Shown here one piece after another: positions 1-64,000 of a DNA stretch of 64,000 nucleotides. The notes beneath the pieces were generated by a model. That model was not told where the DNA came from, made no database searches, and worked only from the letters and a program-made list of their open reading frames with translations. Source of the stretch: Gemmatimonas groenlandica (GTDB taxonomy: Bacteria; Gemmatimonadota; Gemmatimonadetes; Gemmatimonadales; Gemmatimonadaceae); contig NZ_CP053085.1 in assembly GCF_013004105.1 (NCBI RefSeq), positions 1,178,001 to 1,242,000 of the forward strand, read 5' to 3'. A program made the position numbers and the translations under genes. The first letter of the stretch is position 1. Each line of letters starts with the position of its first letter.

Positions 1-122
<122 letters not shown>

Positions 123-159
123 TTGGTCGTATCCCTCTGGAATTATCGTACTTTGCGCC

Positions 160-188
160 TTGACCTCCCTCCTCGGGCTGGGTAGGAT
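160..188 (+). promoter_or_regulatory. Sigma-70-type promoter for rpsU
   Basis: TTGACC at 160-165 and TAGGAT at 183-188 are separated by 17 bases, a close match to a housekeeping promoter. Transcription would begin near 195, about 50 bases before the rpsU start. Seen by eye only. Confidence 0.55.
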
Positions 189-245
189 TTAAGGCTGTCG
201 TTCTATCGCAACGTGTCTGTCACGCCATCATTTACGAGGTTTCGT

Positions 246-434
246 TTGTCCGAAGTCATCATCCACGAGGACGAGAATTTTGAGCGTGCGCTCAAGCGCT
301 TCAAGAAGAAGTGCGAGAAGGCCGGTATTTTGTCCGACCTGCGCAAGCATCGTCATTATGAGAAGCCCTCGGAGAAGCGCAAGCGCAAGATGAACGCGGC
401 CGTCCGCAAGAATCGGCGCACCCGTAACGGGTGA
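246..434 (+). CDS. rpsU: 30S ribosomal protein S21
   Basis: A 62-residue basic protein that begins [20 protein letters not shown], the typical S21 N terminus, and ends in a run of Lys/Arg. S21 sits on the small-subunit platform near the 3' end of 16S rRNA and helps mRNA binding. I chose the TTG at 246 because it gives the family's usual N terminus and has a GAGG Shine-Dalgarno at 236-239, six bases upstream. A GTG at 213 would add 11 residues not usual for S21. The stop overlaps the next start by four bases, which couples S21 to the YqeY protein; this pairing with dnaG nearby recalls the rpsU-dnaG macromolecular synthesis operon. Confidence 0.93.
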
Positions 435-892
435 GCGGTTCCGTGGATGCCGGCGGTTCGTTGCTGCCGCGGTTGCAGCGTGATCAAGCCAATGCACGAC
501 GGGAGCAGCTGAAGGATCGCGTGCTCCTCCTTGGAATGATCATTTCCGAGGTCAAGAACAGAGAGATCGAACTCCGTCGTGATGCCACCGACGATGACGT
601 CATCGATGTCATCCGGAAGGGCATAAAGAAGCGGCGCGAGTCCGTCGAACTCTACGGCAAAGCTGGGCGAACGGACCTCCTCGAGAAGGAACAGAGCGAG
701 GTCACGGCCCTTGAAGTGTATTTGCCTGCCCAGGTCGATCCTGAAGAATTGCGCGCCGCCGTTCGCGCAGCGATGCAGGGTGGAGCGGTCAACATCGGTG
801 CCGTGATGGCCAAGGTGATGCCGCAGTTCAAGGGACGGGTAGAAGGCGGTACGATCAACGCAATCGTGCGCGAGGAACTCGCGCGCGGGTGA
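431..892 (+). CDS. GatB/YqeY domain protein
   Basis: 153 residues, all alpha-helical in character, matching the stand-alone YqeY family (usually 145-155 residues). The N-terminal [20 protein letters not shown] and the central [16 protein letters not shown] are the usual YqeY signatures. The same domain forms the tail of the GatB amidotransferase subunit, where it binds tRNA, so a tRNA-related role is suspected but not known for the free form. GTG start overlapping the rpsU stop (GTGA), so translation is probably coupled. About 130 bases follow before mutS2, including a strong hairpin. Confidence 0.85.
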
Positions 893-947
893 CAACGACA
901 ACGCACGACACGTCGTGGCGAGCCGAATGACAGCACACAGCAGGTTT

Positions 948-983
948 CGAACCCGGACTAGCGCCCTCGGCGGTCCGGGTTCG
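948..983. other. Strong hairpin between yqeY and mutS2
   Basis: CGAACCCGGAC at 948-958 pairs perfectly with GTCCGGGTTCG at 973-983, leaving a 14-base loop. There is no T tract after it, so a classical intrinsic terminator is unlikely. It could be a factor-assisted stop or an mRNA structure ahead of mutS2. A GTG at 983, the earliest in-frame mutS2 start, would sit in its last base pair. Confidence 0.45.
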
Positions 984-1024
984 TGCCGTTTCAGCCACGA
1001 TACACACCGACGAACACCCTCGGT

Positions 1025-3469
1025 ATGATGAACGCGCACGCCCTCGGCATTCTCGAGTTCCCTCGTATGCTCGCGCACGTCGCGGGACGCGCGAACTCCG
1101 GTCCCGGCGCCGCCGCCGTGCGCACGCTCGCGCCCCGACGCGATCGTGAATGGATCGAGGCCGAGCACGCGCGCGTGGGCGCGATGCGCGCGCTCGTTGC
1201 CTCGGAGCTCGGGTGGCCGACCGAGCCGATTCCGGAACTGGGCGAGCCGCTGCGTCGATTGCGCATCGAAGGGCTCACCTGGACGGCGCTCGAGCTCCTC
1301 CAAGGCGCCACCCTGATCCGCTCGTCGCGTCGCGTGCGCGACGCGCTTCGCGATCCGCGACGTCCGCGCATCACGGTCGCGTACCTGCAGGCCTATCTCG
1401 ACCAACTTATCGACCTGCGCCCGCTGGAGGACGCGATCGGTCGGGCAATTTCCGATGACGGCACCGTGCGCGACGACGCGTCGCCGGCGCTCCGTCGCGT
1501 GCGTCGAGAGCTCCGACAGGCCGAGGGCGAGCTCGTGCGATTGCTCGAGCGCGAAATGGCCAAGCTCGAATCACATCATCAGGTGAGCGATCTGTCGGTC
1601 ACGATGCGCAACGGCCGTTGGGTCATGCCGATGCGCCGTGAAGCGCGCGGGTACGTTGGCGGTATCGTGCACGACAGTTCGGGAACCGGCGCCACGATCT
1701 TTGTCGAACCGCCCGCGGCGGTGGAGTTCGGCAACCGCGTGCGCGAGCTCGAGATCGAGGAGCTTCGCGAAGTCGAGCGCGTGCTGCGCGAACTCACCGA
1801 GCAGCTGCACCCGTATCACGATCAGCTGATCGCCGCGTTCCATGCGCTCGTGGCGCTCGACGCGTTGTACGCCCGCGCGCGATACGCCATCGAGGCCAGT
1901 TGTGCGCCGTTGACGTTTTGCGCGCCGGCCGAAGGTCTCGCGATCGTCGATGGACGCCATCCGCTGTTGCTCTCGCGCGGTACACCCGTGGTCCCGTTCG
2001 ATCTGACGCTGTTTGAGCAGGAGCGCACGCTGCTCGTTTCCGGTCCGAACACCGGCGGCAAGACCGTCCTGCTGAAGGCGATCGGCTTACTGAGTGCACT
2101 CGCACAGTCGGGAATCCCGGTTCCGGTCGGTGCGACGAGTCGATTGCCGGTATTCGATGACGTGTTCGCCGATGTCGGCGATGAACAGAGCATCGAGGCC
2201 AGTCTCTCGACCTTCAGCGCGCACCTCAAGAACCTCGCTGAGATTCTGCGCTCGGCCACGCCCGAGTCGCTGGTGTTGATCGACGAACTCGGCTCGGGTA
2301 CCGATCCGGCTGAAGGCGCGGCGCTGGGCGGTTCTATTCTCGAAACGCTGACGCGCCGATCGGCGACGACCATCGCGACGACGCACCTGGGACAGCTCAA
2401 GCTGCTGGCTACTGAGGTGGAGGGCGTCGTGAATGCATCGCTGCAGTTCGACGCGGTGCAGTTGGCGCCCACCTATCGATTGCTGAAGGGTATTCCCGGT
2501 CGCAGCTATGGTCTGAGCATCGCCCGTCGACTGCAGTTGCCCGAGGACATCATCGTGCGCGCCGAAGAGCGGTTGCCGCACGGTGAGCGCGACCTCGCGG
2601 TGCTGCTATCCGACGTCGAAGCGCGCGAGGGAGCGCTCGGTGTGCGCGAGCAGGTGATGGACCGCGAGCAGGAAAAGTTGCGCGCACGCTTGGCCACGGT
2701 CACCGATCGCGAGCTGAAGGTGCGCGAGCGCGAGCGTGAGGCGGAGAAATCGGCACGTCAGGAGGCGCGCAAGTATCTCTTGGACGCGCGCGGTCAGGTG
2801 GAACGCGCCATCGCGGAGATCCGCGCCAAAGCGGGTGAACAGGCGGAAGCGCTCGAAGAATCCGCACGAGCGGCGCGACGCGCCGTCGAGGAGGCCGCCG
2901 CCGCGCAGGGACTCGCCGTCGAAGCGGTACAACAACGCGCTGCGCGCGAGAAGGTTCGCACGCAAGTGCGTGAGGCCGTCGATGTGGCCACGCCGCGTCC
3001 CGGCACGCCGCAGAAGGCGCAGCAGCCGTTGGCCGAGGGTGATCGCGTACTGGTGGGGACGCTCGACAACAAGAGCGGCCAGGTGCTCTCCGTGCGCGGT
3101 AAAGAAGCGCGCGTCGTCGTGGGTTCGCTCACGGTGACCGTGCCCTTGTCGACACTCACGCGGTCGTCCGCACCGCCGCCACCGGCGGTCAAAGTCACGT
3201 ACGCCGGCAGTATCCCCGAGGCGGATCCGCTGCGCGAAGTCGATGTGCGCGGACTGCGCGTGGATGAAGTCGACGATCAGGTACTCCAGGCGCTCGATGC
3301 GGCCGTGCGCTCGGACATGCGCGAGCTGCGCATCATCCACGGCAAGGGAACCGGGGCGCTGCGATCCCGCGTGGGTGAGATGCTCAAGAAGGACACCCGG
3401 GTGGCGGGCTTCCGGCTGGGCGCGTGGAACGAAGGTGGGGCGGGAGTGACCGTGGCCGAGCTCACGTGA
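1025..3469 (+). CDS. mutS2: Endonuclease MutS2 (Smr-domain MutS paralogue)
   Basis: About 814 residues. A MutS core with Walker A GPNTGGKT near residue 340 and Walker B/signature LVLIDELGSGTDP is followed by a long charged coiled coil (about residues 510-660) and a C-terminal Smr domain with VDVRGLR and the IHGKGTGALR nuclease signature. MutS2 acts on recombination intermediates or on collided ribosomes, depending on the species, rather than in mismatch repair. The start at ATG 1025 or 1028 gives the usual N terminus (HALGILEF); GTG 983 would add 14 residues from inside a hairpin. The stop overlaps dnaG by four bases. Confidence 0.93.
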   Translation: MMNAHALGILEFPRMLAHVAGRANSGPGAAAVRTLAPRRDREWIEAEHARVGAMRALVASELGWPTEPIPELGEPLRRLRIEGLTWTALELLQGATLIRSSRRVRDALRDPRRPRITVAYLQAYLDQLIDLRPLEDAIGRAISDDGTVRDDASPALRRVRRELRQAEGELVRLLEREMAKLESHHQVSDLSVTMRNGRWVMPMRREARGYVGGIVHDSSGTGATIFVEPPAAVEFGNRVRELEIEELREVERVLRELTEQLHPYHDQLIAAFHALVALDALYARARYAIEASCAPLTFCAPAEGLAIVDGRHPLLLSRGTPVVPFDLTLFEQERTLLVSGPNTGGKTVLLKAIGLLSALAQSGIPVPVGATSRLPVFDDVFADVGDEQSIEASLSTFSAHLKNLAEILRSATPESLVLIDELGSGTDPAEGAALGGSILETLTRRSATTIATTHLGQLKLLATEVEGVVNASLQFDAVQLAPTYRLLKGIPGRSYGLSIARRLQLPEDIIVRAEERLPHGERDLAVLLSDVEAREGALGVREQVMDREQEKLRARLATVTDRELKVREREREAEKSARQEARKYLLDARGQVERAIAEIRAKAGEQAEALEESARAARRAVEEAAAAQGLAVEAVQQRAAREKVRTQVREAVDVATPRPGTPQKAQQPLAEGDRVLVGTLDNKSGQVLSVRGKEARVVVGSLTVTVPLSTLTRSSAPPPPAVKVTYAGSIPEADPLREVDVRGLRVDEVDDQVLQALDAAVRSDMRELRIIHGKGTGALRSRVGEMLKKDTRVAGFRLGAWNEGGAGVTVAELT

Positions 3470-5391
3470 TTTCCGACGAGATCATCGAGCGCGTGCGGAC
3501 GGCCGCTGATATCGTGCAGATCATCAGCGAGTTCGTGCCGCTCAAGCGCGCCGGTGGTGACTATCGCGGACCGTGTCCGTTTCACGGTGGCACGAATCCG
3601 AATTTCTCCGTGTCGCCCAAGCGAGGGAGCTACCACTGCTTCGTGTGCCACGAAAGCGGCGATGTCTTTTCATTCGTACGGAAGCGTCTCGGCCTCGATT
3701 GGCCATCCGCCGTCAAGATGATTGGTGAGCGCGTCGGTATCGACGTCATTGACGTGCCCATGCGCGCGCAGGCGTCGGATCCGAATGCGCCGAATTTCGA
3801 GGTGCTCGCGGCGGCCGCGGAGTGGTTTCAACGACAGCTCACCGAAGAGGCGACCGGACGCGATGCGCGGGCGTATCTGCAGCAGCGCCAACTCGACGAC
3901 GCCGCGTGGGAGCGATTCGGACTGGGCTTCGCGCCGCGCGATCTGCAGGCGTTGCGCCGATATCTGCATTCTCTTGGCGCCGATGATGCGCGCCTGATCG
4001 AAGCTGGCTTGTTCGTGGTGCGCGAAGGCGAGACCGAACCGCGTCCGCGTTTTCGCGGACGCCTCATGTTCCCGATCCTCGACGAGCTCGGTCGGCACGT
4101 GGGCTTCGGCGGTCGCGCGCTCGGTGACGACACGCCGAAGTATCTGAACAGTCCGGAGTCGGTCGTCTTTCAGAAACGAAAGACGTTGTACAACATGCAT
4201 ACCGCGAAACAGGCGATGCGCCGTGCTGGTCGCGCCATCGTGGTGGAAGGCTATCTCGATGCGATACGACTGGTGCTGGCCGGCATCGAAGAAGTCGTGG
4301 CGCCCCTCGGTACCGCGCTGACCGACGAGCAGGCGCAGCTGCTGGTGCGATATGCGCCCGAAGTCTTCCTGCTGTACGACAGCGATGAGGCGGGGCAGAA
4401 GGCGACCTTTCGCTCCGGTCTGGAGTTGCTCGGGCACAAGGCCACCGTTCGCGTGGTCACGTTGCCCGAGAACGAAGATCCGGACACGTTCGTGCGCGAC
4501 CACGGCCGCGCCGCGATGGATACGCAACTCAGCTTGGCGATCGACCTCTTCGACCGCCAGGTCCAGATGCTCGAGCGTCTCGGATGGTTCTCCGATCTGC
4601 GCCGGCGTCGCATCGCCATCGATAAGCTGCTGCCCACTATTCGTGCGGCCCGCGATCCGTTGACGCGCGACCTGTATCTGGCGCGTCTCGCCGATGTGTC
4701 GCACCTCGACAAGGTTACGCTGTCGACCGAAGCGGACGCGGTGACGGAGCAGGGCCGGCGTCGCGCCCCGGGTGGGCCACCGGAGCGCAGCTCCGACGAG
4801 CCGATGCCCGAGTTCGAAGGGTCGGCGGTGGATGCTGAACCGGCTCCACTCCCACCTCCCGACGGAGACAAGCCCGTTTGGAAGTCGCGCAAGAACAGCA
4901 AGTATGGCGGTGGGCCCGAGTGGAAGACCACGAACATTCCACCTCGACCACGTCGTGACGAACCCGTGGAGCGGTCACTCGTGCGCGCGATGTTGGCGGA
5001 TCGCGGGATCGCCGAACGCGTGGCCGAGCGTCATCCCCCGAGTTCGTTCCGGCACGCCCAGTATGGTGCGCTCTTTGCGGCGTTACTCGACGCGCCGATG
5101 AACGACGATCTGGACCAGATCGCCGACCGCTTGGCTCCGGACGCGCTCGCGGTGCTGCGCGAGCTTACCGATGGGGCCGTTGCGATCAATGTGGAGGCTT
5201 CGGACATCGGGCTCAGCCTCAGCAAGCTCGACGCGCGTGTGTTGGAATTCCGGGTCGATGAGATCCGTGAGGCGATGCGAACTGCAACGCGAGAAGCGCA
5301 GGACGCGTTGATGAAGGAGCGCCTTGAACTCGAGGCCGAAATCCGTCGGCTCTTGCCTATCCGCAGTCCGCGGGCTAAACCGAAGGGGTGA
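3466..5391 (+). CDS. dnaG: DNA primase
   Basis: 641 residues. The N-terminal CHC2 zinc finger has C37-x2-H40 and C58-x2-C61. A TOPRIM core follows with VVEGYLDAIRL and YDSDEAGQKA holding the metal-binding acidic residues, and then a helicase-binding C-terminal region. Between these, roughly residues 425-500, lies a Pro/Arg-rich low-complexity linker. DnaG makes the RNA primers for replication with the DnaB helicase. GTG start shares four bases with the mutS2 stop. The rpsU-dnaG proximity echoes the classical operon, although mutS2 is inserted and no sigma-factor gene follows. Confidence 0.95.
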   Translation: MISDEIIERVRTAADIVQIISEFVPLKRAGGDYRGPCPFHGGTNPNFSVSPKRGSYHCFVCHESGDVFSFVRKRLGLDWPSAVKMIGERVGIDVIDVPMRAQASDPNAPNFEVLAAAAEWFQRQLTEEATGRDARAYLQQRQLDDAAWERFGLGFAPRDLQALRRYLHSLGADDARLIEAGLFVVREGETEPRPRFRGRLMFPILDELGRHVGFGGRALGDDTPKYLNSPESVVFQKRKTLYNMHTAKQAMRRAGRAIVVEGYLDAIRLVLAGIEEVVAPLGTALTDEQAQLLVRYAPEVFLLYDSDEAGQKATFRSGLELLGHKATVRVVTLPENEDPDTFVRDHGRAAMDTQLSLAIDLFDRQVQMLERLGWFSDLRRRRIAIDKLLPTIRAARDPLTRDLYLARLADVSHLDKVTLSTEADAVTEQGRRRAPGGPPERSSDEPMPEFEGSAVDAEPAPLPPPDGDKPVWKSRKNSKYGGGPEWKTTNIPPRPRRDEPVERSLVRAMLADRGIAERVAERHPPSSFRHAQYGALFAALLDAPMNDDLDQIADRLAPDALAVLRELTDGAVAINVEASDIGLSLSKLDARVLEFRVDEIREAMRTATREAQDALMKERLELEAEIRRLLPIRSPRAKPKG

Positions 5392-5429
5392 CGGTCGACC
5401 ATCGACCTGATCTCCCTCCTGGAGGTGTA

Positions 5430-6161
5430 GTGAATACCGAACTGCAAGCACTGTTGATCGTCCAGCAGGACGATGAAGTCATACGCGCCATCGAGGCGCG
5501 GCGCGATGCGCTGGCCCCTCGGCTCGCGACGCTCGACAAAGCGCGCAAGCGCGCGGCCGATGAGGTGTCCCGTACGGAAGGTGCGCTCGAGCGCGAGCTC
5601 GAGAAGCACCGGGCGATCGAAGCACGCCTCGTCGAACACAAGGCCCGACATGACAAGAACGTCGAGGTTTTGAATTCGGCGCAGAAGCTGAAGGAAGTCA
5701 CCGCCGCCGCCGCGCAGGTCGAAGCGGCACGCAAGGTGGTCGCAGACGAGGAAAGTGAGTCGTTGGCGATCTCACGGCGCATCGTCGATCTGCGCAATGC
5801 CCTCGCCGTGCACCGCGAAGTGCTCGAGCGGACATCGTCCGACCAGGAGGCGGCGCGTTCCACGCTGGCCGCCGAGATCGCGGTCATCGACAAGGAGCTC
5901 GGTGTGGCACGGGCCAAGCGGAACAAGTCGTCCGAAGGCGTCGGCAAGTCGCTGCTGAGCAAGTACGATCGCGTGCAGGCCCGTCGCCGGACGATCGTCG
6001 TCTTCGAGCTGCACGATGATTTTTCGTGCGGGAGCTGCGACACGTCGATTCCGCTGCAGCGTCGTCTGCCGATGTCCACCGGTGCGATCATTGAACCCTG
6101 TGAAGGGTGTGGCTGCCTGCTGTACTACATCCCGGCGCCGCCGGTCGCGGTCCAGAGCTGA
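5430..6161 (+). CDS. C4-type zinc-ribbon coiled-coil protein
   Basis: 243 residues: a long N-terminal coiled coil (about residues 15-180, rich in Glu, Arg and Ala) and a C-terminal zinc ribbon with two cysteine pairs, CGSC and CEGC, about 25 residues apart. This is the architecture of the widespread zinc-ribbon family formerly called DUF164, of uncertain function and possibly nucleic-acid binding. I chose GTG 5430 because GGAGG at 5421-5425 lies four bases upstream; an in-frame GTG at 5388 has no such site. It follows dnaG by 38 bases and is probably cotranscribed with it. Confidence 0.75.
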   Translation: MNTELQALLIVQQDDEVIRAIEARRDALAPRLATLDKARKRAADEVSRTEGALERELEKHRAIEARLVEHKARHDKNVEVLNSAQKLKEVTAAAAQVEAARKVVADEESESLAISRRIVDLRNALAVHREVLERTSSDQEAARSTLAAEIAVIDKELGVARAKRNKSSEGVGKSLLSKYDRVQARRRTIVVFELHDDFSCGSCDTSIPLQRRLPMSTGAIIEPCEGCGCLLYYIPAPPVAVQS

Positions 6162-6243
6162 TTTCGGGTACGTCGGCCGCGTCGGGGGTATGGTGGCACC
6201 GTTTTGGGTGCATCCCCCGCCGCTCTGCCGGTACATTGCGGGT

Positions 6244-8034
6244 GTGACTGCGTCCTCCCGTTCTCAACTCGACCGCCGCCTCGAAGGCGGCCCCCTTTCC
6301 ACCTCGCTCCAGCCGGCGCGGCTGCGGCCGGAGGCGCGGTGGATCGCCACGGTCCCCGCCGCTGGCGAGGGCGTGCGCGGGCTGATGCAGGCCTTGCTGC
6401 TGCCGGAGCCCGTGTGCCGCCTCTTGGTGGCCCGTGGCTACGGAGACGTCGAGGCCGCCAAGCGATTTCTGCGTCCGCGCCTCGAGCATCTCTCGGCGCC
6501 AAACACGCTGCATGACTTGCCGCGGGCCGTCGAGCGCATCGCCGACGCGGTACGCGCCCAGGAAACGATCTTCGTGCACGGCGACTATGACGTCGACGGA
6601 ATGAGTTCGACGGCACTCATGGTGCGGGTGCTGCGAGGACTCGGGGCCGAGCACGTCGTCCCGTTCGTACCGAATCGACTGACCGACGGTTACGACCTCG
6701 GCCACGCTGGCGTGGAAGCGGCGCAGCGTGCGGGCGCCACCTTGGTAGTGACGTGCGACTGCGGAACGAGTGCGCGCGACGCAGTGGCGTCGCTCAACGC
6801 TTCCGGGATCGATGTGATCATTACCGATCACCATTTGCCGAGCCACGCGTTGCCCGCGTCGTACGCGATCTGCAATCCGCGCCATCCGGAGTGCACGTCG
6901 GCTGACAAGGATCTGGCGGCGGTCGGCGTGGCCTACAAGATCGCGTTGGCTCTGTGCGAGGCGTTCAACGTGTCGCCGGCGCTGGCGCACCGTCAGCTCG
7001 ATCTCGTGGCGTTGGCCACGATCGCCGACGTGGCGCCGCTACGTGGCGAGAATCGCGTCATGGTGCGCTACGGCCTGAAGCTGTTGGCAGAGACGACGCA
7101 CCCCGGATTACGGGCGCTGATCCGCTCGTCGGGACTCGAGGGCAAGCCGCTGACCGCCGGGCGGGTTGGCTTTGTGCTGGCCCCCCGCCTGAATGCGGCG
7201 GGTCGCATCGCGGATGCCAAGCTCGGACTCAAGCTGCTGCTCGCCGAGCGGGAAGACGAAGCGAACGTCATCGCGCGGGAACTCGAAGAGCTCAATCGCG
7301 CGCGTCAGGAACTCGATCGCGCGGTACTCGATGATGCCATGCGACAAGTCGACGCACCGGGGATGGCCGATCGCTATGCGTATGTCCTGTCACGCGAGGG
7401 CTGGCACGCCGGAGTGATCGGCATCGTGGCGTCGCGCATCGTGGAGCAGACGGCGCGTCCTGCGGTGCTCGTGGCGGTGCAGGATGGCATCGGCAAGGGG
7501 TCAGGGCGGTCGATCAGCGCCTTTGACCTCCACGGGGCGCTCGGTGAGTGTGCGATGCATTTCCAGCGCTTTGGCGGGCACCGGGCGGCGGCGGGCCTCA
7601 CCATGGATGCGGCGCAGCTTCCGGCGTTCGCCGAACGATTTGACGAGGTCGCGCGTGCGCGACTCACGCCCGACGATCTCGTGCCGGAACTGCGCGTGGA
7701 TCTCGAGGTCCCGATCGACAGCGTCGGCGAGGAGCTCGAGGCTCTGGTGCGGCACTTCGAACCCTTCGGTATCGGAAACCCCTCGCCGCTGTTTCGTACC
7801 ACCGGCGTGCATCTCGCCGCCGCTCCGCGGAAGGTCGGCGGCGACGGGCTCAAGCTGTCCCTCGACGGCGGGCGTAGCACCCTCGAAGCGATCGGCTGGG
7901 GAATGGCGGCGCTCGCCCCGACGCTGAGCGTGTCGCGCCCGGTGGACCTCGCCTATCGGCTCGACCGCGATGAGTATCGTGGCGTGTCGCGCCTTCAACT
8001 TCGGGTCGCCGGCGTGCGACCCTGCTCGGAGTAG
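6244..8034 (+). CDS. recJ: Single-stranded-DNA-specific exonuclease RecJ
   Basis: About 596 residues from GTG 6244. DHH phosphoesterase motifs occur in order: GDYDVDGMSS, VTCDCGTS, ITDHHLP (Asp195-His196-His197) and IADVAPL. They are followed by a DHHA1 domain with the FGGHRAAAGLTM glycine-rich motif and a C-terminal OB-like region. RecJ degrades single-stranded DNA 5'-3' in recombination and base excision or mismatch repair, using Mn2+ held by the DHH residues. Alternative in-frame starts exist at ATG 6190 and further upstream, but homology-like sequence begins only around residue 25 of the version given. Confidence 0.93.
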   Translation: MTASSRSQLDRRLEGGPLSTSLQPARLRPEARWIATVPAAGEGVRGLMQALLLPEPVCRLLVARGYGDVEAAKRFLRPRLEHLSAPNTLHDLPRAVERIADAVRAQETIFVHGDYDVDGMSSTALMVRVLRGLGAEHVVPFVPNRLTDGYDLGHAGVEAAQRAGATLVVTCDCGTSARDAVASLNASGIDVIITDHHLPSHALPASYAICNPRHPECTSADKDLAAVGVAYKIALALCEAFNVSPALAHRQLDLVALATIADVAPLRGENRVMVRYGLKLLAETTHPGLRALIRSSGLEGKPLTAGRVGFVLAPRLNAAGRIADAKLGLKLLLAEREDEANVIARELEELNRARQELDRAVLDDAMRQVDAPGMADRYAYVLSREGWHAGVIGIVASRIVEQTARPAVLVAVQDGIGKGSGRSISAFDLHGALGECAMHFQRFGGHRAAAGLTMDAAQLPAFAERFDEVARARLTPDDLVPELRVDLEVPIDSVGEELEALVRHFEPFGIGNPSPLFRTTGVHLAAAPRKVGGDGLKLSLDGGRSTLEAIGWGMAALAPTLSVSRPVDLAYRLDRDEYRGVSRLQLRVAGVRPCSE

Positions 8035-8037
8035 CAC

Positions 8038-8559
8038 GTGCGGATTATTTCAGGAAGATGGCGAGGCCGTCGTATCGACGCTCCCGAAGGGGAAGCGGTG
8101 CGTCCCACCGGCGATCGCGTACGCGAATCGTGGATGAGCATCGTGCATCAGATTCTCCCGGAGGCGCGCGTACTCGATCTGTGTGCGGGAAGCGGTGCGC
8201 TTGGACTCGAGGCGCTCTCTCGCGGGGCCGCCAGCTGTGACTTCGTTGAACAGTCGCCCAAAGTGCTCGCCGTCATCCGGGGGAACCTCGAGAAGCTCGG
8301 GGGCCATCCGGACGCGCATCTGCATCGCGAGGAGGCGGTGCATTTCGTCGCACGACTCTCCGCCGGCGCGTACGATATCGCCTTTGCGGACCCTCCGTAT
8401 TCCGCGGAGACGGTACAACGTCTGGTCGATTGCTGGATGGCCGTCCCTTTCGCCAACGTCTTCGGCATTGAACATTCGTCATCGGTGGTTCTGCCGGCAC
8501 TCGGCGAGACCCGCCGGTACGGCTCCACGTCTCTGACCTTCTTCCGCGCCCCTTCGTGA
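8038..8559 (+). CDS. rsmD: 16S rRNA (guanine966-N2)-methyltransferase RsmD
   Basis: 173 residues with the hallmark N terminus MRIISGRWRGRRI, an S-adenosylmethionine pocket VLDLCAGSGALGLEALSRGA and the catalytic FADPPY (D/N-P-P-Y) motif. It methylates G966 of 16S rRNA in the assembled small subunit. GTG start three bases after the recJ stop; the stop overlaps the coaD start by four bases. The rsmD-coaD pairing is very widely conserved in bacteria and supports both calls. Confidence 0.93.
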   Translation: MRIISGRWRGRRIDAPEGEAVRPTGDRVRESWMSIVHQILPEARVLDLCAGSGALGLEALSRGAASCDFVEQSPKVLAVIRGNLEKLGGHPDAHLHREEAVHFVARLSAGAYDIAFADPPYSAETVQRLVDCWMAVPFANVFGIEHSSSVVLPALGETRRYGSTSLTFFRAPS

Positions 8560-9068
8560 CGCCGTCCCCAGTCGCCTCCGCCGAGCGTGTCGCCCTGTAC
8601 GCCGGCTCCTTCGATCCCATCACACATGGGCACGAGGACCTGATCCGGCGTACACTGACCTTCGCCGACCGGGTGATCGTCGCCGTGGCGAACAACGTGA
8701 GCAAGCAGCCGCTCTTCTCCGTGGACGAGCGTCTGCGCTTCATCTCGGAGATCATGGGGCATGACAGTCGGATCGAAGTGCGCGCGTTCAGTGGACTGCT
8801 GGTGGATTTTGCGCGCGAGGTCGGGGCGCAGGTCAACGTCCGCGGGCTTCGCGCGGTCAGCGATTTCGAATACGAATTCCAGATGGCCCTGATGAATCGG
8901 CATCTGCTTCCCGAGATGGAAACGGTGTTCATGACGCCGTCGCTCGATACCACGTATATCAGCTCGAGCATGGTCCGCGAGGTGGCGCGATTCGGTGGCG
9001 ACGTAAGCGGTCTGGTGCATCCGTTGGTCGAGAAGGCGCTCGTGACGCGATTCGCCGAGTTGCGATGA
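8556..9068 (+). CDS. coaD: Phosphopantetheine adenylyltransferase
   Basis: 170 residues (family usually about 160). It has the nucleotidyltransferase signatures YAGSFDPITHGHEDLI (T/HxGH motif) near the N terminus and ISSSMVRE near the C terminus. It adenylates 4'-phosphopantetheine to dephospho-CoA, the penultimate step of coenzyme A synthesis. This is relevant here because the window is rich in CoA-thioester enzymes. The GTG start overlaps rsmD and the stop overlaps pta (ATGA), so the three genes are likely translationally coupled. Confidence 0.95.
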   Translation: MTPSPVASAERVALYAGSFDPITHGHEDLIRRTLTFADRVIVAVANNVSKQPLFSVDERLRFISEIMGHDSRIEVRAFSGLLVDFAREVGAQVNVRGLRAVSDFEYEFQMALMNRHLLPEMETVFMTPSLDTTYISSSMVREVARFGGDVSGLVHPLVEKALVTRFAELR

Positions 9069-10102
9069 GTACCGTGCCGTCATTCGACGATGCGGCCGGC
9101 GCGTTCCTCCGATCCGTGCATGAACGGGCGGCGGCCGCTCCGCGTACGATTCTCTTCCCGGAAGCCACCGACATTCGGACGGTCGAAGCGGTGATCGCGC
9201 TCGGCAAGCTCGGATCGGTGGTGCCGGTGCTGGTGCGCCGCAACGATGCGCCGACCGGTGTCGTACCGTCGCGCAGCGTCGAGATGATCGATCCGCTCAC
9301 GGATCCGCGCACGCCGCGTGTGGTCGAGCATCTGCTGGCGCGTCGCGGGGCGAAGGGACTGAGCCGCGAGGATGCCGAGCGGCTGGCGCGCGATCCACTC
9401 TACTTCGCCGATTCGCTGGTCGCGCTGGGCGAGGCCGACGGATGCGTCGCCGGGGCGGTGCACACGACCGCCGATGTCCTGCGCGCGGCCATCTGGACGA
9501 TCGGCGCCGCGCCGGGGGTACGGACGGTGTCGTCGTCGTTTTATCTGATCGTGCCCCCCTTCCGTGGGAGCGAGACGGAGGTGCTCACGTTCACGGACTG
9601 CGCCGTCATTCCCGATCCGACGGCCCGACAGCTGGCGGACATCGCGATTGCGGCCGCCGCCGATCGTCGCCGGATCGTCGGGGATGAGCCGCGCGTGGCA
9701 TTCCTCTCCTACAGCAGCATGGGCAGTGCCGACGGACCGACCGTGAGTAAGGTGCGCGAAGCAGTCTCGATCGTTCGAGCCGAGGCACCCGGCGTGATCG
9801 TTTCAGGAGAGCTTCAGGCCGATGCGGCGCTCCTGCCGGAGATCGCCCGTCGGAAGGCACCGGGCGAAGGCGCCGCGGGGACCGCGAACGTGCTGGTGTT
9901 CCCCTCACTCGACGCCGGCAACATCGCCTACAAGCTCGTGCAGCGCGTGGCGCATGGCACGGCGATCGGCCCGATCCTGCAGGGGCTGGCGCGCCCCTGC
10001 AGTGACTTGTCGCGGGGGGCCACTTCGCACGACATTGTTCATGTTGCGGCGATTACCGCGTTACAGGCTGGCAATCACGCTCGTTCCTCCACCGCTTCCT
10101 GA
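9065..10102 (+). CDS. pta: Phosphate acetyltransferase (phosphotransacetylase)
   Basis: 345 residues, the size of the short single-domain PTA/PTB family. The sequence shows TILFPEATDIRT near the N terminus, DGCVAGAVHTTADVLRAA in the middle, and the C-terminal NVLVFPSLDAGNIAYKLVQR, all typical of phosphotransacetylase. It interconverts acetyl-CoA and acetyl phosphate. No acetate kinase gene is adjacent in this window. The ATG overlaps the coaD stop. A related phosphate butyryltransferase activity cannot be fully excluded, but the LVFPSLDAGNIAYK motif favours Pta. Confidence 0.9.
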   Translation: MSTVPSFDDAAGAFLRSVHERAAAAPRTILFPEATDIRTVEAVIALGKLGSVVPVLVRRNDAPTGVVPSRSVEMIDPLTDPRTPRVVEHLLARRGAKGLSREDAERLARDPLYFADSLVALGEADGCVAGAVHTTADVLRAAIWTIGAAPGVRTVSSSFYLIVPPFRGSETEVLTFTDCAVIPDPTARQLADIAIAAAADRRRIVGDEPRVAFLSYSSMGSADGPTVSKVREAVSIVRAEAPGVIVSGELQADAALLPEIARRKAPGEGAAGTANVLVFPSLDAGNIAYKLVQRVAHGTAIGPILQGLARPCSDLSRGATSHDIVHVAAITALQAGNHARSSTAS

Positions 10103-10109
10103 GCGCCTC

Positions 10110-10442
10110 ATGAGCTTTATCCTGGATCGCAACGACGACGTGCTGCTGGTGGATGTGGAGGGGCAGCTCGTGGTGACGAATCGTCAGGAGTTCAAGCAGG
10201 CGATTCTCGACGCGGTCGAGCAAGGCGCCCGCACGGTCGTCATAGACTTCGCCCGGTCGGGCTACATCGATAGCTCAGGCTTGGGCGCGCTGGTCTCACT
10301 GAGCAAGCGCGTTCGCGATGCGGGCGGCGACTTGCGGCTTGCGGGACTCAATGAGGATCTGCGCACGCTCTTCGAGCTGACCCGCCTCGACCAGCTTTTC
10401 CCGCTCTACGCGACTCGGGCCGACGCGCTCGCGGCGCGCTGA
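10110..10442 (+). CDS. STAS-domain anti-sigma-factor antagonist
   Basis: 110 residues forming a single STAS domain of the SpoIIAA/RsbV type. The segment VIDFARSGYIDSSGLGAL carries the conserved Ser that the partner kinase phosphorylates. When unphosphorylated, such proteins sequester an anti-sigma kinase and free its target. The next two genes encode an HATPase kinase-like protein and a PP2C-type phosphatase, exactly the other two parts of a partner-switching module. It starts seven bases after pta. Confidence 0.88.
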   Translation: MSFILDRNDDVLLVDVEGQLVVTNRQEFKQAILDAVEQGARTVVIDFARSGYIDSSGLGALVSLSKRVRDAGGDLRLAGLNEDLRTLFELTRLDQLFPLYATRADALAAR

Positions 10443-10446
10443 CCGC

Positions 10447-10959
10447 GTGGCGACGCGCCTCACGTCGCGGTCAGTCGGGGGCGCGACGGTCCCCATGACC
10501 GGCCCCTCTGCGCCGCGGCCCGTGGTGGAGTCTCCGACGCCAGCGAGCCGGCGATGGACGGTCGCGTCGGATCTCACCTTGATCGAGCCGGTCGTCGAGA
10601 CGATCGTCGCGCTCTGCGTGGCCGCAGGATTTTCCGCGCGTCACTGTAATCTCAACGTGCCGGTGGCTGTCACCGAAGCGATGGCCAATGCGATGCTGCG
10701 CGGCAACGGCAGCGAGCGGTCGCGAACGGTGCAGGTGAGCGTTGAGGTCGACGGGCATTCGCTGCAAGTGGACGTTACCGATGAGGGTGTGGGATTCGAC
10801 CTGTCGTCACTGCAGCAGAGCCCCGATGAGGCCGACTGGTTCGAGCGCGAGGATGGCCGCGGTGTTTTTCTCATGCGGAAGTTGATGGATCGCGTGGAGA
10901 GCTCCGGGCCCCACGCCGAGACCGGGCATTGCATCCGCCTGATTCTCCATCGGACATGA
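10447..10959 (+). CDS. Anti-sigma-factor-type serine kinase (HATPase, RsbW/SpoIIAB-like)
   Basis: 170 residues. After a variable 35-residue N terminus comes a GHKL ATPase fold with an N-box (VTEAMANAMLRG), G1 box (DEGVGFDL) and G2 box (GRGVFLMRKLMDRV). This is typical of HATPase_c_2 kinases that phosphorylate STAS antagonists or bind sigma factors. No sigma factor gene is adjacent, so its target is unknown. GTG 10447 is the longest start; ATG 10495 is an alternative that removes the atypical leader. The end overlaps the phosphatase gene (ATGA). Confidence 0.82.
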   Translation: MATRLTSRSVGGATVPMTGPSAPRPVVESPTPASRRWTVASDLTLIEPVVETIVALCVAAGFSARHCNLNVPVAVTEAMANAMLRGNGSERSRTVQVSVEVDGHSLQVDVTDEGVGFDLSSLQQSPDEADWFEREDGRGVFLMRKLMDRVESSGPHAETGHCIRLILHRT

Positions 10960-12611
10960 TCGAGGTCGCTGCGCTCCTGGCCGCGTTTCTCGAGGCCACC
11001 GGACGCGAGGCGGCCATTTGGGAACGACGCGAAGGCGAGGCACCGGCGCTGATCGGGGCATCGTCGTCGACCTTCGCGGCTCGTAGTGAACCGGGCGTAG
11101 GGGCGTGGGATGCGATCGCGTGGGCGCAGTCGCACGGGCTGCATGCACAGCTGGTGACAGCGGGCGAGAGCGTCGGCTGGCTTTTCGTGGAGAAGGGCAA
11201 CTCGCCCGAGGCGGAGCGATTGCTGGCGCGTCTTGTGCCTCAGGTGCGCCGACTCACGCGCGAGCGTGACGGTGCCACCGGTGAGCTGGTGGAGCGCTAC
11301 GAAGAGATCAGTCTGCTGTACGCGATTGGTGAACTGCTGGGTGGCACGACGTCGGTGGAGAATGTCGCCGATACGTTGCTTCGCGAGCTGGCGGTGACGG
11401 TCGGCGCCACGCGCGCGGTATTCCTGCAGAGCAATCGCGACACCGGCACACTCGTGCCGATCGCCACGCTCGGCCTCGACGACGTGGAGTATCCCACCAT
11501 CTCGTTCGATGACGTCGGCCATATCGCAGTGACGGCGTACCGCAGCGCCGGTGCGATCACCGAAGAGGGCACGGCGGCGCGTGCGTCCGATCCCGTGCTC
11601 ACGGCGCGCGGTGGCGCCTTGATGGCCGTGGCGATCACGCGCCCCAGTACGGGAGTCGGCATCACCGGCACACATCAGGTGCCCGTGCGTCGGGGACATG
11701 TCGTCGACCCGCGCACGCCCGTCCCACTCGGAGTGCTCGTGATGGGTGGACGGGCCAACGGGCAGCCGTTCAGCGCCGGCGATCGCAAGCTCGCGGTTGC
11801 GGTTGGCACGCAGATCGGCACCGCCATGCACAACGCGTCGCTCGTGCGCGCGGCCGTCGAACGCCAGCAACTCGTTCGGGAAATGCGGCTGGCGCACGAT
11901 CTGCAACTCAAGTTGCTCCCCAAGCCAGCGGTCGTTGGCCCGGAAGCCCGTGCGGCGGCCAGATTGGTGCCCGCGGAGAGCGTCGGTGGCGATTTCTTCC
12001 TGTTGGCGCGGCTCGATCGAGATCGCACGGGTGTGCTGATCGGCGATGTCTCCGGACACGGCTATCAGTCGGCGCTCGTGATGGCGCTGGCCCTCAGTGC
12101 GGCCGCGATTCACGTACAGGCCGCTTTCGATCCGTCAATTGCGCTGGATGCCGTACGGCGGTCGCTCGACGACGAACTGACGTCCACCGAGATGTCGATC
12201 ACGATGTGTTATGCCGTGATCGACACGCGGGCTGGTGAGGTGCGCTTCGCCAACGCCGGTCATCCGCATGCGTTTCGCGTCGGCGCCGACGGGCAATGTG
12301 TGCGTCTGACCGCGGTGGTGCCGCCCATCGGTTTCAGTGACGCCCCCATCGAGGAGTGCGTGATGTCGTGGCGTCGTGGCGATCGGCTGGTGCTGTTCAC
12401 GGACGGCATCACCGATGCACGTGATGCGCTCGATCGGCGGCTCGGTGAGGACGCCGTGCTCGACATGCTCGCCACAATGACGCATGGCGAATCGCCAGAC
12501 GCCATGCTCGACGCGTTGTTCGCGCAGGTAGAATCACATACACGCCGTACTGCGCTGCGCGACGATCTCGCCGCCGTCATCGTGGATCGTCCATTCGAGG
12601 AACGCTCGTGA
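10956..12611 (+). CDS. GAF-domain SpoIIE/PP2C-type serine phosphatase
   Basis: 551 residues. A sensor region with a GAF-like domain (about 110-285, including GELLGGTTSVENVADTLL) precedes a PP2C/SpoIIE phosphatase domain (about 305-548) with VGGDFF, GDVSGHG and the terminal DDLAAVIVDR metal-binding Asp residues. Such RsbU/P-like phosphatases dephosphorylate STAS antagonists and so release the sigma or effector protein. No membrane segments are evident, so signal sensing is probably cytoplasmic. It overlaps the kinase gene upstream and rsmA downstream by four bases each. Confidence 0.88.
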   Translation: MIEVAALLAAFLEATGREAAIWERREGEAPALIGASSSTFAARSEPGVGAWDAIAWAQSHGLHAQLVTAGESVGWLFVEKGNSPEAERLLARLVPQVRRLTRERDGATGELVERYEEISLLYAIGELLGGTTSVENVADTLLRELAVTVGATRAVFLQSNRDTGTLVPIATLGLDDVEYPTISFDDVGHIAVTAYRSAGAITEEGTAARASDPVLTARGGALMAVAITRPSTGVGITGTHQVPVRRGHVVDPRTPVPLGVLVMGGRANGQPFSAGDRKLAVAVGTQIGTAMHNASLVRAAVERQQLVREMRLAHDLQLKLLPKPAVVGPEARAAARLVPAESVGGDFFLLARLDRDRTGVLIGDVSGHGYQSALVMALALSAAAIHVQAAFDPSIALDAVRRSLDDELTSTEMSITMCYAVIDTRAGEVRFANAGHPHAFRVGADGQCVRLTAVVPPIGFSDAPIEECVMSWRRGDRLVLFTDGITDARDALDRRLGEDAVLDMLATMTHGESPDAMLDALFAQVESHTRRTALRDDLAAVIVDRPFEERS

Positions 12612-13477
12612 GTCAGAAACATGGATTTGGAACGCGCGGCACACGGCCTCCGCGTCCTGAAGGTGCGCTGCCCGCCGCGCGGAAACGGTTCGGGCAGCAC
12701 TTCCTCAAGGACGCGCGCGTGCTCGACAGCATCGTGGACGCCCTCGGACCACTCGAAGGGCGTACGGTCGTCGAGATCGGGCCGGGCCGCGGCGCGCTGA
12801 CCGATCGTCTCGTCGAGCGCGCGGGCAGGGTCATTGCCATCGAACTCGATCGCGATCTCGTGCAGCACCTGCGGACGCGCTATGCCGACATGCCGCACGT
12901 CGAGATCGTAGAAGCCGATGTGTTGACCGTCTCCTTGCCGACGCTCGCGGGCGGACCGTATGTGCTGGTTGGCAACGTGCCGTATTACATCACGACGCCG
13001 ATCATCTTCCACGCGCTCGAACTGCCGCGCCCAGAGGTGGCCGTGTATCTGGTGCAGAAGGAAGTGGCCGAGCGCATGGCGGCACCGCCGGGTGATAAGA
13101 CCTATGGCGCGCTGAGCGTGAATCTGCAGGCGGTGGTCGACGTGGCGATGGTGCGAAAAGTGCCGCCGTCTGCGTTCAACCCGCCGCCGACCGTCGATTC
13201 CGCGGTGGTGCGTGTCACGCCGCGCGCCGTGCCGTCGGTGGAGGCCGAGATCGAAGAGAAGTTTCGCAGCTTCGTGCTGGCGGCCTTCGGACTGCGCCGC
13301 AAGCAACTCATCCGCGTGGTGCGCACGGTCGCGTCCCTTGATGCCGAACGCGCGGCGACGGTACTGCAGGAAGCGGGTCTGCCGAACGACGTGCGACCGG
13401 AAACGCTCACGCCGGCGGACTTCGCTCGGCTCGTGCGGGTGCTTACGCCGCGCCCTGACTCGCCAGCGAGTTCGTAA
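12608..13477 (+). CDS. rsmA: 16S rRNA (adenine1518/1519-N6)-dimethyltransferase
   Basis: 289 residues. RKRFGQHFLKD begins the catalytic domain after a 25-residue basic leader. VVEIGPGRGALT is the SAM-binding motif I and VGNVPYYITTPI is the NLPY-type catalytic motif (here NVPY). A helical C-terminal RNA-binding domain follows. KsgA/RsmA dimethylates two adjacent adenines in helix 45 of 16S rRNA late in small-subunit assembly. The GTG start is coupled to the phosphatase stop. Its 3' end overlaps the convergent rex gene by 35 bases. Confidence 0.94.
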   Translation: MSQKHGFGTRGTRPPRPEGALPAARKRFGQHFLKDARVLDSIVDALGPLEGRTVVEIGPGRGALTDRLVERAGRVIAIELDRDLVQHLRTRYADMPHVEIVEADVLTVSLPTLAGGPYVLVGNVPYYITTPIIFHALELPRPEVAVYLVQKEVAERMAAPPGDKTYGALSVNLQAVVDVAMVRKVPPSAFNPPPTVDSAVVRVTPRAVPSVEAEIEEKFRSFVLAAFGLRRKQLIRVVRTVASLDAERAATVLQEAGLPNDVRPETLTPADFARLVRVLTPRPDSPASS

Positions 13478-14084
13478 GGGCGAACGACAGCCCTTCCAGC
13501 TCCATCGCCATATTCACCGACTTCAGTGACACATGCGGCGGCACGGTGATCTGGGCCGGCGCGAAATTCAGAATGGCGCGGATGCCGGCGGCGACCAGAC
13601 GATCGACCACATCCTGCGCGTCGTCCGACGGAATCGCGAGCACGGCAATGGGGGCCTCTTCCCGCTGAATGTCCCGCGCGAGGTCGGCCATGTCGTGCAC
13701 GATCGCTTCACCCCACGGCTTCCCGATCTTGGTGGGGTCGTTGTCGTACACGCCCACGATCTTGAAGCCACGCTGGCGAAAGCCACGGTAATTGGCCAGA
13801 GCCGCGCCGATCTTGCCGGCGCCGACGATGACGACTTTCCACTCGCGCTCGAGGCCGAGGATTTCCCGAAGGTGCGCCGTCAGTTCATGGACGGGGTAGC
13901 CCAACCCGCGCTTGCCGAACGACCCGAAGAACGACAGGTCCTTTCGAACCTGGGCCGGGGTCGTCCCGCAGAGATGTGCCAGTTCGTCACTGGAGGCCGT
14001 TTGCTGGCCCTGAGTGTCGAGATCTTCGAGGTACCGCAGGTACATCGAGAGGCGTCGGACGGTCGAATCGGCGATGCGTTTCAC
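13443..14084 (-). CDS. rex: Redox-sensing transcriptional repressor Rex
   Basis: 213 residues. The N-terminal winged helix (about 1-80) holds the TPAQVRKDLSFFGSFGKRGLGY motif typical of Rex. A Rossmann domain follows with VIVGAGKIGAALANYRGF for NAD(H). Rex represses fermentative or respiratory genes when NADH/NAD+ is low and releases DNA when NADH binds. The start is GTG at 14084-14082. A perfect Rex operator lies 16 bases upstream, so autoregulation is very likely. It is the only - strand gene in the first 31 kb, and its tail overlaps rsmA. Confidence 0.95.
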   Translation of the reverse strand: MKRIADSTVRRLSMYLRYLEDLDTQGQQTASSDELAHLCGTTPAQVRKDLSFFGSFGKRGLGYPVHELTAHLREILGLEREWKVVIVGAGKIGAALANYRGFRQRGFKIVGVYDNDPTKIGKPWGEAIVHDMADLARDIQREEAPIAVLAIPSDDAQDVVDRLVAAGIRAILNFAPAQITVPPHVSLKSVNMAMELEGLSFALTNSLASQGAA

Positions 14085-14099
14085 GGCAGAGTCGGTGGC

Positions 14100-14117
14100 T
14101 TGTGAAATTCTTCACAA
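14100..14117. promoter_or_regulatory. Rex operator (Rex box)
   Basis: TTGTGAAATTCTTCACAA is a perfect inverted repeat (7-base arms, 4-base spacer) identical to the Rex consensus TTGTGAANNNNTTCACAA. It sits between the divergent rex (start 14084) and exonuclease (start 14179) genes. It probably overlaps the rex core promoter and may also affect the divergent gene. Confidence 0.88.
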
Positions 14118-14165
14118 AGTTAGACAGCCCGCGCACGATTTACCAGCGGGGCGGCGTCCGCTCGC

Positions 14166-14171
14166 TATCTT
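14166..14171 (+). promoter_or_regulatory. Candidate -10 element of a leaderless promoter
   Basis: TATCTT lies seven bases before the ATG of the exonuclease gene, so transcription would start at or next to the A of ATG. Similar TAnCTT elements precede the starts at 45277 and 57999. No clear -35 is seen. Confidence 0.35.
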
Positions 14172-14178
14172 CCGCCAT

Positions 14179-15099
14179 ATGTCTCGCCCCACGACGCTCT
14201 CGGCGCGCGCCGCTCAGCGATTGGCGTCCGGTCCCCTCGACCCCGTCACGCTGATGTGCGACGTCTGCAAGGTCGATCGCCTGCAGGCCGACGCCGCCGA
14301 ACGCATGGCCGTCGCGCTACTCTCCAGCCACCCTGAGTTCGTCCGACTGCCCAGCGGGCATTGGGCGCTGGCGGCGACACCGGCGTCGGCGTCCGCTGTG
14401 TCGACCGGCCCCGGGCGCGACGACATCGGCTCCGAGAGCGCGCCGTCCGGCTCACTCCTCGATGTGAACTTCGCCGTCGTCGACGTGGAAACCACCGGGA
14501 CGAGCCCCATCGCTGGCGACAAGATCACGGAGATCGCGATCGCGCAGGTGCGCGGTGGTGCGGTCGTCGACGTCTACGCGCAACTGGTCAATCCGCAGCG
14601 TCCGATTCCGCCGTACATCACGCAGCTCACGCGGATTTCGTGGGAGATGGTGCGCGACCAGCCCACGTTTCGCGAGATCGCGCCCGCGGTGGTGGAACGG
14701 CTCGCCGGCCACGTCTTCACGGCCCACAACGCGGCCTTTGACTGGCGCTTCGTCGGCGAAGAACTCGACCGCGGCATCGGTCATCTGCTGGCCGGCCCGA
14801 AGCTCTGCACGGTGCGGCTGGCGCGCGTCCTGCTGCCTTCGCTGCCGCGTAAGTCGCTCGACCACGTGACGCGCTACTTTGGCATCGAAATCGAAGCGAG
14901 GCACCGGGCCGAGGGCGACGCCGTCGCGACGGCGCAGGCGCTCGTCCGGATGCTGCGCATCGCGGCAGACGAAGGCGTCGACTCCTGGCCCGCGCTCGAG
15001 CGCCTGTTGTCCACACCCACGGCCAAGCGTCGACTCACCGCGAGCGATCGCCGCCGTCGCGCGTTCCCGCTTCCTGCTTCCGAGGATTACATCGCGTGA
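14179..15099 (+). CDS. DEDDh-family 3'-5' exonuclease (DnaQ/PolC epsilon-like)
   Basis: 306 residues. An N-terminal ~95-residue region resembling a small winged-helix domain is followed by an exonuclease domain with Exo I FAVVDVETTGTSP, Exo II TAHNAAFDWRF and Exo III HRAEGDAVATAQAL. These supply the Asp-Glu-Asp-Asp metal ligands and the catalytic His. It could be a proofreading epsilon-like subunit or a stand-alone repair nuclease; there is no polymerase domain. The gene is divergent from rex and shares the intergenic Rex box. No Shine-Dalgarno is seen, consistent with a leaderless start. It is coupled to the next gene by GTGA. Confidence 0.85.
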   Translation: MSRPTTLSARAAQRLASGPLDPVTLMCDVCKVDRLQADAAERMAVALLSSHPEFVRLPSGHWALAATPASASAVSTGPGRDDIGSESAPSGSLLDVNFAVVDVETTGTSPIAGDKITEIAIAQVRGGAVVDVYAQLVNPQRPIPPYITQLTRISWEMVRDQPTFREIAPAVVERLAGHVFTAHNAAFDWRFVGEELDRGIGHLLAGPKLCTVRLARVLLPSLPRKSLDHVTRYFGIEIEARHRAEGDAVATAQALVRMLRIAADEGVDSWPALERLLSTPTAKRRLTASDRRRRAFPLPASEDYIA

Positions 15100-15971
15100 G
15101 TTTCCCGCATCCGTTGCTCGACACCCGTACGCTTGGTCGCTGGCGTATCCACGCCATTCAGGCCGGCGGCCAGCAACTCGACGGCGGCGCCATGTTCGGC
15201 GTCGTCCCCAAGACGCTTTGGGAGCGTCGCCTGGCGTCCGACGCCAAGAACCGCATTCCGCTCGGCATGCGCTGTCTGCTGGTGGAGCACGATGACGGTT
15301 TGGTGCTGATCGACACCGGGCTGGGCAACAAGGAGAATCCGAAGTTCCACGAGATCTACGGCGTTGAGAACGACGGCACCGAAGGACGCACGGCCCTGGA
15401 GGATGGGATCCGGGAGGCGGGGTTCACGCCGGACGACGTGCGGCTCGTGATCAATACGCACCTCCATTTTGACCATGCCGGCGGCAACACCTGGCGGAAT
15501 CCCGCCGGTGACGTGCAGTCGACGTTCCCCAACGCGCGATTCGTCGTCCAGGCCGGCGAGCGTGCCTACGCCGAGCATCCAAACGAGCGGACCTCCGCCA
15601 GCTATTTCCCGGCCAACTGGGCGTCGATCGTGGCGGCCGACCGATTTGACTTCATCACGGGCGATCGCGAGATCGTTCCCGGCATTTCGGTACGTCTGAC
15701 GCCGGGGCACACGCCGCATCATCAAAGTGTCATCCTGCAGTCCGGCGGCGAGACGGCGTGCTTTCTGGGCGACGTCGTTCCCACCTCGCACCACCTGCCG
15801 CTCCCTTGGATCATGGGGTACGATGTGGAGCCGTTGGTCACGCTCGAGTCCAAGCGGGCCTTGTTGGCCGACGCCCTGCGCGACGACTGGCTCCTGATCT
15901 TCGAGCACGACGCGTCGGTGGGATTCGGACGGGTGATGCACGACGGCAAGAGCTACCAGCTGGCGGAGTGA
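15096..15971 (+). CDS. Metallo-beta-lactamase-fold metal-dependent hydrolase
   Basis: 291 residues. The zinc-binding motif THLHFDHAGG (His122, His124, Asp126, His127), a later TPGHTPHHQ and FLGDVVPTSHH supply the usual MBL metal ligands. VLIDTGLGNKE is the typical second strand. The general layout resembles quorum-quenching lactonase or glyoxalase-II-like enzymes, but no substrate can be assigned. There is no signal peptide, so it is cytoplasmic. The GTG start overlaps the exonuclease stop. A 348-base gene-free stretch follows before infC. Confidence 0.82.
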   Translation: MSFPHPLLDTRTLGRWRIHAIQAGGQQLDGGAMFGVVPKTLWERRLASDAKNRIPLGMRCLLVEHDDGLVLIDTGLGNKENPKFHEIYGVENDGTEGRTALEDGIREAGFTPDDVRLVINTHLHFDHAGGNTWRNPAGDVQSTFPNARFVVQAGERAYAEHPNERTSASYFPANWASIVAADRFDFITGDREIVPGISVRLTPGHTPHHQSVILQSGGETACFLGDVVPTSHHLPLPWIMGYDVEPLVTLESKRALLADALRDDWLLIFEHDASVGFGRVMHDGKSYQLAE

Positions 15972-16019
15972 GTTCGGACTGAATCCAGGGTGAATCGCGT
16001 GCGGAACCGGCGGTGCCCC

Positions 16020-16047
16020 TTGACGTTGTGCCGATGGTGTCTACGTT
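16020..16047 (+). promoter_or_regulatory. Promoter for the infC-rpmI-rplT operon
   Basis: TTGACG at 16020-16025 and TACGTT at 16042-16047, spacer 16 bases. The -10 region reads TCTACGTTTCTG, which recurs exactly in front of rpsA (53305-53316). This suggests a shared promoter type for translation genes. Confidence 0.5.
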
Positions 16048-16320
16048 TCTGAGGTTATCTCTGCCGTAGCAGCTATTCGGCAGGTTCGAACGTGGAAGCG
16101 ATTCCGTGTTCACAATTGAGAAGCGGGCCGGCAGCGACGCCGGTCCCACCCTTCGGCCCTCGCGTCAGGCTCAGCCCTGCGGAGGTGTGCTGCTGGAGTC
16201 GATCGACACCGTGTCTCTCGTTCGCGCCCGTATTGGGTGTCGGGCTGGGAGCTGCACGGTATGCGACGCGGACTCCTCCAGGGGTTCGCGTTTTCTGTTT
16301 CTTCTACTGGAGCACGGCCT
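16048..16320 (+). other. Long gene-free leader of infC
   Basis: About 270 bases lie between the predicted transcription start and infC. The stretch is GC-rich with several short inverted repeats but no convincing gene; an 82-codon open frame at 16106-16354 lacks any recognisable product. A long leader ahead of infC-rpmI-rplT is typical of L20 or IF3 feedback control, but I could not fold a known element. Confidence 0.35.
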
Positions 16321-16839
16321 ATTCAGGATTCGACGAAGCGTCCGCCACGGGTGAACCGGCAGATCCGGATCAGCCCCGTTCGCGTGATCGGCGCCGACGG
16401 AAGTCAGCTCGGTATCATGGAAGTCGACGTGGCGCTCGCCCAGGCAGTCGAGCAGGGGCTGGATCTCGTCGAAGTGGCGGCTGCGGCGCGGCCGCCCGTG
16501 GTCCGCATCATGGACTTCGGGAAGTTCAAGTTCGAGCAGGCCAAGCAGGCTCGGATCGCGAAGAAGAAACAGCACGTGATTCATCTGAAAGAGGTCAAGT
16601 ACCGGCCGGGCATCGATGATCACGACTTCGAGACGAAGACCCGCCACGCGCGGCGATTCCTCGAAGAGGGCAACAAAGTGAAGGTGACGCTGATGTTCCG
16701 TGGCCGACAGATCGCGCATCCTGAGCTTGGCAGACAGGTGGTCGATCGGGTGTCACAGGAACTGGCCGATCTTGCCAAGATCGAGAGCTCGCCGTCCATG
16801 GAAGGAAAATCGATGACGATGATTCTCGCGCCGAAGTAG
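16321..16839 (+). CDS. infC: Translation initiation factor IF-3
   Basis: 172 residues. The N domain has VNRQIRISPVRVI and LDLVEVAAAARPPVVRIMDF; the C domain has HLKEVKYRPGIDDHDFETK and the VKVTLMFRGRQ motif. IF-3 binds the 30S subunit, discriminates start codons and prevents premature 50S joining. I chose the rare ATT at 16321, with GGAG at 16309-16312 eight bases upstream. Non-canonical ATT starts are a hallmark of infC and allow IF-3 to repress its own translation. An upstream GTG at 16237 would add 28 atypical residues; GTG 16351 would truncate the N domain. Confidence 0.92.
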   Translation: MQDSTKRPPRVNRQIRISPVRVIGADGSQLGIMEVDVALAQAVEQGLDLVEVAAAARPPVVRIMDFGKFKFEQAKQARIAKKKQHVIHLKEVKYRPGIDDHDFETKTRHARRFLEEGNKVKVTLMFRGRQIAHPELGRQVVDRVSQELADLAKIESSPSMEGKSMTMILAPK

Positions 16840-16905
16840 TCAGCGCGTGATCGCATGCAGGGCCGCTTCCGCATCGGAGCGGTTGACCGTAGCCGTGAGC
16901 AGAAT

Positions 16906-17103
16906 ATGCCGAAGATGAAGACCCACAGCGGCGCCAAGAAGCGCTTCACCGTGACGGGATCGGGGAAGGTGCGGCGTCTGAAGGCCTACAAGAGCCACAT
17001 CCTGACCAAGAAGACGTCGAAGCGTAAGCGCAATCTCCGCCGTCCGACGATCGTCGCGACCAACGGCGAAGTGAAGCGTATCAAGCGTCTTATCCTGGCC
17101 TGA
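16906..17103 (+). CDS. rpmI: 50S ribosomal protein L35
   Basis: 65 residues starting [24 protein letters not shown], the canonical L35 sequence, and ending in a basic stretch with VKRIKRLI. L35 is a small structural protein of the large subunit. It lies in the conserved order infC-rpmI-rplT, 66 bases after infC and nine bases before rplT. I took ATG 16906 because it gives the family's N terminus; an in-frame ATG at 16855 would add 17 unrelated residues. Confidence 0.97.
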
Positions 17104-17112
17104 GGACCTACT

Positions 17113-17487
17113 ATGCCCCGCGTAAAATCCAACGTCGTCCGCCTCAAGCGGAAGAAGCAGATCCTCAAGCACGCCAAGGGTGCCTTTGGTGGCCGGTCCA
17201 AGCTCTGGAAGGCCGCCAAGGAAACCGTGGAGCGTGGCTGGCGCTACGCGTACCGCGATCGCAAGAACAAGAAGCGCGACTTCCGTCGCCTCTGGATCGT
17301 GCGTATCAACGCCGCCGCCCGCATGCACGACATGTCGTACAGCGTGTTCATCAACGGCCTCCACGCCGCGGGTATCGAGATCGACCGTAAGGTCCTCGCC
17401 GACCTCGCCGTGCGCGAGCCGGAAGCGTTCGCGCTCATCGCCGAGCAGGTTCGCAAGGCGATCGAGGCCAACACGGCTGCCGCGTAA
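17113..17487 (+). CDS. rplT: 50S ribosomal protein L20
   Basis: 124 residues (usually 115-120), beginning [20 protein letters not shown] and containing [20 protein letters not shown]-like and RINAAAR segments typical of L20. L20 is essential for early 50S assembly and in many bacteria represses the infC-rpmI-rplT mRNA. GAGG eight bases upstream is the likely ribosome site. Two hairpins follow the stop at 17509-17567, probably marking the operon end or a control element before pheS. Confidence 0.97.
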
Positions 17488-17508
17488 CGAACACGTGCAG
17501 CACGCCGT

Positions 17509-17567
17509 GAACGGCTGCGCCGTTCGTGGTTAAGTTGTAGGGCCGGCATCGACGCGATGTCGGCCCT
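17509..17567 (+). other. Two tandem hairpins between rplT and pheS
   Basis: First hairpin 17509-17525: seven perfect pairs around a TGC loop. Second, 17539-17567: AGGGCCGGCAT pairs with ATGTCGGCCCT (one G-U pair) around a 7-base loop. The tail (TCGTG) is poor in T, so termination would be partial. The second stem buries an ATG at 17557, the earliest in-frame pheS start. Confidence 0.5.
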
Positions 17568-17631
17568 TCGTGCATCCGCGGCGGACTCGCTCCGCCACCC
17601 GTCGCGATCCCCCGATTTCCGATTTCGTCTC

Positions 17632-18642
17632 GTGCAACTTTCCGAGTACCTCGCCCAGGCGAATGCCCTCGCGCAGGACGCGCGTGCGCTCCTTGACGGG
17701 CTCGAACCCGACACGCGCCTCGACGCGGCCAAGGGGCAGCTCAACGCCCTGAAGGATGACCGGCTCGCCGCGCTCCAGGGCGCCCTCCGCGCGCTGCCAG
17801 CCGAAGATCGCCGCGCCGCCGGTACGGCGTTCAACACGCTCAAGCAGGGCATCCAGGAAGCACTCGACGTCTTCGCGGCGCGACAGGCCTCGGCGGCCGG
17901 TGTCTCGACGTTCGACGCGACGATGCCGGCGCGCGGCATGTGGCGTGGCTCGTTGCATCCGGTCACGCTCGTGATCGACGAGATCTGCGAGATCTTCCGC
18001 GAGCTCGGATTCACCATCGCCCTCGGGCCGGAAGCGGAAACGGAGTGGTACAACTTCGGCGCGCTCAACTTCCCGCCCGATCACCCGGCGATGGAGCTGC
18101 ACGACACGTTGTACCTCGGAAAGGACACGCTGCTGCGCACACACACGTCGCCGGTGCAAGTGCGTACGCTGCAGACGTACAAGCCGCCGGTGCGCGTGCT
18201 CGCACCAGGGCAGGTGTATCGCCGCGACTTCTTCGACGCGACACACGCGCCGGCGTTCATGCAGTTGGAAGGACTGGCCGTGGACGAAGGCATTTCGTTC
18301 GTGGATCTCAAGGCCACACTCGCCGAGTTCGCGCGTCGGTTCTACGGCGCCTCGCGTCGCGTACGCTTCGGTCCGTCGTATTTTCCGTTCGTCGAGCCGG
18401 GCGCGCAGATGGATGTCGAAGTGGATCTGAACGACGGCAAGGGTCTGCGTTGGGTCGAGATCCTCGGCTGTGGTATGGTGCACCCGCATGTGCTCGAGGA
18501 CGCAGGCCTCGACAGCGAGAAGTTCACCGGATGGGCGTTCGGTATGGGACCGGCGCGCATTGCGATGTCGCGCTACGACATCAGCGACATCCGTGTTCTG
18601 TACGATTCCGACGTCCGTTTCCTGGAGCAGTTCGCGCGATGA
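17632..18642 (+). CDS. pheS: Phenylalanine--tRNA ligase alpha subunit
   Basis: About 336 residues. An N-terminal coiled-coil arm precedes the class II catalytic core. That core has HPVTLVIDEICEIFRELGF (motif 1 region), VYRRDFFDATHAPAFMQLEG (motif 2) and GFGMGP-type motif 3, here WAFGMGPARIAM. It joins PheT in an alpha2beta2 synthetase charging tRNA-Phe. The start is uncertain: GTG 17632 gives the usual family N terminus, whereas ATG 17557 would add 25 residues and lies inside a strong hairpin. The stop overlaps pheT by four bases. Confidence 0.93.
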   Translation: MQLSEYLAQANALAQDARALLDGLEPDTRLDAAKGQLNALKDDRLAALQGALRALPAEDRRAAGTAFNTLKQGIQEALDVFAARQASAAGVSTFDATMPARGMWRGSLHPVTLVIDEICEIFRELGFTIALGPEAETEWYNFGALNFPPDHPAMELHDTLYLGKDTLLRTHTSPVQVRTLQTYKPPVRVLAPGQVYRRDFFDATHAPAFMQLEGLAVDEGISFVDLKATLAEFARRFYGASRRVRFGPSYFPFVEPGAQMDVEVDLNDGKGLRWVEILGCGMVHPHVLEDAGLDSEKFTGWAFGMGPARIAMSRYDISDIRVLYDSDVRFLEQFAR

Positions 18643-21080
18643 TCGTTTCTCATGAATGGCTCAAACAGTTCGTGCCGCACACGCGTTCCGCGCAGGACAT
18701 CGGTGATGCGCTCAGCCGACACTGTGTCACGCTAGACCACATCGAGCGGCTCGGTGCCGAACTCGCGTCGTTCGTCGTCGCGCAGGTCGTCGAAGCCGGG
18801 CGCCATCCCAATTCCGATCATCTGTGGGTGACCAAAGTGGACGATGGCAGCGGGACGCTGCTCGATGTCGTCTGCGGCGCGCCGAATGTCGTGGTCGGCA
18901 CCAAGTATCCGTTCGCACGCACCGGCACGATCATGCCGGGTGGCCTCAAGATCGAAAAGCGTAAGATTCGCGGCGAGACGAGCAACGGGATGCTCTGCTC
19001 GTCGCGTGAGCTCGGCCTCGGTCAGGAGCACGACGGCATCCTCGCGCTCGAGACCGACGCCGCGCCGGGCACACCGTTGCTCGACGTGCTGCCGATTGCC
19101 GATGCACGACTCGATCTCGACGTGTTGCCGAATCGCCCCGATCTGCTGTCGCATGTCGGCGTGGCGCGCGAAGTCGCCGCCGTGCTTGGCGTGCCGATGT
19201 CCGAGCGTCCCGCCGAGATCGCGTCGGCCGCGCCCAATGTGCCGGTGCACGGTGCCCCGTCGAGTGCCGCCGGCGCGCAGGCGACGGTACGGATCGACGA
19301 TGCCGTCAGCTGTCCGCGGTACGTCGCGGCAGTGATTACCGGCGTCCAGGTCGGCCCGAGTCCCGATTGGCTGCGCCAGCGGCTCGAGAGCATCGGACAG
19401 CGCAGCATCAGCAACGTCGTCGATGCCACCAACTATGTGCTGCACGGCCTCGGTCAGCCCGTGCATGCCTTCGATCTCGCCAAGCTGGCGGGCAAGGGTA
19501 TCGTGGTGCGGCCAACGATCGATGGTGAATCGATCGTGACGCTTGATGGCACGATGCGGTCGCTCACGGCCGGAACGACGGTGATCTGCGACGGCGAACG
19601 TCCGGTCGCCCTGGCCGGTTTGATGGGTGGGCTCGACAGCGAAGTTACGGCCACCACGACGGACGTGCTGTTGGAAGTCGCCGTCTTCGAGCCGCGATTC
19701 GTGCGTCGGGTACGTCGCGCCGTCAATTTATCTACCGATGCCTCGTATCGCTTCGAACGCGGTATCGACGGCGGCAACACGCTCGAGGTGGCGCGCACGG
19801 CCGCCGCGCTCATCACGCAGGTCGCCGGTGGTCAGGTCGTCGAGTTCATCGACGTGGGTGCGCCAATGGCCGCGCGCAGTGCGGTGACGGTGCGTCCGTC
19901 ACGGCTCGCGCGCGTCTTGGGTGTCGTCGTGGCGCCGTCGGAGATTCGCCATCGCTTGGAGTCACTCGGCTGCACCGTCGTCGAAGACGCCCACGGTTTG
20001 GTCGTCACGCCGCCCACGTGGCGACATGATCTGCTCATCGAAGTGGACCTGATCGAAGAAGTCGCGCGACTCGTTGGATTCGATACACTGCCCGACGAAT
20101 TGCGGCCGTTCCGGCCGGGCAATGCACCCGATCATCCGCTGCATCTCGCCGGTCGACGGGTCCGTGATCTGTTGGTGGGTATGGGACTCGCCGAGACGCG
20201 ACCGATGCCGTTCACCAGCACTGGAGACGAGCATACGCCGCGCGTGCGCAATCCCCTGGCCGATGACGAACCGTTCTTGCGCGCGTCGATCATCGACACG
20301 CTGGCCCGACGTGCGGAGTACAACCTCACGCGGATGCAGGGCAACCTGCGGTTGTTCGAGGTTGGCAACGTCTTCATCGGCACAGCGGACCGACTCCCGC
20401 GTGAGGAAGTCCGTGTCGGCGCCCTGATTATGGGCAGTCGTCGTCCGGCCCATTTTACGGAGCCGCAGCCGCCGGCGTTCGACCTGTGGGACGCGAAGGA
20501 GATTGCCGTGCGCGTGCTTTCGGCGGCCTTCCCCGGCCAGTCGGCCACGGTCGTGGCCGGATCGACGCCTGCCATCTGGACGCTTGCCGTCGAAGGACGG
20601 GGAGAGGTCGGTCGTGTCGAGACTGTCGCCCTCGACCGGCCGGTGTGGGCCAGTGAGGCCTTCGGGATCGAAGTCACGTTGGGTGTAATGCCCTCGGCCG
20701 ACGTGGCGGCGCCGCGCGCCAACGGGCATGATACCAGTCCGGTGGAGCGTCAATCCCCGGCTTCGGCGGGCGTCCGCTTCTCGGCGCTTCCGACCACGCC
20801 GGCGGCCGAAATCGATCTCGCGTTGTTGGTACCGGACGGCGTTGCCGCCGCGACGGTCGAGCAGGCGCTGCGCAGTGCCGGTGGTGAACTGCTCGAACAG
20901 GTCACGCTGTTCGACGAATTCCGTGGAGCCGGTGTGCCAGAGGCCCATCGGAGCCTGGGGTGGCGGTTGACGTTCCGGCATCCGGAGCGCACCCTGCGGG
21001 ACAAGGAAATCGAAGGTCGGCGCGCCCGCCTGCTGGATCTCCTCGACAAGGAACTCGGTATCCGTCCTCGTGCGTCCTGA
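18639..21080 (+). CDS. pheT: Phenylalanine--tRNA ligase beta subunit
   Basis: 813 residues. It starts MIVSHEWLKQFV and has, in order, an EMAP/OB tRNA-binding domain (about 40-150), B3/B4 editing domain (about 215-390, with SNVVDATNYVL), B5 domain, a catalytic-like core (YRFERGID upstream) and a C-terminal ferredoxin-like anticodon-binding domain (about 715-810, FRGAGVPEAHRSLGWRL). The B3/B4 domain edits mischarged Tyr-tRNA-Phe. ATG start overlaps the pheS stop; the end overlaps the next small gene by 11 bases. Confidence 0.95.
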   Translation: MIVSHEWLKQFVPHTRSAQDIGDALSRHCVTLDHIERLGAELASFVVAQVVEAGRHPNSDHLWVTKVDDGSGTLLDVVCGAPNVVVGTKYPFARTGTIMPGGLKIEKRKIRGETSNGMLCSSRELGLGQEHDGILALETDAAPGTPLLDVLPIADARLDLDVLPNRPDLLSHVGVAREVAAVLGVPMSERPAEIASAAPNVPVHGAPSSAAGAQATVRIDDAVSCPRYVAAVITGVQVGPSPDWLRQRLESIGQRSISNVVDATNYVLHGLGQPVHAFDLAKLAGKGIVVRPTIDGESIVTLDGTMRSLTAGTTVICDGERPVALAGLMGGLDSEVTATTTDVLLEVAVFEPRFVRRVRRAVNLSTDASYRFERGIDGGNTLEVARTAAALITQVAGGQVVEFIDVGAPMAARSAVTVRPSRLARVLGVVVAPSEIRHRLESLGCTVVEDAHGLVVTPPTWRHDLLIEVDLIEEVARLVGFDTLPDELRPFRPGNAPDHPLHLAGRRVRDLLVGMGLAETRPMPFTSTGDEHTPRVRNPLADDEPFLRASIIDTLARRAEYNLTRMQGNLRLFEVGNVFIGTADRLPREEVRVGALIMGSRRPAHFTEPQPPAFDLWDAKEIAVRVLSAAFPGQSATVVAGSTPAIWTLAVEGRGEVGRVETVALDRPVWASEAFGIEVTLGVMPSADVAAPRANGHDTSPVERQSPASAGVRFSALPTTPAAEIDLALLVPDGVAAATVEQALRSAGGELLEQVTLFDEFRGAGVPEAHRSLGWRLTFRHPERTLRDKEIEGRRARLLDLLDKELGIRPRAS

Positions 21081-21510
21081 AACCGCCGCGTTTCGCGAAC
21101 TCGATACGCTCGTTCGTAACCTCAGCGACCAGCTGGCGGGGTACCGCCGGCGTGCGCTGTCGGCCGAGTCGCGTACGCGTGAGCTCGAGCAGCTGGTGGC
21201 GGAGCGTGACGGGACGCTGATCGAGGTTCGGGCGGATGGACAGCGATCGAATCAGGCGCGGGCACTGCTCGAGGCCAAGGTTCGGGAACTGGAAGCCAAG
21301 GCTGAGCTGGCCAAGGCTGAAGTGGTTCGCGTGCAAGCAGCCTTCGCGGCGGCGGCGGAGGCCGCTACGCCGCAGGCGGTCGACAGCGAACTGGCCCGTG
21401 AGAATGAGCGGTTGCGGACTCGCCTCGCCGAGGCCGGGGAGAAAACCACGCAACTCGGAGAGCGGGTGCGCTTTCTCCGTCAGCAGATCGGGCACGGAGC
21501 GGAGCGGTGA
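21070..21510 (+). CDS. Short coiled-coil protein upstream of zapA
   Basis: 146 residues, nearly all predicted coiled coil: FRELDTLVRNLSDQLAGYRR and later Glu/Ala/Arg heptads through to the C terminus. No recognised domain, no membrane segment. GTG start inside the pheT end; the stop overlaps zapA by four bases, so it is co-translated with ZapA. By position and shape it may be a ZapB-like partner in Z-ring assembly, but this rests on context only. Low-complexity heptads make homology assignment risky. Confidence 0.6.
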   Translation: MRPETAAFRELDTLVRNLSDQLAGYRRRALSAESRTRELEQLVAERDGTLIEVRADGQRSNQARALLEAKVRELEAKAELAKAEVVRVQAAFAAAAEAATPQAVDSELARENERLRTRLAEAGEKTTQLGERVRFLRQQIGHGAER

Positions 21511-21818
21511 TCGACAGCAAGCTTGTCGTCAAAGTCCGGATCGTCGGCGAGGAGTACACCCTCCGCACTGAGGCATCACCGGAGCACACCAAAGCGGTGG
21601 CCGAACACGTGGACCGAACGATCCGGGCCATCATGGGTGGCGGTTCCACGATGGAGACGCAGAAGGCGGCGATCCTGGCCGCGCTGCAGATCACGGATGA
21701 GCTCTTCCGTGAGCGCGCGGCCGTCGAGTTGCTGTCGACGGATATCCGACAGCTGGCCGCTGACATTCGCCCGCTGCTTCCTCCCGCCAAGCGTGGCGAG
21801 GACGGCAATCCGGTCTGA
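21507..21818 (+). CDS. zapA: Cell division protein ZapA
   Basis: 103 residues (family about 90-110). A globular N-terminal head with KLVVKVRIVGEEYTLR and SPEHTKAVAEHVDRTIR is followed by a long helix for dimer or tetramer formation, including KAAILAALQITDELF. ZapA bundles FtsZ filaments at the division site. It follows pheT in many bacteria. The GTG start is coupled to the preceding coiled-coil gene. A structured non-coding stretch follows, as expected if a 6S RNA gene is present, since zapA is a frequent 6S neighbour. Confidence 0.88.
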   Translation: MIDSKLVVKVRIVGEEYTLRTEASPEHTKAVAEHVDRTIRAIMGGGSTMETQKAAILAALQITDELFRERAAVELLSTDIRQLAADIRPLLPPAKRGEDGNPV

Positions 21819-21829
21819 GAAACGGCTCG

Positions 21830-22040
21830 TCCGCGGAAATGAGCGGGCGGGACGGCCGTCGTCTGATGCTCCCCGTTGCGGGTGCCCCGACGCGTCCGTA
21901 CGTTCTGAAAGTCAACGGCATGCGCGCACCCCTGTGCCGCGGCAGCGGAGGTCGCTCCCTCTCCGCCGGCCGCGGCGCATCGTGATAGTCGCCCGTGCCG
22001 TGCGCACGATAGATCCGCTGGAAAACGATCAAGAACCCGC
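21830..22040 (+). ncRNA. ssrS: Candidate structured RNA, possibly 6S RNA
   Basis: The 250 bases between zapA and rny contain no plausible gene but fold strongly. A central hairpin at 21936-21976 pairs GCCGCGGC with GCCGCGGC and GCGGAG with CTCCGC around a 10-base loop. Flanking segments (CGGGC..GAC near 21846 and GTC GCCCG near 21988) can close an outer stem. This gives the long rod with internal bubbles that typifies 6S RNA, which sequesters sigma-70 RNA polymerase. In many bacteria 6S lies just after zapA. Ends are approximate, and it could instead be an rny leader. Confidence 0.4.
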
Positions 22041-22068
22041 GCTCAACCGCGGTGGAGCATAGATCCTC

Positions 22069-23655
22069 ATGGGCGAGATTCCCGCAGCGGCGCTAGTTGG
22101 CGCCCTTGGGTTTGTCGCGGCTGTCGTCGCGTACGTTGTCGGACGACAGTCGTGGCGTAAGGTGGAGACGACCGAACAACAGCGAGCGCTCGTCGTCGCC
22201 GAAGAGGGCGCGGTGCGCGTCATTGATGAGGCGAAACGCGAAGCGGAAACGCTCAGGCGGGGCGCGATCGTCGCAGGTAAGGAGGAAGTACTTCAGCTCC
22301 GGGAGTCGCACGAGCAGGATGTGCGGCAACGTCGCGTCGAGCTCGAGCGCGAGGAGAAGCGGGTGCTCGAGCGCGAAGCCCAGCTCGACCGTGCTCGCGA
22401 GTCACTCGAGAGCCGCGAACAGGAAGTACAGCGGCGGGGATCCGAGCTCGGGCGACGAGAGACGGTGGCCACGTCGAAGGAGCAGGACCTCGACAAGCTC
22501 ATCGCGGACGAACGTCGCAAACTCGAACAGTTGGCGGGCCTCAGCGCTGACCAGGCGAAGGCCGAGCTGATTCGTCGGCTTGAAGACGAAGCGCTGGCTG
22601 ACGCAGCGAGTCGGCTGCGCGAGATTCGCGAGTCGGCCAAGCGCAACGCGGACCGGGAGGCCAAGAAGATCGTGGCGCTCGCGGTGCAACGTGTCGCTGC
22701 CGAAACGACGGCCGAGAGCACGGTGTCGGCCGTTTCGCTGCCGAATGACGAGATGAAGGGACGCATCATCGGCCGCGAGGGACGGAACATCCGCGCCTTC
22801 GAACTGGCGACCGGCGTGGACGTGATCATCGATGACACGCCGGACACCGTGGTGGTGTCCTGCTTCGATCCGGTTCGGCGCGAAACGGCACGCCTCGCTC
22901 TCGAGAAGCTCGTGAGCGACGGCCGCATCCATCCGGGGCGCATCGAAGAAGTGGTCGCGAAGGCGCGCAAGGAGGTCGAAGTCGCGATCATCGAAACCGG
23001 TGAACAAGCCGCCTACGACGTCGGTGTGGCGGGATTGCATCCCGAACTCATCAAGCTCATCGGCCGCATGAAGTGGCGTACCAGCTACGGCCAGAACATC
23101 CTGTCGCATTCGAAAGAAGTCGCGTGGCTGGCCGGCATGATGGCCGCCGAGCTCGGGCTGGATGTCGCGCTCGCCAAGCGCGGCGCGCTGTTGCACGACA
23201 TCGGCAAAGTGCTCACGCATGAGCACGAAGGCACGCACGTCCAGCTCGGCGTCGAAGTCGCCACCAAGTACGGCGAGAATCCGTTGGTGGTGAATTGCAT
23301 TGCGGCCCACCACGACGACGTGCCGCACGAGAGTGAGGTGTCGGTGCTCGTGCAGGCCGGCGACAGTATTTCCGGGTCGCGCCCCGGTGCGCGGCGCGAG
23401 GCTTTCGAGACCTACGTGAAGCGGCTGGAAGGACTGGAGAAGATCGCCTCGAGCTATCGCGGCGTGGAGCGGGTGTTTGCGATCCAGGCCGGCCGAGAGA
23501 TCCGCGTCGTTGTCACGCCGGAACAGGTGGACGACACGCGGATGACCGCGCTCTCCGAAGAGATTGCGCGTCGCATCGAGTCCGAGCTCCAGTATCCGGG
23601 GCAGATCAAAGTCGTGGTCATCCGAGAGAGCCGGGCGGTGGATTTTGCGCGCTGA
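22069..23655 (+). CDS. rny: Ribonuclease Y
   Basis: 528 residues. A single N-terminal membrane segment ([17 protein letters not shown]) anchors a long coiled coil (about 30-200). A KH RNA-binding domain (about 220-285, [15 protein letters not shown]) and an HD domain follow, with [25 protein letters not shown] (His376-Asp377) and [11 protein letters not shown]. RNase Y is the membrane-bound endonuclease that starts mRNA decay in bacteria lacking or supplementing RNase E. Its stop lies inside the folD start region. Confidence 0.96.
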
Positions 23656-24529
23656 ACTGATCGACGGAAAGGCGATTGCAGCGAGCGTGCGCGCCGACGT
23701 GGCGCGCGACGTCGCCGGACTGCGCGAACGTGGTGTAGTGCCGGGCCTCACCGTCGTACTCGTCGGCGACGATATGGCCAGTGCGACCTACGTGGGAGCC
23801 AAGGAGAAGGCGTCTCGCGAGGCTGGCATGGCGGGCGGCACCATTCGTCTGCCCGCCGACACGACGCAGGACGCGTTGCTGTCGCTCATCACGCAGCTCA
23901 ACGGCGACGCGGCGGTGCACGGGATCCTCGTGCAGATGCCCCTCCCCAAGCACATCGATCCGGATACGGTGATCCGACATATCCGCCCCGACAAGGATGT
24001 GGATGGCTTCCACCCGGAGAACGTGGGCAAGCTGCTGATCGGACACACTGACGGCTTTGTGTCCTGCACACCGGCGGGCGTGATCGAGATGCTGCTGCGG
24101 AGCGGCGTAGAGACGCGCGGCGCCGAAGTAGTGGTGGTCGGCCGCAGCAACATCGTCGGTAAGCCGATGGCCGCGCTGCTCGTGCAGGCACGGGCCGGTG
24201 GTGATGCCACGGTGACGATCTGTCATAGCCGTACGAAAGACCTGGCGTCGCACACGCGTCGTGCCGACATCTTGATCGTAGCGGCGGGCCGCGCCGAGAT
24301 GATCACGGGTGACATGATCAAGCCCGGGGCGGTGGTGATCGACGTCGGCATGAACAGCGTGCCCGACGCCACGCGCGCGAAAGGGAGTCGCTTGTGCGGC
24401 GACGTGCATTTCGCGAGCGCCGCGGAAGTCGCGTCACGTATCACGCCCGTTCCCGGTGGTGTCGGGCCGATGACCATCGCGATGTTGCTCCGCAACACGG
24501 TGCGTGCGGCCGAACGCACGGTGAGCTGA
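23645..24529 (+). CDS. folD: Bifunctional methylenetetrahydrofolate dehydrogenase / methenyl-THF cyclohydrolase
   Basis: About 294 residues. Signatures are [20 protein letters not shown] (with catalytic Tyr and Lys), [25 protein letters not shown], and the NADP-binding [17 protein letters not shown], ending with [15 protein letters not shown]. It oxidises 5,10-methylene-THF and hydrolyses methenyl-THF, supplying formyl-THF and NADPH. No ATG gives the expected N terminus; TTG 23645 does, and it overlaps the rny stop by 11 bases. A longer frame upstream would run inside rny. Confidence 0.94.
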
Positions 24530-24534
24530 GTCGC

Positions 24535-25776
24535 ATGGCTGGGCGCCGCGCGAGCGGATATCAGAGCTACGGACCGCCGGTGCCCTCCGACGAAGCACCG
24601 GGCAGCGCGCCGGAATCGGCGATCGCCGTGCACACGCTCACGAGTGCGGCCAAGGATCTGATCGAGGGGGCGTTTCCACCGTTGTGGGTGCGCGGTGAGG
24701 TCAGCGATTTCAAGGCGCATCGGAACGGGCATTGGTATTTCGCCTTGCGCGACGCCGAGGCGCAGGTGAAGTGCGTGATCTGGAGTTCGGCCGCCAAGCG
24801 CATTCCGGCGCCGCCCGATGACGGCATGCAGGTGCTCGCCTACGGTCAGATGACGGTCTGGCCGGTACGCGGCGATCTGCAATTTTCCGTGCGCGCGCTC
24901 GAGGCCGAAGGCGATGGTCTGTGGCGCAAGGCGCTCGAACGTACGCGCCTGAGCCTCGAGAAGGACGGGCTCCTCGATCCCGCCCGCAAGCGCGCGCTGC
25001 CGGCGTTCCCGCGGCGCATCGCCGTGATCACGAGCCCCGATGGCGCGGCGATGCATGACATCATCACCGTCGCGCGCGCGCGCAGCGCCGACGTGGAGAT
25101 CGTGATCGTCGCCGCCAAGGTACAGGGCGAGGGCGCGCCGGAATCACTCGTGGCCGCGATCGAACGCGTGAGCCGTTGGCAGGACGCCGACGTGCTCATC
25201 ATCGGACGTGGAGGCGGTGCACGCGAGGACTTGTGGGCGTTCAACGACGAGCGCGTGGCCCGGGCACTAGCGGCGTGTCCGATCCCCACGATCTCGGCCG
25301 TTGGCCACGAGGTCGACGTCACCATCTGTGACCTGGTGGCCGACGTGCGCGCGGCTACGCCGTCGGCCGCGGCCGAACTGGCCGTGCCGTCGCGTCGCGA
25401 AGTCATCGCCCGTGTCGAGTCGCTCGGAAATCGACTGGCCGCCGCCGCGCGGCGGCGTGAGGAGCGCGCCATCGCATCGCTGGCCCAGGTGCAGAAGCGG
25501 TTGGGGCTCGCCGCGACGCGCATCGTGGAGCGTCGTCGCTCCCGTGTCGAGTCTCTGGCCGGTCAGCTTCATGCGCTCTCACCATTGAGCACGTTAGCGC
25601 GCGGTTTTGCGGTAGCGCGAACGCCCGCGGGCGCTACTTTGAGCGGACGGGATCAGTTCGTATCGGGAGCCCCATTCGATCTGTGGCTCCGGGACGGCAT
25701 TGTGTCGGCGATCGCCGGGACGGGGCGTTCGCTCCCCGAGTCGGTTCCAGGGTTTCCACCTGAGGAGGGCGTATGA
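24535..25776 (+). CDS. xseA: Exodeoxyribonuclease VII large subunit
   Basis: 413 residues. An OB-fold N domain (about 25-130) has LWVRGEVSDFKAHRNGHWYF and AQVKCVIW. A catalytic domain follows with RIAVITSPDGAAMHDII, IIGRGGGAREDLWAFNDE and the ISAVGHEVDVTICD-VADVRAATPSAAAE segment. The C-terminal part is coiled coil. XseA with XseB degrades single-stranded DNA to oligonucleotides. It follows folD by five bases and overlaps xseB by four. Confidence 0.95.
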   Translation: MAGRRASGYQSYGPPVPSDEAPGSAPESAIAVHTLTSAAKDLIEGAFPPLWVRGEVSDFKAHRNGHWYFALRDAEAQVKCVIWSSAAKRIPAPPDDGMQVLAYGQMTVWPVRGDLQFSVRALEAEGDGLWRKALERTRLSLEKDGLLDPARKRALPAFPRRIAVITSPDGAAMHDIITVARARSADVEIVIVAAKVQGEGAPESLVAAIERVSRWQDADVLIIGRGGGAREDLWAFNDERVARALAACPIPTISAVGHEVDVTICDLVADVRAATPSAAAELAVPSRREVIARVESLGNRLAAAARRREERAIASLAQVQKRLGLAATRIVERRRSRVESLAGQLHALSPLSTLARGFAVARTPAGATLSGRDQFVSGAPFDLWLRDGIVSAIAGTGRSLPESVPGFPPEEGV

Positions 25777-25985
25777 GCTTCGAACAGTCACTGACCCGCC
25801 TCGAGGAGATCGTGCGCGAGCTCGAGCGCAACGACGTCGATCTCGAGCAGGCGCTTCGCCTTTTCGAGGAAGGCATCACCCATCTGCGCACGGCGGGCGA
25901 GGCGCTCAAGACGGTCGATGCGCGCGTACAGCAGCTGGTCGAGGCGGCCGATGGGTCGTTCTCGGTCGTCGAGCTGGGCGACTGA
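25773..25985 (+). CDS. xseB: Exodeoxyribonuclease VII small subunit
   Basis: 70 residues, the usual XseB size. The sequence SFEQSLTRLEEIVRELERND and LEQALRLFEEGITHLR is the two-helix hairpin that binds the XseA coiled coil. ATG 25773 overlaps the xseA stop, so the two subunits are made together. Five bases separate it from the prenyl synthase gene, a common xseB-ispA-dxs arrangement. Confidence 0.95.
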   Translation: MSFEQSLTRLEEIVRELERNDVDLEQALRLFEEGITHLRTAGEALKTVDARVQQLVEAADGSFSVVELGD

Positions 25986-25989
25986 CGCG

Positions 25990-26904
25990 ATGACGCCGGT
26001 CGGAACCAGTACTGAGACCTCGGCGCCGTCGTTCGCGACCGAACGCGCCGCCGTGCAGCAGGCGCTCGACGCGTTTTGCGCGCGCTGGCTCGGCGACATC
26101 GCGCCGCTGACCGCCGAGGCGATCCGGTACTCGCTCCTTGGGGAGGGGAAGCGACTGCGCGCGATCCTCCTGATGGAGGCCTACCGCGCCTGTGGCGGCA
26201 CCGGCGACGCCCGGGACCTCGCGGCCTCGGTCGAGGTCGTGCACGCGTATTCGCTGGTGCACGATGACCTTCCGTGCATGGACGACGACGACGTCCGGCG
26301 TGGTCGACCCACGGTGCACCGGGTGTATGGGGTGCCAGTGGCGACGGCCGCCGGATTGGCGATGGTGCCGATGGCGGCGCGCAGCGCCTGGCACGCCTCG
26401 AAGGCGATGGGCCTCTCCGATGCCGTTTCCGGCGATATCGTGCGCGATCTGATGGACGCCTCCGGTGCCGGTGGGATGATCGGCGGTCAGCTCCTCGATC
26501 TCGAGGCCGAAGGGGTACACCTTACACTCGAGGCGCTGGAGCGAGTGCACCGTCTCAAGACGGGTGCGCTGATCATGGCGTCCGTCACACTGGGGGCACG
26601 CGCCGCGCTCGCGTCCGAGTCGCGCCGACGGGCGCTGGCCCAGTATGGCGCGGCCATCGGACTCGCGTTTCAGATCGCCGACGATGTGCTGGACATCACG
26701 GCGACCACCGATCAGTTGGGGAAGACGGCAGGGCGCGATATCGCGCTGCACAAGAGCACCTATCCCGCGCTTCTGGGCGTGGATGGAGCGATTGAGCGCG
26801 CTGTGGCGTTAGTCGAAGAAGCATGTCGTGCGCTGGCGGACGAGGGGCTGCTGACCCCCACGCTCGACCAGCTGGCTCGCTATATCGTGGAACGGCGTTC
26901 GTAG
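25990..26904 (+). CDS. ispA: Polyprenyl synthetase, probably farnesyl/geranylgeranyl diphosphate synthase
   Basis: 304 residues. The first Asp-rich motif is HDDLPCMDDDDVRRG (DDxxD with the two-residue insert typical of bacterial FPP synthases) and the second is FQIADDVLD. LLGEGKRLRAILLMEAY is the usual N-terminal isoprenoid-binding segment. It condenses isopentenyl diphosphate with allylic diphosphates. Position between xseB and dxs, as in Escherichia coli, supports IspA. Chain length cannot be fixed from the motif alone. Confidence 0.88.
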   Translation: MTPVGTSTETSAPSFATERAAVQQALDAFCARWLGDIAPLTAEAIRYSLLGEGKRLRAILLMEAYRACGGTGDARDLAASVEVVHAYSLVHDDLPCMDDDDVRRGRPTVHRVYGVPVATAAGLAMVPMAARSAWHASKAMGLSDAVSGDIVRDLMDASGAGGMIGGQLLDLEAEGVHLTLEALERVHRLKTGALIMASVTLGARAALASESRRRALAQYGAAIGLAFQIADDVLDITATTDQLGKTAGRDIALHKSTYPALLGVDGAIERAVALVEEACRALADEGLLTPTLDQLARYIVERRS

Positions 26905-27017
26905 GCTGGCGCCGCTGTTCGAGAAGTCCGTACCGCTGCCGTTTCGAATTTCGGCGTACCTGTTCGTCGTACCTGATCGCCGCGGCTGTCTCCCGCAGCG
27001 CACCTCCTGACTCCGTC

Positions 27018-28910
27018 ATGTCTATTCTGGAAGGCATCAACTCACCCGCGGATCTCCGCGGCCTGTCGCGCGACGAGCTTCGCACGCTCGCGCAGGACAT
27101 GCGTACGCGCCTGATCGACGTGTGCTCGCGCACCGGCGGCCACATCGGCGCGGGCCTCGGCGTCGTCGAGTTGACGATCGCGCTACACACCGTCTTCGAA
27201 ACGCCGAAGGATCAATTGGTGTGGGACGTCGGGCATCAGGCGTATCCGCACAAGTTGCTGACCGGACGGAACTCGGACATGGAGTCGCTGCGACAGGAAG
27301 GCGGATTGTCCGGCTTCCTCAAGCGCACCGAGAGCGAGTATGACACGTTCGGCGCCGGTCATGCCGCCACCGCGATTTCCGCGGCGCTCGGGATGGCGGC
27401 TGGACGCGACGTGCTCGGCGAGCAGTTCAAAGTGGCCGCGATAATCGGCGACGGCTCGATGGGCTCCGGCCTGGCCTACGAGGGCCTGAACAACGCCGGG
27501 CACTCCGATCGCGACATCATCGTCGTGCTCAACGACAACGAGATGTCGATCGCGCCCAACGTCGGCGCGATGCACAAGTATCTCACGAGCATTCAGCGCA
27601 ACCCGCTCTACAACCGGTTGCGCTCGCGTATTGGCGATATCGTGGACAACGCACCGGCCCCGTTCGCCGGCGTGAGCACGCTCGTGCGGAAGTGGGAGGA
27701 AAGTGTGAAGTCGCTGCTGACGCCTGGCGTGCTGTTCGAAGAGCTCGGCTTCCGGTACTTCGGCCCGATCGACGGACACGATCTCGACGCGTTGCTGGAA
27801 ACGTTCACGGCGGTGCGAGCCATGAACACGCCGCGTCTGGTGCATGTGATCACGAAGAAGGGTAAAGGCTTTCCGGCTGGCGATCACGGGGAGAAGTGGC
27901 ATGCCCTGCCGCCCGGTCACGATCCGGCCACCGGCAAGCAGCTGGCGGTTTCCACGGCGAATGCCGCGTATACGACCGTCTACGGCAAGGGACTCGCCGA
28001 ACTCGGTGAAGAGCGGAAGGACCTGGCCGTGATCACGGCGGCCATGCCGACCGGCACCGGCACGGCACCGTTCGCCAAGGCGTTCCCCGATCGGTTCTTC
28101 GATGTCGGTATCGCCGAAGGACACGGCGTCACGTTCGCCGCGGGTCTCGCCACGCGCGGAGTGCGTCCGATCGTGACGATCTACTCCACGTTCCTGCAGC
28201 GTGGCTACGACAACATCATTCACGATGCGGCGCTCCAGAAGCTGCCCGTCGTGTTCGCGATGGATCGCGCCGGACTCGTTGGTGAGGATGGCGAGACGCA
28301 CATGGGTCTCTACGACATCGCGTACATGCTCACGGTTCCGGGCATGACGGTGACGGCGCCAAAGAACGGGACCGAGATGCTCGGTCTCTTGCGCGCCGCT
28401 GTCGAGCACACCGACGGGCCGTTCTCGTTGCGCTATCCGCGCGACGCCTCGCCCGACATCCCGGGCGCGATGTCGCAGATCGCTGCCACGCCGTACGCGA
28501 CGTGGGAAGTGCTGCGCCATGGCCGTGATATCGCGATTCTCGCGGTCGGCACGATGGTGAATGCCGCGCTCGATGCCGCCGATCTGCTGGCCGCGGACGG
28601 CATGGACGTGACGGTCGTGAACTGCCGCTACATCAAGCCGTATGACGAAGTCACGCTGAACGCGATTCTCGCCAGTCACACGCACGTGCTCACGGTTGAG
28701 GAGGGTACGGTCGTGAATGGATTCGGCGCGTTCATCAGTACAGTCATTCACCGACAGGCACCGACGGTGCGCACCGCCGTGCACGGCGTGCCCGATCGCA
28801 TTATCTACTCCGCACCGCGGAAAAAGCAGCTCTCGTCTCTCGGACTCGACCCGGCGGGTATCGCGGATCGCGTGCGGGCGTTGCACGAATCCGAAGCACT
28901 CGCCGGTTGA
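27018..28910 (+). CDS. dxs: 1-deoxy-D-xylulose-5-phosphate synthase
   Basis: 630 residues. The thiamine-diphosphate motif is GDGSMGSGLAYEGLNNAGH...NDNEMSI. Further motifs are VWDVGHQAYPHKLLTGR, HVITKKGKGFPAGDHGEKWHA, and the central transketolase segment FFDVGIAEGHGVTFAAGLA with the catalytic Glu. Dxs makes deoxyxylulose phosphate from pyruvate and glyceraldehyde-3-phosphate, the first step of the MEP isoprenoid pathway. ATG 27018 gives the family N terminus. A 113-base gap separates it from the prenyl synthase; the stop and the nadK ATG share one base. Confidence 0.96.
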   Translation: MSILEGINSPADLRGLSRDELRTLAQDMRTRLIDVCSRTGGHIGAGLGVVELTIALHTVFETPKDQLVWDVGHQAYPHKLLTGRNSDMESLRQEGGLSGFLKRTESEYDTFGAGHAATAISAALGMAAGRDVLGEQFKVAAIIGDGSMGSGLAYEGLNNAGHSDRDIIVVLNDNEMSIAPNVGAMHKYLTSIQRNPLYNRLRSRIGDIVDNAPAPFAGVSTLVRKWEESVKSLLTPGVLFEELGFRYFGPIDGHDLDALLETFTAVRAMNTPRLVHVITKKGKGFPAGDHGEKWHALPPGHDPATGKQLAVSTANAAYTTVYGKGLAELGEERKDLAVITAAMPTGTGTAPFAKAFPDRFFDVGIAEGHGVTFAAGLATRGVRPIVTIYSTFLQRGYDNIIHDAALQKLPVVFAMDRAGLVGEDGETHMGLYDIAYMLTVPGMTVTAPKNGTEMLGLLRAAVEHTDGPFSLRYPRDASPDIPGAMSQIAATPYATWEVLRHGRDIAILAVGTMVNAALDAADLLAADGMDVTVVNCRYIKPYDEVTLNAILASHTHVLTVEEGTVVNGFGAFISTVIHRQAPTVRTAVHGVPDRIIYSAPRKKQLSSLGLDPAGIADRVRALHESEALAG

Positions 28911-29779
28911 TGCGCGTCGGCGTCATCGGCCACAAGGGATACGTCGGACTTCCTGCGATCCTCGGCACACTGCTCGACATCGCGCCGGGCCTCGGGCTGA
29001 CGTTGCTCTTCGAACAGGATCTCTGGGAGATCGCCGAGGAGGGGGAAAAGCTCGAGACGCCCGAGCAGGTCGACGCGCTCTTCACGCTGGGCGGGGACGG
29101 TACGCTCCTTCGCGGCGCGCGGTTCCTGAACGGGCGCACGGTGCCGATTCTCGGTATCAACCTCGGTCGCCTTGGCTTTCTCACGGCGTGTAGCGGCGAA
29201 GAGTTCGAGCAGGGCGTTCGCCGTTTCGCGGCTGGGGATTTCGTCTCTGAGCCGCGCATGGCACTCGAGTCGTGCGCGCTCAATCGCGACGGTATCGAGC
29301 GGTGCAGCTGGCTCTCGCTGAATGACGTCGTCCTGCACAAGGGTGGCTTCGCGCGCGTGGTGAAGTTCACCGTGTTCGTGGACGACGAAGCCATCGGGTC
29401 GTACTCGGCCGACGGCCTGGTCGTATCCACGCCGACCGGCTCCACTGGCTATTCGCTCTCCGCCGGCGGTCCGATCGTCGTGCCGACGGTGGAGAGCATC
29501 GTACTGACGCCCGTCTCGCCCCACACGCTGGCCATGCGGCCGTTGGTGCTGCCGCCGCAGGTGGAGGTCAAGGTGCGTGCGGATGATGGCCCTGAAGAGC
29601 TTTTGGTGACGATCGACGGGCAGGTGGGCACTACCTTCACCGGTGGCGAGACGTTGGTGGTTCGCAAGGCGCGCAACGCCGTGCAGATTGTGCGCTTTCC
29701 GGGCACCACGTTCTTCACGCGATTGCGCCGGAAGCTCGGGTGGGGTGGACTCTCCGAGCGAGACGGCGAGACGATTTGA
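28910..29779 (+). CDS. nadK: NAD kinase
   Basis: 289 residues. The family signatures are FTLGGDGTLLRGAR (GGDG), LGINLGRLGFLT, LNDVVLHK (NE/D) and STPTGSTGYSLSAGGPIV. It phosphorylates NAD to NADP. A dxs-nadK-recN order is common. NADPH supply is relevant to the NADPH-consuming propionyl-CoA synthase and malonyl-CoA reductase encoded downstream, though no direct link is shown. ATG 28910 directly follows the dxs stop. Confidence 0.95.
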   Translation: MRVGVIGHKGYVGLPAILGTLLDIAPGLGLTLLFEQDLWEIAEEGEKLETPEQVDALFTLGGDGTLLRGARFLNGRTVPILGINLGRLGFLTACSGEEFEQGVRRFAAGDFVSEPRMALESCALNRDGIERCSWLSLNDVVLHKGGFARVVKFTVFVDDEAIGSYSADGLVVSTPTGSTGYSLSAGGPIVVPTVESIVLTPVSPHTLAMRPLVLPPQVEVKVRADDGPEELLVTIDGQVGTTFTGGETLVVRKARNAVQIVRFPGTTFFTRLRRKLGWGGLSERDGETI

Positions 29780-29790
29780 GGAGGTAGCGC

Positions 29791-31518
29791 ATGCTCGTCG
29801 AGCTCCGCATTCGCAACGTGGCTGTCATCGACACCGTCGCGTTGCCGCTGGCCGCAGGGCTGAATGTGCTGACGGGCGAAACCGGCGCCGGCAAGTCGTT
29901 GATCGTCGGCGCCCTCGGGATGCTGCTGGGTGAGCGCGCGGCGACCGACCGCGTTCGGAGCGGCGCCGATAAGGCCACGGTCGAGGGCGTGTTCGAGCCC
30001 GGCTCGATGCCGGCGCTTCGGGCGATGTTGGATGAGCGTGGCATCGACGCCGACGAGGAAACATTGGTGCTCAAACGCGAAATCGGCAGCAATGGGCGTT
30101 CGCGGGCGTGGATCAACGGGTCGCCGGTCACCGCCGCCATCCTCGCCGAAGTCGGGGCGCGCCTGGTGAGCGTGCTCGGTCAGCATGACTCGCGGCAGCT
30201 GGTCGATGCCGAGCATCAACGCGACGTCCTCGATGCCTTCATCGGCGCGCTCGATATTCGCGCGCGCGTCGCCGACGCGTTCGCGCAACTGGGCGCCCTG
30301 CGCGCCCGCGAGCGCGAACTTGAAGTGCGTCGTCAGGATGCGGCCAAGCGCGCCGACTACCTGCGATTCGTCGCGCGTGAAATCGACGAGGCGAATCCGG
30401 TTGTTGGTGAAGACGAAACGCTCGATGGCGAGATCCGGCGCCTGTCGCACGCCGAGGAGCTGCAGACCTTGGCCGCGCAGGCCGCGACGGCGATCTCCGG
30501 AGATGAGCGCGCGGCGCTCACGCGCCTCGCCAGCGTTCGTCGTGCGCTGGTTTCGCTCGAGCGTATCGATCCCGACACCGGGCGCTGGCAGCTCGGCTTC
30601 GACGCGGCCGTCTATGCGCTCGATGAGCTGGTCCGCGAGCTCGAAACGTATGCGGAGTCGATCGAGGCCGATCCCGCACGACTGCGCACGCTGGAGCGCC
30701 GTCGCGATCAGTTGCTGTCGCTCATGCGAAAACACGGGCCGACGCTGCAGGAAGTGATTGATACCGGCTCGCAGGCACGCGCCGAACTCGAGCTCGTAGA
30801 CGGCGGCACGCTCGATTTGGCCGCCATCGCCGACGCGCGGGCGGCAGCGGAAGGCGCGTTGGTGGAAGCGGCCGCCGAACTGACGCGCCGCCGACAGTCG
30901 GGCGCGCAGCAGCTCGCCCGCGCCGTTACGCAGCTACTCCCCGAGCTTGGGATGCCAGAGGGGCGATTGCAAGTGGTGCTCATGCCCGTCGATCACATCG
31001 GCGCGTTCGGAGCGGAGCAGGTCACGTTCGTGGCGGCACTGAACGCCGGCAGCGAGGCGCGACCGCTCGGGCGCTTGGCATCGGGTGGTGAGCTTGCGCG
31101 CGTGATGCTGGCGCTCAGCACCGTACTGGCGCGCCTGCAGCAAGTGCCGACGCTCGTGTTCGACGAAGTCGATGCCGGCATCGGCGGCGCAGTGGCGTGG
31201 CAAGTCGGTGCGCTCATGCGACGCGTGGCCAAGCACCACCAGGTGCTCGCCATTTCTCATCTCGCCCAGATCGCGGCGCGCGCGCATCATCACGTGGTCG
31301 TGCGGAAGAGCGCGATCGGGACCGTGACGACAGCCGATACGACGGTCGTTCGCGACGAACCGCGTGTGATCGAGATTGCACGCATGCTGGGCGGCGACGC
31401 GGACCGCGAAGTGAGCCGAGCGCATGCGCGGGAATTGCTGGAGCGCGGTGAGGACGAGGACAACATCGCGTCGTCGGTCACGGCCCCGACACGTCAGCGT
31501 CGAGGAAAGCCCGTATAG
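29791..31518 (+). CDS. recN: DNA repair protein RecN
   Basis: 575 residues with an SMC-like layout. Walker A is GETGAGKSLIVGAL near residue 30, and the N-terminal LRIRNVAVIDTVALPL is typical. A central coiled-coil arm follows (about 150-350). The C-terminal ABC signature LASGGELARVMLALS and Walker B TLVFDEVDAGIGG precede the D-loop and ISHLAQIAARA. RecN tethers broken DNA ends in double-strand-break repair. GAGG lies eight bases before the ATG. Its 3' end overlaps the convergent outer-membrane-like gene by 25 bases. Confidence 0.95.
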   Translation: MLVELRIRNVAVIDTVALPLAAGLNVLTGETGAGKSLIVGALGMLLGERAATDRVRSGADKATVEGVFEPGSMPALRAMLDERGIDADEETLVLKREIGSNGRSRAWINGSPVTAAILAEVGARLVSVLGQHDSRQLVDAEHQRDVLDAFIGALDIRARVADAFAQLGALRARERELEVRRQDAAKRADYLRFVAREIDEANPVVGEDETLDGEIRRLSHAEELQTLAAQAATAISGDERAALTRLASVRRALVSLERIDPDTGRWQLGFDAAVYALDELVRELETYAESIEADPARLRTLERRRDQLLSLMRKHGPTLQEVIDTGSQARAELELVDGGTLDLAAIADARAAAEGALVEAAAELTRRRQSGAQQLARAVTQLLPELGMPEGRLQVVLMPVDHIGAFGAEQVTFVAALNAGSEARPLGRLASGGELARVMLALSTVLARLQQVPTLVFDEVDAGIGGAVAWQVGALMRRVAKHHQVLAISHLAQIAARAHHHVVVRKSAIGTVTTADTTVVRDEPRVIEIARMLGGDADREVSRAHARELLERGEDEDNIASSVTAPTRQRRGKPV

Positions 31519-33200
31519 ACGCGCAGTTCCAGCCGGTCGCTCACGGCTGACGGAGCACTCGCTCCCGATCCCGACACGGGAATGGTGTGCGAGTAGATCA
31601 CTTCGGCCGGAAAGCGGGATCGACCGCGCACGTAGCTCGCGAGGGTCGAGAAGCTGGCACCGAACGCGGCCGCCTGAACCGTGCGGGACGGCAGCTCAAA
31701 GGTGCTCATGAGCGGCGCGCTCGACGTGGGATCGCCGCCCTCGTATCGATCGGCTCCCCACCGGCGAACCAGATAGGCGGCGGAGATCCCGAAGAACTGT
31801 CCGACGGACAAGCGCGGCGCGACTTCGAGTTCGAGTCGCGTGCCCAGCGATCGCGTGGCCGTGCTCACGACGAACGCGTCGAAGACGTTCGCGTCTGTGC
31901 GGAACGGAAGCGCCACGGCGATCTCGTCGGCGAGCGGTTTGACCGCACGCACGGTGGCACTCATCCAGAAGGACTTCGTGAGTACGAAATCCGTCGTGCT
32001 GCGCACCAGCAGCGCGTTGGCACCTTCGCCGATCGGCACATCGAACGGGTCATCGGTGCGATCAGCGCCGGCCGTTCCGAAACGCCAGCCGGCGGTGAGC
32101 ATGCTGCGTACCCCGCGCGACGGCGTCAGCAGTCGCCGCACCTGATCGGCCTGAAAGCTGTCGAACAGCAGATACGACGCGGTGAGGTCGATGTCGCCGA
32201 TACCGGCGCGACGGGTGTTGCCCAGTCGGGTGTAGCCCAGTTTCCACGCCGTGTCGCTGACAATGCGCGTCATGCCGCCCGGGCCGTAGACGGCCGTGGC
32301 GCCAGCGGGTGCGGCTCCCTCCACGATGTTGGTGATACCGAAGGCCGCGAACTCCGAGCGCAGGGTGGCGATCGTGGTCCGCACCGCGGCTTGTGCGCTC
32401 CCGTTCTCGATCGGGACCACCGGCGCGCCTCCCTTCGTCGCATCACCGTAGACCGACGCGATCGCACTGCGCGTGGTTCCGGCACGCACCAGCAACGCCT
32501 GTGCGGCGGCGCCGTTGGCGCGGATGGCGTCGCAGCCGGTGGCCGCCGGTGATGCACACCGGGTGATCTCGGCGGTGAGCTGCGTCCGCGCCAGATCGAG
32601 TTGTGACAGCACGGCGCCGTTGGCAGAGCGGGCCGCGGCGCCCGAAGTCGTCGTGTACGCCGGGTTCATCCCAACGTTGGCCGTGGAGCCCACGCGATTG
32701 AGCAGGAGCTGCGACACATCGCGCGACTCCACGTACGGTACGAGGAGCCGCAACGACAGGCGACGCGTCAGCCCCAGGCTCACGCCGAGAGGGGCGATGC
32801 TCTGACGCACTTCGCCAGCGGCATCGAGCGCGCCAAGCGAGAGGGCGAACGCCGATTGGCCGGTCAGCGTTCGGACACCTGCCTCGGCGGATACGAGTTG
32901 CGGGAAGATCGCGACGCCCGCTTGCGACGTGGCCAGCGACGCGAAAAGCGGTCGCGTCGTGGTGCCGCCACCCGCTGTCGGGGCATAGACAGCATCCCAG
33001 TCGTTCCAGAGGCCCGAGATCAGGAACCGCTTGCTCCCCTTCGGCAGAGGAATCGCATCATCGCCCAGGCCCGCCACCGTCTGCGCATGAACGGTGCCCG
33101 GTCGGACGACAGCGCCGGCCAGGAGCGCCACGCTGAGGGCGAGCATCGTGCGGAGCGAGGCGAAAAAGCGAGGCGCGGACGGCAATCGGTGTAGGGCCAA
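31494..33200 (-). CDS. Secreted, probably outer-membrane beta-barrel protein of unknown function
   Basis: 568 residues. The N terminus has a basic start, a hydrophobic stretch (TMLALSVALLAGAVV) and VHAQ, consistent with a signal peptide cleaved after Ala. The mature part alternates short polar and aromatic strands (for example GLTRRLSLRLLVPYV, LTAGWRFGTAG, RLELEVAPRLSVGQFFG), as expected of an outer-membrane beta barrel. No family is recognised. It is transcribed alone on the - strand, with a 154-base divergent gap to the next gene. The last 25 bases overlap the recN 3' end. Confidence 0.6.
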   Translation of the reverse strand: MALHRLPSAPRFFASLRTMLALSVALLAGAVVRPGTVHAQTVAGLGDDAIPLPKGSKRFLISGLWNDWDAVYAPTAGGGTTTRPLFASLATSQAGVAIFPQLVSAEAGVRTLTGQSAFALSLGALDAAGEVRQSIAPLGVSLGLTRRLSLRLLVPYVESRDVSQLLLNRVGSTANVGMNPAYTTTSGAAARSANGAVLSQLDLARTQLTAEITRCASPAATGCDAIRANGAAAQALLVRAGTTRSAIASVYGDATKGGAPVVPIENGSAQAAVRTTIATLRSEFAAFGITNIVEGAAPAGATAVYGPGGMTRIVSDTAWKLGYTRLGNTRRAGIGDIDLTASYLLFDSFQADQVRRLLTPSRGVRSMLTAGWRFGTAGADRTDDPFDVPIGEGANALLVRSTTDFVLTKSFWMSATVRAVKPLADEIAVALPFRTDANVFDAFVVSTATRSLGTRLELEVAPRLSVGQFFGISAAYLVRRWGADRYEGGDPTSSAPLMSTFELPSRTVQAAAFGASFSTLASYVRGRSRFPAEVIYSHTIPVSGSGASAPSAVSDRLELRVYTGFPRR

Positions 33201-33354
33201 GGCGAGTTGTCATGTGCAAGGTGAAACAGCGCCTTTCCGCCCGACGCCTCCATGAGGCATCGCGTGAGAAGCGTCGTGCGCCGAACCGGCTAGATTAGCC
33301 CTGATCAGAGGGGGCGTCAACGAAACCCCTCGTCCCGTCACTCGAGAGCGTGCT

Positions 33355-35154
33355 GTGCATCTTCCTCCTGTCCCTTGGCAACTCACCGGCAACCACTGGC
33401 TGACCCTGCCGTGCATCAACCCGACGGACGGGGCCATTCACGCGGTCGGGGTACTGCATCGTGGAGCACGGGCGGCAATCGAGTTCGCCGGTTCGCCGGA
33501 GTTCATGTCGGGGCACGGTACCCCGCTCATGGGACCGGTGTTGCGTGTGGACGGAAATGTTCGTGTGCTCGCGGCAGAAGGCATCGCCTGGGAGCGAGCC
33601 CTCGGATGGTTGCCGACGTTCACCTGCACGATCGGCTCCTTGGTGGTGCGCGGGACGCTCTTCGCGCCGTACGGCCGCGATGCGGATATGGCCGGAGCCG
33701 TCTACACGTTCGCGGTGGAGAATCGCGGGGCAACCGACGTCAATCTCGAGATCGCGCTCGAGGGGGCTTTGGGCCATCGCCAGCAGCGCGTGCGGACGCC
33801 GCGCCCCTTCGATGACGACCATCTGGTCAGCATCGGTCCCGATGACGTGGTATTGCTCGAGGGAACTGCGATTCCCGGACTCGCCGCCATCGCGATCGGT
33901 AGCGACGGTCCCGCGACGCTCGAGGTCCCCTCGGAGGCGTCTCGCGATGCCCGACGCTTTGCGATACGGCGCGCGCTCGTCGTTCCGGCCAACGGGGCGG
34001 TGCAGGTCGCGTTCTACATCGCGGTTGGACCCGAACGCGATGGCGCGCAGGCGACGGTTGCAGTACTGCGACGTCGCGGATGGCGTGCGCTGCTGACAGC
34101 GACCAGAGAAGCCCTCTCGGCGCTCGAACAGACGACCGGCAGCGATGTGATGGATCGCATTGTGAACCGAAACCTGCTGTTCGCGTACTTTTACGGCGTC
34201 GGGCGCGGGCTGGACGATGCCCACTATTACCTCGTGCGGTCGCGGGCGCCTTGGCATTCCATGGGCTGCACCGTTCGCGACTGGGAAGCGCTGATGTGGA
34301 CGCTCCCCGCAGTCCAGTTGGCCGATACGGGCCTGGCACGTGAACTGTTGGTTCGCGCCTGCGAGCTGCATGGCTATGCCCCCGGTCAGGGGGTGCACTA
34401 CATCGACGGCACGCTGTTTCAGCCGGGGTTCAGTATCGAGGGGCCGGCGGCGTTCGCCATTGCCACCGATCGCTACATCCGCGACTCGGAGGACGATCAG
34501 ATCGTCGAGGATCCTGTGGTGGCGGATACGCTGTATCTCGCATCGGAGGACATCACGGCACGTCGCGATGAGCGCGTTCCGCTGTATTCCACCGAAGTGA
34601 TGCCCTCGGGCGCGCCCGCCAAGTATCCGTTCACGCTGCACGGGAATGCGGTCGTTGCCCTCGCCCTGGATGTGTTCCGTCGCACGCTCGACGAGGAAGC
34701 GGCGGCGGGTGTCGAAGACCCGGCCGCCGTACGCGCGGCGATTCGACGGCATTTCGCCGTCGATCGCGGCGAGAAAGCGCGGCTGGCCGTCGCGGTCGAC
34801 CTCACGGGCAACGCGTCGCTCGACGACGATGCCGTCGGTTCGCTGCTCTGGTTACCGCTCTACGAAGCGCTTGATCGGGACGATTCGCTGTATCGCCGCT
34901 CGGTCCGGGCGCTGCGCGTCGAGGGCGCCGCCCCCGAAGCGACGGCGCTGCTGCCGCAGATCGCGCGTCTGCTGGGTCCGGAGGCGCAGGAGGTGCTGGC
35001 GTGGCTTCGTCGGGCACCACTCGACAACGGAATCGCTGCCGAATTCGTGGATGCCGAGGGGCGTGCGCTCAGCAATGGCGGTGACGCCGCGCTGGCCGGC
35101 TTGTTGGCGCACACCGTCTGGTACGCCGCACATGCCTTGGGACTTCGGGCTTGA
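33355..35154 (+). CDS. Six-hairpin-glycosidase-like protein (possible glycoside hydrolase or phosphorylase)
   Basis: 599 residues, no signal peptide. The first ~250 residues look beta-rich (FTCTIGSLVVRGTLFAPYG; YTFAVENRGATDVNLEIAL), like the beta-sandwich of GH15/65/94-type enzymes. The rest is helical with aromatic-rich repeats such as DWEALMWTLPAVQLADTG and HYIDGTLFQPGFSIEG, suggesting an (alpha/alpha)6 barrel. I cannot identify catalytic residues with certainty. Starts at GTG 33355; no Shine-Dalgarno is obvious. Function could be cytoplasmic sugar metabolism, but that is a fold-level guess. Confidence 0.5.
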   Translation: MHLPPVPWQLTGNHWLTLPCINPTDGAIHAVGVLHRGARAAIEFAGSPEFMSGHGTPLMGPVLRVDGNVRVLAAEGIAWERALGWLPTFTCTIGSLVVRGTLFAPYGRDADMAGAVYTFAVENRGATDVNLEIALEGALGHRQQRVRTPRPFDDDHLVSIGPDDVVLLEGTAIPGLAAIAIGSDGPATLEVPSEASRDARRFAIRRALVVPANGAVQVAFYIAVGPERDGAQATVAVLRRRGWRALLTATREALSALEQTTGSDVMDRIVNRNLLFAYFYGVGRGLDDAHYYLVRSRAPWHSMGCTVRDWEALMWTLPAVQLADTGLARELLVRACELHGYAPGQGVHYIDGTLFQPGFSIEGPAAFAIATDRYIRDSEDDQIVEDPVVADTLYLASEDITARRDERVPLYSTEVMPSGAPAKYPFTLHGNAVVALALDVFRRTLDEEAAAGVEDPAAVRAAIRRHFAVDRGEKARLAVAVDLTGNASLDDDAVGSLLWLPLYEALDRDDSLYRRSVRALRVEGAAPEATALLPQIARLLGPEAQEVLAWLRRAPLDNGIAAEFVDAEGRALSNGGDAALAGLLAHTVWYAAHALGLRA

Positions 35155-35168
35155 TTGCTCGGCGGCGC

Positions 35169-35197
35169 TTGTCCGGGTCAGGCCGCTCTGCTAAAAT
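35169..35197 (+). promoter_or_regulatory. Promoter for tRNA-Gly
   Basis: TTGTCC at 35169-35174 and TAAAAT at 35192-35197 with a 17-base spacer. This places the transcript start a few bases before the tRNA 5' end at 35207. Confidence 0.6.
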
Positions 35198-35206
35198 CCG
35201 GTCTGT

Positions 35207-35279
35207 GCGGGAATAGCTCAGTTGGTAGAGCACAACCTTGCCAAGGTTGGGGTCGCGGGTTCGAGTCCCGTTTCCCGCT
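35207..35279 (+). tRNA. tRNA-Gly (anticodon GCC)
   Basis: 73 bases. The acceptor GCGGGAA pairs with TTCCCGC; the D loop has the TAGCTCAGTTGGTAGAG pattern. The anticodon loop TTGCCAA gives GCC, and the T arm is CGGGTTCGAGTCCCG. The CCA end is not encoded. A strong hairpin terminator follows at 35310. Confidence 0.97.
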
Positions 35280-35309
35280 CTGATCGAGGTCGAGATTTTG
35301 AACGTGGTT

Positions 35310-35344
35310 CGCAAACGGGAGCGCTTCGGCGCCCCCGTTTTGCG
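35310..35344 (+). terminator. Intrinsic terminator after tRNA-Gly
   Basis: CGCAAACGGG pairs with CCCGTTTTGCG (one extra T), with an inner GCGC-TTCG-GCGC tetraloop. The stem is very stable, but the T run lies within it. Its 3' end overlaps the -35 of the tRNA-Leu promoter. Confidence 0.65.
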
Positions 35345-35368
35345 TTGCGTGCCGGCGACCGCTATGCT
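35340..35368 (+). promoter_or_regulatory. Candidate promoter for tRNA-Leu
   Basis: TTGCGT at 35340-35345 and TATGCT at 35363-35368, spacer 17 bases, about 45 bases before the tRNA. The -35 lies in the last bases of the preceding terminator stem. Confidence 0.4.
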
Positions 35369-35414
35369 CCCTGCGTTGCGCGCACGCGGCCGACACCGCA
35401 GCAGCCCATGCGAT

Positions 35415-35499
35415 ACCCGGATGGCGAAACCGGTAGACGCGTGAGACTTAAAATCTCCTGCCTCATAAGGGCGTGCGGGTTCGAGTCCCGCTCCGGGTA
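35415..35499 (+). tRNA. tRNA-Leu (anticodon TAA)
   Basis: 85 bases with the long variable arm of class II tRNAs (about TGCCTCATAAGGGCG). The acceptor ACCCGGA pairs with TCCGGGT; the anticodon loop CTTAAAA gives TAA. The T arm is GCGGGTTCGAGTCCCGC. The first anticodon-stem pair appears mismatched (T-C). CCA is not encoded. This tRNA lies directly upstream of the propionyl-CoA synthase region. Confidence 0.95.
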
Positions 35500-35574
35500 C
35501 GTGGGATGCTGAGTCGGTGGCGTGCGCACGGGCGAGTAGGCCGCCCTCACGACTCTTAGCGGTATGGAGCAGAC

Positions 35575-35796
35575 ATGCGAACAGTGCGCGATCCGCGCGG
35601 TACAACTTGGATTTGCCTCGAGTTGCCAGAGGTGCCCACCGATCAGCGCGCTGCGGCCGAGTCACTCCCACCAGAAACGGTCGCGATCGAGTGCAATTCG
35701 GGTGCCGAACGCGTCATTGCGCTCGTGGCGCCGGGGTGGGACGATACGATGAGTGATGCGGAGCTTTCGGAAACAATTTCAGCCCATTCGCGTTAA
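35575..35796 (+). CDS. Small conserved-looking hypothetical protein
   Basis: 73 residues, acidic, no membrane segment, beginning MRTVRDPRGTTWICLELPEV. GGAG at 35566-35569 sits five bases before the ATG, and the composition (Glu- and Pro-rich with few rare residues) looks like a genuine gene. I do not recognise a family. It lies between tRNA-Leu and the propionyl-CoA synthase promoter; a perfect 8-bp hairpin with a 4-base loop follows at 35828-35847. Function unknown. Confidence 0.5.
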   Translation: MRTVRDPRGTTWICLELPEVPTDQRAAAESLPPETVAIECNSGAERVIALVAPGWDDTMSDAELSETISAHSR

Positions 35797-35827
35797 AGTC
35801 GCGGCGGGTATGCTGGCCGAAAATGAT

Positions 35828-35847
35828 CGCGCGCTCAGTAGCGCGCG
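35828..35847. other. Hairpin after the small hypothetical gene
   Basis: CGCGCGCT pairs with AGCGCGCG around CAGT: eight perfect G/C-rich pairs, no T run afterwards. It may be a weak terminator for the 73-residue gene or structure in the upstream control region of pcs. Confidence 0.4.
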
Positions 35848-35864
35848 GCCAAGCGCCCGAGTCA

Positions 35865-35893
35865 TTGTCGGCCAACCGCCATTTGCGTGGAAT
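35865..35893 (+). promoter_or_regulatory. Candidate promoter for the pcs-mcr operon
   Basis: TTGTCG at 35865-35870 and TGGAAT at 35888-35893 with a 17-base spacer. Transcription would start near 35900, at the edge of a perfect palindrome, leaving a ~140-base leader. Confidence 0.35.
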
Positions 35894-35899
35894 TCCTCG

Positions 35900-35916
35900 G
35901 TCACACAGTGTGTGAC
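35900..35916. promoter_or_regulatory. Perfect palindrome, candidate operator upstream of pcs
   Basis: GTCACACAGTGTGTGAC has two perfect 8-base arms around one central base. It lies where the predicted pcs transcript begins, the classic position of a repressor site. It is not a Rex box. GntR, MarR or TetR-type proteins bind such symmetrical sites, but the regulator is unknown and none is encoded nearby. Confidence 0.55.
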
Positions 35917-35950
35917 TGTGTCCGTTATCATCGACGCAACATCGTAGACC

Positions 35951-35978
35951 CGCCGACACCGTCCGTACGGTGACGGCG
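35951..35978 (+). other. Hairpin in the pcs leader
   Basis: CGCCG-A-CACCGT pairs with ACGGTG-A-CGGCG (11 pairs, one A-A mismatch) around the loop CCGT. It lies in the predicted 5' leader, about 65 bases before the pcs ATG. There is no T tract after it, so it is more likely a leader structure than a terminator. Confidence 0.4.
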
Positions 35979-36042
35979 GAGTTTGCGTTGTGGCCGATGG
36001 TGGCGTGACGCCTCCGCGCCCCGCAGTACTCTGAGTGAAGCT

Positions 36043-39000
36043 ATGTCGACCCTGCCATCGGTAGCGCCGCCGATCGCCGAGTGCAATCCGGTTCGATCAC
36101 GAGCCGATTGGCAACGCATGTACGATGCGTCCCGCGCCGATCCCGGCGCGTTTCACGGCGACATCGCAGCCCAGCAGCTGCACTGGTTCGATCCCGCCCG
36201 GCGCGCTTGGCTGACGTGCGCGGCCGACGGGACATGGAATGGCTACGACGCGAGTACCGGCGAGCCAGTCGCATCCGACGCGCCGCGATCCTATCGGCCG
36301 TGGTCCCTCGCATTTGACGACCGCGAGCCGCCGTTCTACCGGTGGTTCGTTGGTGCGCGGACCAACGCCTGTTTTAATGAGGTCGATCGGCACGTGCTGT
36401 CGGGGCACGGCGATGAGACGGCGTTCCTGGTCGAGGGGGATCGCTGGGATCAATCCCGCGACCATGGGCGAGGGGCACCGGTCGTCGCGTGGCCGTGGAC
36501 TCGGCGCGCGCTGCTCGTCGATGTCGCACGGTGCGCCATCGCCCTGCGTCAGTTGGGGCTCACGACGGGCGATCGAATCGCTCTCAACCTGCCGAACATC
36601 CCCGAGCAGATCGCCTGGACGGAAGCCGCGAAGCGCCTCGGCATCGTGTACACGCCGGTGTTCGGCGGCTTTTCTGACAAGACGCTGGCGGATCGTGTGT
36701 TCGACGCCGGTGCCCGGGTCGTCATCACGGCAGACGGTGGCTATCGCAACGCGCAGATCGTGCCGTTCAAGGCGGCCTTCACGGATCCCGCGCTGGAGCG
36801 CTACATCCCTGTCGCACGCGCTCTGGACGCCGTGCGAGTCGCGCTGGAGTCTATCGGTCTCAGCGCGGGCGATCGGTCGCGCGTGGTGGACGCGGCGGAG
36901 GCGGCGGTGCAGGGCGAGATCACCGTGGAACGCAGCGACATCATGCGCGGCGTCGGGCGCGCGCTGAGTACCCTCACCGAGAGTAGTTCGCTCTCGGCGA
37001 CGGAGGCGAGTCGCGTGCGCACGACATTGGCACAAGCGCTGGTTGAGGTCGGCGCGGACGTGACGACGGTCATTGTAGTGCGCCACACGGGGCAGGCCGA
37101 CGTGCCGTGGCGCGAGGGGCGCGATGTCTGGGCGCACGATCTTCTGGCAAAGGCTGATGCCGAACTCGTCGCGGGAGCGGCGCGAGCGGGAGTGCAGGTT
37201 GACTCGGGTGCGGCGCTGGCGAAGGTCGCGGATCTCGACTGCATCCGGGCCGTGTGGGAGGCGGTTCCGCCCGTGCCCGTCGACGCCGAGTTTCCGCTCT
37301 TCTTCATCTACACGTCCGGCTCGACGGGAAAGCCGAAGGGCGTCGTCCACGTCCATGGCGGGTACGTCGCTGGTGTCGCGTACACGATGCGGGTGGCGTT
37401 CGATGCGCGGCCGGGCGACGTGATGTACGTCGTAGCCGACCCCGGTTGGATCACGGGACAGAGCTACATGATATCGGCGGCGCTAACGACGCGCGTCACG
37501 TCGGTGCTGGCCGAAGGCGCGCCGGTGTTTCCGAGCGCAGGGCGTTTTGCGTCGATCATCGAACGATACGGCGTCACGATTTTCAAGGCCGGCGTCACGT
37601 TCCTGAAAGCGGTCATGACTGATCCGCAGAATGTGGAAGACGTGCGCCGCTACGACCTGTCATCGCTCCGGGTGTCGACGTTCTGTGCGGAGCCCGTCTC
37701 GCCGGCGGTGCAAGCCTTCGGCATGCAGCTGATGTGTCCGTGGTACATCAATTCATACTGGGCCACCGAACACGGCGGCCTGGTGTGGACACACTTTTTC
37801 GGCAATGCGGACTTTCCGTTGCGCGCCGACGCGCACACCTATCCGCTGCCGTGGATTCAGGGCGACGTGTGGGTTGCCGACGGCGACGCGGACAGCCGCG
37901 GACAAGCGGTTCCGCGCTCGGCGGCGGATGGCGAGCGCGGCGAGATCGTGATCGAGCAACCGTACCCGTATCTCGCCAGAACCATCTGGGGAGACGCCGC
38001 TGGCTTTGTCGTTCGCGACGGCTCGGTCGCGCCGACGTGGCGTGGCGATGCGGCGCGCTATCAGCAGACCTACTGGTCGCGCTGGCGTGATCGCTGGGCG
38101 TACACGCAGGGCGACGTCGCCATCCGTCACGCCGATGGCAGCTTCTCGTTGCACGGGCGCAGTGACGACGTGATCAACGTCTCGGGGCATCGTATGGGCA
38201 CCGAGGAAATCGAAGGCGCCATTCTGCGGGACAAGCAGATGCACGCCCATTCGCCGGTGGGCAACGTGCTCGTGATCGGCGCACCGCACCGTGAGAAGGG
38301 GCTGACACCGCTGGCGTTCATCGTGCCCGCGCCGGGTCGACGACTCACGCTGGATGATCGGCGACGCCTGACCGAGATCGTACGGCAGGAGAAGGGCGCG
38401 GTGGCCGTCCCGGAGGAATTCCTCGAGATTCCGGCATTCCCTGAGACGCGCAGTGGGAAATACGTGCGACGCATGGTGCGCGCGCTGGTCGACGAACAGC
38501 CCTTAGGCGACACATCGACACTCCGCAATCCGGAAGTGATCCCGGAAATCGCCCGGGTGATCGAAGCATGGCGTGCACGACAGCGCATCTCCGAGGGCCA
38601 GCGTATTCTCTCCCTCTGGCGCTACTTCCGGGTACAGTACTACGACGTCAGCGACTCTGCGCGCATCGCGGTGGTTACGGTGACCAACGCGCCGGTGAAT
38701 GCGCTCAATGAGCGCGCGCTCGATGAGCTCTGCACCGTGGTCGAGCACTTGCGTCGGCAAGACGAAGTGCGCGCCGTGGTCTTCACCGGCAGCGGTACGT
38801 CATCGTTCGTCGCGGGCGCCGACGTGCGGCAGCTGCTCGACGAGGTCGAGACGATCGAGGACGCGTTACCGCTGCCGAACGTGGCGCATCTCGCGTTCCG
38901 CATGATCGAGCAGATGCCCAAGCCCTGCATCGCCGCGATCAACGGCGTCGCGCTTGGCGGCGGACTCGAGTTCGCGTTGGCCTGTCACTATCGCGTTGCC

Positions 39001-41484
39001 GAGCCCACCGCGGTGTTCGGGCAGCCTGAAATTCGACTCAACCTGCTTCCGGGATACGGCGGGACACAGCGGCTTACGCGGCTGCTCGCCGATCGCGATG
39101 GCAACGAGGGATTTATCACCGCGATGGAGATCATCGGGGGCGGTCGGCAGTTCTCGGCGGCTGACGGCCTTGCCTGGGGCGTCGTCGATGAAGTGGTGGA
39201 TGGTGCCACGGATGTGGTCTCGCGCGCGACCGCGTTGGCACGCGCCTTCATAACCGACGGCTCGAGCGTGCTGGCGCGACGCATGCCAAGCATCGCCGCG
39301 CGACGACTGGCATGGGAGAACCCCGGCCACCTCGACGTGGACGCCCTGCTTGCCCTCCCGCCGATCGCGCGACTGGCGGAGCAGTCTCAGCACGCCGGGC
39401 GCGGGCCGGCGATCGCGCGTGTGTTCGACGCGGTGCGGTGTGGCTGGCGCGACGGACTGATCGCGGGCCTCGCCCGCGAGGCGCGCCTGTTCGCCGAGGC
39501 CGTCGTTGATCCCGACGGCGGCAAGCGCGGTATTCAGGCGTTCTTCGACAAGCGCAGTGCGCCGCTGCCCACCCGTCGGCGACGGACGTTTGACGCAGAC
39601 GAGCAGGCGGCGGCCATTGCCCAGGGCGAGTTGCTGCCGGTCGGCGCGCCGTTCTATCCGGGGTTCACGTCCATTCCGGCGTGGCAATACGGGCACGGCG
39701 TCATTCGCGACGAACAGACGGGAGCACCGGCGCACGGTCTCCCTCGTGATGCCGAGCGAGAGCTGGTCGTTCCCGTCGACCTGCCCGGCGCGAACGACGC
39801 GCTAGTGTACGTGCTGGCGTCCGAAGTGAACTTCAACGATATCTGGGCGATCACCGGCATCCCGGTCTCGCCGTTCGACAACCACGATCAGGACTGGCAG
39901 GTCACGGGATCGGGTGGCGTCGGACTCGTGGTAGCGCTCGGGGCGGAATCGAAACGCGAAGGGCGCCTACGGGTGGGGGATCTCGTGTCGATCTATTCGG
40001 GGCAGAGTGAGCTACTGTCACCGTTTGCCGCGCGCGATCCGATGTCCGCGGACTTCCGCATTCAGGGATACGAGTCACGCACGGGAAGCCATCAGCAGTT
40101 CTTGACGGTGCAGGCGCCGCAGCTGCATCCGGTTCCGACGGATTTGACCCTGGAAGCTGCCGGTTCGTACGTGCTGAATCTGGGGACGGTGGTGCGCGCG
40201 TTGTTCACCACGCTGCGAATCGAACGCGGCCGCACCATGTTCGTCGAAGGCGCGGCTACGGGCACCGGTCTCGAAGCGCTGAAGAGCGCCGTGCGACATG
40301 GATGCGCGGTCACAGGCATGGTGTCCACATCGGACCGCGCCGACACGATTCTCGCGAGCGGCGCACGCGGGAGCATCAATCGACGCGATGCGGCGCTTCA
40401 GTCGTGTTTCACACCGGTGCCGGATTCGGCGACGGAGATCAGCGAGTGGGAGCAGGATGGTGAGCCACTGCTCAACGCATTCCGTGCGCAACACGACGGA
40501 CGGCTCGCCGACTACGTGGTGTCGCACGCGGGCGAGCTTTCCTTTCCTCGCTCGTTTCAGTTGCTCGCCGAAGGTGGGGCGCTCACGTTCTACGGCGCGT
40601 CATCCGGGTATCATTTTACGTTCGTCGGCAAGTCCGGCGCCGAGCCGCCGTCGCGCATGCTGGAGCGCGCCGCACTTCGGGCGGGTGAGGCGGTGCTCGT
40701 GTACTACGGCGTGGGTGACGCCTCGACGTCGTTGATTGATGACGCCGGGCTTGAAGCGATTGAAGCGGCCATATCGGCCGGCGCGCGCGTGTGCGTGGCA
40801 ACGAGCACCGAGGCACAGCGCGAGTTCGTGCAATCGCTCGGCTTCGGCGACGGACTCCGCGGCATTCTCGCCATCGAAACGCTGGCACGTCGCGGTGTCG
40901 GTGACTTCGCGTGGCCACGCACCATGCCGCCGCTGCCGGATGTCCGCCGCGATGGAGCGGCGTTCCGGGAGTCCGTGCGCGCCTTTCAGGAGCAGACGCT
41001 CAAGCCGTTCGGGACGGCGGTCGGCAAGATTCTCCGGTCGGCGGACAATCCGAGGGGGGCACCCGCATTGATCGTCGAGCGCGCTGGCCATGATGCGCTC
41101 GCGGTGTCGACGTCGCTGGTGCAGCCGTTCACCGGCCGCGTGGTGTACTTCGAATCGATGCAGGGGCGACGCTACAGCTTCTACGCGCCCCAAGTCTGGA
41201 CGAGGCAGCGCCGCATTCTGCTTCCAACCGCCAGCATTCTCGGCACGCATCTGTGCAACGCGTACGAGGTCGTCCGCATGAACGAACTGGTGGACGCGGG
41301 GCTGCTCGACGTCACCGCACCGACGATGGTGCCGTGGAACGATCTTGCGCAGGCACATCAGGCGATGTGGGACAATCAACACGCCGGTGCGACGTACGTG
41401 GTGAATCATGCGCTTCCCATGACTGGGTTGCGATCCGCTGATCAACTCTTTGAAGCCTGGGCAACTCAGGGGAGCCAGACGTGA
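36043..41484 (+). CDS. pcs: Trifunctional propionyl-CoA synthase (3-hydroxypropionate pathway)
   Basis: 1813 residues, nearly the size of the Chloroflexus enzyme (about 1820). Three catalytic modules occur in one chain. The acyl-CoA synthetase (about 1-865) has YTSGSTGKPKG near residue 423, GRSDDVINVSGHRMGTEE, and SGKYVRR with the catalytic Lys near 806. The enoyl-CoA hydratase (about 866-1130) has GVALGGGLEFALAC and FGQPEIRLNLLPGYGGTQR, supplying both catalytic Glu residues. The enoyl-CoA reductase of the MDR family (about 1200-1810) has VNFNDIWAITG and EGAATGTGLEALK. Such an enzyme turns 3-hydroxypropionate, ATP, CoA and NADPH into propionyl-CoA. Its stop overlaps mcr by four bases. Confidence 0.95.
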   Translation: MSTLPSVAPPIAECNPVRSRADWQRMYDASRADPGAFHGDIAAQQLHWFDPARRAWLTCAADGTWNGYDASTGEPVASDAPRSYRPWSLAFDDREPPFYRWFVGARTNACFNEVDRHVLSGHGDETAFLVEGDRWDQSRDHGRGAPVVAWPWTRRALLVDVARCAIALRQLGLTTGDRIALNLPNIPEQIAWTEAAKRLGIVYTPVFGGFSDKTLADRVFDAGARVVITADGGYRNAQIVPFKAAFTDPALERYIPVARALDAVRVALESIGLSAGDRSRVVDAAEAAVQGEITVERSDIMRGVGRALSTLTESSSLSATEASRVRTTLAQALVEVGADVTTVIVVRHTGQADVPWREGRDVWAHDLLAKADAELVAGAARAGVQVDSGAALAKVADLDCIRAVWEAVPPVPVDAEFPLFFIYTSGSTGKPKGVVHVHGGYVAGVAYTMRVAFDARPGDVMYVVADPGWITGQSYMISAALTTRVTSVLAEGAPVFPSAGRFASIIERYGVTIFKAGVTFLKAVMTDPQNVEDVRRYDLSSLRVSTFCAEPVSPAVQAFGMQLMCPWYINSYWATEHGGLVWTHFFGNADFPLRADAHTYPLPWIQGDVWVADGDADSRGQAVPRSAADGERGEIVIEQPYPYLARTIWGDAAGFVVRDGSVAPTWRGDAARYQQTYWSRWRDRWAYTQGDVAIRHADGSFSLHGRSDDVINVSGHRMGTEEIEGAILRDKQMHAHSPVGNVLVIGAPHREKGLTPLAFIVPAPGRRLTLDDRRRLTEIVRQEKGAVAVPEEFLEIPAFPETRSGKYVRRMVRALVDEQPLGDTSTLRNPEVIPEIARVIEAWRARQRISEGQRILSLWRYFRVQYYDVSDSARIAVVTVTNAPVNALNERALDELCTVVEHLRRQDEVRAVVFTGSGTSSFVAGADVRQLLDEVETIEDALPLPNVAHLAFRMIEQMPKPCIAAINGVALGGGLEFALACHYRVAEPTAVFGQPEIRLNLLPGYGGTQRLTRLLADRDGNEGFITAMEIIGGGRQFSAADGLAWGVVDEVVDGATDVVSRATALARAFITDGSSVLARRMPSIAARRLAWENPGHLDVDALLALPPIARLAEQSQHAGRGPAIARVFDAVRCGWRDGLIAGLAREARLFAEAVVDPDGGKRGIQAFFDKRSAPLPTRRRRTFDADEQAAAIAQGELLPVGAPFYPGFTSIPAWQYGHGVIRDEQTGAPAHGLPRDAERELVVPVDLPGANDALVYVLASEVNFNDIWAITGIPVSPFDNHDQDWQVTGSGGVGLVVALGAESKREGRLRVGDLVSIYSGQSELLSPFAARDPMSADFRIQGYESRTGSHQQFLTVQAPQLHPVPTDLTLEAAGSYVLNLGTVVRALFTTLRIERGRTMFVEGAATGTGLEALKSAVRHGCAVTGMVSTSDRADTILASGARGSINRRDAALQSCFTPVPDSATEISEWEQDGEPLLNAFRAQHDGRLADYVVSHAGELSFPRSFQLLAEGGALTFYGASSGYHFTFVGKSGAEPPSRMLERAALRAGEAVLVYYGVGDASTSLIDDAGLEAIEAAISAGARVCVATSTEAQREFVQSLGFGDGLRGILAIETLARRGVGDFAWPRTMPPLPDVRRDGAAFRESVRAFQEQTLKPFGTAVGKILRSADNPRGAPALIVERAGHDALAVSTSLVQPFTGRVVYFESMQGRRYSFYAPQVWTRQRRILLPTASILGTHLCNAYEVVRMNELVDAGLLDVTAPTMVPWNDLAQAHQAMWDNQHAGATYVVNHALPMTGLRSADQLFEAWATQGSQT

Positions 41485-44400
41485 TGGCAAGTCGGGAAGA
41501 CAGTGCAGCAGACGTGACTGGCACGCGCGAGCGCCGTCGCATCCCTCGAGGGCGGCTGGCGGGGAAAGTTGCCGTCGTCACGGGCGCGGCGGGCAACATC
41601 GGCACGGACATCACACGTCGATTCCTCGAAGAGGGCGCGACCGTCGTCATGACGGGGCGCGACAAGCGGAAACTTGAGGCGGCGCGGACCGCGCTCCGTG
41701 ACGAGCTTCACGTCGCCGCCTCCCGTATCATCGTGCTGCCCATGGACGCGTCCGAGCCGGGTCAGGTGCGCAGCGGCCTCGCGCAGCTGTTCGAACGCGT
41801 CGGCCGCGTCGACGTCCTCGTCAACAATGCGGGCTCGGCAGGCCCCAAGTGTTCGATGATGGACTTGCCGTTCGTCGATGCGGAACTCGCGGAGCTTGCC
41901 GCTCGCGGCATCGTGGAGTCCGAGACCGTCGGAGCGGCGACGCGCAATCTCCTTGGCGTCTCGTGGAATCTTGTGCGCGCGTTGACGCCCCATCTGGAGT
42001 CCGGTGCCAGCATCATCAACGTGTCCACCATCTTCTCGCGCACACAGTACTATGGGCGGTCGGCGTACGTGGTGCCCAAGGCGGCGCTCAACGCACTCTC
42101 TCGCGGACTGGCGGCGCAGCTGGGTCCACGCGGCATCCGCGTGAACACCGTGTTCCCCGGTCCGATCGAGTCGCCGCGAATTCGTACGGTGTTCGCGGCG
42201 ATGGATAGCCTTCGCGGAGTCGACGCGGGGACCACGGCAGTGGACTTCATGGGCCTTATGGCGCTCACGCGGAATCCGGCGCTCGACATCGCGGACAACG
42301 CGGCGCGGGCGGTCGCGACGACACCGGCACAACCGAAGGGGTTTCCGACGGTTCGCGACGTCGCCAACACCATCGTGTTTCTGGCCAGTGAGGACTCGGC
42401 GGCGATCAGCGGACACAACTTCGAGGTTACGCACGGCATGAGCGTGCGACAGGAGTCACGCAGCACGTGGGTGTCGCGCCCTGAGCTCCGCACCGTCGAT
42501 GGAACTGGCGTGCAGATTCTGGTCGCGGCCGGCGATCAAGTGACGGACGCGCTGACCGTCGCGCGTGTGCAGGCCACCTGTGGTGCTCGCGTCCTTTTGA
42601 CGTTGGGCACCGAGGAAGGCGTGCGCACCGCAAAGGATGCGCTCGGCGTCGATCCAATGGACGAACGCATTCGCGTCTTCCTGCTCGATCGCTCGCGTCC
42701 CGACACCGTCGAGCAATTCTTCGATGGTGTGCGATCGGCGGGCGAAGCGATCCAAGGGGCTATCCTCTTCCCGGCATTCGGTGCGTGGAGGTTCCGCGGA
42801 GACCTTGCCACCATCGCCGATGCGGACCTCGACGCCTTTCTGGACGGCGAGATTGTCGGCATGATGGCGCTGACGCGCGCCCTGTCGCGCTGGTGGCGAG
42901 AGGCGACGCCGGGGTCGGTCGCACCGCGCGTGGTGTTTCTCTCCAATGGCGACGATGGTGCGGGCAATGTGTACGCCGATGTGCTCCGCGCCGCGACCGA
43001 GGAGCTCTGCCGCGTCTGGCGCGACGAAGCGGAACAGCAGTATCGTGCCACCGCGCGGCCGGTCATCGAGTGGTCGAATCAGATTGTACGCTGGGGCAAC
43101 CGAGACTCGGAGGAAGTTCCTTTCGCGGCGGGGCAGGCGGCCCGTCTGCTCTTCACGCGTCGTCGCATTCGACAAGTCAATCTCTACCTGCCGACCTCGA
43201 TCGTAGAGGCGACGGGATCGCGGCGCGCCATCTTCGGATGGATGGAGTCGCTGATGGGACTGCATCTTGGTAAGGTCGCACTGATCACCGGCGGGTCGGC
43301 GGGCATCGGCGGTCAGCTGGGTCGGTTGTTGGCGATCTCCGGCGCGCGCGTGATGCTCGTCGCGCGACGACAGGATCAGCTGGAGGGTATGCGATCCGGC
43401 ATCGTCCGCGAACTCGAGGACATCGGCTACTACGCGGCGCAAGATCGCGTGGCGATGCTCGCCGAAGTCGATGTCGCCAACGAGGCGTCCCTGCGCGCGG
43501 CGGTCGATGCGACGATCGCGCAGTTCGGTCGAATCGACTACTTGATCAACAACGCCGGCGTGGCTGGCGCCGAGCAGATGGTGGTCGACATGGACGTTGA
43601 CGCCTGGCGCAACACGCTCACGGCGAATCTCGTCTCGAATTACTCGTTGATCGAGAAAGTGGTCCCGATCATGAAGCGTCAGGGCAGTGGGTACATCCTC
43701 AATGTCTCGTCGTATTTCGGTGGCGAAAAGTATGTGGCGGTGCCGTATCCGAACCGCGCCGATTACGCCGTCTCGAAGGCGGGACAGCGCGCTATCACCG
43801 AGAACTTCGCCCGTTTCGTTGGTCCGGAGATTCAGGTCAACGCCATCGCGCCGGGGCCCGTCGATGGTGACCGTTTGCGCGGCGTGGGTGGCAAGCCAGG
43901 CCTCTTTGAACGTCGTGGTCGACTCATCTTGGAGAGTCGCCGATTGAATGCGGTGTACGCGGCCGTGATCGAGGCCACGCGCAATGGAGCGGCGATCGGT
44001 GCCGTGCTGGATCTGCTGCGTGTGAATAGCGTACCTGCGCTGTCCGTCGAGCCGACGCTCCCGCCGCCCCTGCGCGCGTTATGCGAGTCGATCCTGCGTG
44101 GTGCGCGCGCGCGTGAGGACGAGGCGTCGAGCGGCGGCTACCTCATGCAGCGTTCGACCGCGTTGCGGCTCGTGAACCGGCTTCGACTCGGTGGGCATTT
44201 GTTGAAGGAGCCGGACAACGGGTCGCGATTCGCCGAGGCATGGCTCGAGGAATTCCCAGAACCGCCGCAGCCGTTTGTCGCGGCCAGCGACGTTGCGCGG
44301 GAAGCGAAGAAGATCGGCGACGGCGTGCTCAGCATGCTCCATCTTCGGAACATGCCCACGGAAGTCGAAGTGGCGCTGGCCACGGTGTTCTTCTTGAGTG

Positions 44401-45236
44401 ACCGCGCCGTGAGTGGTGAAACGTTTCAGCCGTCCGGCGGGCTGCATCAGGAGCGCACGATCACGGAGCGCGAGCTGTTCGGCCGCGCGAAGCCTGAACG
44501 CGTGGCCCGCATGCAAGGTCAGACCATCTGGCTCATTGGCGAGTATCTGACCGCGCATCTCGCGCGTGCGGCGCGCTTGGCGCTCGAGCAGGGCCACGCC
44601 GGGCGCATCGTGCTGCTGACCCGGACGGTCGAAGCCGGACGCGAGGTGCAGCAGATGCTCCGGATCGTACTGGGCGCCGACCGGGTGGAATCGCTGGTCG
44701 TTGGTGGTGATCTGGAGGGCGGGATCGATCGGGCGCTCCAGCTGGCCGGTCCGCCCGCCGCCGTGGTGTCGACGCCATTCTCTCCACTGCCGTCTCGCCT
44801 GTTTCACGATGATGGATCGTCCTCCCTCGATGCGGCCGGGTTCGCGGACCTCGTCGAGCAGCACCTGACGCACCACTTCCGCGTGGCGCGGAAAGTGTCG
44901 CTGATGGATGACGTGCGCTTGGTGCTCGTCTCGCCCGACGTTCCGATCCGGCCCACCCACGCCGAATTCGCGCTCGCGAACTTCGTCAAGACGACCCTTC
45001 ATGCCCTGACCGCTACGCTGGGCGTGGAGAACGAGCGACTGGTACACAACGTGCCGGTCAATCAGATCAACCTGACCCGCCGCGTGCGTTCGGAGGAACC
45101 GCGTGACCCGGTGGAACAGGCGGAAGAACAGGAGCGGTTCGCCCACGCCGTCCTTTTGGCCAGCGCGCCACTGCCCGAGGCCGCGGACAGCCGGTATAAG
45201 GCCCGGCTCTATCGCGGGTTGGCGATTACGGTCTAG
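41481..45236 (+). CDS. mcr: Bifunctional malonyl-CoA reductase (NADPH, malonate-semialdehyde and 3-hydroxypropionate forming)
   Basis: 1251 residues, similar to Chloroflexus Mcr (about 1220). The two halves are SDR-like. The N half has VVTGAAGNIGTDITRR near residue 35 and a Tyr-x3-Lys site, SAYVVPKAALNAL, near 196-200. The C half has ALITGGSAGIGGQLG near 601 and DYAVSKAGQRAI with Tyr ~762 and Lys ~766. In the known enzyme the C half reduces malonyl-CoA to malonate semialdehyde and the N half reduces that to 3-hydroxypropionate. GTG 41481 overlaps the pcs stop (GTGA); ATG 41484 is an equally good start. GGAG precedes both. Confidence 0.94.
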   Translation: MMASREDSAADVTGTRERRRIPRGRLAGKVAVVTGAAGNIGTDITRRFLEEGATVVMTGRDKRKLEAARTALRDELHVAASRIIVLPMDASEPGQVRSGLAQLFERVGRVDVLVNNAGSAGPKCSMMDLPFVDAELAELAARGIVESETVGAATRNLLGVSWNLVRALTPHLESGASIINVSTIFSRTQYYGRSAYVVPKAALNALSRGLAAQLGPRGIRVNTVFPGPIESPRIRTVFAAMDSLRGVDAGTTAVDFMGLMALTRNPALDIADNAARAVATTPAQPKGFPTVRDVANTIVFLASEDSAAISGHNFEVTHGMSVRQESRSTWVSRPELRTVDGTGVQILVAAGDQVTDALTVARVQATCGARVLLTLGTEEGVRTAKDALGVDPMDERIRVFLLDRSRPDTVEQFFDGVRSAGEAIQGAILFPAFGAWRFRGDLATIADADLDAFLDGEIVGMMALTRALSRWWREATPGSVAPRVVFLSNGDDGAGNVYADVLRAATEELCRVWRDEAEQQYRATARPVIEWSNQIVRWGNRDSEEVPFAAGQAARLLFTRRRIRQVNLYLPTSIVEATGSRRAIFGWMESLMGLHLGKVALITGGSAGIGGQLGRLLAISGARVMLVARRQDQLEGMRSGIVRELEDIGYYAAQDRVAMLAEVDVANEASLRAAVDATIAQFGRIDYLINNAGVAGAEQMVVDMDVDAWRNTLTANLVSNYSLIEKVVPIMKRQGSGYILNVSSYFGGEKYVAVPYPNRADYAVSKAGQRAITENFARFVGPEIQVNAIAPGPVDGDRLRGVGGKPGLFERRGRLILESRRLNAVYAAVIEATRNGAAIGAVLDLLRVNSVPALSVEPTLPPPLRALCESILRGARAREDEASSGGYLMQRSTALRLVNRLRLGGHLLKEPDNGSRFAEAWLEEFPEPPQPFVAASDVAREAKKIGDGVLSMLHLRNMPTEVEVALATVFFLSDRAVSGETFQPSGGLHQERTITERELFGRAKPERVARMQGQTIWLIGEYLTAHLARAARLALEQGHAGRIVLLTRTVEAGREVQQMLRIVLGADRVESLVVGGDLEGGIDRALQLAGPPAAVVSTPFSPLPSRLFHDDGSSSLDAAGFADLVEQHLTHHFRVARKVSLMDDVRLVLVSPDVPIRPTHAEFALANFVKTTLHALTATLGVENERLVHNVPVNQINLTRRVRSEEPRDPVEQAEEQERFAHAVLLASAPLPEAADSRYKARLYRGLAITV

Positions 45237-45264
45237 CGTCTGTCGTTGACGGCGTCCGTCTTGG

Positions 45265-45270
45265 TATCTT
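45265..45270 (+). promoter_or_regulatory. Candidate -10 element of a leaderless promoter before dapE
   Basis: TATCTT lies six bases before the dapE ATG in the 40-base mcr-dapE gap. A TTGACG at 45246 is only 13 bases upstream, too close for a normal -35. Similar elements precede 14179 and 57999. Confidence 0.35.
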
Positions 45271-45276
45271 GCGGCC

Positions 45277-46269
45277 ATGACTGACGTCGTCGCGCTCGCA
45301 ACCGAACTGCTGTCCATCGACTCCACCACGGGCCGTGAAAAGGACGTGGTGGATGCCGTCGCCCGCTGGCTCGTCGCCCACGGCTGGAACGTCAGCCTCC
45401 AGGAGGTCGAGCCAGGTCGCTCCAACGTGTGGGGTACGCGGCGCGGTGGCGGCGTGACCCTCTCTACACATCTTGATACCGTCCCGCCATTCCTCGAACC
45501 CCGACTCGAGGGCGGTCGCTTGTATGGGCGCGGCGCCTGCGATGCCAAGGGCATAGCGGCGGCCATGATGGTGGCGGCGCAGCGATTGGTCGACTCCGGT
45601 GAAGATCGGATCGACCTCTTGTTCGTGGTCGGCGAAGAGAAGGGCTCGCCAGGCGCGCGTGCCGCGAACCGGCTCAATCCCACCAGCCGCTTCCTGGTGA
45701 ACGGCGAGCCCACCGAGAGCAAGCTGGCCTCCGGATGCAAAGGCGCTCAGCGGGTCATCGTGCGCGTGCGGGGCAGAGAAGCGCACTCGGCGTACGCCCA
45801 TCTCGGTCGCAGCGCGCTTGATCCGCTCCTCGATCTATTGCCCAAGCTCCGCACGTTGTCGCTGCCGATCGACCCGATTCTCGGCGCCACGACGTACAAC
45901 ATCGGCGTGCTCCGCGCGGGCTCCGAAGCGAACATCGTGCCCGGGTTGGCTGAAGCGGAGATCATGATCCGGCTGGTCGGTGACATTGCGCCGGTGAAGG
46001 CGGCATTTACCGCGTGGGCGGGTGACCAGGTCGAGCTGATCTGGGGATCGCATATTCCGGCGCAGCACTTTCAGGTGCTCAACGGGTTCGAGGTGGAGCC
46101 CGTTGCGTACACCAGTGACATCCCGCTGCTCGATCGCTGGGGGACGCCGCTGCTTTTCGGGCCTGGATCCATCCATGTCGCGCATACGCCACTCGAGTAC
46201 ATCGACGTCGGCGAACTCGAAGCGTCGGTCGACGCTTACGAACGAATCGTTCGCACCCTACTCGCATGA
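45277..46269 (+). CDS. dapE: M20-family deacylase, probably succinyl-diaminopimelate desuccinylase
   Basis: 330 residues. M20 metal-binding motifs are STHLDTVPP (His, catalytic Asp), GRGACDAKG (bridging Asp), VVGEEKGS (catalytic Glu and metal Glu), NGEPTE and a C-terminal HVAHTPLE. A central lid or dimerisation domain (about 165-270) interrupts the peptidase fold. The gene opens a run of diaminopimelate genes including dapD, which makes the succinylated substrate, so DapE fits. The related LysK/ArgE hydrolases of the LysW or arginine pathways are the main alternative. The stop overlaps asd. Confidence 0.82.
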   Translation: MTDVVALATELLSIDSTTGREKDVVDAVARWLVAHGWNVSLQEVEPGRSNVWGTRRGGGVTLSTHLDTVPPFLEPRLEGGRLYGRGACDAKGIAAAMMVAAQRLVDSGEDRIDLLFVVGEEKGSPGARAANRLNPTSRFLVNGEPTESKLASGCKGAQRVIVRVRGREAHSAYAHLGRSALDPLLDLLPKLRTLSLPIDPILGATTYNIGVLRAGSEANIVPGLAEAEIMIRLVGDIAPVKAAFTAWAGDQVELIWGSHIPAQHFQVLNGFEVEPVAYTSDIPLLDRWGTPLLFGPGSIHVAHTPLEYIDVGELEASVDAYERIVRTLLA

Positions 46270-47342
46270 CTGCTCCCACCCATCGCTGGCCGGTCGCCGT
46301 TCTCGGCGCTACCGGCGCCGTCGGCCAGGCGTTTATCCGCCTGCTCGAAGGACACCCGTGGTTCGATCTGGTCGAAGTCGCTGCTTCTGAGCGCAGCGCC
46401 GGCAAGTCGTACGCGTCTGCGACCCGATGGCTCGAAGGCGCCCTGCCGTCGGCCGTCGCGGCGCTCGAGGTGAAAGCGTGCACGCCGGAGCAGGTGAAAG
46501 CGCCGATTGTCTTTTCCGCGCTCGACTCGTCGGTCGCTGGTGAGGTGGAGGCTGCCTTTGCGGCCGCGGGGCGGCTCGTGCTCAGCAACGCGAAGAACTA
46601 CCGGATGGAATCCGACGTGCCGCTCGTGATTCCCGAAGTGAACGGGGATCACCTGGCGCTGCTCACCCAACAGCGGGCGAATCGTGGATGGCCAGGCGGC
46701 ATCGTCACGAATGCGAACTGCGCCGTGACCGTCGCCGCGATGGCGCTCGCGCCGTTGCACACCGCGTTCGGCGTCACGAAGGTCTTCATCACCACCATGC
46801 AGGCGGTGTCCGGCGCGGGCTATCCGGGCGTGCCGTCCCTCGACATCCTCGGTAACGTCATTCCGTACATCGGCGACGAGGAGCCGAAGATCGAAACCGA
46901 GCTCGTGAAGCTGCTCGGCACCTACAACGGCGAGACGATCGTCGCGGCGCCCATCGTCACGAGTGCGCACGCCAATCGCGTCGCGGTCGAACACGGGCAC
47001 ACGGTCTGCATGTCGGTGGCCTTCGAACGGGCACCGACGCCGGATCAAGCCCTCGAAACTTTGCGCGCGTGGAAGGGCTTCGCTGCCGTGCAGGGATTGC
47101 CGTCGGCGCCGGTGCCGGCACTCGTCGTTCGTGACGAGTTGGATCGGCCGCAAGCGCGTCGTGACGTGAACGCCGGCAACGGCATGGCCGTGACCATTGG
47201 CCGCGTCCGCGCCGACAATCTGTTCGATCTGCGGCTGGTTGCGATGGCGCACAACGTGGTGCGTGGCGCGGCAGGCGGCTCGATTCTGAACGCCGAACTG
47301 CTGGTCGCCACCGGACAGCTCGACGGATTGGCCGCCTCGTGA
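46266..47342 (+). CDS. asd: Aspartate-semialdehyde dehydrogenase (archaeal/fungal-type)
   Basis: 358 residues. It has the NADP-binding VAVLGATGAVGQAFIRLL, SNAKNYRM, catalytic Cys in TNANCAVTVAAMAL, and late VTSAHANRVAVEHGH, matching the fungal/archaeal branch of aspartate-semialdehyde dehydrogenase. It reduces aspartyl phosphate to aspartate semialdehyde. Sulfolobus malonyl-CoA reductase belongs to the same branch, but the position between dapE and lysC strongly favours Asd. The gene overlaps its neighbours by four bases on both sides. Confidence 0.9.
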   Translation: MTAPTHRWPVAVLGATGAVGQAFIRLLEGHPWFDLVEVAASERSAGKSYASATRWLEGALPSAVAALEVKACTPEQVKAPIVFSALDSSVAGEVEAAFAAAGRLVLSNAKNYRMESDVPLVIPEVNGDHLALLTQQRANRGWPGGIVTNANCAVTVAAMALAPLHTAFGVTKVFITTMQAVSGAGYPGVPSLDILGNVIPYIGDEEPKIETELVKLLGTYNGETIVAAPIVTSAHANRVAVEHGHTVCMSVAFERAPTPDQALETLRAWKGFAAVQGLPSAPVPALVVRDELDRPQARRDVNAGNGMAVTIGRVRADNLFDLRLVAMAHNVVRGAAGGSILNAELLVATGQLDGLAAS

Positions 47343-48694
47343 TCGTTGCAAAGTTCGGCGGCACTTCGGTGGCCGATGCCGCCGCGATCAACCGTGTGGT
47401 CGACGTCATCGTCAACAAGCAGGCCAGTGGTCCGGTGGTCGTGGTCTCGGCGCTGGGCGGCGCTACCAACGTCCTACTCGATCTCGCGCACAAGGCGGCG
47501 GCCGGTGAGTTGCTTGCCGCGCTGCAGATGGTCGAGCAGCTGCGCGATCGCCATCTTCGCGAAGTGCATGCGCTGCTCGGCAGCGCACCGGAAGCCGACG
47601 AGCTCGCCCTCGAGATCAGTGCGAGCTTCGATGAGCTGGCGCATTTGGCGGAAGCGTTCCGAACGCTCGGGTATCTTACGCCGCGTTCACTCGACACTGT
47701 CGCGGCGCTCGGCGAGTTGCTGTCGTCGCAGATCGTCGCCGCGGCTTTCCGGCATCGTGGGTATCCCGCCGTGTGGATCGATGCACGCGACGTGATGAAG
47801 ACGAACGATTTCTTTACGCGCGCCGAGCCCGATGTCGACGCCATCGCGCTCGCGTCACAGGAGCACCTGCTGCCGCTGCTACAGCAGGGGAAGATTCCCG
47901 TGCTCGGTGGTTTCGTTGGCTCCGCGCCGGGGCGCGTCACCACGACACTTGGCCGCGGCGGATCGGACTATTCGGCTTCGCTGATCGGGGCGGCCATTGA
48001 CGCCACGGCCATCGAGATCTGGACGGACGTGGACGGCATGCTCACGGCCGATCCCCGGGTGATCCCGGGCGCGCAACTGATTGAACGCATCAGCTTCGAC
48101 GAGGCGGCCGAACTCGCCGCGTTCGGCGCGAAGGTGCTGCATCCGGCCACGATTGCGCCGGCGGTCCAGCGTGGCATCCCGGTCTTCGTGTTCAACTCGC
48201 GTAAGCCGGACGGAAAGGGCACCATGATCGCGTTCGACGCGCCCCGCCTTCCGGTTCGAGCGATCGCCGGCAAGCGCAGCACCACGCTCGTGAAGTTGCG
48301 TTCCTCGCGCATGCTGTTGGCGCCCGGCTTCCTGCGACGCGTGTTCGAGGTGTTCGAAACGCATCGCACGTCCGTCGACGTGGTGACGACGTCGGAAGTC
48401 TCGGTGTCGGTCACACTCGACGATGCCACCAACCTCGGTGCGATTCTGCAGGATCTCGCGGCCTTCGGAGATGTGGCGGTGGAACGTCGCAGCGGAATCG
48501 TGGCGATCGTCGGTGCGGGCATTGCCGACGGCAGCCGGGCGATCGCCGACGCGCTGATCGCCCTCGGTCCGATTCCGGTCTATATGGCGTCGCTGAGCGC
48601 CACCGGTATCAACTTCACGCTCGTGATCGATGACGAGCAGGTCGTGCCGGCGATGCAGCGTCTGCACGCCGCATTCTTCGAGCACGCCTCGTGA
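47339..48694 (+). CDS. lysC: Aspartate kinase
   Basis: 451 residues, a monofunctional single-chain aspartokinase. VAKFGGTSVADAAAINRV starts the kinase domain, and FTRAEPDVDAIA and TLGRGGSDYSASLIGAA lie further on. Two ACT regulatory domains occupy the C terminus (about 310-445), with VDVVTTSEVSVSVTLD, the usual lysine/threonine feedback site. It phosphorylates aspartate, the first step toward lysine, threonine and methionine. GTG start coupled to asd and stop coupled to dapB. Confidence 0.94.
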   Translation: MIVAKFGGTSVADAAAINRVVDVIVNKQASGPVVVVSALGGATNVLLDLAHKAAAGELLAALQMVEQLRDRHLREVHALLGSAPEADELALEISASFDELAHLAEAFRTLGYLTPRSLDTVAALGELLSSQIVAAAFRHRGYPAVWIDARDVMKTNDFFTRAEPDVDAIALASQEHLLPLLQQGKIPVLGGFVGSAPGRVTTTLGRGGSDYSASLIGAAIDATAIEIWTDVDGMLTADPRVIPGAQLIERISFDEAAELAAFGAKVLHPATIAPAVQRGIPVFVFNSRKPDGKGTMIAFDAPRLPVRAIAGKRSTTLVKLRSSRMLLAPGFLRRVFEVFETHRTSVDVVTTSEVSVSVTLDDATNLGAILQDLAAFGDVAVERRSGIVAIVGAGIADGSRAIADALIALGPIPVYMASLSATGINFTLVIDDEQVVPAMQRLHAAFFEHAS

Positions 48695-49437
48695 GCGCCG
48701 CACCAACAAACGGCGCACCGTCCGTCGGTCTGCCCGTGCGCGTTGCCCTCATCGGCATGGGGCGCATGGGGCGCGCGCTCGACGCGCTGGCCCCCGAGCG
48801 CGGCTGCGAAGTCGTCGCCCGTCTCGATGCGGCCGAGATGACCAACGGAATTACGGCCGCCGATCTGCGCGGCGCGCAGGTGGCGATCGAGTTCACCACG
48901 CCGGAGTCGTCGGTGGCCAACGCCATCTTGCTACTTCACGCGGGGTGCCCCGTGGTCATCGGCACCACCGGCTGGTCCGCGCAGCTGCCGGCGATCGAGG
49001 CGGCGGCGCGTGATGCACAGTGTGCGGCCCTGTGGTCGCCGAACTTCAGTATCGGCGTACAGCTCTTCCTCGCGATGGCGGAAGACGCGGCCAAGCGTGC
49101 GCGAGAGGTCTCCGGCTTCGACGCACACGTGATCGAGACGCATCACATCGCGAAGCTCGATGCGCCGTCGGGAACCGGCATCGCGATCGCCGATCGACTG
49201 CGCGACGGGCTGGGGCGCGATGTCCCGATCACCAGTGTGCGCACCGGCTCGGTGCCGGGTACGCACGAGATCATCTTCGACGCCCCGTTCGAGCAAATTC
49301 GTCTCGTTCACGAGGCGCGCGATCGGCGCGTGTTTGCCGACGGTGCGCTCACGGCAGCCCGGTGGCTCGCGGCCGCGCGCGCGCCCGGGGTGTACACGAT
49401 GCGTGACGTCCTGGCATCGAGCCAGGCGATTTCCTGA
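48691..49437 (+). CDS. dapB: 4-hydroxy-tetrahydrodipicolinate reductase
   Basis: 248 residues, within the family range. VALIGMGRMGRALDAL is the dinucleotide-binding motif; VVIGTTGW and ALWSPNFSIGVQLF are typical DapB segments. ETHHIAKLDAPSGTGI holds the catalytic His and Lys. It reduces the dehydratase product of DapA toward tetrahydrodipicolinate. GTG start overlaps the lysC stop by four bases. dapA follows after 20 bases. Confidence 0.95.
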   Translation: MSAAPTNGAPSVGLPVRVALIGMGRMGRALDALAPERGCEVVARLDAAEMTNGITAADLRGAQVAIEFTTPESSVANAILLLHAGCPVVIGTTGWSAQLPAIEAAARDAQCAALWSPNFSIGVQLFLAMAEDAAKRAREVSGFDAHVIETHHIAKLDAPSGTGIAIADRLRDGLGRDVPITSVRTGSVPGTHEIIFDAPFEQIRLVHEARDRRVFADGALTAARWLAAARAPGVYTMRDVLASSQAIS

Positions 49438-49457
49438 CCTCTCAGCGCGGAACGACG

Positions 49458-50348
49458 ATGGCGCAGCGACTCTTCGGGTGCGGTACCGCACTCGTCACGC
49501 CATTCATGGCGGATGGTTCCATCGACGAAGTTGCCCTTCGGGCATTCGTGGAGTGGCAGGTGACGGAAGGCGTGCACATGGTGATCCCGTGCGGCTCCAC
49601 GGGTGAGGCCGTCACGCTGGCGCCGGCGGAGCATCGTCGCGTCGTCGAGATCACCGTCGAGCAGGTCAACGGGCGCGTGCCGGTGATCGCCGGCGCCGGA
49701 TCGAACGACACACAACGCGCGATCGCGACGTCGCGCGAGATGAAGGCGATCGGGGCCACGCACCTGCTGCACGTCACGCCGATGTACAACAAGCCGCCGC
49801 AGCGCGCGATGATCGCGCACTTCCGCGCCATCGCCGACGCCTGCGACCTGCCGATCGTCATCTACAACGTTCCTGGCCGCACGGCGATCAATCTCGAAGC
49901 CCGTAGCTGCCTCGAACTGGCGGCTGACCCGCGTTTTGTCGCGGTGAAGGAAGCGTCGGGTAACCTGGCACAAATCACGCACATCTTGCGAGAGCGCCCG
50001 GAGCACTTCGCCGTTCTGTCGGGTGACGACGGGTTCACGCTCAGCGTCATGGCGCATGGCGGCGACGGCGTTATTTCGGTGATTTCGAATGTGGTACCGG
50101 CATTGATGTCGGCACTCTGCGACGCGATGGCGCGCGGCGATCTCACCGAAGCACGGCGTCTCGATGCCGTGTTGGCGCCGGTGGCGCACGCCGCCTTCAT
50201 CGAGTCGAATCCCATGCCGGCGAAAGCGATGCTCGCGATGATGGGACGCATGCGCGAGGACCTGCGCCTGCCGTTGGTTCCGATGCTCGCGGCACACCAT
50301 CCGCTGGTGCGCTCGGCGCTGGTGCAGGCCGGCGCACTCGCGTCGTAA
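49458..50348 (+). CDS. dapA: 4-hydroxy-tetrahydrodipicolinate synthase
   Basis: 296 residues. A TIM-barrel aldolase with GCGTALVTPF, IPCGSTGEAVTL, HLLHVTPMYNKPPQ, the Tyr-containing IYNVPGRT, and VAVKEASGNL with the Schiff-base Lys. DapA condenses pyruvate with aspartate semialdehyde. The last segment (MPAKAMLAMMG) is a normal C-terminal dimer element. Forty-two bases separate it from dapD. Confidence 0.95.
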   Translation: MAQRLFGCGTALVTPFMADGSIDEVALRAFVEWQVTEGVHMVIPCGSTGEAVTLAPAEHRRVVEITVEQVNGRVPVIAGAGSNDTQRAIATSREMKAIGATHLLHVTPMYNKPPQRAMIAHFRAIADACDLPIVIYNVPGRTAINLEARSCLELAADPRFVAVKEASGNLAQITHILRERPEHFAVLSGDDGFTLSVMAHGGDGVISVISNVVPALMSALCDAMARGDLTEARRLDAVLAPVAHAAFIESNPMPAKAMLAMMGRMREDLRLPLVPMLAAHHPLVRSALVQAGALAS

Positions 50349-50390
50349 CGATACGTTCGACGATTTTCACTTCCACTCGATTCTGCTCTC

Positions 50391-51242
50391 ATGGCTTTCT
50401 CGCTGACCGATCTCGAAACGCGCTTCAACGACCCGCAGCTGCTCGATGGCGGCGTGGCCCTTCCGTCCGACGCGCAGAACTTGTTCGATCACGCGTTGGC
50501 GTTGCTCGAGCGCGGTGAGATTCGCGCGGCCCGTCGCGATGCGGATGGCACATGGCACGCGGTGCCGTGGGTGAAGCGTGCCATTCTGTTGGGCTTCCGC
50601 ATCGGTCGCGTGGTGGAGATGCCTTCACATGCGCCGTTTCACTTTTTCGACAAGCACACGTTTCCCACGCGTGAGTTCCGGTTGGAGAATCAGGTGCGGA
50701 TCGTTCCCGGTGGGTCCACCGTGCGTCGTGGTGCGTATCTCGCGCCGAACGTCGTCTGCATGCCGCCGATGTACATCAACGTCGGGGCGTATGTCGGTCG
50801 CGGTACGATGGTCGATTCGCATGCCTTGGTCGGCTCATGCGCGCAGATTGGCGAGCGGGTGCATCTGAGTGCCGCGGCGCAGATCGGCGGCGTGCTCGAG
50901 CCGATCAATGCCTCGCCGGTCATCATCGAGGACGATGTCATCGTCGGTGGGAACTGCGGCGTGTACGAAGGCACGGTAGTGCGGGCGAAGGCCGTCTTGG
51001 GCGCTGGCGTGATTCTCACGCGCGGCACGCCGGTGTACGATCTCGTGAAGGAAACGGTGCATCGCGCCACTGCCGATCAGCCGCTCATCATTCCTGAGGG
51101 CGCCGTGGTCGTACCCGGGGCGCGTCGCGTCAGCTCGGCGTTCGGCGAAGCGCAGGGGCTGTCGCTGCAGACGCCGGTGATCGTGAAGTACCGCGATGAC
51201 AAGACCGATGCCGCGACCGCCCTTGAGGCGTGGTTGCGGTGA
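50391..51242 (+). CDS. dapD: 2,3,4,5-tetrahydropyridine-2,6-dicarboxylate N-succinyltransferase
   Basis: 283 residues (family about 275). A left-handed beta-helix of hexapeptide repeats runs through VRRGAYLAPNVVCMPPMYIN, VGAYVGRGTMVDSHALVGSC and VIIEDDVIVGGNCGVYEGT. DapD adds succinyl from succinyl-CoA to tetrahydrodipicolinate, the substrate branch that DapE later cleaves. This supports the succinylase variant of the diaminopimelate pathway. Its end overlaps the aroA-cmk start. Confidence 0.94.
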   Translation: MAFSLTDLETRFNDPQLLDGGVALPSDAQNLFDHALALLERGEIRAARRDADGTWHAVPWVKRAILLGFRIGRVVEMPSHAPFHFFDKHTFPTREFRLENQVRIVPGGSTVRRGAYLAPNVVCMPPMYINVGAYVGRGTMVDSHALVGSCAQIGERVHLSAAAQIGGVLEPINASPVIIEDDVIVGGNCGVYEGTVVRAKAVLGAGVILTRGTPVYDLVKETVHRATADQPLIIPEGAVVVPGARRVSSAFGEAQGLSLQTPVIVKYRDDKTDAATALEAWLR

Positions 51243-53248
51243 GCATGGCCCGCTCGCCGTTGGCGGTGCGCGGTGTCATCCGCGCGCCAGGTGATAAGTC
51301 GATCAGTCATCGGTCGCTGATCTTTGCCGCCATGGCGAGCGGCCCCACGCGCATTCGTGACATCCTCGCGTCGGCCGACGTGCACGCCACGGCGGGTGCG
51401 CTCCGCGCCATGGGGGCTGACATCCCGGCCCTCAGCGACGACTTCGTGGTGAACGGACGCGGTGTTGCGTCGCTGCATTCACCTGTGTCGCCGCTCGACT
51501 GCGGCAATAGCGGTACCACGACGCGTTTGATCGCCGGACTCGTGGCCGGTCTCGCCGGTCGCGCGGCCCGCTTCGAGGGGGACGCAAGCCTCTCTCGTCG
51601 TCCGATGCGCCGGATCGCCGCTCCGCTTACGCAGATGGGCGCGCGCATCGACTTCGAAGGCGCGACCGGACACGATGGACTACCGATGCGCGTGCATGGC
51701 ATGCCGCTTTCGGCGATCACCTTCGTAAACACGCATGCGAGCGCGCAAGTAAAAGGGGCATTGATGCTTGCCGGACTGGCGTCGGGGTCGGGCGTTACGG
51801 TGCAGGAGCCGCAGCGCTCGCGTGATCACACCGAACGCATGCTGATCGCGCGTGGCGTGCAGCTGACCGTGTCCGACGACGGTGTGCTCCTCCCTCCGGC
51901 GCAGACACTCAATGCGGTCGATGTCGTGGTCCCGTCCGATCCGTCGTCGGCGACGTTCTTTGTCGCGCTGGCTGCGCTGGCCGACGAGGGCGAGATACGC
52001 CTCGAGAATGTGTGCCTCAACCCGACTCGCACCGGCGCCTTCGACGTCCTGCGGCGCATGGGCGTGCGCATCGACGTGGAGGATGAACGCACGATCGGTG
52101 GCGAAGTGATCGGGACGCTCGTGGTCTTTCCGGCGTCCCTGCAGGCGACGTCGATCGGCGGTGCGGAGATTCCGCGCTGTATCGACGAGTTGCCGATGAT
52201 CGCCTGCGTCGCGGCGCGGGCCGTGGGTGAAACGCGCATTACCGACGCCGGTGAGCTGCGTGTGAAGGAGAGTGATCGCATTCGTGCGGTCGTTGAGAAC
52301 TTGCGGCGACTTGGCGTGGACGCCGAGGAGCTCCCCGACGGTATGCGCATCATCGGGTCGAACGCGTCGTTGTCCGGGCACGTCGTCACGCATGGCGATC
52401 ACCGGCTGGCCATGGCCTTCGGCATTCTCGGCGCGCTCCCGGGAAATCGCATCACGATCGACGATCCGGGTTGTGTGTCGGTGTCATATCCCGCTTTTTG
52501 GCGTGATCTCGCGCAGGCCGTTGGTCCGGCCACTCAGAGCTCCGCTAACGCCCCGGCCATCGCTAACGGCCCGAAGCCGTTGGTCATCGCTATCGACGGG
52601 CCCGCAGCCAGCGGCAAGAGTTCGACGGCCCAGTGGGTCGCTCAGCTTCTGAACGTGCACCACGTCGATTCCGGGGCCTTTTACCGTGCGATCACCCTTC
52701 TGGCGCTCGGCACCGGCGTTGCCCCGGAGCTGTGGACGTCGCAAGCGGTGCTGGCAGAGGCCCACCGGATCACCTGGCGCCTGACCGAGCGCTCGGTGCT
52801 GCCCTTGGTCGACGGCGCCGAGCATGACGAAGCGATGCGTGACGCGCCAGTCACCCGGCAGGTGTCACGCGTCGCGCAGATGGCGGCCGTTCGTCACTGG
52901 GTCAACGATCAGGTCCGGGCGGCCGGTGCGGCTACGGATGTCGTCGTCGATGGTCGGGATATCGGGACGGCCGTGTTCCCAACCGCGGCGCTCAAGGTGT
53001 TTCTGGTCGCCGATCCCTGGGAGCGCGCGCGACGCCGGCTGATCCAGCGGCTTGGCCGTCGGCCGAACGACGCGGAGATCGCCGAGGAAACCGAGGCGTT
53101 GGTGGCCCGTGACGCCCTCGACGCCGCCCAGAGCGCCCCCGCGCGGGATGCCATCACGATCGACACCACGACGGTGACGCAGGAAGAGCAGGTGGAGCGG
53201 ATCGTGGCGCTGGCCAAGGCCACGCGGGACCGGATCCGCGGGCACTGA
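51239..53248 (+). CDS. aroA-cmk: Fused 3-phosphoshikimate 1-carboxyvinyltransferase and cytidylate kinase
   Basis: 669 residues with two complete enzymes. The AroA part (about 1-425) has APGDKSISHRSL near the start, LDCGNSGTTTRLIAGL, SSATFFVALAALAD and ELRVKESDRIRAV, so all shikimate and PEP-binding segments are intact. After a ~15-residue linker, the Cmk part (about 440-669) has VIAIDGPAASGKSSTAQWVA (P-loop), HHVDSGAFYRAI and VDGRDIGTAVFP. AroA makes EPSP for aromatic amino acids; Cmk phosphorylates CMP/dCMP. GTG 51239 overlaps dapD; ATG 51245 is an alternative. rpsA follows, the usual cmk neighbour. Confidence 0.94.
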   Translation: MSMARSPLAVRGVIRAPGDKSISHRSLIFAAMASGPTRIRDILASADVHATAGALRAMGADIPALSDDFVVNGRGVASLHSPVSPLDCGNSGTTTRLIAGLVAGLAGRAARFEGDASLSRRPMRRIAAPLTQMGARIDFEGATGHDGLPMRVHGMPLSAITFVNTHASAQVKGALMLAGLASGSGVTVQEPQRSRDHTERMLIARGVQLTVSDDGVLLPPAQTLNAVDVVVPSDPSSATFFVALAALADEGEIRLENVCLNPTRTGAFDVLRRMGVRIDVEDERTIGGEVIGTLVVFPASLQATSIGGAEIPRCIDELPMIACVAARAVGETRITDAGELRVKESDRIRAVVENLRRLGVDAEELPDGMRIIGSNASLSGHVVTHGDHRLAMAFGILGALPGNRITIDDPGCVSVSYPAFWRDLAQAVGPATQSSANAPAIANGPKPLVIAIDGPAASGKSSTAQWVAQLLNVHHVDSGAFYRAITLLALGTGVAPELWTSQAVLAEAHRITWRLTERSVLPLVDGAEHDEAMRDAPVTRQVSRVAQMAAVRHWVNDQVRAAGAATDVVVDGRDIGTAVFPTAALKVFLVADPWERARRRLIQRLGRRPNDAEIAEETEALVARDALDAAQSAPARDAITIDTTTVTQEEQVERIVALAKATRDRIRGH

Positions 53249-53283
53249 GCTCGCGGTCGCGGTGAGACGGATAAGGACCCCCA

Positions 53284-53312
53284 TTGCCGCGGGGGCTTGA
53301 TCCCTCTACGTT
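53284..53312 (+). promoter_or_regulatory. Promoter for rpsA
   Basis: TTGCCG at 53284-53289 and TACGTT at 53307-53312 with a 17-base spacer. The surrounding TCTACGTTTCTG matches the infC promoter exactly. A C5/G5 hairpin (53278-53295) overlaps the -35. Confidence 0.45.
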
Positions 53313-53393
53313 TCTGGGTTCCCGCTGTTAATCCGTTCCACCCTCATCTCGGCGCGGCGAGTGCAGTTCCGCGATTCGGAGATACCCACAAGT

Positions 53394-55214
53394 ATGAGCA
53401 CTGAACTGAGCCCTGAGCTCGCCGCCGAGCTGAACGCCGCCCTCAACGCGGACATGGACGAGCTCGACGCGGAGCCGGCGCACAACAAGCTCACGGCGCG
53501 CGAAAAGCGCGACCTGCAGAAGAGCCAGCTTCGCCCGCTTGCGAACCGTCGCCCGGAACTCTACGAAGAAGACGAGTTCTCGTCCGACGAGTATGAGCGG
53601 ATGCTGGAGCTGTACAACGGCACGCTGGCGTCGATCGAAGAAGGTGAGATTGTCAAGGCGCACGTTCTTGAGATTCGCGAGAACCTGGTCGTCCTGGATA
53701 TCGGCTTCAAGTCCGAAGGGACGATCCCGCTCGAAGAGTTCAAGGACATGCCCGACCTCAAGGTCGGCGACGAAGTCGAAGTGCTCCTCGAGCACCTCGA
53801 GGACCAGGAAGGCTCTGTCGTCCTGTCCAAGAAGAAGGCCGACTTCATGCGCGTGTGGGAGCGCATCCGCGTGGCCTACGAAAGCGACATGCCGGTTGAA
53901 GGCACGCTCGTCAAGAAGATCAAGGGCGGCGTGGTCGTCGACCTCATGGGCGTCGATGCGTTCCTGCCGGGTTCGCAGATCGCGCTCCGTCGTGTGCCGA
54001 ACATCGACGAACTGCTCGGTCACAAGTACGAGTTCAAGATCATCAAGCTCAACAAGCGTCGCCGCAACATCGTGGTGTCGCGTCGTGTGATCCTCGAGCA
54101 GGAACGCGCCGGCAAGCGCGAAAAGCTCATGAAGGAACTCTCGAAGGATCAGGTGCGGAAGGGCGTCGTCAAAAACATCACGGACTTCGGTGCATTCATC
54201 GATCTCGGTGGCGTGGACGGCCTGCTGCATATCACCGACATGTCGTGGGGCCGTATCTCGCATCCGAGCGAGATGGTTCAGATCGGCATGGAGCTCGAGA
54301 TCAAGGTCCTGGATATCGATTGGGAGCGCGAGCGCATTTCGCTCGGCCTCAAGCAGCTCCAGAGCTACCCGTGGAAGGACGTGGCGGCCAAGTACCCGGT
54401 CGGCACTCGCGTGAACGGCAAGGTCGTGTCGATCACGAACTACGGCGCGTTCATCGAGCTCGAGCCGGGCATCGAAGGCCTCGTCCATATCTCCGAAATG
54501 AGCTGGACGCGCAACGTTCGCCACCCGTCGAAGATCGTGTCGATCGGCGAAGCGATCGAGGCGGTGGTGCTCAAGGTCGACGAGACCGAAGAGAAGATTT
54601 CGCTGGGTATGAAGCAGACCGAGCAGGATCCGTGGGTGATTCTGCCGCTCAAGTACCCGGTCGGCACGCGCATCAACGGCAAGGTCCGCAACCTGACCTC
54701 GTTCGGCGCGTTCGTCGAAATCGAGCCGGGCATCGACGGCCTCATTCACATCTCCGATATGTCCTGGACCAAGCGCGTCCAGCATCCGTCGGAAGTCGTG
54801 AAGAAGGGCGACGCGGTAGACGTGGTGATCCTCAACATCGACAGCGAAAACAAGCGCATCTCGCTTGGCCTCAAGCAGGCCGAGGAAGATCCGTGGCTTC
54901 GCATCGGTGAGACGTATCCGGTCGGCACCGAGCTTCCGGGCAAGGTTGTCCGCCTGATGGACAAGGGCGTGGTCGTCGATCTCGGCAACGACATCGAAGG
55001 TTTCGTTCCGGTGAGCCAGCTCAACCCCGAAGGCACGGTCACGAACCCGGCCGACTTCGCGTGGGAAACGATGAACCTGGTGATGCGCGTGTTGGAGGTG
55101 GATCCCATCCATCGCCGTATCGTGCTCGCCGTGACGTCAGTCCCGGAAGAGCAGCCGCCCAAGCCGGCCGAGCCGAGCAAGGTGCATAGCTCCGAAGACG
55201 AGATCGGACTGTAA
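53394..55214 (+). CDS. rpsA: 30S ribosomal protein S1
   Basis: 606 residues. Six S1 RNA-binding domains are visible from about residue 80 onward, each with the pattern G-x-V-x(5-7)-GAF-V/I-(x)-L-G/E, such as VVKNITDFGAFIDLGGVDGL, VVSITNYGAFIELEPGIEGL and VRNLTSFGAFVEIEPGIDGL. The N terminus is acidic and the C-terminal tail is acidic with Pro. S1 carries mRNA to the 30S subunit. ATG 53394 is preferred to ATG 53361 because the MSTELSPELAAELN start is more typical. Strong terminators follow. Confidence 0.95.
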   Translation: MSTELSPELAAELNAALNADMDELDAEPAHNKLTAREKRDLQKSQLRPLANRRPELYEEDEFSSDEYERMLELYNGTLASIEEGEIVKAHVLEIRENLVVLDIGFKSEGTIPLEEFKDMPDLKVGDEVEVLLEHLEDQEGSVVLSKKKADFMRVWERIRVAYESDMPVEGTLVKKIKGGVVVDLMGVDAFLPGSQIALRRVPNIDELLGHKYEFKIIKLNKRRRNIVVSRRVILEQERAGKREKLMKELSKDQVRKGVVKNITDFGAFIDLGGVDGLLHITDMSWGRISHPSEMVQIGMELEIKVLDIDWERERISLGLKQLQSYPWKDVAAKYPVGTRVNGKVVSITNYGAFIELEPGIEGLVHISEMSWTRNVRHPSKIVSIGEAIEAVVLKVDETEEKISLGMKQTEQDPWVILPLKYPVGTRINGKVRNLTSFGAFVEIEPGIDGLIHISDMSWTKRVQHPSEVVKKGDAVDVVILNIDSENKRISLGLKQAEEDPWLRIGETYPVGTELPGKVVRLMDKGVVVDLGNDIEGFVPVSQLNPEGTVTNPADFAWETMNLVMRVLEVDPIHRRIVLAVTSVPEEQPPKPAEPSKVHSSEDEIGL

Positions 55215-55236
55215 GCCGCACGCGGTGAGTAGAACG

Positions 55237-55270
55237 ACAAAGGCCCCGGCAGAGATGCCGGGGCCTTTGT
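55237..55270 (+). terminator. Intrinsic terminator after rpsA
   Basis: ACAAAGGCCCCGGC (55237-55250) pairs perfectly with GCCGGGGCCTTTGT (55257-55270) around AGAGAT: a 14-bp stem whose 3' arm ends in a T-rich stretch. It works on either strand. Confidence 0.85.
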
Positions 55271-55301
55271 GTATGCGGGAGATCGACGGTGCGGGATGCA
55301 G

Positions 55302-55330
55302 AAAACCCCGCCTTTCGGCGGGGTTTTTTG
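55302..55330. terminator. Bidirectional terminator between rpsA and the PEP-CTERM gene
   Basis: AAAACCCCGCC and GGCGGGGTTTT form an 11-bp stem around TTTC, with TTTTTT following on + and an A/T-rich tail on -. It serves the convergent PEP-CTERM gene that ends at 55355. Confidence 0.88.
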
Positions 55331-55354
55331 CACGACTTCGCTCAGCTCGTAGTG

Positions 55355-56119
55355 TTACGCGTTACGGTTGCGACGACGTGCGAATCCGAAGATGCCGAGG
55401 AGGCCAGCGCCCATGAGCGCGTAGGTGGACGGCTCGGGGACGGTCTGGATGTTCGGGGACGAAACTTTGCGGAACTGGCCGCAGAGCTTTCCGCCGATGG
55501 CACCGCTGGTCGCGTCTTTGTAAGAACCCGTGTTGCCGTTCGCGCTCGCTGCAGTCGGAACAGCGTCGTAGCTCGAGCAATACTCCGACGAGCTACCGGG
55601 GTGCGGCCAATCGTAACCGACGACGGCGAACTCGAACTGCTCAGTACCGACTGTGAAGGCGTTCGACCAACCGGCGCCGGTGAACTTGTACCGCTCGTCG
55701 AGATTTCCTTGGTACAGCCAATTCACCGTCAACGCGTTGTACGAGACGCCGACGGCGGCGCTGTTGTTCAGGTAGAGATCAAACGTCAACTTTGCCGTCT
55801 GATTTGCCGACGTTGTCGCGTCCGACCCATTATCGAGGCGGAACCAGCCAAGGCTGAACACGTTGGAATTGTTGCCGATGAACGAGATCGCTTTCTGGTT
55901 TCCTCCCTGTCCCAGAATGTCTGGTGCGCGATCAAACATGAACTTGTCGTTTGGAATGGTCCACGACGTCGAGTTTGAATTGCACCCAGCTACGCTTCCT
56001 GCTGTTTGACCGGAGAAACAGGCATTGATGCCGTTTACAGCTGTAATTTGCGCCTGTGCCGGAGCCGTAACACTCGCCAGCGCGATCGCCGCACCGACTG
56101 CCATCGAAATCTTTTTCAT
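55355..56119 (-). CDS. Secreted PEP-CTERM-anchored protein
   Basis: 254 residues. The N-terminal signal peptide MKKISMAVGAAIALASVTAP-AQA is followed by an Asn/Ser/Gly-rich beta-type mature part. At the C terminus, VPEPSTYALMGAGLLGIFGF and then RRRNRN form the complete PEP-CTERM signal (VPEP motif, hydrophobic helix, basic end). Such proteins are processed by exosortase and usually relate to exopolysaccharide and floc formation. Two Cys pairs may form disulphides. A candidate sigma-54 promoter lies 60 bases upstream. ATG 56119 or GTG 56125 could be the start. Confidence 0.9.
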   Translation of the reverse strand: MKKISMAVGAAIALASVTAPAQAQITAVNGINACFSGQTAGSVAGCNSNSTSWTIPNDKFMFDRAPDILGQGGNQKAISFIGNNSNVFSLGWFRLDNGSDATTSANQTAKLTFDLYLNNSAAVGVSYNALTVNWLYQGNLDERYKFTGAGWSNAFTVGTEQFEFAVVGYDWPHPGSSSEYCSSYDAVPTAASANGNTGSYKDATSGAIGGKLCGQFRKVSSPNIQTVPEPSTYALMGAGLLGIFGFARRRNRNA

Positions 56120-56179
56120 AGTCACGTTGCGCTGCGCGCTGGGGAGTGAAGGAAGGATTTGCTTCTTCCATCACATGAG

Positions 56180-56195
56180 GCAGCCTTCATGCCAG
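56180..56195 (-). promoter_or_regulatory. Candidate sigma-54 promoter for the PEP-CTERM gene
   Basis: On the - strand the sequence is TGGCATGAAGGCTGCC, which matches TGGCAY-N5-NTGC with the invariant GG and GC correctly spaced. A start near 56169 would give a ~50-base leader. Just upstream on the same strand, GTGAT-CTTC-ATCAC is a short inverted repeat. PEP-CTERM genes are often under the PrsK-PrsR/RpoN system, which fits. Confidence 0.5.
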
Positions 56196-56204
56196 TGATG
56201 AAGA

Positions 56205-56504
56205 TCACGTAACAAACGAAAAGCGGCTTATTTTCGCCGATATGTCGCGTTTCGTCCCTATAGCACCGTCGAGTGCGCCATAACTGTCGCATTCATCTGT
56301 TGCACATGAACTACACTTCATGATCTTCCGTGCTGCGCGACAGTTGTCAGCTGCGCGCCGCGCCGTGGGCCCTTCAGCGACCGGATTCGCCCGACCGGTG
56401 CGACGGCGATCTCGCGCCGCTTGCCGAGGTTGTGACAGCTTCGCCCGTACGCCCGCTCGGTCGGCCACCGGAGCCCCGCACGACCACGCAGGGCCACAAA
56501 CGAC
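56205..56504. other. Gene-free stretch between the PEP-CTERM and small membrane-protein genes
   Basis: No gene is recognised in this segment; short open frames have no family features. It probably holds upstream activator sequence for the sigma-54 promoter and the 3' region of the downstream membrane-protein gene. Confidence 0.3.
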
Positions 56505-56535
56505 GAAGCCCCCGGTGCAGAGCACCGGGGGCTTC
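56505..56535 (-). terminator. Terminator after the small membrane-protein gene
   Basis: GAAGCCCCCGGTGC pairs perfectly with GCACCGGGGGCTTC around a 3-base loop (AGA). The stem is 14 bp, with a TCGTTTG tail on the - strand. It sits about 50 bases past the stop of the - strand gene. Confidence 0.7.
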
Positions 56536-56584
56536 TCATACCATCGGACGAGCAACAGGAGGCGCTAGGCGCCCCGCGCAGTCG

Positions 56585-57112
56585 TTACCGGCCTACGATC
56601 AGGCCGAGGCCTTCTTCCGCCTGCTTCTCGCCCTTCTTGGCTGGTGCGGCCTTGCTGGTTCGCGGCGTCTTGAAGCACGCGAGCGCCATCAGAGCGAAGG
56701 CCACGAGGAAGAGCGTGGTCACCAAACCGACACGAACCGACGTCGTATTGAAGGTGTTCATCATCGCCGAGTTCACGATCTTCTTGAGCTGCAGGGCGTC
56801 GAGCGCGAAGAGCGCCAGTGAGCCGAGCAGGCCGAGCGTAAACAGGGCGGAGATGACGCCTACCGTCCGGGCCAATGCCCGACTGTCGAGCGCACGCGAC
56901 ATGAGGACCAGCAGCGACATGCCGAGGTACGGGAGCAGGAGCACACTGGAGAGCGCATTCGCGGCGCCGAAGCGCCACTGGATGTTACTCAGCTGGAGCG
57001 GCCACAGCTGCGACCCCGCCTGCAGAAAGGGGACGGCGACCAAGAGGATTGCGCCGAGGTACAGCACGCGGCGGACAGAGGGGTCGTCGTGAAGATCGAG
57101 GAAATCGGCCAT
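56585..57112 (-). CDS. Small integral membrane protein with four transmembrane segments
   Basis: 175 residues. Four hydrophobic stretches are visible: LYLGAILLVAVPFLQA, ALSSVLLLPYLGMSLLVLM, GVISALFTLGLLGSLALFAL and VGLVTTLFLVAFALMALACF. A Lys/Glu/Ala-rich cytoplasmic tail follows. No known family is recognised. Start is either ATG 57112 (chosen, compact protein) or ATG 57157, which adds a Pro/Ala-rich 15-residue extension. No operon partner; a strong hairpin ends the transcript. Confidence 0.65.
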   Translation of the reverse strand: MADFLDLHDDPSVRRVLYLGAILLVAVPFLQAGSQLWPLQLSNIQWRFGAANALSSVLLLPYLGMSLLVLMSRALDSRALARTVGVISALFTLGLLGSLALFALDALQLKKIVNSAMMNTFNTTSVRVGLVTTLFLVAFALMALACFKTPRTSKAAPAKKGEKQAEEGLGLIVGR

Positions 57113-57157
57113 GGCGGGTGTGGGAGCGTCGGCAAGGGAAGGCTTCAATGACACCAT

Positions 57158-57507
57158 ATCAGTGCAAACCGCGTTCCAGCAAACTCAGCTGAATGACTCG
57201 GTGCGACACCTACGTACGAATACTGTTCAAGGACGTCAAGAAGGTGAAGCCCGTCACACACGACTCGTCACGAAACGGCCATCGGAAGCATATCCTCGGA
57301 CCGGCCCGAGGCGCGAGGGCCGTGGGTGTGACGGAGCTGTCGGAAATAGTGAGGAACACTTCAGAGTCAGAGACCATGGACCGATAGAAGGGGTGTGTCG
57401 ATCCCGGCCGCGCGCCACGCGTGGCCAGGAGGCAATGGCTCATCACCCCGATGACGGGGCCGATAGCACCATGAATGCCCATCATCTCGCACCCGAGAAT
57501 CGCTCCT
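57158..57507. other. Gene-free stretch between the membrane-protein and TonB-domain genes
   Basis: No credible gene. It contains a perfect 5-bp C/G hairpin (CCCCG-ATGA-CGGGG at 57448-57461). Promoters for the divergent genes must lie here, but none is convincing by eye. Confidence 0.3.
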
Positions 57508-57912
57508 ATGTCGCTGACCCTTCGCCGTTCCCTGATCCCTGCAATTGCGACGCTCCTGTTCGCCGGTCCGTTCGCCCGTACTGCGGCGGCTCAGGACGAC
57601 AAGGTGTACCCGATTGCTGAAGTCACCAATCCGCCGAAACTCGCGTCGTCCGTTCAGGCGGCCCGTCTGATCTCGGAGTCGTACCCGGCCGACCTGAAGA
57701 GCCGCGGCGTCGGCGGCATGGTCGAGCTCCAGTTTGTCGTCGACAGCAAGGGCAAGGTTGAAGCGGGCAGCGTCGAAGTGGTCGACGCGACGCAGACCGC
57801 GCTGGGCGAAGCTGCGAAGAAGGTCGTCGCCAAGCTCGACTTTCAGCCGGGCAAGCTGAACGGCGCCGCCGTGAAGACCAAGGTCGTCCTTCCGATCATC
57901 TACAAGCCGTAA
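57508..57912 (+). CDS. Secreted TonB-C-terminal-domain protein
   Basis: 134 residues. A signal peptide (LTLRRSLIPAIATLLFAGPF, then TAAAQ) replaces the usual TonB membrane anchor and proline-rich spacer. The rest is a TonB C-terminal domain: SYPADLKSRGVGGMVELQFV followed by a VDSKGKV turn, GEAAKKVVAKLDFQPGKLNG and KTKVVLPIIY. Free TonB-CTD proteins in the periplasm are seen in several phyla and their role is not settled; they may modulate TonB-dependent receptors. A strong 16-bp hairpin plus T5 follows. Confidence 0.82.
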   Translation: MSLTLRRSLIPAIATLLFAGPFARTAAAQDDKVYPIAEVTNPPKLASSVQAARLISESYPADLKSRGVGGMVELQFVVDSKGKVEAGSVEVVDATQTALGEAAKKVVAKLDFQPGKLNGAAVKTKVVLPIIYKP

Positions 57913-57930
57913 CGTTCCATCCCTGACGGT

Positions 57931-57970
57931 CGAGGAGCCGATCCCCTGCGGGGATCGGCTCCTCGTTTTT
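57931..57970 (+). terminator. Intrinsic terminator after the TonB-domain gene
   Basis: CGAGGAGCCGATCCCC and GGGGATCGGCTCCTCG form a perfect 16-bp stem with TGC in the loop, followed by TTTTT. Confidence 0.93.
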
Positions 57971-57984
57971 CTGCGGTTACGCGC

Positions 57985-57990
57985 TAGCTT
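57985..57990 (+). promoter_or_regulatory. Candidate -10 element of a leaderless promoter before the carboxyltransferase gene
   Basis: TAGCTT lies eight bases before the ATG at 57999 and directly follows the terminator of the TonB-domain gene, so a new transcript must begin here. No clear -35 or Shine-Dalgarno is seen. Confidence 0.4.
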
Positions 57991-57998
57991 CCCGCGCC

Positions 57999-59555
57999 AT
58001 GTCACAGTCCTCGACCATGCGCCAGAAGCTCGAGCGGTTGGCCAGTGCCCGCGATGCCTCCGAGCAGGGAGGTGGCGCCGCCCGCCTCGCCGCTCAACAC
58101 GCCAAGGGCAAGCTCTCCGCCCGTGAGCGCCTCGATGTCCTCCTCGATGAAGGATCCTTCGTCGAGATCGACCGATTCGTCACGTCCCGTTCGCTCGCCG
58201 AAGGCGAAGCGCCGATTTACGGTGACGGCGTCGTGGCCGGTCACGGGCGGATCGAAGGCCGGATCGTCTACGTCTTCTCGCAGGACTTCACGGTGTTCGG
58301 CGGATCGCTCTCCGAAGCGCACGCCGCCAAGATCTGCAAGATCATGGATTTGGCGGTACGCAACGGCGCCCCAGTCATTGGACTGAATGATTCGGGTGGT
58401 GCGCGGATCCAGGAAGGTGTGGTATCGCTCGGCGGATATGCCGACATCTTCTTGCGCAACACGATGGCGTCGGGGGTCGTGCCGCAGATCTCGGCGATCC
58501 TCGGACCGTGTGCCGGCGGTGCCGTGTACTCGCCGGCGATCACCGATTTCATCTACATGGTGCGCGGTACGAGCTACATGTTCGTGACGGGACCGAATGT
58601 CGTGAAGACGGTGACGCACGAAGATGTGACCATGGAGCAACTCGGCGGCGCCGACACGCACGCCGGCACCAGCGGTGTCGCCCACTTCGCCTGCGATTCC
58701 GAGTTGGCGTGTCTGCAGCAGATCCGCGAGTTATTCCGCTTCGTGCCGTCGAACAACGTGGACGACCCGCCACGTGGATCCGGACGCGATCCCCGCGATC
58801 GACGCGAGGAATCGCTGCTCGACGTGATCCCGGACAATCCGAACAAGCCGTACGACATGCACGAGGTCATCGGCCGCATCGTGGACGACGGCGAGTTCTA
58901 CGAGGTGCAGCCGGACTACGCCGGCAATATTCTCGTGGGCTTTGCGCATCTGGGCGGCTACAGCGTCGGGATCGTGGCGAACCAGCCGGCCGTGCTGGCC
59001 GGTGTGCTCGACATCAACGCGTCGATGAAGGCCGCGCGTTTCGTCCGCTTCTGCGATTGCTTCAATATTCCGCTCGTGACCTTCGAAGACGTTCCCGGGT
59101 TCCTGCCCGGAGTGACGCAGGAGCACGGCGGCATCATCAAGCACGGCGCCAAACTGCTGTACGCGTACTGCGAAGCGACGGTGCCAAAGCTCACGGTGAT
59201 TACGCGCAAGGCCTACGGTGGCGCGTATGACGTCATGAGTTCGAAGCACATCCGCGGCGATTACAACGTGGCCTGGCCGACGGCGGAAATTGCCGTGATG
59301 GGCCCCAAGGGCGCCGTGGAAATTCTTTATAAGAAGGAAATCGCTGAAGCGAGCGATCCGCAGGCGGCGATGGACGCGCGCGTTGCCGAGTACACGGAGA
59401 AGTTCGCGAACCCGTACAACGCGGCGGCGCGCGGCTATGTGGATGATGTCATCGATCCGCGCGACACGCGTCCACGGCTGATCGACGCGCTCGACGCGCT
59501 GCGCGGCAAGCGAGATCGCAATCCGCCGAAGAAGCACGGAAACCTTCCCCTGTGA
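57999..59555 (+). CDS. pccB: Acyl-CoA carboxylase carboxyltransferase subunit, probably propionyl-CoA carboxylase beta
   Basis: 518 residues. Two crotonase-fold halves are present: the N half has [13 protein letters not shown] and [23 protein letters not shown], and the C half has [15 protein letters not shown] and [19 protein letters not shown]. The specificity site [13 protein letters not shown] carries Asp at position 411, where propionyl-CoA carboxylases have Asp and acetyl-CoA-only enzymes have Ile. It transfers carboxyl from biotin to the acyl-CoA. It heads an operon with the biotin carboxylase, a methyltransferase and the biotin carrier; acetyl-CoA may also be used. Confidence 0.9.
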
Positions 59556-59563
59556 GGCCGCCG

Positions 59564-61114
59564 ATGTTCAGCAAAGTGCTGGTGGCCAATCGGGGAGAGA
59601 TTGCGCTGCGCGTAATCCGCGCCTGTCAGGAACTCGGCGTGAAGACGGTCGCGGTGTACTCCGAAGCCGATGCCCGTGCGCCGCACGTGCGCGAGGCCGA
59701 TGAGGCGGTGCTGGTCGGTCCGCCGCCCTCGAGTCAGAGCTATCTGGTCGGTGAACGACTCATCGAGGTCGCGCTCCGCACGGGCGCACAGGCGATTCAC
59801 CCGGGATACGGGTTTCTCTCCGAGCGCGCGTGGTTTGCGCGCGCCGTGCGCGACGCCGGTCTCGTGTTCATCGGACCACCGGCCGAAGCGATCGATGCCA
59901 TGGGATCGAAGACGGCAGCCCGTCAGCTGGCGATATCGGCCGGCGTGCCGGTCGTGCCGGGTACCACCGAGAGCGTACGCGACGCCGACGAAGCCATCGC
60001 CATTGCCGAGACATTCGGATTCCCGGTGCTGCTCAAGGCGGCCGCTGGTGGGGGTGGTAAAGGCATGCGCATTGTGCGCGCGGCTTCCGAACTGGCCGAC
60101 GCGCTCGCGTCCGCCAAGCGCGAGGCGCAGAACGCATTCGGTGACGATGCGGTGTACATCGAGAAGTACATCGAAGGCCCGCGCCACGTCGAGATTCAGG
60201 TGCTTGCGGACACGCACGGCAACGTCCTTCATCTCGGTGAGCGGGAATGCTCGGTGCAGCGTCGTCACCAAAAGATGATCGAAGAGGCCCCCAGCGTTGC
60301 CGTGTCGCCGGAACTGCGCGCGCGGATGGGGGCGACGGCCGTGGCGGCGGCGCGCGCGGCCGGCTACGTGAATGCCGGCACGTGCGAGTTTCTGCTCGAC
60401 AAGGATGGGCAGTACTACTTCCTCGAGATGAACACGCGCATTCAGGTCGAGCATCCCGTCACGGAGCTTGTGATGGGACTCGACCTGGTGCAGTGGCAGA
60501 TTCGCGTGGCCGCCGGCGAAGCGCTGCCGTTCGCGCAGAAAGATTTTGCGCCGCGCGGTTGGGCCATGGAATGTCGGATCACGAGTGAGGATCCGTCGAA
60601 CGGCTTCCTGCCGAGCACGGGCCGTATCGAGTATCTGCATCTGCCGACGGGTCCCGGGGTGCGATGGGACGGCGGCATCGAGTCGGGCAGCGAGGTCGGC
60701 CTCCACTACGATCCGATGCTGGCGAAGCTGATCGTGCACGCGCCGACGCGCGACCTGGCGATCTCGCGCATGCGCCGCGCGTTGCGTGAACTCACCATCG
60801 ACGGTATCGAGACCTCACGCAGCTTTCATCTTCGGGTGATGGATCATCCGGATTTCCAGCGTGGCGATATCACCATACAGTGGCTCGAACAGAACCTGCC
60901 CGCGTTGACGGCGCCGGCAACGGATCGGGAATCGATCCGACTCGCGGCAATCGCGGCGGCCCTGGTCGCGCACGAAGAGCGTCGCGCCGGCAGCGGCACG
61001 GCGACGGCGGCCGTGATGAGCGATGGCTCGACCGTCGGCCACGAGGCAAGTCGTTCGGCGCACGGTCCGTCGTGGCGCGATGTTGCCCGGCGTGAGTCGC
61101 TGCGGTCCTTGTGA
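59564..61114 (+). CDS. accC: Biotin carboxylase subunit of acyl-CoA carboxylase
   Basis: 516 residues. MFSKVLVANRGEIALRVIRAC opens the biotin-carboxylase domain. The ATP-grasp loop GGGGKGMRIV is near residue 162; the ECSVQRRHQK, INAGTCEFLLD-like and EMNTRIQVEHPVTE segments are catalytic. No biotinyl domain is attached, so the carrier is the separate gene at 62532. It carboxylates biotin with ATP and bicarbonate. ATG 59564 has GAGG six bases upstream; GTG 59552 is an alternative that overlaps pccB. Its stop overlaps the methyltransferase gene. Confidence 0.92.
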   Translation: MFSKVLVANRGEIALRVIRACQELGVKTVAVYSEADARAPHVREADEAVLVGPPPSSQSYLVGERLIEVALRTGAQAIHPGYGFLSERAWFARAVRDAGLVFIGPPAEAIDAMGSKTAARQLAISAGVPVVPGTTESVRDADEAIAIAETFGFPVLLKAAAGGGGKGMRIVRAASELADALASAKREAQNAFGDDAVYIEKYIEGPRHVEIQVLADTHGNVLHLGERECSVQRRHQKMIEEAPSVAVSPELRARMGATAVAAARAAGYVNAGTCEFLLDKDGQYYFLEMNTRIQVEHPVTELVMGLDLVQWQIRVAAGEALPFAQKDFAPRGWAMECRITSEDPSNGFLPSTGRIEYLHLPTGPGVRWDGGIESGSEVGLHYDPMLAKLIVHAPTRDLAISRMRRALRELTIDGIETSRSFHLRVMDHPDFQRGDITIQWLEQNLPALTAPATDRESIRLAAIAAALVAHEERRAGSGTATAAVMSDGSTVGHEASRSAHGPSWRDVARRESLRSL

Positions 61115-62535
61115 AGAAGAATCGACGTATGCGCCGCGCGTCCGCGGCACCGGCGGTCGAGCAGATCGCCACCATGACGATCGACCGGATCGCCAAGGGG
61201 GGCGACGGCGTCGGCCGCGCGAACGGCTTGGCGTGCTTCGTGCCGCGTACGGCGCCGGGTGATGTGGCGCAAGTGGCCTATGTCGCCCACGCGCGACATG
61301 GTCGTGGTCGGGTACTGCAGATCGTGACGCCATCGGCCCATCGCGTCGATGCCCGCTGTGCGCATTATGAGCGTGACCGGTGTGGGGGCTGCCAGTTGCA
61401 GCACGTTGATGACGACGCGCAGCGCGATGCGCGTCGCCACATCGTACAGGATGCGCTCTCTCGCATTGGGAAGCGGACGATCGAACTGCCCGAGCTGGTC
61501 ACCGGTGAATCCTGGGGCTATCGAGGACGATTGACGCTGATGTTGTTGCCGCGCGGTCGAGGCTGGACCGGTGGACTGCATCCGCACGATGATGCGGCGC
61601 GCGTCTTCAATCTCGAGGAGTGCCCGATCGCGAATCCGGTGCTCGTGCAATGTTGGCGCGACATGCGTGAACGACTGCACGGGATGCCGACGGATCGCTT
61701 CCTTCGCGTGTCATTTCGTCTGTTGTCGGCCGAGGCAGGACAGGAGACCGTCGCTGTCGTGGTGCAGGGTGGAGAAGCGTGGAGCGGCGCCGCCGAGTGG
61801 GCCGCGGCGTTGCTGCGTGCGTCGGCGCCGGTCCGGGCGGTGTGGTGGTTGCCGCGTGGCGGCGACCCGGTTGGGCTGGCGGGAGACGTGGCGACGGATG
61901 CCGCGGTGATGGGCGCCGCGCTGCAGCTCGAGGCGGACATGTCGGCCGGCAACGCGACACTCGACGAGGCCGCGGAGGCTGGACGCTACGAACCGGACGC
62001 TCGCGAAGCGCTCGCGTTCGCGCAGGTGAACCCCACGGTGGCCACGGCGCTGCGCGATTTCGTGTTCGCGTCGGTGCGCGCGTTCGCTCCGCAACGCGTG
62101 GTCGATGCCTATGCCGGCAGCGGTGAGCTGACGGAGCGCTTTGCCCGTGATGGGGCGCAGGTGGTGTCGATCGAAGCCGATGCGTCGGGCACGGCCGCCA
62201 CACGGCGGCGCGTAGATGAAGCAGGGCTGGCGGATCGCGTGAAGGTGATCACGGCGCTCGTGGAATCGGCGCTGCCGGCGGCACTGCCCGCCGACGTGGT
62301 CGTGCTCAATCCGCCGCGTGCTGGTGTGGCGGTGGGTGTGACGGCGTTGCTCGAGCAGGCGGCCAGCCGCGGCGTGCGCGGCATTGTGTATGTGAGTTGT
62401 GATCCGGCGACGCTCGCGCGGGATCTCGCGCGCGTGCCGGGGTGGCGCATCGACGCGGTGCGCTGTTTCGACATGTTCCCGCAGACCGCGCACGTAGAGA
62501 CGGTGTGCGTCCTGCGCCCGGAGACGACGGTATGA
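61111..62535 (+). CDS. rlmD: RumA/TrmA-family RNA (uracil-5-)-methyltransferase (RlmD-like)
   Basis: 474 residues. A TRAM-like N terminus (about 17-80) binds RNA. A Fe-S-type cysteine set (Cys83-x7-Cys91-x2-Cys94, and Cys171 in EECPIA) precedes the SAM domain. In the latter VVDAYAGSGELTERFA is motif I, VLNPPRAGV is motif IV, YVSCDPATLARDL holds the catalytic Cys430, and QTAHVETVCVL holds the general-base Glu. It probably makes 5-methyluridine in 23S rRNA. It sits within the carboxylase operon, overlapping both neighbours by four bases. Confidence 0.88.
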   Translation: MKKNRRMRRASAAPAVEQIATMTIDRIAKGGDGVGRANGLACFVPRTAPGDVAQVAYVAHARHGRGRVLQIVTPSAHRVDARCAHYERDRCGGCQLQHVDDDAQRDARRHIVQDALSRIGKRTIELPELVTGESWGYRGRLTLMLLPRGRGWTGGLHPHDDAARVFNLEECPIANPVLVQCWRDMRERLHGMPTDRFLRVSFRLLSAEAGQETVAVVVQGGEAWSGAAEWAAALLRASAPVRAVWWLPRGGDPVGLAGDVATDAAVMGAALQLEADMSAGNATLDEAAEAGRYEPDAREALAFAQVNPTVATALRDFVFASVRAFAPQRVVDAYAGSGELTERFARDGAQVVSIEADASGTAATRRRVDEAGLADRVKVITALVESALPAALPADVVVLNPPRAGVAVGVTALLEQAASRGVRGIVYVSCDPATLARDLARVPGWRIDAVRCFDMFPQTAHVETVCVLRPETTV

Positions 62536-63047
62536 AGTACATCGTGGATGTGAACGGCGAGCGCGTGATCGTGGATCTCGATGGTGCGTATGCCGAAGTC
62601 GACGGCGAGCGTGTCGCCGCCTCGCTTGCTGCGGTCGAGGGGACGCCGGTGCGCCTGCTGCGCATTGGGGAACAGGTCCATCGTCTGGTCGCGCGACGTG
62701 GATTGTCGCGGGGGCGCTGGACGCTCGATTTGGATGGTCAGCGCGTGGAGGCGGAGGCGCTGGACGAGCGGATGCGGGCCATCCGCGATCTGACCGCGGC
62801 GGCGGCCGAGGCCAGCGGGCCGGCGCCCTTGATGGCGCCGATGCCGGGGCTCGTGGTGCGTGTGTCGGTGGCCGTCGGCGACACCGTGAGCGCGGGGCAG
62901 GGGCTCGTGGTGGTGGAGGCCATGAAAATGGAGAACGAGCTGCGGGCGTCGGTGGCCGGGGTGGTCACGGCGGTGCTGGCGGTTCCGGGACAGGCCGTCG
63001 ACAAGGGCGCGCTGCTGGTGGAACTGGGGCCGCTCCCGTCGGAGTGA
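62532..63047 (+). CDS. Biotin carboxyl carrier protein of acyl-CoA carboxylase
   Basis: 171 residues. The C-terminal biotinyl domain (about 98-168) contains the biotinylation motif EAMKMEN with Lys132 as the target. The N-terminal half (MKYIVDVNGERVIVDLDGAY and GRWTLDLDGQRVEAEAL) is a beta-rich interaction domain as in separate carriers of propionyl-CoA/methylcrotonyl-type enzymes. It carries carboxybiotin between the biotin carboxylase and the carboxyltransferase. Start shares four bases with the methyltransferase stop. The downstream gene mscL is convergent. Confidence 0.93.
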   Translation: MKYIVDVNGERVIVDLDGAYAEVDGERVAASLAAVEGTPVRLLRIGEQVHRLVARRGLSRGRWTLDLDGQRVEAEALDERMRAIRDLTAAAAEASGPAPLMAPMPGLVVRVSVAVGDTVSAGQGLVVVEAMKMENELRASVAGVVTAVLAVPGQAVDKGALLVELGPLPSE

Positions 63048-63077
63048 GCGGTGGCGGGAATCGGCCCTGATCGGCGA

Positions 63078-63434
63078 TCAGACCTTGGCGGGGGGCGTGT
63101 TCCGGCGCATCCGGTTCACGCCCTTGATCACCATGAACAACGTGAAGGCGACGATCAGGAACGTCAGGATCTGGTTGATGAAGAGGCCATAGTTCAGGGT
63201 GGCGACGCCCGCCTTCTTAGCCTCTTCGAGAGTCGTGAACGGGCCGCCCTGCAGCGCCAGGAAGCGGTTGGAGAAGTCCACGCCGCCGGTGGCCAGACCG
63301 ACGATCGGCATGATGATGTCGTTGACCAGGCTGTCGACGATCTTCTGGAAAGCGCCGCCGATGACGACACCGATCGCCAGGTCCATCACGCTGCCCTTCA
63401 TGGCGAATTCCTTGAACTCCGACGTCATCGACAT
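63078..63434 (-). CDS. mscL: Large-conductance mechanosensitive channel
   Basis: 118 residues, somewhat short for MscL (usually 125-150). [35 protein letters not shown] contains TM1 with the pore-lining glycine/alanine pattern, and [24 protein letters not shown] is TM2. A short charged tail follows. It forms a pentameric inner-membrane pore that opens on osmotic downshock. AAGGAG lies five bases before the ATG at 63434. It is divergent from rplM. Confidence 0.92.
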
Positions 63435-63569
63435 ACCAGCTCCTTGAGGGGGGATCGGGGGCTTCGTCGCCCGCAGGGATCAGTCTGGCTGACTGACTAC
63501 CCGACCGGCAAGCGATCTCGGGTATTAAGATTTCGAAGCCGTCCACCGGAAAGACCCTCAACCCTCGGA

Positions 63570-63598
63570 TTGACACAGACTTCAATGCTGAGTAACCT
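63570..63598 (+). promoter_or_regulatory. Sigma-70-type promoter for rplM
   Basis: TTGACA at 63570-63575 and TAACCT at 63593-63598 with a 17-base spacer; the -35 matches the consensus exactly. The transcript would begin near 63605 and leave a ~118-base leader. Confidence 0.7.
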
Positions 63599-63722
63599 AC
63601 GGGTCTGTCCCGTTTTCCGGGCGATTCAGCTGCAAGCAGTGCCTGTTTTCCCTTCGTAGTTCCTTTATCTCTTTCTGAGCGCCTCTGGTGGCGTCTCCGA
63701 ATCACGCACGGATCACGTTAGC

Positions 63723-64000
63723 ATGAAGACCTACAGCGCGACCCCGAAGGATATCGACCGTCGGTGGTATATCGTCGACGCGGAAGGAATGGTCCTGGGC
63801 CGTCTCGCGTCGGAAGTCGCGAAGATCATCCGCGGCAAGCACAAGCCCATGTACACGCCACACATGGACACGGGTGACTTCGTCATCGTGATCAATGCGT
63901 CGAAGGTACAGGTGACCGGCCGCAAGGCCGAGCAGAAGACCTACTTCAGCCACACCGGCTACATGGGCCACGAGAAGCACACGCCCTTTGCCTCGGTGTT
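63723..64000 (+). CDS. rplM: 50S ribosomal protein L13, 5' part
   Basis: The first 92 residues of L13 are present; the gene runs out of the window. [20 protein letters not shown], followed by [18 protein letters not shown] and later [16 protein letters not shown], is diagnostic. L13 is an early-binding large-subunit protein and usually precedes rpsI. The start ATG 63723 is the only sensible one. Confidence 0.95.

Follow-up and report, generated by a model that had tools for sequence, protein, structure and literature searches.

Two giant ORFs lie side by side on the forward strand of the window, a stretch of 64,000 nucleotides (positions 1,178,001 to 1,242,000) from the chromosome of Gemmatimonas groenlandica TET16, whose genome is a single closed contig of 5,179,092 bp. 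Both are open and full length. The first, pcs (36043..41484, 1813 aa), is assigned to propionyl-CoA synthase, and the second, mcr (41481..45236, 1251 aa), to bifunctional malonyl-CoA reductase. Upstream are a GH125-like gene (33355..35154; weak match to PF06824, 22.9 bits versus a cut-off of 23.4, and synteny) and two tRNA genes found by ARAGORN, tRNA-Gly (gcc, 35207..35280) and tRNA-Leu (taa, 35415..35500). Downstream, an ArgE/DapE-family hydrolase (45277..46269; NCBIfam and synteny) opens a lysine-biosynthesis run and is followed by asd (aspartate-semialdehyde dehydrogenase, 46266..47342) and lysC (aspartate kinase, 47339..48694), both over their NCBIfam cut-offs. All these genes are encoded on the forward strand.

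The listed ORF of pcs begins at a TTG at position 35983; we place the start at the ATG at 36043, and the stop is at 41484. The Pfam domains follow in the expected order (AMP-binding, AMP-binding_C, crotonase, zinc-type ADH), with an acyl-CoA synthetase module at residues ~84-838, an enoyl-CoA hydratase at ~868-1160 and an enoyl-CoA reductase at ~1210-1782. The motifs YTSGSTGKPKG and ETRSGKY can be read directly, and in phmmer, residues 19-1811 match 6eqo, a propionyl-CoA synthase of solved structure, with 2444 bits. At the level of sequence, this confirms 36043-41484 as a full-length propionyl-CoA synthase of three fused modules in order.

An earlier, sequence-only reading of this DNA had described a four-base overlap of the two genes. 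This is correct if Mcr starts at the GTG at 41481; the junction reads ...GTGATGG..., and with the ATG at 41484 as start the overlap is reduced to one base (TGATG). Mcr consists of two tandem SDR halves with extended C-terminal regions, and both YxxxK motifs are kept (YVVPK in the N half; YAVSK in the C half, aligned to YAVSK of 8hjw). In addition to Pfam matches and phmmer hits to 6k8s and 6k8v, residues 25-1251 align to 8hi4 (1237 bits) and residues 23-1251 to 8hjw (1169 bits), while the next-best SDR in the PDB reaches 87 bits versus 1237, and the best other SDR of the genome 77 bits versus 2737. In a tree, Mcr groups with the Mcr enzymes of Proteobacteria and Chloroflexota. The ORF from 41481 (or 41484) to 45236 is thereby confirmed as a predicted full-length bifunctional malonyl-CoA reductase; by analogy to the Chloroflexus enzyme, the C half would reduce malonyl-CoA and the N half would convert malonate semialdehyde to 3-hydroxypropionate. 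E-values and lengths of the Pcs and Mcr matches are far above chance.

Pfam domains, motif reading and full-length alignments thus agree with the module composition and catalytic motifs proposed from the letters alone, and the identities of both enzymes are borne out by end-to-end matches to characterised proteins and by the position of Mcr in the tree. The assignment to Gemmatimonadota was also right, and the proposed module from malonyl-CoA to propionyl-CoA appears well founded.

The further genes that had been suggested for a genome search, for malyl-CoA lyase, mesaconyl-CoA transferase, methylmalonyl-CoA mutase and epimerase, were all found outside pcs-mcr. A second cluster, smtA-smtB-mct-mcl-mch with a divergent meh, lies about 0.35 Mb from pcs-mcr (genome 1565863-1572586). 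Mch matches 4e3e with 580 bits, and Mcl matches 6kin and 4l7z with 624 bits. Mct reaches 623 and 617 bits to 7xkg and 8apq and stays below the TIGR04253 cut-off (655 versus 725), and it keeps 10 of the 11 active-site and gating residues of 8apq, including the catalytic Asp165. Meh, with 200 bits to 8huc, is the weakest assignment among these four. The putative SmtA and SmtB are two tandem family III CoA-transferases adjoining mct, which are 81-87% conserved in four relatives. SmtA/SmtB and Meh are predicted from context and family, since these searches returned no characterised close homologue for them. With Mcl, Mch, Mct and Meh, all enzymes of the glyoxylate branch of the 3-hydroxypropionate bi-cycle are represented.

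The genome also contains a methylmalonyl-CoA mutase with MeaB and a B12 subunit, and an epimerase that was detected by a looser motif and a curated model (TIGR03081, 128 bits, over the cut-off of 115), while a strict motif scan gave nothing. Four Carboxyl_trans matches are present in the genome. The window itself holds a set of carboxyltransferase subunit (57999..59555; PF01039, 655 bits; TIGR01117 below cut-off), biotin carboxylase (59552..61114; NCBIfam accC/NF006367 over cut-off) and biotin carboxyl carrier protein (62442..63047; PF00364 and NCBIfam carrier-protein models), all on the forward strand, which is a candidate acetyl-CoA or propionyl-CoA carboxylase. Another carboxyltransferase, next to the mutase (L116), was initially taken for a propionyl-CoA carboxylase, but this reading was dropped because its neighbour is a gene of the AtuA family. 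Neither a CoA-transferase at genome position 3016471 nor a PF13452 match at 2231646, inside a 706-aa frame, was accepted as a bi-cycle gene.

Taken together, pcs-mcr, the second cluster, the mutase, the epimerase and the acyl-CoA carboxylases suggest that the 3-hydroxypropionate bi-cycle is gene-complete for its diagnostic steps. The sequence-only reading had considered a partial CO2 assimilation; the module is indeed present, and the additional bi-cycle genes elsewhere in the genome make the case stronger. We propose that pcs-mcr forms the first half of this bi-cycle in TET16 and that its use is probably mixotrophic, to which we give a probability of about 0.6. The activities of the enzymes, the flux and a coupling to light are inferred here from the genes, their motifs, co-occurrence and synteny. 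Acetyl-CoA would be carboxylated with bicarbonate to malonyl-CoA, which Mcr would reduce with NADPH to 3-hydroxypropionate, and Pcs would convert this to propionyl-CoA. Carboxylation, epimerisation and rearrangement of propionyl-CoA would lead to succinyl-CoA. Smt would then form malyl-CoA, and Mcl would cleave it to acetyl-CoA and glyoxylate. In the second cycle, glyoxylate and propionyl-CoA would give pyruvate and acetyl-CoA by the action of Mcl (condensing), Mch, Mct, Meh and again Mcl. Since no isocitrate lyase was found in this genome, the bi-cycle would double as an anaplerotic route.

TET16 is an aerobic anoxygenic phototroph, published as photoheterotrophic and without a RuBisCO homologue according to its description. 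Its pufL and pufM are seen as PF00124 matches at genome positions 2084478 and 2085377. Within the family, pufLM is present in 11 of 13 mcr-positive and 6 of 86 mcr-negative genomes, and mct in 10 of 13 and 0 of 86, respectively; these counts are from phylogenetically non-independent genomes, including incomplete MAGs. Thus, mcr tracks phototrophy within the family. In two non-phototrophic relatives, G052 and G073, mcr is present although pufLM is not; G052 contains the mct-mcl-mch cluster as well.

These two relatives would fit a purely heterotrophic use, in which Mcr-Pcs serves acetyl-CoA anaplerosis, as a reductant sink or in the assimilation of 3-hydroxypropionate or acrylate, while glyoxylate and propionate are salvaged independently by the mch-smt cluster. 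Net CO2 fixation would then be negligible, and there would be no link to light. The growth of TET16 on sugars and pyruvate, the lack of isocitrate lyase and the role of partial bi-cycles in organic assimilation elsewhere (PMC6593406) are in agreement with such a use. However, a solely organic role does not predict that mct occurs in mcr-positive genomes only and that mcr is concentrated in phototrophs, and flux through acetyl-CoA or propionyl-CoA carboxylase incorporates bicarbonate by definition. We therefore regard this explanation as unlikely, though it is the strongest competitor.

True, conditional photoautotrophy, i.e., growth on bicarbonate alone in the light with a suitable donor such as H2, would also explain a gene-complete bi-cycle together with pufLM and the tracking of phototrophy by mcr. 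Gemmatimonas aurantiaca uses H2 (PMC7784904), and the published negative result for TET16 is limited to sulfide and thiosulfate: on NaHCO3 with either donor, neither photo- nor chemoautotrophic growth was observed (PMC7844134). On the other hand, autotrophic growth was not seen under the conditions tried, a motif scan of ~1.8 of 5.2 Mb revealed no hydrogenase, which is a weak test, and the ATP and NADPH cost of the bi-cycle is high for a strictly aerobic, low-yield phototroph. We judge photoautotrophy to be rather improbable. As TET16 failed to grow autotrophically with either donor in the published tests, we consider mixotrophic co-assimilation, assisted by light, more likely than strict autotrophy: light harvested by the reaction centre would spare organic carbon and give reducing power, and bicarbonate would be co-assimilated with acetyl-CoA-forming substrates. 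In line with this, Gemmatimonas was among the dominant genera in the heavy DNA fractions of a 13C-bicarbonate SIP study of cryoconite (PMC12011081). Against the mixotrophic proposal stand the published lack of growth on NaHCO3 with these two donors and the list of substrates of TET16, in which acetate, propionate and 3-hydroxypropionate are missing.

In several genera, the pair is found at one and the same place in the chromosome. The GH125-like gene flanks this site in relatives' loci (L069, L070, L072-L074), and also in three congeners where the site is empty (L113-L115). Since the site is conserved and the Mcr tree branches like that of the neighbouring DapE-asd-lysC genes, pcs-mcr looks vertically inherited. 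A recent foreign island, or an acquisition that is decaying and has no function in TET16, as the absence of pcs-mcr from 15 other Gemmatimonas tested and the three empty sites might suggest, is very improbable and was rejected on synteny and trees; moreover, the GC content of the pcs-mcr stretch matches that of the remaining window, and both the reading frames and the active-site motifs have stayed intact between genera whose Mcr C halves are 65-76% identical.

In the wider view, a Gemmatimonadaceae clade of aerobic purple-type phototrophs may couple bacteriochlorophyll phototrophy to a complete bi-cycle that is vertically inherited and has an Mcr lineage of its own, and bicarbonate may be fixed by G. 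groenlandica in the light, mixotrophically or, given the right donor, autotrophically; we see the odds for this proposal as even. Phototrophic Gemmatimonadota are described as photoheterotrophs. G. groenlandica, described as living on organic matter only, may also build biomass from bicarbonate. With a cultured, closed-genome phototroph that has every diagnostic bi-cycle enzyme as predicted, RuBisCO-free CO2 fixation in aerobic anoxygenic phototrophs becomes testable. The pathway would be an oxygen-tolerant, mesophilic to cold-water counterpart of that of the thermophilic Chloroflexus, and would help to judge bicarbonate assimilation by such bacteria in lakes, streams and ice.

G. groenlandica has the fused Mcr, the trifunctional Pcs, Mcl, Mch, Mct and, as predicted from context and family, Smt and Meh in common with the bi-cycle of Chloroflexus aurantiacus and Roseiflexus (Chloroflexota), and its Mcl and Mct each score >600 bits against Chloroflexota structures. 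In contrast to Chloroflexota, it is a strictly aerobic phototroph of the Gemmatimonadota in which pcs and mcr form an overlapping pair, and no autotrophic growth was observed with sulfide or thiosulfate as donor. Over the C half of Mcr, identity is 55-56% with the Chloroflexota enzymes and 60% with that of Porphyrobacter. Phototrophic Proteobacterial relatives contain full-length homologues (Erythrobacter NAP1 Pcs, 6eqo; Porphyrobacter Mcr, 6k8s), and a Rubrivivax MAG (L020) has pcs directly upstream of mcr, as in G. groenlandica; the Proteobacterial Mcr nevertheless forms a separate clade. Another genus of the same family (g4) carries a Proteobacterial-type Mcr, with 68% identity to 6k8s. Trees therefore place two separate Mcr lineages in one family, which bears on the spread of the pathway. 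Kentron symbionts (PMC6593406) have the second-cycle enzymes in common with G. groenlandica and use them for organic assimilation, but without Mcr and Pcs their cycle is open, whereas G. groenlandica has both.

Whether such a pcs-mcr operon had already been reported was a question of the sequence-only reading. We found no published report of pcs-mcr or the bi-cycle for G. groenlandica in the literature searched; mcr is known from a glacier Gemmatimonas MAG (PMC13184969), and the full gene set of the bi-cycle was claimed for two Gemmatimonadales MAGs (Garritano et al. 2022, PMC9802188). The latter share phylum, order and the claimed gene set with G. groenlandica. They are MAGs, and their autotrophy was tied to inorganic electron donors, whereas the present case is a cultured phototroph with a closed chromosome, synteny, trees and co-occurrence with pufLM. 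Bi-cycle genes in Gemmatimonadales have therefore been known since these 2022 MAGs, and the value of the present case lies in its cultured host with a closed genome.

The pcs gene (36043-41484, plus strand) and the mcr gene (41481-45236, plus strand) code for 1813 and 1251 aa without internal stops, and their GC content is the same as in the remainder of the window. The sequence-only reading had described two giant genes overlapping by four bases. Both genes are present and open, while the junction (GTGATGG) gives a four-base overlap only if mcr starts with the GTG at 41481, and an overlap of one base with the ATG at 41484. By domain search, Pcs has the module order AMP-binding, crotonase, zinc-ADH, and it gave a full-length alignment to 6eqo, a propionyl-CoA synthase of solved structure (2444 bits; second-best match 290 bits), presumably the Erythrobacter NAP1 enzyme, although the chain itself is labelled acetyl-CoA synthetase. 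Mcr consists of two SDR halves. Its full length aligned with 8hi4 and with 8hjw, and its C half matched 6k8s; we take these to be the Roseiflexus, Chloroflexus and Porphyrobacter enzymes, respectively. Among the best 25 NCBIfam matches there was no model for fused Pcs or fused Mcr. The end-to-end matches support the earlier assignment of a propionyl-CoA synthase and a malonyl-CoA reductase side by side.

The TET16 genome is a single contig of 5,179,092 bp, identical to the published size (PMC7844134), and it contains pufL and pufM. A second cluster, on stretch L058 (genome 1565863-1572586), comprises on the minus strand mch (L058 5863-6903; 580 bits to 4e3e), mcl (6900-7970; 624 bits to 6kin/4l7z) and mct (7988-9232; 623 bits to 7xkg, 617 bits to 8apq), followed by two family III CoA-transferase genes as smtB/smtA candidates (9229-10458 and about 10470-11690, both minus strand). 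A search for family III CoA-transferases recovered the three tandem copies at genome 1568078-1571657. Divergent from this run is meh (about 11735-12586), with a moderate match to 8huc (200 bits). In the alignment, of the residues named by PMC9813914, Mct keeps Leu43, Arg47, Ile74, Asn100, Phe101, Arg104, Glu133, Asp135, Tyr136 and the catalytic Asp165, the sole change being Arg75 to Lys. Methylmalonyl-CoA mutase with MeaB and a B12-binding subunit (genome about 1311805-1316418) and an epimerase above the curated model cut-off (1923528-1923938) are also encoded, so that the genome search proposed earlier found malyl-CoA lyase, mesaconyl-CoA transferase, mutase and epimerase. At 57999-63047 the window encodes a carboxylase set (carboxyltransferase, biotin carboxylase and carrier-protein subunits) that may act on acetyl-CoA or propionyl-CoA. 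Isocitrate lyase was not found in the genome. The relatives G018 (L117) and G052 (L067) have a meh-mct-mcl-mch cluster without an adjoining smtAB pair. At L116 10005-13419 (genome 1316005-1319419) the genes for a B12-binding mutase subunit, an acyl-CoA carboxyltransferase and an AtuA-family protein stand in this order; it is unusual to see a mutase paired with acyclic-terpene-type genes.

The pcs-mcr site is flanked by a GH125-like gene upstream and DapE-asd-lysC downstream, as in the genomes of genus g24 and in G018; in G052 the common flank was seen on the downstream side. Three Gemmatimonas show the same site empty. For the genomes with pcs-mcr beside DapE-asd-lysC, the Mcr C-half tree branches in the same way as a tree of concatenated DapE-asd-lysC (TET16, then g24, then G052 with G018); three PDB sequences in the Mcr tree were taken from printed alignments and may contain a few letter errors. 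Recombination across the flanks between relatives may be an alternative, and the simplest reading of these sequences is that pcs-mcr was inherited vertically and lost in other Gemmatimonas. About 2 kb extra lies between mcr and DapE in G018 (L070 6457-8482) and G052 (L068 7068-9006). Between the RecN-like and GH125-like genes, a 321-aa ORF (window 31587-32552) without a Pfam match is fast-evolving, with 35-37% identity between congeners versus 75-80% for its neighbours.

The closest pcs-mcr by sequence is that of the MAG GEMMA1 (L018 10001-19155; 81% identity in the Mcr C half), in a different neighbourhood without the GH125 and DapE-asd-lysC flanks. Mcr of genus g4 (relatives G003, G059 and G036; L071, L015, L017) is 68% identical to 6k8s in the C half and clusters with this Porphyrobacter enzyme and a Rubrivivax MAG with 100% support; by this phylogeny the Gemmatimonadaceae therefore hold two Mcr lineages, the Proteobacterial type of g4 apparently marking a second, independent pcs-mcr history. 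Of these g4 contigs, the one whose neighbourhood could be judged, that of G003, lacks the usual lysC neighbours. Mcr of L126 (G200, family f5) is nested within the Gemmatimonadaceae clade though the genome is assigned elsewhere, which suggests transfer between families. A full-length divergent homologue in another family of the class (L127, G315, contig 3181-6792; 46-48% identity, very long branch) may have a different function.

Among 99 Gemmatimonadaceae genomes, 13 carry mcr, 17 pufLM and 11 both (Fisher p about 7e-9; by genus 6/7 versus 3/28, p about 3e-4; the tests take genomes or genera as independent and ignore common ancestry). All ten genomes with mct are mcr-positive. The phylum search found mcr in 11 of 298 genomes and in 0 of 15 other Gemmatimonas. 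The link to phototrophy is strong but not absolute, because two mcr-positive genomes, both of g25, lack pufLM.

In Chloroflexus, acetyl-CoA is converted via malonyl-CoA, 3-hydroxypropionate and propionyl-CoA to succinyl-CoA; malyl-CoA is cleaved, and glyoxylate yields pyruvate via beta-methylmalyl-CoA, mesaconyl-C1-CoA, mesaconyl-C4-CoA and citramalyl-CoA. Genes for the bi-cycle, including candidate smtAB and putative carboxylase genes, are present in G. groenlandica, which would likewise convert acetyl-CoA through malonyl-CoA, 3-hydroxypropionate and propionyl-CoA to succinyl-CoA, cleave malyl-CoA and reassimilate glyoxylate to pyruvate via Chloroflexus-type intermediates; we infer flux through the bi-cycle from this gene set. 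Whether pcs-mcr had been reported in Gemmatimonadota was left open earlier: all bi-cycle genes were reported in two Gemmatimonadales MAGs (PMC9802188), while the bi-cycle is not mentioned for G. groenlandica in PMC7844134 or the later ecogenomic survey PMC10581226, and no report for this species was found in the mainly open-access literature searched. The value of our finding lies in the cultured phototroph, the family-wide link of mcr to phototrophy and the probable vertical history.

According to the strain description (PMC7844134), TET16 given NaHCO3 together with sulfide or thiosulfate grew neither photoautotrophically nor chemoautotrophically. This speaks against autotrophy being easy for the strain and in favour of organics and bicarbonate being assimilated together. 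Field data lend indirect support: in 13C-bicarbonate SIP of cryoconite, Gemmatimonas is listed with the genera that dominate the heavy DNA (PMC12011081), and mcr is present in a Gemmatimonas MAG from a glacier (PMC13184969). Co-assimilation of organics and bicarbonate was also proposed for Chloroflexus, as cited in PMC6593406.
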